Virus record (IMG/VR): IMGVR_UViG_3300043313_002362
Location: 1 to 21,366 of that record
DNA length: 21,366 nucleotides
DNA from: a virus
Direction: 5' to 3' (one strand)
The notes beneath the pieces are model-generated. The model had not been told where the DNA came from and made no database searches. It saw only the letters and a list, made by a program, of their open reading frames with translations. The translations under genes were made by a program, and so were the position numbers. Positions 1-21,366 of the stretch are shown piece by piece; the stretch's first letter is position 1, and each line of letters begins with the position of its first letter.

Positions 1-833
1 TCGAGGATTACTTTTCGTTTCTCTCGATCGATCCGCTGCTGCCCGTGCCGATACCACCGCGCGAGATGCCCGCATCTCTCGAGGCCGGCATCGAGTTCGA
101 CGATGTGACCTTTACGTATCCGGGAGGAACGGAGCCGGCGGTCGAGCATCTCAACCTGCATATTCGCGGCGGCGAGCTGATCGCGCTCGTTGGCGAGAAC
201 GGAGCGGGGAAGAGCACGCTCGTGAAATTGCTGCTGCGCTTTTACGATCCCACCAAGGGCGCGGTGCGGGTCGGCGGCGCGGACCTGCGTGACGTCGATC
301 CGCTGGCGCTACGCAATCGCATCGGCGTGTTGTTCCAGGATTACGCGAGCTACGAACTGTCGGTCCGCGAGAACGTCCAGATGGGGCGTCCCGGCCGCGC
401 GAACGACGATCGCCGCGTGCTGGCGGCTCTCGAGGATGCGCGCAGCGACTGGCTGCTGAAGAAGATGCCGAAGGGTCTCGACGCAAAGGTCGGGCGTCTG
501 TTCGAAGGCGGCCACGATCTCTCCGGCGGCGAGTGGCAGCGCCTGGCGCTCGCGCGCATCATGTATCGCGACGCGGACATCTGGATTCTTGACGAGCCGA
601 CCTCTTCGCTCGATCCCGAAGCGGAGGCGGCGATTTTTGCCGAGCTCAAGGAGATCCTGAAGGGCCGCATCGGCATCGTTATTTCGCATCGCTTTTCCAC
701 GGTGCGGATCGCCGATCGCATCGCGGTGATCGCGGACGGCAAAGTGTCGGAGCTGGGGTCGCATGAGGAGCTATTGCGCGCCGGCGGGCGTTATGCGCAG
801 CTGTTCGAGCTCCAAGCTGCCGGCTACCGGTAA
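1..833 (+). CDS. ABC exporter, C-terminal part with ATPase domain (5' end outside window)
   Basis: The reading frame is open from base 3, so the gene begins upstream of the window; a GTG at 45 is only an internal codon. What is visible is a complete nucleotide-binding domain. It has the Walker A GENGAGKST, a Q-loop at FQDYASYELS, the ABC signature LSGGEWQRLALAR, a Walker B ending in WILDEPTSSLD and the switch histidine in VISHRFSTV. The short lead-in (DYFSFLSIDP) resembles the linker after a permease domain, so this is probably a half-transporter of the type I exporter kind, with fused membrane and ATPase domains. It would couple ATP hydrolysis at the inner face of the membrane to export of an unknown substrate. 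It is ordinary host sequence upstream of the tRNA and unrelated to the inserted elements. The substrate cannot be read from this part. Confidence 0.93.
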   Translation, partial: EDYFSFLSIDPLLPVPIPPREMPASLEAGIEFDDVTFTYPGGTEPAVEHLNLHIRGGELIALVGENGAGKSTLVKLLLRFYDPTKGAVRVGGADLRDVDPLALRNRIGVLFQDYASYELSVRENVQMGRPGRANDDRRVLAALEDARSDWLLKKMPKGLDAKVGRLFEGGHDLSGGEWQRLALARIMYRDADIWILDEPTSSLDPEAEAAIFAELKEILKGRIGIVISHRFSTVRIADRIAVIADGKVSELGSHEELLRAGGRYAQLFELQAAGYR

Positions 834-890
834 AAAACACGCCAAAGTGCAGCCCGGCCGGACTTCTGTTAAGCTTGGAATCTCTCCGAG

Positions 891-966
891 GCCGGCGTAG
901 CTCAGTTGGTAGAGCAGCTGATTCGTAATCAGCAGGTCGTCCGTTCAATCCGGATCGCCGGCTCCA
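891..966 (+). tRNA. tRNA-Thr (anticodon CGT)
   Basis: A full cloverleaf can be drawn. The acceptor stem GCCGGCG (891-897) pairs with CGCCGGC (956-962), followed by T and an encoded CCA (964-966). The D-arm is GCTC/GAGC. The anticodon stem GCTGA/TCAGC holds the loop TTCGTAA with anticodon CGT at 924-926, reading ACG (Thr). The T-arm is GTCCG/CGGAT around TTCAATC. The gene is intact although it is the integration site: the incoming element supplied an identical 3' half, and the displaced half lies at 17041-17087. Confidence 0.97.
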
Positions 967-967
967 A
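921..967 (+). repeat. attL core, 47-bp direct repeat inside tRNA-Thr
   Basis: The 47 bases from the anticodon stem to one base past the CCA are identical to 17041-17087. Identity stops sharply on both sides (G versus A before, T versus A after). A direct repeat of a tRNA 3' half bracketing an integrase gene is the standard footprint of tyrosine-recombinase integration. Confidence 0.95.
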
Positions 968-1031
968 TAACCTCACTAAACACAAGCAGTTACGGAGAGA
1001 GCTTGCATCCATGCGTCTTTCACTCGTCGAT

Positions 1032-1052
1032 TAGCTACCGCATAGCTACCAC
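1032..1052 (+). promoter_or_regulatory. Probable integrase arm-type site, left end
   Basis: Two direct copies of TAGCTACC start 11 bp apart (1032 and 1043), the second continuing as TAGCTACCAC. The same 21-bp arrangement, differing at one base, occurs at 16914-16934 near the right end. Paired short repeats found only near the two att sites are what arm-binding sites of tyrosine integrases look like. The site lies 65 bp inside attL. Confidence 0.7.
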
Positions 1053-1088
1053 CGAGCTGGCACCGGAGTACGCGACACGGGGGACCCG

Positions 1089-2048
1089 TTGGCACCTGCG
1101 ATAAAAGAAATCCCGCTTCATTCGTGGGAAGAGCTGGTGGGGCGCTTCGACGACCTGCCAGCCTGGATCTTTCGCGGCCACGCCTCCACCAAATGGGATC
1201 TCCAAAGCACGCTCGATCGAATGGCGCCAGCCGGCCACCCTAAGACGTTCGCGGAATACAGTCTCACTCGCGAGTTTAAACGGCGCGCGCACACGTATCT
1301 CCAAGCGCATCAGGTCCCAACGAAACCGGGCGAGTGGTTGGCGCTCATGCAGCATTTCGGTGCGCCCACCCGTCTTCTTGATTTCACAAAATCACCTTAC
1401 GTCGCCGCGTACTTCGCCTTCGAAGACTTACCGCTGGACGGTTCGGATCGTTGCGCGATATGGGCCATCGAACCGGGATGGTGTTTCACTGAGTTTGCCT
1501 ACAAGGTTGGGAGCCAGGGCGATACCCTATTCGGATTGAATGCCGACGAGATCAACGACGCACTCGATAGAGCGAAGGGCTGGGCCTCTGAAAAACGTTC
1601 AGACGGCGAACCACGCACCGACGCGGAAATCCGCGGACGTCAACTAGTTATGGTTGGCTCGATTCTCGCTCAAATGATTGACGATAAAGCCGAGGAGGCG
1701 GCGCCGCTGGGAGCGCTCGTGTTTGAACCCGAGCGCCTCAGCGAGCGAATGTCTGCTCAGCAAGGCGTCTTCATTTGGCCAGGGGACGTGAATGCGACCG
1801 TCATGGATAACGTTCTCGCTCTCGGTCACATCGAGCGCGGAGTACGGAAGTTTACCGTGCCAACCTCGGAGCGAGGCCGCGCGCTAGAACAGCTCCGTCT
1901 GATGAACATCACGCGCACATCGTTATTCCCTGGCCTTGAAGGATTCGCGCAATCGTTTCGACAGGCGCTGATCAGAGATTCAACCGAGGGTATGGAGCGT
2001 CGGGCGTTACTGCGCGCGCTCGGCAATCAGACAACCGAAGACTCATAA
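1089..2048 (+). CDS. FRG-domain protein, cargo gene next to attL
   Basis: A 319-residue protein with an N-terminal FRG domain. The name-giving F-R-G triplet is at residues 28-30 in WIFRGH, followed by a conserved block around residues 89-113 (QHFGAPTRLLDF, then AAYFAFE) that is typical of the family. No signal peptide or membrane segment is evident. The start is TTG at 1089: an in-frame stop lies at 1032 and no ATG or GTG falls between; a weak purine-rich GGGGGA lies just upstream. The gene reads rightward, against nearly all of element 1, and sits between attL and the left-end operon, where prophages commonly carry accessory genes. The biochemical function of FRG domains is not settled. A role in defence or toxicity is a guess from its position, not something the sequence proves. 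Confidence 0.85.
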   Translation: MAPAIKEIPLHSWEELVGRFDDLPAWIFRGHASTKWDLQSTLDRMAPAGHPKTFAEYSLTREFKRRAHTYLQAHQVPTKPGEWLALMQHFGAPTRLLDFTKSPYVAAYFAFEDLPLDGSDRCAIWAIEPGWCFTEFAYKVGSQGDTLFGLNADEINDALDRAKGWASEKRSDGEPRTDAEIRGRQLVMVGSILAQMIDDKAEEAAPLGALVFEPERLSERMSAQQGVFIWPGDVNATVMDNVLALGHIERGVRKFTVPTSERGRALEQLRLMNITRTSLFPGLEGFAQSFRQALIRDSTEGMERRALLRALGNQTTEDS

Positions 2049-2076
2049 GAGACATCAGTTACCTCATCTCCCTTGG

Positions 2077-2364
2077 TCAGTTCTCCGTCTGCGAGCGCGG
2101 TTCCTGCTGCCAACCGCCGTTAACGTACTGCCCAACGCAGGCGGCGAGCGCTGCCGGGTACTCCGGCAGCCGAGCGCCGTGAAACATTTGGCTTTCGAGC
2201 AGTCCGCCGTCGACGAACACGAGGAACTCGAGCGCGCGGAACTGCGTTACCTTCCGCTCGCGAATCTCGGCCCAACGACCGCCTGGCTTCGTGAATCGAT
2301 GTAGGACTGTCATCGGCGCCGGCGCATTGACGCGCAGGCCCTTGAACGGATTCGTGTCGCTCAT
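2077..2364 (-). CDS. Unknown 95-residue protein, last gene of left-end operon
   Basis: I do not recognise this protein. It is 95 residues, soluble, with a mixed composition and a hydrophobic stretch in the middle (EFLVFVDGG) that looks like a buried strand rather than a membrane helix. It starts at ATG 2364, 19 nt after the stop of the upstream gene, without a clear Shine-Dalgarno sequence, so it probably depends on translation of its neighbour. It ends 28 bp from the stop of the converging FRG gene, and no terminator hairpin is visible in that gap. Position suggests it belongs with the winged-helix regulator and two unknown genes to its right. Confidence 0.6.
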   Translation of the reverse strand: MSDTNPFKGLRVNAPAPMTVLHRFTKPGGRWAEIRERKVTQFRALEFLVFVDGGLLESQMFHGARLPEYPAALAACVGQYVNGGWQQEPRSQTEN

Positions 2365-2383
2365 GGTGTGCGTGAACGCAGGC

Positions 2384-2791
2384 TCATTGCGGCATCTGAG
2401 CGAGCATCAGGAACCGCGTATAGACCTCGCCGTTTGGAGCATCGGCCGCGCTGCTGCTCAGGAACAGCGCGACATCGCGCGCGGGATCCATGGCTTCGAG
2501 TAACGGGCGTACTCGGTCAGAGAAGGTCGGGTCGACGTGATGCTGTCGCGTCGAATCCAGAAACGCTTCGATTGGTATGGATACCGTCGGGTCCATCTCG
2601 AAACGCGTGGTGGTGCCCGGCGGCAGCGTTTTCGTCGCCAGGAGCTCTCGCATGTGTTTCTTGGTCACGGTCATCGACAGAACGGTACGCTCGCCCTCGG
2701 ATGATTTGATCGCGTGCGCACGTAGCTGCCACTCGATGAGAGGCAGCCACTTCGTCACCATGTCGTTCCACTCGGCCATCGGATCATTCAT
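2384..2791 (-). CDS. Unknown 135-residue protein, coupled to upstream gene
   Basis: I do not recognise the family. The chosen start, ATG 2791 (MNDPMAEWND), overlaps the end of the preceding gene by 8 nt in the arrangement ATGAATGA, a common sign of translational coupling. A longer reading from 2845 is possible but would overlap the upstream gene by 62 nt. The N-terminal third is probably helical (WNDMVTKWLPLIEWQLRAHA). The rest mixes strand-like and helical segments, with no cysteines, catalytic motif or membrane segment. It is the third gene of the series regulator, 169-residue protein, this gene, 95-residue protein. Confidence 0.65.
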   Translation of the reverse strand: MNDPMAEWNDMVTKWLPLIEWQLRAHAIKSSEGERTVLSMTVTKKHMRELLATKTLPPGTTTRFEMDPTVSIPIEAFLDSTRQHHVDPTFSDRVRPLLEAMDPARDVALFLSSSAADAPNGEVYTRFLMLAQMPQ

Positions 2792-3293
2792 CGCGCCCTG
2801 CTTTCGTGTTGTGCGCATCTTGGCCAGGGGACAACTTGCGGGCAAGCGTTCGCATCACTTGTCGGCTGTCACCGTCCATTGCGCGGTATCTGTCGATCAG
2901 ATCCTTTTCCGTTTCTGACAGCGACTTCAGATCACGTCCAACCTTCTTGCGGCCGTGAAGGACGTCGAACACCTGTTCACGCTGAGAACTACTCAGCGAA
3001 TCGGACGCGAGCAAATTCCTCAGCACGCGCTCTGCTTTTGTTGCACGGTTTTTAAAGTACGTGTTGTAGTCGCCAGTGGTCTTGAACACAAGCCAGAGCA
3101 GCAACTTGACGCCAGTGTCCAGCGGGCAATAAACCGTATTGCTGATGAGCCCTAACTCCAGCAGCTTGTTATCGAGCGCGCGCCACGCGTCGTAACTCGC
3201 CTCACGGACGCGCTTCTCGCGATCGTGCGGATCGGCGCCAGCGCCGTCGATCGCTACGACGGCCGCGCTCTCGATTGATGTCATGAGTTTCAT
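2784..3293 (-). CDS. Unknown 169-residue protein downstream of winged-helix regulator
   Basis: No family recognised. The start at ATG 3293 (MKLMTSIES) shares an ATGA overlap with the stop of the regulator gene; the longer open frame to 3386 would run through that gene and is unlikely. The protein is mostly helical and charged. One hydrophobic segment (VKLLLWLVF, about residues 66-74) is too short and too isolated for a confident transmembrane helix. The C-terminal half (residues ~88-150) is rich in K, R and E, suggestive of nucleic-acid or protein contacts. Tight coupling to a DNA-binding protein suggests they act together or are co-regulated; anything further is inference. Confidence 0.65.
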   Translation of the reverse strand: MKLMTSIESAAVVAIDGAGADPHDREKRVREASYDAWRALDNKLLELGLISNTVYCPLDTGVKLLLWLVFKTTGDYNTYFKNRATKAERVLRNLLASDSLSSSQREQVFDVLHGRKKVGRDLKSLSETEKDLIDRYRAMDGDSRQVMRTLARKLSPGQDAHNTKAGRDE

Positions 3294-3673
3294 CGGTGCG
3301 CGTGCTCCTGTCCACGGCTGCCGGCATCGGCCGTGTAGTGGCGCGCGGACAATCGCGACACGGTATCGTCGTCGACGAGGAACCACGATGCGCCGCGGTC
3401 CGTGCGACGCGATTCGATCTGAAACCCGGCCGCGATCAGCGCATCAATGTCGCGTCGGATCGTTCTGTCAGTCACTTCCGGTAAGCCATGTTCAGCGGCG
3501 CAGGCCTGCAGTTGCGCCAGCGTTAGTCCGTAACGGGAATTCAGCAACCGCACGAGTAGTCGCCACTGGCGTTCAATTTGTTCGTGTCGGACAATTTCTC
3601 GGCACTGCGGCGCGGCGTAGAGGGCAGGGGGAACGCTTGGCAATTGCAGCTGATGGTGAAGGGTATTCGACAT
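3290..3673 (-). CDS. Winged-helix DNA-binding regulator (HTH part of WYL-type regulators, no WYL domain)
   Basis: A 127-residue protein. Residues ~35-95 form a winged helix like that at the N terminus of DeoR/WYL regulators. A helix (RQWRLLVRLLNSRYGLTL) is followed by a helix-turn-helix with the recognition helix in TDRTIRRDIDALIAAGF, then a wing strand ending in SWFLVD. WYL regulators normally continue with a WYL ligand-sensing domain of over 150 residues. Here only about 30 residues follow, so it is either a stand-alone DNA binder or truncated. It has an excellent ribosome binding site (AAGGAG), but this lies in the loop of a 6-bp stem ending at the start codon. The next gene starts inside its stop codon (ATGA). 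It probably regulates its own operon. Confidence 0.75.
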   Translation of the reverse strand: MSNTLHHQLQLPSVPPALYAAPQCREIVRHEQIERQWRLLVRLLNSRYGLTLAQLQACAAEHGLPEVTDRTIRRDIDALIAAGFQIESRRTDRGASWFLVDDDTVSRLSARHYTADAGSRGQEHAHR

Positions 3674-3691
3674 GGGGTCTCCTTTGACCCC
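3674..3691 (-). promoter_or_regulatory. Stem-loop presenting the ribosome binding site of the winged-helix gene
   Basis: On the minus strand GGGGTC and GACCCC form a perfect 6-bp stem around the loop AAAGGA, which contains the Shine-Dalgarno core, and the ATG follows immediately. In RNA this could modulate ribosome access; as DNA it is an 18-bp dyad that a protein could bind. Both are inferences from the symmetry alone. Confidence 0.5.
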
Positions 3692-3755
3692 GGCTGGCGG
3701 CCTGCCTGATAGACTCTCGCGCAGGCTCGTTAACCGGCTAACACGGTTGACGGGT

Positions 3756-3944
3756 TTAGGGGCGCTTGCGGGTTACCGCCCGCTTGCGCTCCGCTTTCTT
3801 CGTGACGCCCTTCTTCTTCAGCCAATCGTTTATCGCCTGCCGGATTTGCTCCGACTCGGTGATGTCCTCTGCAGCCTTGACGGTCTTCAGCCCGTCGGCC
3901 TGAACATCGTTGATCCAAAACGAGTAGCGTTTTCGTGGCGTCAT
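3756..3944 (-). CDS. Ribbon-helix-helix (CopG/Arc-like) DNA-binding protein
   Basis: A 62-residue protein. The N-terminal strand KRYSFWIND is followed by two helices (QADGLKTVKAAE, then SEQIRQAINDWLKKKG), the plan of ribbon-helix-helix repressors, which dimerise and insert the strand into the DNA major groove. The C-terminal tail is unusually basic. The start is ATG 3944, supported by GGAG six bases upstream; a longer open frame to 4148 would run through the neighbouring gene. A promoter with a perfect dyad on its -35 box lies just upstream, which fits autoregulation. It heads the leftward set that continues, after an 82-bp gap, with the winged-helix regulator. No toxin partner of an obvious known family follows, so a classic antitoxin role is unproven. 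Confidence 0.78.
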   Translation of the reverse strand: MTPRKRYSFWINDVQADGLKTVKAAEDITESEQIRQAINDWLKKKGVTKKAERKRAVTRKRP

Positions 3945-3958
3945 CGAAGCTCCAGATG

Positions 3959-3988
3959 TATATACGTTGGATTGACAAACAGTGTCAA
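3959..3988 (-). promoter_or_regulatory. Promoter and operator of the RHH gene
   Basis: Reading leftward, TTGACA (3988-3983) is followed after 18 nt by TATATA (3964-3959), a good -35/-10 pair. The -35 hexamer is half of a perfect inverted repeat, TTGACA-N5-TGTCAA (3972-3988). A repressor bound there would block the promoter, and the RHH protein encoded directly downstream is the natural candidate. Confidence 0.6.
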
Positions 3989-3999
3989 GTGAACTTCGG

Positions 4000-4350
4000 T
4001 TACTTCGTGATCGATTGCCACATCTCGCGCCCGACCTCGTCAATCGCGCGATCGCCCTCGGAGTCGAGCGCTGGACGTATGAACGGCTGCGCTGACTGGT
4101 GGACGGTGCCGAACTCCACAGGTCCTGCATATGGCACGTCGGTTCCAACCGCGACGCCGCTGCTCGTCTCCGTAATCACGATGCTGGATGCCAGCCTACC
4201 GGTACGCCGCGGCGCCAGGCGCGATGCGGTGTCTCGTATCGGCTTGGCGGCCGTCTTCAGCGCGCGTTGCTGCGTGCGTTTGTCGTTCGCCGTGGCCGCC
4301 AGTTCTTGAAGTTTGGCCTGTAACTCAGTGAGGCCGATGATCTGCAGCAT
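4000..4350 (-). CDS. HK97-gp10-like phage protein (head-tail/tail completion)
   Basis: A 116-residue protein whose pattern matches the HK97 gp10-like family: a helical N terminus (LTELQAKLQELA), then APRRTGRLASSI, the strand-turn VPYAGPVEFGT and the C-terminal HQSAQPFIRPALDS. These proteins act at the neck or tail completion stage of siphophage assembly. The spacing RTGRL ... YA..VEFGT ... PFIRPA is characteristic. The gene starts 2 nt after the stop of the upstream 116-residue gene. The odd point is location: in most HK97-like phages it precedes the tape measure, but here it follows it in transcription order. The RHH promoter begins 12 bp after its stop. Confidence 0.8.
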   Translation of the reverse strand: MLQIIGLTELQAKLQELAATANDKRTQQRALKTAAKPIRDTASRLAPRRTGRLASSIVITETSSGVAVGTDVPYAGPVEFGTVHQSAQPFIRPALDSEGDRAIDEVGREMWQSITK

Positions 4351-4352
4351 GT

Positions 4353-4703
4353 CTATTCCGCCTTGTGAAATTCCGCGGCCAGGTCATCGAGGATTTGCGG
4401 GGCGAGGCTGAACGGCCGCGCCAATGACAGCATGCGCAGGTGGCGCGCGACGATCTTGAAGTCATCCGCCACGGAATGCAACACGGCGGGGGTTAGTGGC
4501 TCGTGCTGGAGCCGCGTGAGCGCGGACTCAAGTCGAACGGCGTGCGCTTCGTTGGGGCCCGCGACGCCCAATTGCTCGCCCAGGCGCAACATCTTTACGA
4601 TGCCGCCGAGAATGCCGTTCAACTCGCGCCGTAAGAGCGCCGTTGCCGCGTCGGTCGACAGATACGGTAACGCCGCGCGTTTGAGCGTTCGGAAACTTAG
4701 CAT
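4353..4703 (-). CDS. Unknown phage protein, 116 residues, upstream of gp10-like gene
   Basis: Not recognised. The protein is almost entirely helical and rich in leucine and alanine (for example LLRRELNGILGGIVKMLRLG and VLHSVADDFKIVARHLRML), with no cysteine cluster and no real membrane helix. A good ribosome binding site (TAGGAG, about 8 nt spacing) supports ATG 4703. It is followed within 2 nt by the gp10-like gene, so both are likely co-translated and may act together at the tail or neck. The tape measure gene lies upstream, beyond an oppositely oriented small gene. Confidence 0.62.
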   Translation of the reverse strand: MLSFRTLKRAALPYLSTDAATALLRRELNGILGGIVKMLRLGEQLGVAGPNEAHAVRLESALTRLQHEPLTPAVLHSVADDFKIVARHLRMLSLARPFSLAPQILDDLAAEFHKAE

Positions 4704-4782
4704 CAGCGGCTCCTACCGGCAGGCATTACGAAGGTCACTCCGATCGCGTCACGGAAGTTGAAACGATACAATCGCTGAACGT

Positions 4783-5085
4783 ATGGCCGAACTTCCATCA
4801 CATGTCCTCCGAATGGCGTCGTTCAAACATGTTCAGCAGATGCTGGAAGCTAGCTTTGTGCTGACGTACGGGTATTCCCAAGAAGGTCCACTCAAAGTCG
4901 GGCCTGATGATTTTGTTGTCGAAGTGATATTCCGATCCATGCCTTCGAGCACCATCGCGCGCAGTCCGTTCGAGAAGTCGGCCCTATTCGTTTTCAAAAC
5001 GAGCGCTGAAGCCGTCGCAGATGTTGAATCGCGCCGTTCCGAATTGCTCGCTGAGGGCTGGATCGAAAACGACGCTGCCGACTGA
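4783..5085 (+). CDS. Unknown 100-residue protein, moron-like gene against the tail operon
   Basis: No family recognised. The protein is soluble, with alternating hydrophobic and polar segments (FVVEVIFRSM, SALFVFKTS) and an acidic C-terminal helix (VADVESRRSELLAEGW), a folded-protein pattern. The overlapping minus-strand frame (4833-5093) is a serine-rich shadow. The gene reads rightward and its stop lies 4 bp from the end of the converging tape measure gene, so it sits as a single inserted gene in the leftward late operon. There is no good Shine-Dalgarno sequence before ATG 4783. A TACAAT hexamer at 4766-4771 could serve as a -10 box but has no convincing -35. Independently transcribed single genes of this kind in prophages are often expressed in the lysogen. 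Confidence 0.6.
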   Translation: MAELPSHVLRMASFKHVQQMLEASFVLTYGYSQEGPLKVGPDDFVVEVIFRSMPSSTIARSPFEKSALFVFKTSAEAVADVESRRSELLAEGWIENDAAD

Positions 5086-5089
5086 CATC

Positions 5090-7945
5090 TCACGACTTCA
5101 CTCCAACCAAGTCGAGGAGATCGGTTCTGAAGCCGTTCTCGTTGTTATCGACGGCCGAGAGTATGGTGTTTTTGAGGAATCGCTTGTACTCGACGCCATC
5201 CATTTGGATGATGTTCTCCAACTGCACATGTATCTGGGCCGGCCGCTGGTCGACTGGCGCGGCCGCGGACGCTCCCGCACCAAGGCCACCGAGGACGTCC
5301 ATCGCGAACGGGACCGCCTGGTCCTGTCTGACCACGGCTTCGATGCCATGCATCGTGTTGGCCGTTTCGTGACCCCAGTTGTGAAACCAGTTTCCGAATC
5401 GACCCTTCGTGCCAAGTGCGGTGCCTGGCTCTCCGGTGCGTTCGTCACCACCGCCGCCGTCGACGGTGCCTGGGGGTTGCGGGATCGGATCTGCCGTATA
5501 GGTGAAATGGGTGTTGCGATCACGCGTGGCCTCTTCGAGCGCCGGGATTAACTCGTTCGTGATCTTGTCGATTAATGCATCGATCTTTCCAACGAGGTCG
5601 CTGATCGACTTTTGAATAGTGTCGAACTGCGTTTCGATCGGACTACCGAACTTGATCTTGCCGATGTCGGTGATCTCTTTACCGTTCTCGTCCAGGAGCT
5701 GGTGCGTGTCGATCAGGTTCTGGATCCACGGCTTCATGTTGGCCGGGATCGTCGTGCCGAGCTCGATCGACTTTCCGACGAGTTTGCCGATCTCGTCCTT
5801 CATGCCGACCAGAATGCCGCCGGTGTCGCCGCCGGCCTTATCCAACAACGTGAAGGCGTTGATGATGCGCTTCGCTTCGGAGTCGATGCCCTGTTGCCGC
5901 AAGATCGGACCGAGTCCGTCCATGCTGACCCCGAATTCATCGGCCGTGGACTTCGCTTTGTCGAATGAAACGCCGACGAACTTACCGGTCTTGTCGAATT
6001 CGTATCCCAGTGCGCGCGCGTCGCTGATGGCGCCGTCGAGTTCACCACGCAGGTCAGACAATGCGCTGTTGGCGTCGTCGACTCCCTTCTGCGCGTCGTC
6101 GACCATCTTGTCGATGGCCTTGTCGAAGGCCTGCGCCAGTTCATCGAAGTGCTTTTTGCCAGCTTCGCCCTGCGACTTCCACGCCGCGGCCAGATCCACG
6201 CCGACGATCTTGCCGATCCGATCGATTCGTTCCAAAGAGCCGTACTGCTCCAGTAGCTTCTGCTTCGATTCGTCAATCTTGGCGTTGAACTTCTTCAGCT
6301 CGTCGTTCTGGCCGATGCCGAATAACTTCTTAAACGCTGGCACCAACTGCCCCGACAAGGACCCAATTGCCGATCCGATTTTCGCGCCAAGGGGACCGAA
6401 CGCGCTCCCGATGCCAGCGCCGATCGTGGAGCCGATCTGGGAGACGATGGACTTGAGGGCGCCCATGATGTCGCCGCCACCGGTGAAGGCGTTGGCGATC
6501 GTCTGCGAGATGTCTCCGAGATTCTTCGAGAGCCCAACCTTCATGCCGCCCCAGGCCTTATCCAAGAAGGACGGGCTCAGGTTGTCGCTGAACCCTTTTT
6601 TCAAGGGCTCGAACATCTTCGATAGATCCATCGACGATGCCAGGCGCGCCGGTTCGATCGTGATGACTTCGCCACTGAGCCTGAAGAACTGCTCCCACAT
6701 CGCGTCGGCCGCATCCGCAGCGGAGTTCGCCAACGGCACGAACTCGCCGATCTTGACGTTGTAGCGCTCCTGAAAGACCGTGATCGGATCGAGCGCCTTT
6801 GCCATGCGCTCGAACTTCTCGGCGAGGTTGACATTACCGACGAGGCGGGCGGCCTCCGCGCCGTCAAGCAGTCCCTCCTGTAGGTGTTTCAGATCAGACG
6901 GCAATACCTTCAACGGCCCGCCAATCGCATCGATCTCGCGCGCGATCATCTGTGCGCCGCTGATCGCGTCAGCGCCGCCGATCTGCCGGAGCGCCTTGGC
7001 GAACTCTTTGGCGGCTTCCGCTGCGGCCTTGTTTCGCTCGAACGAGACGGCCACTTCGCCGTCGAGCTTCTTCAGCGCCGCCTCTTGCTCTGCCGGAGAC
7101 ATGGAGGAGTTCGGCAGTTGCGATGGACCTGGCGCACCCGGTAACTTGGGCAACTTCAACGCCATCAGGCCAACCGATTGAAGCGCCGAAGCCCAGTCCC
7201 AGGTGCTGATGGTGTTCTTCTTTACCGAGCTATCGAGCGCGTCGAAGTTCTTGATAGCGATCAGAACCGTGCCGAGCGCCTGCACTGAACCTGTCGTCAC
7301 CCGGTCCCAGAGATCATCGACCGCATCGCCCGCATCGGCTAGCGCATTAACCTGTGCCTCGCCTGCCTTGGTGGCGTGCGACGCCATCTCGTCGTACCCG
7401 CTGGCAACAGCGGATGCAACTTCCTTGAATGACTTACCGAACAACAGCACGCCGAGGCGATTGCGCTCCTGTGCGTCCTGCACGCCACCGAGCGCCTTCG
7501 TGATCGTGTTGAACTGCTCATCCGGGGACATCGCCTGCAGCGCGGCAAAGGACAGGCCGAGCTTGGCGACGGCGCCTTCGACGCTGTTGCTGCCGCCGGC
7601 GAGATTGATGCCCAGCTTGAAAGCCGCATTCGTGAACGCGTCGAGCGATGACCCGGTCTGTTTCGCGGCATAGGCCATCTCTTGCAGCGTGTCTGTCGTC
7701 AGGCCCGTTTGGGCGGCGAGGTCCTGAAGTTTGCCGGCGTATTCCGTCGCCTTCCCGATCGCCGCGGTGATGGCGCCGACCGTGAACACGGTGCCAAACA
7801 CCTTGCCAAAATTCTTCGCCTGGTCGGATAGGCCCGTCAGCTTGCCGGAGAACTCGCCCGCGCTGCGTCGCGCATCACCGAGGCCTTTGGTGAACCCGGC
7901 GGTGTCGAGGCCGAGTAGAACTTTCAGATTGCCGATGATCGCCAT
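5090..7945 (-). CDS. Phage tail tape measure protein
   Basis: A 951-residue protein, the longest gene in the window. The N terminus (LKVLLGLDTAGFTKGLGDA) is the usual opening of siphophage tape measures, followed by long helical, alanine-rich coiled-coil stretches. Hydrophobic glycine-rich segments lie at residues ~50-65 and ~485-531 (GSTIGAGIGSAFGPLGAKIG). Such segments are thought to help the tape measure reach the host membrane. At about 1.5 Å per residue it would set a tail of roughly 140 nm, an estimate from family behaviour. The tail-assembly-chaperone-like gene ends 3 nt upstream, the normal neighbour. No tail-tube gene is present in the element. The reading frame is uninterrupted, so the gene is apparently functional. 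Confidence 0.92.
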   Translation of the reverse strand: MAIIGNLKVLLGLDTAGFTKGLGDARRSAGEFSGKLTGLSDQAKNFGKVFGTVFTVGAITAAIGKATEYAGKLQDLAAQTGLTTDTLQEMAYAAKQTGSSLDAFTNAAFKLGINLAGGSNSVEGAVAKLGLSFAALQAMSPDEQFNTITKALGGVQDAQERNRLGVLLFGKSFKEVASAVASGYDEMASHATKAGEAQVNALADAGDAVDDLWDRVTTGSVQALGTVLIAIKNFDALDSSVKKNTISTWDWASALQSVGLMALKLPKLPGAPGPSQLPNSSMSPAEQEAALKKLDGEVAVSFERNKAAAEAAKEFAKALRQIGGADAISGAQMIAREIDAIGGPLKVLPSDLKHLQEGLLDGAEAARLVGNVNLAEKFERMAKALDPITVFQERYNVKIGEFVPLANSAADAADAMWEQFFRLSGEVITIEPARLASSMDLSKMFEPLKKGFSDNLSPSFLDKAWGGMKVGLSKNLGDISQTIANAFTGGGDIMGALKSIVSQIGSTIGAGIGSAFGPLGAKIGSAIGSLSGQLVPAFKKLFGIGQNDELKKFNAKIDESKQKLLEQYGSLERIDRIGKIVGVDLAAAWKSQGEAGKKHFDELAQAFDKAIDKMVDDAQKGVDDANSALSDLRGELDGAISDARALGYEFDKTGKFVGVSFDKAKSTADEFGVSMDGLGPILRQQGIDSEAKRIINAFTLLDKAGGDTGGILVGMKDEIGKLVGKSIELGTTIPANMKPWIQNLIDTHQLLDENGKEITDIGKIKFGSPIETQFDTIQKSISDLVGKIDALIDKITNELIPALEEATRDRNTHFTYTADPIPQPPGTVDGGGGDERTGEPGTALGTKGRFGNWFHNWGHETANTMHGIEAVVRQDQAVPFAMDVLGGLGAGASAAAPVDQRPAQIHVQLENIIQMDGVEYKRFLKNTILSAVDNNENGFRTDLLDLVGVKS

Positions 7946-7948
7946 GGG

Positions 7949-8299
7949 TTACTTTCGGGTTGCCTTCCGGGATGGTTTCGGTTTCGCGGCCATGCGACTC
8001 GAGAGCTCCGATAACTTCTCGGTGAAGACGGACACGCCGCCGGCGCGTTCGACGAGACTGCTGACGTCACCGAGGGTGACGGTCGGATGATGTCGCTGCA
8101 GCAACGCCCAGATCATCGCGCGCAGATGTTTGACGCTGCCGGCTTCAACGGCATCGACGACTTGACCGAAGGTCACCGCCTTGTCGGGCGCCTCGAACAG
8201 ATCCTCAATGGCGACCATCGCATCTAGCGTGAGGGCCAGCGTGTGCGGTATGCCGTCGATGTTGACCGTCACTTCGTTTGGGTGTGTGTTCTCAGCCAA
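7949..8299 (-). CDS. Probable tail assembly chaperone
   Basis: A 116-residue protein directly upstream of the tape measure (3-nt gap), the fixed position of tail assembly chaperones, which coat the tape measure before tube polymerisation. The sequence fits the GTA/gpG-like type: an N-terminal strand pair (VTVNIDGIPHTLALTL), a helix with the conserved-looking AMVAIEDLF, and a helical core with LRAMIWALLQRH, ending in a basic tail. The start is TTG 8299 with GAGG six bases upstream; the first internal ATG is at codon 28. Many tail chaperones have a -1 frameshift extension. Here the tape measure begins too soon after the stop to leave room for one. Confidence 0.68.
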   Translation of the reverse strand: MAENTHPNEVTVNIDGIPHTLALTLDAMVAIEDLFEAPDKAVTFGQVVDAVEAGSVKHLRAMIWALLQRHHPTVTLGDVSSLVERAGGVSVFTEKLSELSSRMAAKPKPSRKATRK

Positions 8300-8367
8300 T
8301 TAATCCTCGGTTCTAATGAACAGTGGCGACGTCTTCGGCGCGGGACGATCTGTTTCAACTCGGTTCG

Positions 8368-9216
8368 CTATCCGCCATTCGTCAGCAGCTCCTTCACACG
8401 AGTCTCGACGTCAGCGATCAGCGACGCCCGATCGACCTCGGCGGCAGGGGCCGACTCGACGTCAACGCAGGCCGCATCGGCTTCAAGTTCCTCGAAGGTT
8501 AGAGGTCGATCGCATATCCTGGCCGCCGACTCTCGAATGCACGCGACGAACGACGAGCAGTCGCCATCGCCATCGGAATGGTCGCGGTAGGTGCGCGCTT
8601 GTTCGGCGAGCCGATACCGGACGCGATCGTGCATCTTGCGAGTCCAGGTCACCGCATTGCGACAGGCCCACCGCCAGGCCGCGAGTTCCGACATAGGATG
8701 ATCGCTGTACGCACGGCCGTTGATGGCTTTCACGAAACCGCTCTCGCGTCGAGGCTCGAGGACGTGGCCAATTTCATGAAGAGCGATGGCGTAGTCGACT
8801 TCGGAGATGATGGGGCGAAGAGCGATGGTCCGCGTGCTCTGGTCCGCGTAACCGGCGACGCCCTCGTGCGTATTCAGAATCGCGCGAATGCGATGATCCA
8901 GGCACAGCTGAATCGCGTGAGCGGTGAGCCTCGCAATCTCAGGTGAGGGGATGTCTTCAGCCGTGAGTAGTTCGCGGAGCTCCTTCGCTCGTTGTTGAAG
9001 GTCAGCGGCCGCACGGTCAATTTTTTCGCGTTGCTCGCGATGAAGTGTCTTCGCAGTACTGGGCTCCATTACCTCGATTGCGTTCCATTCGCTTTCGGTC
9101 AGGTCGGTAATCGTGGCGCCTTTTCGTAGCCTTTCTTTCGCAGCGGACAACCTCGACCACATGAGATGGAGCTCGCCCCGAGTGGGAATGTCATCAAACG
9201 ATTTGTACGTCCTCAT
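8368..9216 (-). CDS. Zinc-metallopeptidase-like protein with HEIGH motif
   Basis: A 282-residue protein. Residues 147-151 read HEIGH, preceded by a hydrophobic helix (DYAIA), and a glutamate in SELAAWRWA (E177) lies 26 residues on. This is the layout of gluzincin-type active sites, where two histidines and a glutamate bind zinc. The first ~90 residues form a charged coiled coil. The start at ATG 9216 shares an ATGA overlap with the preceding gene; a longer frame would run back through the collagen-like repeat. The 68 bases after its stop are non-coding. It occupies the stretch between terminase and tail genes where phages keep portal, protease and capsid genes. A role in head maturation is conceivable but unsupported; its substrate is unknown. 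Confidence 0.7.
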   Translation of the reverse strand: MRTYKSFDDIPTRGELHLMWSRLSAAKERLRKGATITDLTESEWNAIEVMEPSTAKTLHREQREKIDRAAADLQQRAKELRELLTAEDIPSPEIARLTAHAIQLCLDHRIRAILNTHEGVAGYADQSTRTIALRPIISEVDYAIALHEIGHVLEPRRESGFVKAINGRAYSDHPMSELAAWRWACRNAVTWTRKMHDRVRYRLAEQARTYRDHSDGDGDCSSFVACIRESAARICDRPLTFEELEADAACVDVESAPAAEVDRASLIADVETRVKELLTNGG

Positions 9217-9557
9217 GCGACCCCCTGGCCATCGCGGCCATCGCGGCCATTTCGACCGTCGTGGCCGTCGCTGCCTTTCTTGACTGCTAATTGCCATGAA
9301 GGGCCGGGAATGGTTCCGGGCTCATTCGTTAACGCGATCCACAAGGAGCCGCGGAATGTGCAAGTCTCACCAGCGCGATAGGTGCGCGTTTGTTCGTAGA
9401 CTCCGGTGTAGACGAGCGCCGGTCGAGCCTCGAGCGTCGCGATGCGCTGCTCGAGGGACTCGATCCGCTTCGTGTTTCCGTCAAACAGTTTCGTGACGAA
9501 ATCTCGAATGGGCGTAACGATGGCCCTGGCGATGGCGTCCATGTCGCTCGTGTTCAT
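9213..9557 (-). CDS. Carbohydrate-binding-module-like protein with short collagen-like tail
   Basis: A 114-residue protein in three parts. Residues 1-45 are a helical region ending in a coiled coil (NTKRIESLEQRIATLE). A small strand-rich module with the aromatic pattern of chitin-binding-like domains follows (TRTYRAGETCTFRGSLWIAL ... PGPSWQLAV). The tail is of G-X-Y triplets (GSDGHDGRNGRDGRDGQG). Coiled coil plus collagen-like repeat predicts a trimer, and the module may bind glycans at the cell surface. Similar arrangements occur in phage structural or fibre-like proteins. The start at ATG 9557 shares ATGA with the stop of the M41-like gene, preferred over 9575. The triplet region is encoded by a 9-bp tandem repeat. 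Confidence 0.7.
   Translation of the reverse strand: MNTSDMDAIARAIVTPIRDFVTKLFDGNTKRIESLEQRIATLEARPALVYTGVYEQTRTYRAGETCTFRGSLWIALTNEPGTIPGPSWQLAVKKGSDGHDGRNGRDGRDGQGVA
9217..9270 (-). repeat. 9-bp tandem repeats coding the collagen-like triplets
   Basis: On the plus strand near-copies of GGCCATCGC follow one another (best around 9226-9250), coding G-X-Y triplets on the minus strand. Such arrays change length by slippage, so the number of triplets may vary between relatives. Confidence 0.6.
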
Positions 9558-10042
9558 GGCAGGCTCTGACTCCAACGAAGGTGCGCGATATGGGCGCCGC
9601 TCAGGCTCCGACAGACGGAGAGATGCCGCGCCACGCGAACGAGCCAGGCCCAGTTGTGTTTGACGCAGGCCATCGCCGGCGCGTGCGCCCGTTTCAGCCG
9701 CTCTTCGAAACTCCAGATCGACACGGAGCCGCGGCGGTTGATGTCACGGCATTCGGCTCGAAGGAGTGTGTTCGCGTGCCTGAGATCCTCCGCGCCGAAG
9801 CGATACGGGCGCCCGGTCAGATGTTGCTCGGCGCATGGACCCGCGAGAAACAGCAACATCATGATGTCGTCGTCAACATGGCGTAGGCTGCCGTGGCGCA
9901 CGTGCCCGAGCGCGTTGAGTTCGCGATCGGGTTCGATCGTCGCGTAGCCGACGGGAATGCCGTTTGCGACGGCGGCGACGGCATGACCAGCTTCGTGATG
10001 GCTGACCACCAATTCATCCGCGGTAACAACGCGTGTCGCCAT
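9554..10042 (-). CDS. Stand-alone M41 (FtsH-like) peptidase domain protein
   Basis: A 162-residue protein with HEAGH at residues 16-20 (SHHEAGHAVAAVANG), a strand region containing ALGHVRHG, a helix LFLAGPCAEQHLTG and an aspartate in FGAEDLRHA (D86). This order matches the FtsH peptidase domain, in which the two histidines and that aspartate bind zinc. The AAA+ ATPase and membrane parts of FtsH are absent and the domain is shorter than usual, so unaided it could only cut unfolded or specific substrates. ATG 10042 follows the previous stop by one base; the longer frame to 10078 overlaps that gene. The stop is overlapped by the next gene (ATGA). It lies in the operon slot where head genes are expected. 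Phage or island copies of this family have no settled role. Confidence 0.75.
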   Translation of the reverse strand: MATRVVTADELVVSHHEAGHAVAAVANGIPVGYATIEPDRELNALGHVRHGSLRHVDDDIMMLLFLAGPCAEQHLTGRPYRFGAEDLRHANTLLRAECRDINRRGSVSIWSFEERLKRAHAPAMACVKHNWAWLVRVARHLSVCRSLSGAHIAHLRWSQSLP

Positions 10043-10043
10043 G

Positions 10044-10601
10044 TTAGGGATGAGAGGTCCTGACGAACGCGCGTGCAACTTGTAGCCAGCGGTCGCAAGA
10101 TTGGGGACTTCCCGCGCCGATCGGCAGCGGCCATTGCGAGTGATAGCCCGCCCGGCGACGGACGGCCTCGAGTTCCGCGTTTAAGCCGACGAGTGTCTGC
10201 ACAACGGGAAGCATGCGACGCGTGATCTCGCGGGCCTGGGCCGCCAGGCCGGCTTGTTCGACCTCTCGAGCGGCATCGACGGCCGCGGCCACATCCGCAT
10301 CGGCCGCGATCTTGGCCGGCATCAGCATTCGCTCTTTGGCATCCAGTTCGGCGATGTCGCGATGAATCTCGACACCACGCTCAACGATGGCGTTCGGGTG
10401 TCCTGCAGTGACCAGGGTGCCCGCGTACAACGCGTCACGCTCCGCCATCCGCTCCGCCCGCCGGCGCCGAATGAGAGTGAGTTCCTGTTCCAACGCCGTG
10501 CGGCGCGCGGTGGCCTGGATGACTGCGGGATCCGATTTGACGCCATTCAGCCGAATCTTTGCGGTGACGTCGCCAAGGGTTTGAACTGCTGCAGTGCTCA
10601 T
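10044..10601 (-). CDS. Unknown coiled-coil protein, 185 residues
   Basis: Not recognised. Most of the protein is helical with strong charge periodicity: residues ~35-70 (LEQELTLIRRRRAERMAER) and ~85-150 (IHRDIAELDAKERMLM, then alanine-rich AAAVDAAREVEQAGLAAQA) look like coiled coils, ending in a short basic tail. A scaffold-like or structural role would be possible for a phage protein of this build, but no capsid gene is present. ATG 10601 (MSTAAV) is chosen; a GTG at 10631 lies inside a palindrome and would add ten residues. Neither has a clear Shine-Dalgarno sequence. The downstream M41-like gene starts one base after its stop. Confidence 0.62.
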   Translation of the reverse strand: MSTAAVQTLGDVTAKIRLNGVKSDPAVIQATARRTALEQELTLIRRRRAERMAERDALYAGTLVTAGHPNAIVERGVEIHRDIAELDAKERMLMPAKIAADADVAAAVDAAREVEQAGLAAQAREITRRMLPVVQTLVGLNAELEAVRRRAGYHSQWPLPIGAGSPQSCDRWLQVARAFVRTSHP

Positions 10602-10624
10602 ACAAGATTCGAGTGTAAGGACAC

Positions 10625-10643
10625 GCTGCACATGATGTGCAGC
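10625..10643. promoter_or_regulatory. 19-bp perfect palindrome between two operon genes
   Basis: GCTGCACAT and ATGTGCAGC are perfect 9-bp arms around one base, in the only sizeable gap (49 bp) of this part of the operon. A further TGTGCA follows directly. No T-run flanks it, so it is more likely a protein-binding site or RNA-processing hairpin than a terminator. Confidence 0.5.
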
Positions 10644-10650
10644 ATGTGCA

Positions 10651-11013
10651 TCACCGTGGCACCAATCGCCAATTGCGGCTGTCGCGCAATAACAGAAACC
10701 GTGGATGTTGTTGGCCTGCTTTTATGGTTCGCAGCAACGCGCCGAGGGCGCCGGTATCAGCGATGTCGCACGCGGCCAAGGCTGCACCGAGTTCATAATT
10801 CACCTCGCCGGCGTCGATCACCTCTTCGCTGCTGAACGGCAGCTCGCGATCGCCAAGTGCGCCATCGATCGAATCGAGCAGCCGATCGTGTCTCGGGTCC
10901 GATGAACCCGGCGCCTTAAACGACTCACGGATCTGCCGCAACTCATCGCGTATCGCGGCCTGATCCTCGACGATCTGCTGCAGCAGTTCATAAATCGTCG
11001 CGAATGACGTCAC
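10651..11013 (-). CDS. Unknown phage protein, 120 residues, after terminase
   Basis: The N terminus is a coiled coil (IYELLQQIVEDQAAIRDELR). The C-terminal two thirds form a small helical domain with SSEEVIDAGEVNYELGAALA, GALGALLRTI and a final strand pair ending in NWRLV. This reads like a winged-helix-type fold seen in small phage proteins that choose or bind DNA, but I cannot name the family. ATG 11013 shares ATGA with the terminase stop, so the two are translationally coupled. The position directly after TerL would suit a packaging accessory; this is inference from order only. Confidence 0.62.
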   Translation of the reverse strand: MTSFATIYELLQQIVEDQAAIRDELRQIRESFKAPGSSDPRHDRLLDSIDGALGDRELPFSSEEVIDAGEVNYELGAALAACDIADTGALGALLRTIKAGQQHPRFLLLRDSRNWRLVPR

Positions 11014-12938
11014 CGGCGCGCACCCCCGCCGACAATGAGCAGCGAATAGGTCGGTTCGTTCTTGACCGGCTGTCGCAACATCGCGCCGATCGCTTGCAGG
11101 AGCGCGTCGATCGGATCGATTTTGTCGGCGCTGGCTGCGTGCGCCTTTTTCGGCAGCAACGAATCGTCACCGCGGCGTTGAACCACCACATTCGATGCGG
11201 CCCACTTCAGTAGCGAGTTGCCATCGTGTCGGAGACGTCCGTGTTTCACGCGCGCCTCGAGCTCGATCGCCGGCGGCGTGAATGACTTCGGGTTCTTGGC
11301 TTCGATGATCGCGGGCAGGCCGGCCGTCTGCAGCGAGCTGACGATCTGCGTCGACCCGAACGTATCGAACACGATTTCGACCACGTTGAATTCTTTCGCC
11401 CAGGCGCGAATGTCGGCCTCGATGCGATTGAAATCGATCAGCGTGCCTTCGGTCAGGACGAGGAGACCGCTGTCGGCCCACTCGCGGTACGCCGGCACCG
11501 CGCGCGCGCGTTCGTCGACGATGTCGGCGGGCAGGTAGCAGCGCACGAAGGCGACGATCAGATCATCCTTCTTGAACGTCAGGGCCACCGCGGCCAGGTC
11601 GTCGATCTGCGCGAGGTCGGCGCCGATCCAGCATCGTTGACCCTTGAAGTCCGCAAGGCGAAGAGCGGGATCGGCGCAGCGGTCCCAGGCGTCCATCGGC
11701 AGCCACGAGCTCGCGGATTGCAGCCATTGGTTACAGACCTTCGTGCGGAACTCGCCCTCGAGGCCCGGCGTCTGTTTCGCGTCCTGAGCGTAGGTCCGCA
11801 CCCAGGCGAGCGTTGGCGAGATACCCAGCATCGGATTGGCCTTCGGCCATACCGCTTCGTCGCGCCAATCGTCGCCGTCGTCGAGCGTATAGATCAGGCC
11901 GAGAAAGTGATCCGACTCGAAGCCATCGATTTGCAAGAGCACTTTGGTCAGCCGCGTGCGCATCGCGTAGCCAACCGATAGCAGGTCGTAGCCGGCGGTC
12001 GTCGGACAGGCCAGCAGCGGGTTGAGCCTGGCGCCCTGAGACGATTTCAAAACATCATGCAGCTCGAACGATTGCGCGTGCGATTCGTCGAGCACGATCG
12101 CCGAAGGGTTGAGGCCGTCAAGGTTACTGGCCTTCGAGTTCACCGGTTTGGCGCTCCCGGCTTCGAAGATGATGGCGTTGGCCAACGCCTGCGCGCCTTC
12201 GTCTCGCAGCCACGCGGAACGCCTGACCATCTTCTGCATGATGCCGAACACGATGCGGGCCTGCTGGCCGGTTGTGGCACCGCACACCACCGACGCGCCT
12301 GGCTCGTTCTCGCGCATCAGGTGATAGAGCGCGATGCCGGCCATCAAGGTTGACTTCGCCGCCTTGCGAGCCACCTCGAGATACAGCGTGGTGAACCGGC
12401 GCCGCGTCGCCGCCTGCCGCTGGCGCCACCCGAACAGGCACGTCACAACGAAGATCTGCCAGGGCTCGAGCTCAATCGTCGGCGTCGTCCACGAGCCCTC
12501 GACGTGCGGGCAGCGCTCAAGAAAGGCGCACGCAGCCTCGGCTTCGGCGTCGCTCCACGCGTACGGCCAGGATCCGTCGGTCGCGGCGCGCATCCGATCG
12601 CGATCCTGTCGCGCACAGGCCAACTTGACCCAGCTGCACGCCACGATCTGGCCTGACAACACGCCCGCGGCATATTGAGCGCCGACGCGCACGTAATAAC
12701 CCTTGGGACGAGCGGTATTCGATCGCTGCGATTTCGGCTTGGCCTTCTGGTTACGCCGGACTCGACAGGGCCTCAGCGTCCCTCGACGCGCCTTCTCCGC
12801 ATCGCTCAACCGCGGCCGCCCGCCCTTCGATTTCTTCGCCTTCGGGGTTTTGGATGCGCAAACTCCGAGGCCGTAGGCCTTCCGGACTCGAGCTCGCGAA
12901 TTCTTTTTACCTCCCCCCCCGGTCTTGCGCTTCACCAT
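11010..12938 (-). CDS. Terminase large subunit
   Basis: A 642-residue protein that would cut and translocate DNA during phage packaging. ATPase part: a deviant Walker A ARKAAKST at residues 190-197 and Walker B IVLDES at 281-286, with the preceding SNLDGLNPSA typical of HK97/Terminase_1 enzymes. Nuclease part: acidic residues D441 (WIGADLAQ), D525 (VFDTFGSTQ) and D608 or D611 (KIDPIDALLQAIG). The first ~80 residues are an unusually basic extension containing GRPRLSDAEKARRG, which recalls the start of P27-type small terminases. No separate small terminase was found in this element. A run of eight G on the coding strand lies at codons 7-9 (12913-12920). The start overlaps the HNH stop (ATGGTGA). 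Confidence 0.92.
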   Translation of the reverse strand: MVKRKTGGGGKKNSRARVRKAYGLGVCASKTPKAKKSKGGRPRLSDAEKARRGTLRPCRVRRNQKAKPKSQRSNTARPKGYYVRVGAQYAAGVLSGQIVACSWVKLACARQDRDRMRAATDGSWPYAWSDAEAEAACAFLERCPHVEGSWTTPTIELEPWQIFVVTCLFGWRQRQAATRRRFTTLYLEVARKAAKSTLMAGIALYHLMRENEPGASVVCGATTGQQARIVFGIMQKMVRRSAWLRDEGAQALANAIIFEAGSAKPVNSKASNLDGLNPSAIVLDESHAQSFELHDVLKSSQGARLNPLLACPTTAGYDLLSVGYAMRTRLTKVLLQIDGFESDHFLGLIYTLDDGDDWRDEAVWPKANPMLGISPTLAWVRTYAQDAKQTPGLEGEFRTKVCNQWLQSASSWLPMDAWDRCADPALRLADFKGQRCWIGADLAQIDDLAAVALTFKKDDLIVAFVRCYLPADIVDERARAVPAYREWADSGLLVLTEGTLIDFNRIEADIRAWAKEFNVVEIVFDTFGSTQIVSSLQTAGLPAIIEAKNPKSFTPPAIELEARVKHGRLRHDGNSLLKWAASNVVVQRRGDDSLLPKKAHAASADKIDPIDALLQAIGAMLRQPVKNEPTYSLLIVGGGARR

Positions 12939-13330
12939 GCCGCGTTTCTCTCGGCGTGCGTGATGTCATCGTGGCAGGACTTGCAGAGCAGAATAATCCG
13001 CGTCGCGTTGCAAACGGCCGCACGATCCATTGCCTCGCGATCGGTGAGGGCTGGCGAATGGTGGAGGTGTAGCCCTGATCGGTCAGCACTCGAGCCGGCA
13101 CGGCAGCCGATGATGAGTGTCGGTCCGTTCGGTAACCGGGAACCGCAGGCGATCGGGACGCCGGCGGCTAGCAGCCTGACAAGGTAATCCTCCCGCCATC
13201 GGCGCCACCAGCTTTGGCTGTAAATGTCGCGGACAGTGATGCGCTGGCGGCGATGATCTGCGCAATAACCTGAGCGCACGCGGGCGCTGCAGTTCGGCGC
13301 CTGGCAACGGCGAAGGAGGTTAGCCGGCAT
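12932..13330 (-). CDS. Phage HNH endonuclease
   Basis: A 132-residue protein with a short zinc-finger-like start (CQAPNCSARVRSGYCADH). The nuclease core follows: LHLHHSPAL supplies the first histidines and LLCKSCHDDITHAE the second metal knuckle with the final histidine. HNH proteins encoded next to TerL assist the terminase in cutting and are needed for packaging in several cos-type phages, so the position fits well. ATG 13330 has GGAGG five bases upstream on the minus strand; an ATG ten codons earlier at 13360 is less likely. The start codon overlaps that of a divergent gene by two bases, so its promoter must lie inside that gene. Confidence 0.83.
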   Translation of the reverse strand: MPANLLRRCQAPNCSARVRSGYCADHRRQRITVRDIYSQSWWRRWREDYLVRLLAAGVPIACGSRLPNGPTLIIGCRAGSSADRSGLHLHHSPALTDREAMDRAAVCNATRIILLCKSCHDDITHAERNAAW

Positions 13331-13340
13331 GCTGGCCTCC
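13313..13340. promoter_or_regulatory. Back-to-back ribosome binding sites with overlapping start codons
   Basis: AAGGAGGT (13313-13320) precedes the rightward ATG 13329, and GGAGG on the minus strand (13340-13336) precedes the leftward ATG 13330. The two starts overlap in the palindromic GCATGC. The whole is nearly symmetrical, so each gene's binding site is part of the other's coding or leader sequence. Confidence 0.65.
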
Positions 13341-14024
13341 GCGGCGGGCGTGCTCAGCATTAGAATTCCGGACGTGCCGCATGTTTACACTTGGCTTTGC
13401 AGCGTGACCGGGAGTTCGTCCTATTGGTGTAGAGCCTTCGACGCCGCTTATCTGGCCGACTGGATGATGGTTGCGATCACGCTGACGGCCGCTCTGGCTG
13501 CGGTCATCACTTTGCGACACTTGGCGAAGCAGACCGAGCTGACTCGAGCCGCGTTCTTGTCCACTAATCGTCCGAAGATCGTCTTGCGGCGCGTGGTGCC
13601 GATCGGAACTCCACACACCGGCCAGGAAAGCATCGACGCTCGTGCCGAATTCGCCAACGTCGGTAATACAGCTGCGACTCTGATCGGATGCCGCACCCAC
13701 ATACAACTGATTCACAACGGTCTCGCAGCGAAACCGGTGCTTGGTGATGCATGGGAAGCTAATGACGTCGGAGTAGGACAGGATAAAGGGCCGGCACAGC
13801 TCGAAGCGGGCGGTGTTTGGATCATCTTTATGAAGACATCTCCGCTGGAGACCGACGACTTCATTGGATTTCGCAACGGCACGCATAACTGCTGGGCGTT
13901 GGGCGAGATCGACTACGTCGACGCGCTTGGCGTAAGGCGCTCTGCTGGATTCTGTAGAGTGTTTAACCACGCCACGAGACGTTTCGAGCTCTTTGATGAT
14001 CCGGACTACGAATACGCGGATTAA
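13329..14024 (+). CDS. Single-helix membrane protein, cargo gene
   Basis: A 231-residue protein. A single hydrophobic helix lies at residues ~46-63 (MMVAITLTAALAAVITL), followed by a basic linker (RHLAKQTELTR) and a soluble domain of about 150 residues opening with FLSTNRPKIVLRRV. The remainder is strand-rich (RAEFANVGNTAATLIGC, VWIIFMKTS). Anchored proteins of this plan, with NRPK after the helix, are common hypothetical genes in soil bacteria and have no known function. The start is supported by a full AAGGAGGT nine bases upstream. It reads against the surrounding operon and separates the excisionase-like genes from the packaging genes, so it is probably an accessory gene. The opposite strand is also open for 295 codons but gives an incoherent protein. 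Confidence 0.75.
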   Translation: MLASAAGVLSIRIPDVPHVYTWLCSVTGSSSYWCRAFDAAYLADWMMVAITLTAALAAVITLRHLAKQTELTRAAFLSTNRPKIVLRRVVPIGTPHTGQESIDARAEFANVGNTAATLIGCRTHIQLIHNGLAAKPVLGDAWEANDVGVGQDKGPAQLEAGGVWIIFMKTSPLETDDFIGFRNGTHNCWALGEIDYVDALGVRRSAGFCRVFNHATRRFELFDDPDYEYAD

Positions 14025-14050
14025 TGCGCCACCGGTGCTCAGGTGAGCGC

Positions 14051-14217
14051 CGTAACGCTCGGTACCTTGTGCTTGTCCTTGTGCCTGTCCTTGCCCTTGT
14101 CCTTGTGCCTTGTACTTGTTCTTATGCTTGCTCTGATGCTTGTGCTTTGCACTGGTGCTGGTGCTATAGCTAGTCCTTAAATGCTTCTGTTGCGCTTGTG
14201 ATTGCACGAGCGTTACG
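14051..14217. repeat. Degenerate hexamer tract enclosed by an 11-bp inverted repeat
   Basis: The gap between the converging genes ending at 14024 and 14220 holds about 17 imperfect copies of CTTGTG/CTTGTC (14066-14175). It is bracketed by CGTAACGCTCG (14051-14061) and its exact complement CGAGCGTTACG (14207-14217); GTGAG/CTCAC outside extends the pairing with a 2-nt bulge. No gene on the plus strand explains it. It may be a termination region or a slippage-grown tract. Confidence 0.75.
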
Positions 14218-14219
14218 CC

Positions 14220-14570
14220 TCACTTCTGTGTCGATGATTTCGCAGGCAGCGACACGCGCTTTTCCCAGGTCCGCTTGACTGTGCCGTCAGCGTTCGTGCG
14301 TTGGATGGAATGCCGGAACACGACCAGTCGTTGCCCCTTCCAGCCGTCCGTTTCTGAACCGAAGAACTCGATGAGCGCGCGTCGCTGGCTGATGTTCGGC
14401 ACCAGGCGCCAGCCGTCGTCAAACATCACAACGGGCTCGAGTTGCTTGACGCCGGTGAAACGGTTGCGGATTACTTCCTCGGCTACGTCCGAGATCCGAC
14501 CTTCGTAGTGGTCTTCGAATTGTTCGCTCAACGCTTTGTCGTTGAGCCATCGCCGGAGGTGGCGCGTCAT
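14220..14570 (-). CDS. Unknown phage protein, 116 residues, third gene of excisionase operon
   Basis: The sequence resembles a loosely defined group of phage and plasmid proteins found near recombination or excision genes: LEPVVMFDDGWRLVPN, then ISQRRALIEFFGSETDGWKGQRLVVFRHSIQ, where a tryptophan-glycine-lysine turn precedes a final strand. This is from memory of the pattern, not a database match. ATG 14570 shares ATGA with the upstream stop; an ATG two codons earlier (14576) is equally possible, and a longer frame to 14702 is unlikely. The gene ends at the edge of the hexamer-repeat tract. Function unknown. Confidence 0.62.
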   Translation of the reverse strand: MTRHLRRWLNDKALSEQFEDHYEGRISDVAEEVIRNRFTGVKQLEPVVMFDDGWRLVPNISQRRALIEFFGSETDGWKGQRLVVFRHSIQRTNADGTVKRTWEKRVSLPAKSSTQK

Positions 14571-14773
14571 GTCCATGACCGTGTCGCGCGCTCGCGCCCA
14601 TGCTGATGATCGAGCAACGCGTGGTATCGGTCTCGGACCCGTTGGAGCTCGCGCTCCCGTTCGGCGAGCAGTTGCAACGCCTGTGCGCACAATTCGCGCC
14701 ACGCGTAGACCTCGTCCCGCGTGCGCGACAACTCGATCACCTGGTGGATAACCAGGCCGCCGAGATTACTCAT
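14567..14773 (-). CDS. Small coiled-coil protein, 68 residues
   Basis: A short, strongly helical protein (VIHQVIELSRTRDEVYAWRE, then LLAERERELQRVRDRYHALL) that should form a coiled coil. Nothing in it points to an activity. ATG 14773 (MSNLGG) shares ATGA with the stop of the excisionase-like gene, and its own stop is overlapped by the next start, so it is translated as the middle of a three-gene set. It may be a partner or cofactor of the HTH protein. Confidence 0.58.
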   Translation of the reverse strand: MSNLGGLVIHQVIELSRTRDEVYAWRELCAQALQLLAERERELQRVRDRYHALLDHQHGRERATRSWT

Positions 14774-14985
14774 CGCCGTCGGCCTTGGGCGGAGTTCGAG
14801 CACGTCTGCGAAGTCAGCCAGCTTTCGAGGTCGGCGTGGCGGTAGGCGATCTTCTTGCCGACGCGAATGAACCGCGGGCCTCTTCCTGTGCGGCGCCAGC
14901 GCGCCATAGTGCCCGGGGTCGAGAGGATCAGGGGCGCGGCCTGATCTGGTGTGTAGACGAGCGCCTGTTCTGCTTTCGGTGACAC
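14770..14985 (-). CDS. Excisionase-like HTH protein of element 1
   Basis: A 71-residue protein with the MerR-like winged-helix plan of excisionase/AlpA proteins. The helix-turn-helix is in TPGTMARWRRTGRGPRFIRVG, followed by the wing KKIAYRHADLESWL, nearly the family consensus. Excisionases bend DNA at the att arms so that the integrase excises the element; some members act instead as regulators of integrase expression. The start is GTG 14985, backed by GGAGG seven bases upstream. It lies about 2 kb from the right att, in the same direction as the integrase, separated from it by one unknown gene and a 67-bp gap. Confidence 0.78.
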   Translation of the reverse strand: MSPKAEQALVYTPDQAAPLILSTPGTMARWRRTGRGPRFIRVGKKIAYRHADLESWLTSQTCSNSAQGRRR

Positions 14986-15052
14986 TGAGCCTCCGTTCCG
15001 CTGTGGTTCGCAGCGATTCGTGGGCTCAGAATGCCAGACGACGGCGATTTGG

Positions 15053-15715
15053 CTAGGTCACGGAAGTGCGTCGTTGGCGTTGGACTTTCGTAACCTTTGG
15101 CTTGTCGCTATAGAAGCGCTTGTTCTTTCGACGGAGGGCTTTGAGCTCCTCTATTTGCCGCATGCTTCCTTCGCCGGCGGGCTTTCCGTCAATGCGATTC
15201 GCGATCTGGAGGATCACTCGCAGCGCGCGCACGCGCGGGCCATCACGATGCCACGTGCGCCAAATCTCCAAGCCGCCATCATCAAGACAGCTTGTGACGC
15301 GGTCGAGCATCTCGAGCAGGGCCACATTCTTCGGTCTGAATGCCGGGCGCGACGTCGAGATCAATTCGCTGTACTCGCTCAGCGGCCGCTCCCAGGTCAG
15401 GCCGGATTGCTTACGTTGCTTCCAGGTGATGATTCGTTCTGCGAGCGCCTCATAGAGGACGCTTTTGGAACCCTCCCTGTAGTCTTCTGGACTCGCATTC
15501 CGCATCAACTGCAGCAGACGTTCGGCGGTAGTGATCAGTTCGCTGTCCTCGGCCGCCCACTCCTTAACCGTGCCGGGCGTCACTCTGAGACGATCGCGAT
15601 AGCGTCCGAGCCACATTTCGATCATGAACCGCGTGGGCTTCTTGAGCTGGCATCCGAGCTCGCTCTCGATGTCGGCAAGATTGGACCGCGATAGCCGAAA
15701 AGGTCCATCGTTCAT
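15053..15715 (-). CDS. Unknown 220-residue protein coupled to integrase 1
   Basis: Not recognised. It is a charged, mostly helical protein with many tryptophans (FMIEMWLGRYRDR, VKEWAAED, IITWKQRKQSG, LEIWRTWHRDG) and a strongly basic C-terminal tail (RRKNKRFYSDKPKVTKVQRQ) suited to nucleic-acid contact. Its ATG at 15715 lies inside the integrase stop (ATGA), so the two proteins are made together. A DNA-binding helper for recombination is a reasonable guess, based only on the coupling and the basic tail. No membrane segment or catalytic motif is visible. Confidence 0.68.
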   Translation of the reverse strand: MNDGPFRLSRSNLADIESELGCQLKKPTRFMIEMWLGRYRDRLRVTPGTVKEWAAEDSELITTAERLLQLMRNASPEDYREGSKSVLYEALAERIITWKQRKQSGLTWERPLSEYSELISTSRPAFRPKNVALLEMLDRVTSCLDDGGLEIWRTWHRDGPRVRALRVILQIANRIDGKPAGEGSMRQIEELKALRRKNKRFYSDKPKVTKVQRQRRTSVT

Positions 15716-16902
15716 CGCGACCTCCTTTTCAGTGCCGCGGCGATCGTACCGCCGATGGCATTCGCGTTCTCGCGTGCGACGCTATCGTGCAAGTGTGCGT
15801 ATCGCTTCGTAGTGTCGGCCTGCGAGTGCCCGAGTTGCTCTCCGATTTGCGCCAGGCTGAGCCCGTGATCGCTGATCGCTACGCTTGCGTACGAGTGTCG
15901 GCAGGCGTCGTAGAGCCGAAGGTCGGCATCGAGCCCGGCGGCCTCGCGCAGCGCTTGGAACGTATGCGTCAACGTGCTGGCGTGCATGTGCTCGCCCTTC
16001 TGGCGGCGGCCATTGCCAGGAAACACGAAAGGGGACTCCGCGAACCTCGGCCACCGCTTCAACAGCGCGACGGCCGGCTTCGACAAGAAGATCGACTTCT
16101 CGCCGGTCTTCGATTCCGGCAGACGGATCACGCCGCGCGATAGGTCAACGAAGGCCCATTGCAGACTCGCGATCTCGTTCGGCCTGCATCCGGTGAGCAG
16201 CAGGAGTTCGATCCCGGTGAGCGCCGCCGAGGCATAAGCGCCCGTCTTGCGCCCGGCTCGCAGCGCCTTGCCGAGTTTTGCGTATTCGTCGCGGTTCAGA
16301 TACCGCTCGCGTTTCTTCTCCGTGTAGAGATCGATCCCTTTGCAGGGGTTAGGTTGAATCTTCGACCACGAGCAGAGCTTCGACAAGATCGCCACGGCGC
16401 GATTGGCCACGTACGGCGTGCTGCGCAGCCGGTGGTGCAATTTCTCGACATCCGCCGCCGTGAGGTCGATCAGGGGAATGGCGCCCAGCCACGGCCGGAT
16501 GTAGCTGTCGATCGCTTGCTTGTACGAGCGCAGGGTCGAGGCCGCCCGGTCGGGTTCCACGTACTCAGCCAGGAACCGCGCCGCCGCATCGGCCACGGTC
16601 ACCGCTCCTCGGGCGCGGTCGTTCTCCGCGCTGGGATCCTTGCCGCGCGCGACGATTCCGCGATCGTCGATCGCATGGCCGCGGGCCTGGGCGAGGGTTA
16701 GATCATCGACACGGCCGATGGTCTTCCAGCGCACGCGGCCGGACTTCAAGCGGTACTTAAGAATGAAGGTCTTTGTGCCGGCGGGGGAGACTCTGACGCC
16801 GAACCCGGGAATGCTCGCGTCCCATTCGACGTACTGCGCGCCGGCTTGCGGTTGTAGTGCATCGATCGCGCGCTGGTTCAGACGACCTACTGATTCAGCC
16901 AT
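15712..16902 (-). CDS. Tyrosine recombinase (integrase 1) of element 1
   Basis: A 396-residue integrase that would insert and excise element 1 at tRNA-Thr. The N terminus (~5-90) is an arm-binding domain of the DUF4102 type (VEWDASIPGFGVRVSPAGTK, then TLAQARGHAID). A core-binding domain (~100-195) and the catalytic domain follow. Catalytic residues: R240 (TGCRPNEIASLQW), K265 (ESKTGEK), R335 (DACRHSYAS), H359 (QLGHSQ) and nucleophile Y368 (KRYAHL). The usual HxxR histidine is replaced: the site reads Y-D-A-C-R. ATG 16902 has AGAGG upstream; a longer frame to 17010 would cover the probable arm sites. The 5' end lies 139 bp from the right att. The next gene is translationally coupled. Confidence 0.93.
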   Translation of the reverse strand: MAESVGRLNQRAIDALQPQAGAQYVEWDASIPGFGVRVSPAGTKTFILKYRLKSGRVRWKTIGRVDDLTLAQARGHAIDDRGIVARGKDPSAENDRARGAVTVADAAARFLAEYVEPDRAASTLRSYKQAIDSYIRPWLGAIPLIDLTAADVEKLHHRLRSTPYVANRAVAILSKLCSWSKIQPNPCKGIDLYTEKKRERYLNRDEYAKLGKALRAGRKTGAYASAALTGIELLLLTGCRPNEIASLQWAFVDLSRGVIRLPESKTGEKSIFLSKPAVALLKRWPRFAESPFVFPGNGRRQKGEHMHASTLTHTFQALREAAGLDADLRLYDACRHSYASVAISDHGLSLAQIGEQLGHSQADTTKRYAHLHDSVARENANAIGGTIAAALKRRSR

Positions 16903-16913
16903 GCGAGAACCTC

Positions 16914-16958
16914 TAGCTACCACATAGCTACCACGCGAGTGCGCGTCAGTGGTAGCTA
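16914..16958. promoter_or_regulatory. Probable integrase arm-type sites, right end
   Basis: Two direct TAGCTACC copies (from 16914 and 16925) and one inverted TAGCTACCAC (16949-16958) lie between the integrase start and the right att. The direct pair matches 1032-1052 at the other end of the element except for one base. The overlap with the integrase leader would allow the integrase to repress its own gene. Confidence 0.72.
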
Positions 16959-17002
16959 AGAGTAGGCGAAGAGTAGCATGAATAGGCGTATTTGCTGGCA
17001 AC

Positions 17003-17016
17003 GCGCACAAGTGCGC
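17003..17016. promoter_or_regulatory. Short palindrome between arm sites and right att
   Basis: GCGCAC-AA-GTGCGC, perfect 6-bp arms, 24 bp from the att core. It could be an excisionase or integrase accessory site; only the symmetry supports this. Confidence 0.3.
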
Positions 17017-17040
17017 TTGAATGGTATGCGCTCTGAAAGA

Positions 17041-17087
17041 ATTCGTAATCAGCAGGTCGTCCGTTCAATCCGGATCGCCGGCTCCAA
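17041..17087 (+). repeat. Right att copy: displaced 3' half of tRNA-Thr, junction of the two elements
   Basis: A perfect 47-bp copy of 921-967, covering the end of the anticodon stem to the CCA. It lacks the 5' half and is not a tRNA gene. It closes element 1 and, because another integrase gene begins 75 bp further on, is probably also the left att of element 2. Confidence 0.93.
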
Positions 17088-17111
17088 AATCCTTAGTAAA
17101 AACAGAAATTA

Positions 17112-17138
17112 GCGAATCGATTATTCGAGTCGATTCGC
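17112..17138 (-). terminator. Stem-loop downstream of integrase 2, possible terminator
   Basis: GCGAATCGA and TCGATTCGC are perfect 9-bp arms with a 9-nt loop. Read leftward from the integrase 2 stop, the stem is followed within a few bases by a T-rich stretch (AATTTCTGTTTTT). The T-run is not immediate, so termination is likely but not certain; it could also be an att accessory site. Confidence 0.45.
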
Positions 17139-17141
17139 GCT

Positions 17142-17161
17142 TGACCCCCCAACTGACCCCC
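17142..17161. promoter_or_regulatory. Paired TGACCCCC repeats, probable arm sites of integrase 2
   Basis: TGACCCCC occurs at 17142-17149 and 17154-17161, 12 bp apart, between the shared att and the integrase 2 stop codon. Short direct repeats at this place are typical arm-binding sites. They differ from the TAGCTACC set of element 1, matching the different integrase type. Confidence 0.55.
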
Positions 17162-18325
17162 TCAGCCAAAAATGGCGTCCATCTTCTGCGCCGCCTTGGC
17201 TGCGGTTTGCGTCTGCAAGTGCGAATACAGATCGGCGGTAGTTCGCAGTTCCGAGTGGCCGAGGAGCATCGACACTTCGACGAGCTCGACGCCAGCGGCT
17301 ATGAGAATGCTTGCGGCTGAATGGCGAAGGTCGTGAAACCTGACCGGCGCGATCGGCGGGTCGCATGCGGCTAGGAGCGTATGAAGCGTCCGTAACACGT
17401 TGCGTGGTGACAGACCCGCGCCAACTTTACGGCCGGCGCCGCGGCGGGCAAACGTCGTGAACACGAGACCTGAGTCGATCCAATCCGGGCCGGCCTTTAA
17501 TCGGTCCTCGAGCTGCTTTGTCCGGTGCACCTTCAATGCCTGGACGCAACGATCGGGAAGTATCAGCGTGCGCCGGCTGCGTTCGGTCTTGAGCGCCTGG
17601 AGGACCAGTTGCTTGCCAACGAGCTGCAGCTGCTGTCGTACACGAACCTCGCCGGTCTCAAGGTTCACATCCTCCCATCGAAGGCCCGTCGCTTCGCCGA
17701 GGCGAAGGCCCGACGCCAATGCCACTGAGAACAGCGCGCCGAGCCGATGGTCGCTTGCCACCTTCACGAAGGCGGACGCCTGGTCGAGTGTTAGTGGCGC
17801 AATCGCGCGCCGGCTGGATGACTTCGGGACCTTCACCAATGTCGCTGCGTTGATCGTCACGAGTTGTAGGCGCTGTGCGTCTGCCAGTGCGGATCGGAGC
17901 GCCGCATGGGCTAATGCAATTCGCCGGCGCGCGCCATGCTCGGCCTTGTGCTGATTGAGCCAACGCTGCACCGTGATTGGCGAGAGTTGTTCGAGTCGCA
18001 GCCCGCCAAATGCGGGCGAGAGGTAGCGGTCGATCGCCGACCTATAGGAGCGACGAGTGCTCGGTCGCCAACGATCGATGTTCGTCGCAAACCAGTCCTC
18101 TAGAAATCCGTCGACCGTGGGCGTGCTCGTTGTCAGCAGCTGCCCGTCTACTGCTCGGCCGCCGAGTCGCCGCAGCAGCGTGATCGCTTCATCGTTCGTC
18201 AATGCGTAGGCCGTTTTTCGTCGTCGCTTACCGTCCGAGCCGCGACCGATGTCGACCCGCACCTCCCATCGGCCATCCTGGCGGTGACGAATTGATCCTT
18301 CATTCTTACCGCGACGTTTGTTCAT
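17162..18325 (-). CDS. Tyrosine recombinase (integrase 2) of element 2
   Basis: A 387-residue integrase with an AP2-like arm-binding start (KNEGSIRHRQDGRWEVRVDI), a SAM-like core-binding domain (~70-150) and a full catalytic set: R208 (SGLRLGEATGLRW), K246 (LKTERSRRT), H331 and R334 (FHDLRHSAAS), H357 (LLGHSEL) and Y367 (DLYSHL). It belongs to the Tn1545/phiLC3-like branch and is not closely related to integrase 1. Its 3' end points at the shared att, 75 bp away. The start at ATG 18325 lies in the stop codon of the zinc-ribbon gene, with GGAGGA nine bases upstream. It should be an active enzyme. Confidence 0.94.
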   Translation of the reverse strand: MNKRRGKNEGSIRHRQDGRWEVRVDIGRGSDGKRRRKTAYALTNDEAITLLRRLGGRAVDGQLLTTSTPTVDGFLEDWFATNIDRWRPSTRRSYRSAIDRYLSPAFGGLRLEQLSPITVQRWLNQHKAEHGARRRIALAHAALRSALADAQRLQLVTINAATLVKVPKSSSRRAIAPLTLDQASAFVKVASDHRLGALFSVALASGLRLGEATGLRWEDVNLETGEVRVRQQLQLVGKQLVLQALKTERSRRTLILPDRCVQALKVHRTKQLEDRLKAGPDWIDSGLVFTTFARRGAGRKVGAGLSPRNVLRTLHTLLAACDPPIAPVRFHDLRHSAASILIAAGVELVEVSMLLGHSELRTTADLYSHLQTQTAAKAAQKMDAIFG

Positions 18326-18918
18326 TTCTTATTCCTCCGTGGTGACGGCAGCATGGGATTGTCCTTGCGATAAAAATGCTTCTGGCATTTCGGCGAGCAA
18401 TAGTCGCGGCTCCCTCCGTGACGGTGATACAGGAACATTCGACCGCAACGGCATACCCGCAGCCTGTCAACGCCGACGAATCGCAACAGCGTAATCACCT
18501 GCACCTGAATCAAGGAGTCGACGTCGGCCATGAGCGTCAACATCGGATCGCCTGGATTTAGGGACGCCGCGGCGTTTATTGGACCCACAACGAAAAACGG
18601 CTGAAATTCCGCCGGTAATCGTGGGCGCTCTTTGCGCGGAGCCAGAATCGCTTCGTTGAAGGTGTTACGCAGAGTAGCTTGCCAAATGAGCAAGTTGATT
18701 TCTGGTTCGTAATTCGTTCCATCGTCTTTCTTTGGCGCGAACGTGTCGTCGACTGATAGACCAATTCCGTGAAAATCAGCGGCCAGGATGTCTCGCATTA
18801 ACCGTTGCGCATCCGCCTTGACTAGTTCGTCACTTTGAGCGAATTCGAGTGTTCGAATTAGTAGCTTGGCCGCAGCAATTTCGCGGTCGGTGTAACGCTT
18901 TACCTGGTCCCGTTTCAT
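18322..18918 (-). CDS. CGNR-like zinc-ribbon protein coupled to integrase 2
   Basis: A 198-residue protein. The N-terminal ~140 residues are helical and not recognised. The C terminus carries a four-cysteine ribbon, RLRVCRCGRMFLYHRHGG and then SRDYCSPKCQKHFYRKD, close to the CGNR zinc finger, though the name-giving residues read CQKH here. The fold fits a nucleic-acid-binding regulator. Its stop overlaps the integrase 2 start (ATGA), and both read away from the divergent control region at 18919-19035. It may set integrase levels or act as the lysogenic regulator of element 2; neither is shown by the sequence. Confidence 0.75.
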   Translation of the reverse strand: MKRDQVKRYTDREIAAAKLLIRTLEFAQSDELVKADAQRLMRDILAADFHGIGLSVDDTFAPKKDDGTNYEPEINLLIWQATLRNTFNEAILAPRKERPRLPAEFQPFFVVGPINAAASLNPGDPMLTLMADVDSLIQVQVITLLRFVGVDRLRVCRCGRMFLYHRHGGSRDYCSPKCQKHFYRKDNPMLPSPRRNKK

Positions 18919-19035
18919 GTTCGGTGGCGTGCGTGTTTCAGTGTCACTTGACCACGCACATCAAAACCCTAGCACCGTAGTAACTCTGACCGCAAGATAA
19001 AACCTCGCAACACGCAACTAAGCGCAGGTGGAAAT
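18919..19035. promoter_or_regulatory. Divergent control region of element 2
   Basis: These 117 bases separate the leftward zinc-ribbon/integrase pair from the rightward excisionase/replication genes, so both promoters and the switch should lie here. Inverted repeats are present: GTGCGTG (18929-18935) with CACGCAC (18953-18959), and inside them GTCACTTGAC (18943-18952, arms GTCA/TGAC). No convincing -35/-10 pair could be picked on either strand. Confidence 0.55.
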
Positions 19036-19242
19036 ATGCAGTCTGAGGCTCAGGACAAATTGTTGTTATCGCCCGTGGAAGCAGCTCGCCGGCTCGGAAT
19101 AGGGCGATCAAAGATTTACGAGCTTGCCGCCGACGGTGCGTTGCCTGTGGTTCGCATCGGAAAACTGATCAAGTTCTCGCCCGAAGGATTAAGGCAATGG
19201 ATCGAGGCGAATCAGACAACCCCTCGTCCGGCTAGCCGTTGA
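19036..19242 (+). CDS. Excisionase-like HTH protein of element 2
   Basis: A 68-residue protein of the HTH_17/excisionase family: LLLSPVEAARRLGIGRSKIY forms the helix-turn-helix and LPVVRIGKLIKFSPEGLRQW the wing and final helix. AGGTGG about five bases upstream supports ATG 19036. It is the first rightward gene after the control region, and the replication gene begins one base after its stop, so they are expressed together. It may guide excision by integrase 2 or regulate the divergent promoters. It is distinct from the excisionase-like protein of element 1. Confidence 0.8.
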   Translation: MQSEAQDKLLLSPVEAARRLGIGRSKIYELAADGALPVVRIGKLIKFSPEGLRQWIEANQTTPRPASR

Positions 19243-19243
19243 T

Positions 19244-20038
19244 GTGGGTTGGAAGCTTGCGAAACAAGTCTACGAGTCGGCGTTGCCGACGTCGTTGAAA
19301 AGCACGGCCGCGGCGATCGCGATGCTATTCGCCGATGAAGACGGCGGAAGCGTCCGTCCTTCGATCGAGCGGATCGGCTGGGTAATGTCCAAGTCTGCGC
19401 GGTCCGCTAGCACGGATGTCAACGAGCTCCGCAAGCTGGGCATCCTAGTCCCTCTGTCGAGTATCCGCGGCGGTCGAAATCGTACTACTCGCTATCGCTT
19501 CAATGCCGACGCGCTGCCCGTTCGCCCAACATTTGAATCACTCAAACAACGAAGCGCGCTTCGTGGTTTACAGGCTGTAAACAACGAAGCTGACTTCGTT
19601 GTTTCGAATGATGTTTCACGTGGAAACAACGAAGCGGACTTCGTGGTTTCCAGAAGTAACCACGAAGTTGAGCGCTTTAAACCACGAAGTTCAGCGTACG
19701 TAAACCACGAAGCTGGCTTCGTGGGATCAGTTATTGATCAGTACAAAGACCAGAAGAGTGTACACACACCGCGTGCGCGCGAGGACAGCCAACAGCATGC
19801 GCGCTGCCATCCACTGATCTGCTCCTGTGTCGGTTCCATCTGCCTTGACCGCAACCAGGTGGAGCGTCTGGTTGATGGGCGCGTGGCGCATCCGAACCTG
19901 AGAGACGAAGCGCGTCAACGATTCGCGGACTTTGTTCGCAGTCAAACGGTAGTAGGCAAATCAGCGGTGGTGTTCGCTGCTGATCGAGTGAAGGTCTGCA
20001 ATGAACTTTGGGATTCATTCCGCACCACCCTCGACTAG
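19244..20038 (+). CDS. Replication initiator-like HTH protein with origin inside its gene
   Basis: A 264-residue protein. Residues ~15-85 are a winged helix of the HTH_36 kind (AMLFADEDGGSVRPSIERIG, then SARSASTDVNELRKLGIL and a wing RNRTTRYRFN). The middle (~100-165) is low-complexity and repeats NNEADFVV-like peptides because the DNA there is made of palindromic iterons. The C-terminal ~80 residues hold a Cys/His cluster (ARCHPLICSCVGSICLD) and a helical end. Initiator genes with the origin inside the coding region are known from lambda O and related phages; this gene copies that plan. The start is GTG 19244, one base after the excisionase stop. The normal partner, a helicase loader, is not visible in the window. 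Confidence 0.75.
   Translation: MGWKLAKQVYESALPTSLKSTAAAIAMLFADEDGGSVRPSIERIGWVMSKSARSASTDVNELRKLGILVPLSSIRGGRNRTTRYRFNADALPVRPTFESLKQRSALRGLQAVNNEADFVVSNDVSRGNNEADFVVSRSNHEVERFKPRSSAYVNHEAGFVGSVIDQYKDQKSVHTPRAREDSQQHARCHPLICSCVGSICLDRNQVERLVDGRVAHPNLRDEARQRFADFVRSQTVVGKSAVVFAADRVKVCNELWDSFRTTLD
19544..19725. repeat. Iteron cluster, probable replication origin of element 2
   Basis: The 11-mer AAACMACGAAG or close variants occurs about ten times. It forms face-to-face pairs with a 4-nt centre at 19544-19569, 19579-19604 (perfect arms), 19624-19649 (extended outward) and 19702-19724, plus single copies at 19657-19667 and 19679-19689. The copies fall in different reading frames of the host gene, so selection acts on the DNA, not the peptide. 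This is what an initiator-binding origin looks like. Confidence 0.8.
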
Positions 20039-20062
20039 GGGGGGTGCCAAAGGTTCTTCCCG

Positions 20063-20155
20063 ATGACTGACTCCATGCGGGTGGGCGAGGCGCAAGATTT
20101 AGGTAGGCACCAGGGGTTTGAGGTCGCAACGTCGATGGAGGTTGTTCGTGTCTGA
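20063..20155 (+). CDS. Possible 30-residue small ORF before the small terminase
   Basis: ATG 20063 to TGA 20155 in the 109-bp gap after the replication gene, ending inside the start region of the small terminase (the stop shares GTGTCTGA). The peptide begins MTDSMRVGEAQDLG. There is only a weak AAGG upstream. It may be a leader that couples translation, or chance. Confidence 0.25.
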   Translation: MTDSMRVGEAQDLGRHQGFEVATSMEVVRV

Positions 20156-20720
20156 TCCATCTGATGCGGGCGAACAGGCCGCAACACCTGCATCACTTGC
20201 ATCACCTGCAACGGCGCCGATCACCTTACGTGCTTATGCGCGGCATCGCCAGGTGAACCCGTCGCAGGTGTCGCGCGCGGTTCGTAGTGGCCGGCTGTCT
20301 GCGTCCGTCTCATGGTCTGCCGGGCGGCCATGGATCGCCGATGTCGACCTGGCGGATCGCGAATGGGCCGCTGCAACAGACTTCACGACGGCGCCCGCCT
20401 CGGTGCTCGACGACCACGCGAGCGCCGCGAACGACGGCGCGCCGGGATCCGTCGCGCAATCCGTCGCAATCGAAAAACACTGGCGCGCGAAAAACGCCGA
20501 GCTCGAATACAAAAAAAAGATCGGCGAGCTGGTCGAGGCCCAATCGATCGAGACTGCGATGAAGGACGACTACGCGAGAGTTCGAAACAAGCTTCTATCG
20601 CTGCCGCGAAAGCTGAAGGCGCTTCTGCCGCACCTCACCCTGGCCGATGTGAACAAGATCGATGCGGAAATTCGCGAAGCCCTCGAAGCGCTCGCCGATG
20701 GAGATTTCTCACATGAGTGA
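20148..20720 (+). CDS. Nu1-like terminase small subunit
   Basis: A 190-residue protein. An N-terminal winged-helix-like part (LRAYARHRQVNPSQVSRAVR) is followed by a linker and a helical region with EKHWRAKNAELEYKKKIGEL, then VEAQSIETAMKDDYARVRNKLLSLP, the pattern of lambda Nu1-type DNA-packaging proteins. Small terminases recognise the packaging start site and load TerL. GTG 20148 is preferred because GGAGG lies seven bases upstream; an open frame to 20118 adds ten residues. The next gene overlaps by 8 nt. No large terminase of element 2 is in the window; it is expected further right. Confidence 0.8.
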   Translation: MSDPSDAGEQAATPASLASPATAPITLRAYARHRQVNPSQVSRAVRSGRLSASVSWSAGRPWIADVDLADREWAAATDFTTAPASVLDDHASAANDGAPGSVAQSVAIEKHWRAKNAELEYKKKIGELVEAQSIETAMKDDYARVRNKLLSLPRKLKALLPHLTLADVNKIDAEIREALEALADGDFSHE

Positions 20721-20979
20721 AGTTCGTTTGCGATTCTCGATTGAAGTGAACGCCGGCACGGTCGAAGTGGTGCTGCTGTCATCGATCGAGGGAGAACCTG
20801 AATCGCGCGCCGCAATTCCAGTCCTGCCGGATGACGCGCGCTTACTCGCTGATGCGCTGTTTATTGCGGCCAAGCAAGTCGATCCTGCTGGCCATCAAAC
20901 CATGCTCGATCGCATCGGGACCGAGTTAGCGAAAGAGATCGCTATGCGGGCTCAGCCTGGCGTTGGCGGCGTGCACTAA
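20713..20979 (+). CDS. Unknown 88-residue protein
   Basis: Not recognised. A strand-rich N-terminal half (SEVRLRFSIEVNAGTVEVVLL) is followed by a helical C-terminal half (DDARLLADALFIAAKQV, then MLDRIGTELAKEIAMR). ATG 20713 overlaps the stop of the small terminase by 8 nt, so it belongs to the same operon; a longer frame to 20662 is unlikely. It is probably a small phage protein of the early packaging region, with no catalytic motif. Confidence 0.6.
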   Translation: MSEVRLRFSIEVNAGTVEVVLLSSIEGEPESRAAIPVLPDDARLLADALFIAAKQVDPAGHQTMLDRIGTELAKEIAMRAQPGVGGVH

Positions 20980-20981
20980 CC

Positions 20982-21366
20982 GTGGACGAGAGCCGATTTC
21001 GTTGGATCCGGTTGCAGGCCGCTCAGTCGAGCGGCCGCGTGCCTCCAGACCTGTGGCCATGGGTCATAGAACTCGCGCGGCGCGCCGCGGCGCCGCGCGC
21101 GTCTGCGGTGGAGACGCCGGCCTCCAAGCTTCGCTTGCAGCTCTCGGAAATGGTTGACCAGTGGATGCGGCGGCGCCGACTCACGACACGCACCGCGAGC
21201 GTGCAGCGACGGACGCTGCAGCGATGCCTGAAAGGCGACAACGTGAGCATCGATTCCATCGCGGATGTTGCTGATGCGCTCGGGTGCGACGTGTTCATCG
21301 ACTTCGTTCCGCGGCCAAGTGGCGCCACATATGGCGCCAAAAAGACCATATCTGGCGCCAGTGTCT
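20982..21366 (+). CDS. Truncated HTH-like protein at window edge
   Basis: An open frame from GTG 20982, two bases after the previous stop, runs without a stop to the end of the window (at least 128 codons). The visible part has a helical start (DLWPWVIELARRAA), then KLRLQLSEMVDQWMRRRRLT and a stretch that reads like a helix-turn-helix of the Cro/XRE sort (SVQRRTLQRCLKGDNVSIDS, then IADVADALGCDVFIDF). It is probably a DNA-binding regulator. Codon pattern, spacing and direction fit the operon of the two genes before it. Its last visible codons are built from TGGCGCCA palindromes. The 3' end is unknown. Confidence 0.62.
   Translation, partial: MDESRFRWIRLQAAQSSGRVPPDLWPWVIELARRAAAPRASAVETPASKLRLQLSEMVDQWMRRRRLTTRTASVQRRTLQRCLKGDNVSIDSIADVADALGCDVFIDFVPRPSGATYGAKKTISGASV
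21320..21360. repeat. Three TGGCGCCA palindromes at the window edge
   Basis: The self-complementary octamer TGGCGCCA occurs at 21320-21327, 21332-21339 and 21353-21360; ATAT precedes the second and third copies. They lie in the 3' part of the HTH-like gene. They may be operator half-sites or part of a longer array beyond the edge. Confidence 0.5.

Follow-up and report, generated by a model that had tools for sequence, protein, structure and literature searches.

The window, which is the entire IMG/VR record of 21,366 bases, contains a phage-derived element of ~16.1 kb (element 1) that, on balance, is probably a streamlined defective prophage that could be mobile only with a helper. It is bounded by att sites, carries an integrase and genes homologous to those of complete phages, and lacks essential particle genes. 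On its own it has no means of building a particle, and any movement would require head, tube and baseplate from a helper. Its ancestor would have been a temperate siphophage that integrated and lost head, tube, baseplate and other modules in several steps, and unrelated small genes (the FRG candidate defence gene and two metallopeptidase-like genes) may have been gained. As a defective prophage, the element would now remain in the chromosome; were it mobile at all, it would be excised by its own integrase and carried in helper-phage particles.

The extent of element 1 was deduced from the att repeats, the arm-like sites and the integrase at the right end. A perfect 46-bp repeat, which corresponds to the 3' end of the tRNA-Thr gene, was found at 921-966 and 17041-17086, and the element integrated in this bacterial gene thus spans ~968-17087 (Table 1). 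The octamer TAGCTACC has five exact matches in the window compared to 0.08 expected. A pair of copies 11 bp apart lies near each element end, together with one inverted copy, as would be expected for integrase arm sites, which these copies likely are. Both ends of element 1 look intact. The first-pass annotation had placed the element at 2077-13330, which covers only part of it; attL to attR is its full extent.

Table 1. Features of the window in order of position
Feature	Coordinates	Strand	Evidence or remark
Host tRNA-Thr (CGT), intact, attachment site	891..966	+	ARAGORN, Rfam RF00005
attL core, 46 bp identical to attR	921..966		inside 64-bp repeat, 92%
TAGCTACC pair 11 bp apart, likely integrase arm sites, left end	1032..1050
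FRG-domain protein, cargo, candidate defence gene (PDC-S15)	1089..2048	+	PF08867 5e-25; PADLOC 1e-45
Four small genes without assigned function (2077-2364, 2384-2845, 2784-3386, 3290-3673)	2077..3673	-
HK97 gp10-like tail completion/neck protein, downstream of TMP	4000..4350	-	phrog_5 4e-24, PF04883, TIGR01725 above cut-off
116-aa protein, no family match, phage-like codon bias	4353..4703	-	codon score 0.31
Tape measure protein (TMP), 951 aa	5090..7945	-	phrog_9483 3e-16
Tail assembly chaperone-like protein (TAC / GTA-gp10 family)	7949..8299	-	phrog_2115 3e-9; PF11836 1e-4, under its cut-off
HEIGH zinc-metallopeptidase motif protein, accessory	8368..9297	-	sequence; phrog_87 0.08
Coiled coil, small domain and collagen-like tail	9213..9575	-
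HEAGH metallopeptidase motif protein, accessory	9554..10078	-	sequence; weak PF13398
195-aa all-helical protein	10044..10631	-	AlphaFold2 pLDDT 76
120-aa protein, start overlaps TerL stop	10651..11013	-
Terminase large subunit (TerL) with TerS-like N-terminal motif	11010..12938	-	phrog_9 2e-147, PF20441, PF03354
HNH endonuclease, overlaps TerL start	12932..13360	-	phrog_144, 6e-9
231-aa protein, opposite strand	13329..14024	+
Genes 14220-14702 and 14567-14803, without assigned function	14220..14803	-
Excisionase/AlpA-like HTH protein	14770..14985	-	phrog_66 3e-6, PF12728 2e-7
220-aa protein beside integrase, no family match	15053..15715	-
Tyrosine integrase of element 1	15712..17010	-	arm-binding domain PF13356
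Integrase arm-like sites, right end: two direct 11 bp apart and one inverted	16914..16958
attR core, end of element 1	17041..17086		46 bp, identical to attL
Second integrated element, left part: integrase, CGNR-like, excisionase-like, O-like replication protein, TerS (20118-20720)	17162..20979

The HNH, TerL, tail-chaperone-like, tape measure and gp10-like genes that had been named from the letters alone were all confirmed by matches to PHROGs, Pfam or TIGR01725, and all are intact. Alignment with relatives revealed that TerL keeps its catalytic residues (Walker-like, Walker B and nuclease acidic positions). Two of 118 positions invariant among 24 relatives are changed, which is inside the normal range; in a closer subset, the element's TerL shares the highest change rate (8/185). 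The TMP is collinear with phage TMPs over nearly its full length (25-32% over 800+ residues with L153 and L160-L162), and since it aligns over at least 800 residues with TMPs of 1,004-1,054 aa, it looks complete. It is changed at 6 of 61 conserved positions, fewer than five of the six phage TMPs. Both proteins thus appear to have been under constraint until recently, as suggested by the 116 TerL residues kept and the few TMP changes; this fits a young defective prophage and a working satellite equally. The TerS-like motif of TerL (GRPRxxxxEKxRRGT) is recognised by neither PHROGs nor Pfam. It was found at the N terminus of nearly all family TerLs with that end covered, and we therefore rejected the idea that the N-terminal extension is the scar of a TerS deletion. 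In relatives with upstream DNA, HNH and TerL had no separate TerS between them.

A TerL-alignment scan yielded 26 close relatives (L069-L094, 50-67% identity). A capsid, protease or portal gene lies beside TerL in all 26, indicating that head genes were lost from element 1. In a first, broader set, a head gene was present in 42 of 43 loci, the 43rd being cut inside TerL. Nine longer records among the close relatives were examined in more depth. Their usual order is TerL, protease-capsid fusion and portal, followed by connectors, tube, TAC, TMP and large distal tail genes; several have a protein with the 9213-9575 domain between portal and connectors, and L155 carries HNH, TerL, portal, protease, capsid, gp10 and TMP. 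The siphophages L069/L149, L074/L155, L083/L153 and L082/L152 have TerLs 61-67% identical to that of the element over most of the length, with the TerS-like motif where the N terminus is covered, a homologous TMP and, in places, HNH, the 9213-9575 domain and gp10. Unlike the element, they have capsid, protease and portal after TerL, then connectors, tube and large distal tail genes. Relatives identified by TMP are phage contigs with tail tube and TAC just before TMP in four of the seven examined; head genes were recognised in two of these seven, the others being cut or too divergent for the profiles used.

The claim that no portal, protease, capsid, tail tube, lysis or replication gene is recognisable was borne out for element 1 by PHROGs and Pfam. 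Profiles made from the closest relatives gave no match to capsid-protease, portal, tail tube, closure, adaptor or baseplate in the six frames of the window, gp10 being the sole structural match of this family-specific set (E 2e-5), and detected no remnants, stumps or fused partial genes of lost modules in any frame. No fibre gene was found in element 1 with general or family-specific profiles. The product of 9213-9575 matches some portal families in their C-terminal domain (phrog_1289, 272-331). This is a 60-residue accessory domain, also present in tail fibres (phrog_5073), and in the relatives L075, L083/L153, L085 and L091 it lies in a separate protein just downstream of portal; a portal hidden in 9213-9575 was thus rejected. 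Structure prediction, which had been proposed as a check for capsid and portal folds, gave an all-helical model for 10044-10631 without any fold match at E≤0.001, so that this candidate was also dismissed; the model of 8368-9297 was too poor for use.

Because the 9213-9575 domain follows portal in relatives, the missing capsid and portal genes would belong between TerL and 9213-9575. Three unrelated genes now occupy this gap, with seamless overlaps. Also missing are connectors and tube before TAC and large tail genes after TMP. The gp10-like gene lies after TMP instead of before it, and the TerL-to-TMP distance is 3.1 kb compared to 6.3-15 kb in relatives. Since genes of the head, connectors, tube and distal tail have disappeared along with early genes, the gap is refilled and gp10 has moved, this arrangement would need several events, not a single deletion. 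The first-pass annotation had considered a simple deletion, to be recognised by a relative with head genes at one clean site: the head genes are indeed present in the nearest relatives, but their loss was not one clean deletion. Its remark that the element is unlike random decay holds to a point, as stumps are lacking and constraint on TerL and TMP has not clearly loosened.

Among the remaining genes, two encode proteins with HExxH motifs, one of which (8368-9297) has weak relatives on plasmids, and the product of 3290-3673 has an HTH_11 match. Codon bias was scored against a reference set that includes TMP and TerL, each gene being left out in turn. It was coding-like in all main ORFs except HNH (near zero), strongest in TMP, 4353-4703, TerL, TAC, 10651-11013 and gp10; the metallopeptidase-like genes and 13329-14024 showed less of it, and no coding signal was detected at 3730-3978. 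Because of the composition of the reference set, this does no more than hint that the accessory genes are newer.

Searches of 2.9 million viral contigs that started from TerL, TMP, a further two proteins of the element, its integrase or its att core found no second headless element. Exact-peptide scans (TMP, 8368-9297 and 10044-10631), an integrase scan and an att-core scan recovered no relative of the element, and a genome-contig scan gave distant matches only. Phage and plasmid collections held no relatives of the tail or accessory proteins except weak plasmid metallopeptidase matches without phage context. In 200 Pseudomonadota genomes, TAC phrog_2115 was present in 19 and TerL PF20441 in 19, never near each other, which says nothing about relatives of the element. 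The best match to the flanking ABC transporter stood at 53% and gave no host. The proposed survey for the same gene set thus returned no second copy from viral contigs or from phage and plasmid collections. This absence is weak evidence, since the scans reach fairly close relatives only; it is what is expected of a one-off derivative and not of a successful satellite family.

The att repeat and arm-like sites, the head genes in all 26 TerL relatives and the lack of remnants argue for a defective prophage. Several observations fit it less well: no gene stumps mark deletion points, though several separate losses are required; TerL and TMP are as well conserved as described above; unrelated genes fill the old head region with seamless overlaps; and the surviving TAC-TMP pair is the set used by PLE satellites. 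We therefore weighed, as a serious but less probable alternative, a functional satellite that would excise on helper infection, package its DNA into helper heads with its own HNH and TerL, and replace the helper's TAC and TMP (and gp10-like protein) with its own. Tails would be built on helper tube and baseplate, as in PLEs, and the element would set tail length or escape tail-directed defence. Consistent with this are the intact, constrained TerL and TMP, the adjoining TAC-TMP genes retained without tube or baseplate, the intact ends with integrase and AlpA-like gene, the 16-kb size, the FRG candidate defence cargo and a TerL family that includes tailless satellite-like circles (L089 and L092). 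No conserved family was found, however, and the closest TerLs belong to phages that have both head and tail genes. The satellite primase/replication and capsid-remodelling genes by which P4-like satellites and PICIs are recognised have no family match in element 1, where small uncharacterised genes could conceal a remodelling factor. Moreover, we know of no satellite plan with its own TerL but without its own portal. Defective prophages are far commoner; for this reason, and because neither a second headless element nor a replication or remodelling gene could be recognised, we rank the defective prophage first. The satellite reading of the first-pass annotation thus draws strength from the PLE precedent (TAC, TMP and chimeric tails) but takes second place.

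According to one report, PLE satellites of Vibrio cholerae carry genes only for TAC, TMP and, in some cases, a baseplate hub (BhuB), and build chimeric tails; their virions contain the PLE TMP and not that of the helper, deletion of PLE tmp lowers transduction by 96-99.9%, and putative tmp genes exist in some capsid-forming PICIs (cf-PICIs), which also favours a satellite (Nature 2026, PMC12987554). Like PLEs, which take capsid and other tail parts from the helper, element 1 is integrated and has TAC and TMP without tail tube, and defence cargo (a candidate here). Unlike PLEs, for which the available part of that report mentions no TerL, it has TerL, HNH and a gp10-like gene, and the likeness described here is one of gene content. 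It shares integrase, AlpA-like gene, HNH and TerL with cf-PICIs, which have their own heads and borrowed tails (PMC10690885); in contrast to these, no head gene (capsid, portal or protease) was found in it. We tentatively suggest, with more doubt than confidence, that it could be a satellite and, roughly, a cf-PICI in mirror image: its own terminase, TAC, TMP and gp10-like protein would be combined with head, tube and baseplate from the helper. It also resembles the defective-prophage "proto-hitchers" (PMC11389934), which are phage-derived, keep the integrase, lack structural modules and move only with a helper, but its gene loss is unusually clean and constraint was kept on TerL and TMP.

Element 2 starts directly to the right of element 1 and is cut by the contig end. 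Element 1 might be one half of a pair, in which the second element at 17087 supplies heads or is the helper and both are mobilised together. The tandem arrangement at one tRNA-Thr and the integrase, O-like replication protein and TerS of element 2 within 3.7 kb, a compact layout like that of L089, would agree with this; nevertheless, tandem integration at tRNA sites is common and the head genes are unseen in the truncated element 2, and we consider a pair unlikely. An assembly artefact joining parts of two phages, conceivable for a single IMG/VR record, is very improbable, given that att repeats and arm-like sites agree between the two ends and gene overlaps are continuous. Least probable of all is a tail-only, tailocin-like particle: TAC, TMP and gp10-like genes are present, but general and family-specific profiles detected none of the tail tube, baseplate and lysis genes by which tailocins are recognised and no fibre gene, and TerL and HNH would serve no purpose. 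The tailed structure with a non-packaging job suggested in the first-pass annotation is thus unsupported.

Satellites were long believed to borrow whole tails. In 2026, PLEs were shown to supply their own TMP and TAC (PMC12987554). With TAC, TMP and a terminase of its own, yet without head genes, element 1 is a concrete candidate for a PLE-like trick outside Vibrio; alternatively, it may be a snapshot of a prophage turning into a satellite. The TerL family spans phages with heads and tails, tailless satellite-like circles and this headless element, and may suit the study of how phages split into helper-dependent parts. Among the circles, L089 (10,203 bp) has a 123-bp terminal repeat and L092 (10,094 bp) one of 127 bp. 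In both, a same-family TerL is accompanied by capsid, portal and protease, and no tail gene was recognised; L089 further encodes an integrase, an excisionase-like protein, an O-like replication protein and HNH. The two resemble complete capsid-forming satellites.

The TerL of the window and those of its viral relatives L069-L093 share an N-terminal extension of ~75 residues, in which we observed a TerS-like motif, GRPRxxxxEKxRRGT, in nearly all family members with a covered N-terminus. Since, moreover, no separate TerS was seen between HNH and TerL where upstream DNA was covered, this is possibly a family of TerS-TerL fusions. Two circular, complete genomes of ~10.1-10.2 kb, L089 (whole record, 10326 bp) and L092 (whole record, 10221 bp), encode a TerL of this family together with capsid, portal and protease, and no tail gene was recognised across either whole genome. 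They thus resemble capsid-forming satellites, and contigs L087 and L093 appear to be pieces of similar genomes.

A pair of conserved genes with no known function separates TerL from the capsid-protease in some of the family's phages. In the headless island (element 1), the head/connector module that phage relatives carry after TerL is replaced in position by two metallopeptidase-like genes.

Coordinates of features in the window and in two phage loci of the TerL family
Feature	Location	Position	Remark
FRG-domain protein	Element 1	1089-2048	Adjoins attL; matches PADLOC candidate system PDC-S15
HExxH metallopeptidase-like gene	Element 1	8368-9297	
HExxH metallopeptidase-like gene	Element 1	9554-10078	
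TerL	Element 1	11010-12938 (-)	
Element 2	Window	17087-21366	
Direct repeats	Element 2	19544-19731	
Gene pair, TerL to capsid-protease	L003	1950-3199	phrog_4652 + phrog_15946
Gene pair, TerL to capsid-protease	L150	2179-3446	

Element 2 lies in tandem with element 1 at the same tRNA-Thr and is incomplete, being interrupted by the contig end. It fits an integrase, a CGNR-like protein, an excisionase-like gene, TerS and an O-like replication protein into 3.7 kb, a layout compact enough for a satellite. The degenerate 30-nt direct repeats (AAACAACGAAGCnnnCTTCGT...) within its O-like replication gene are perhaps origin iterons.
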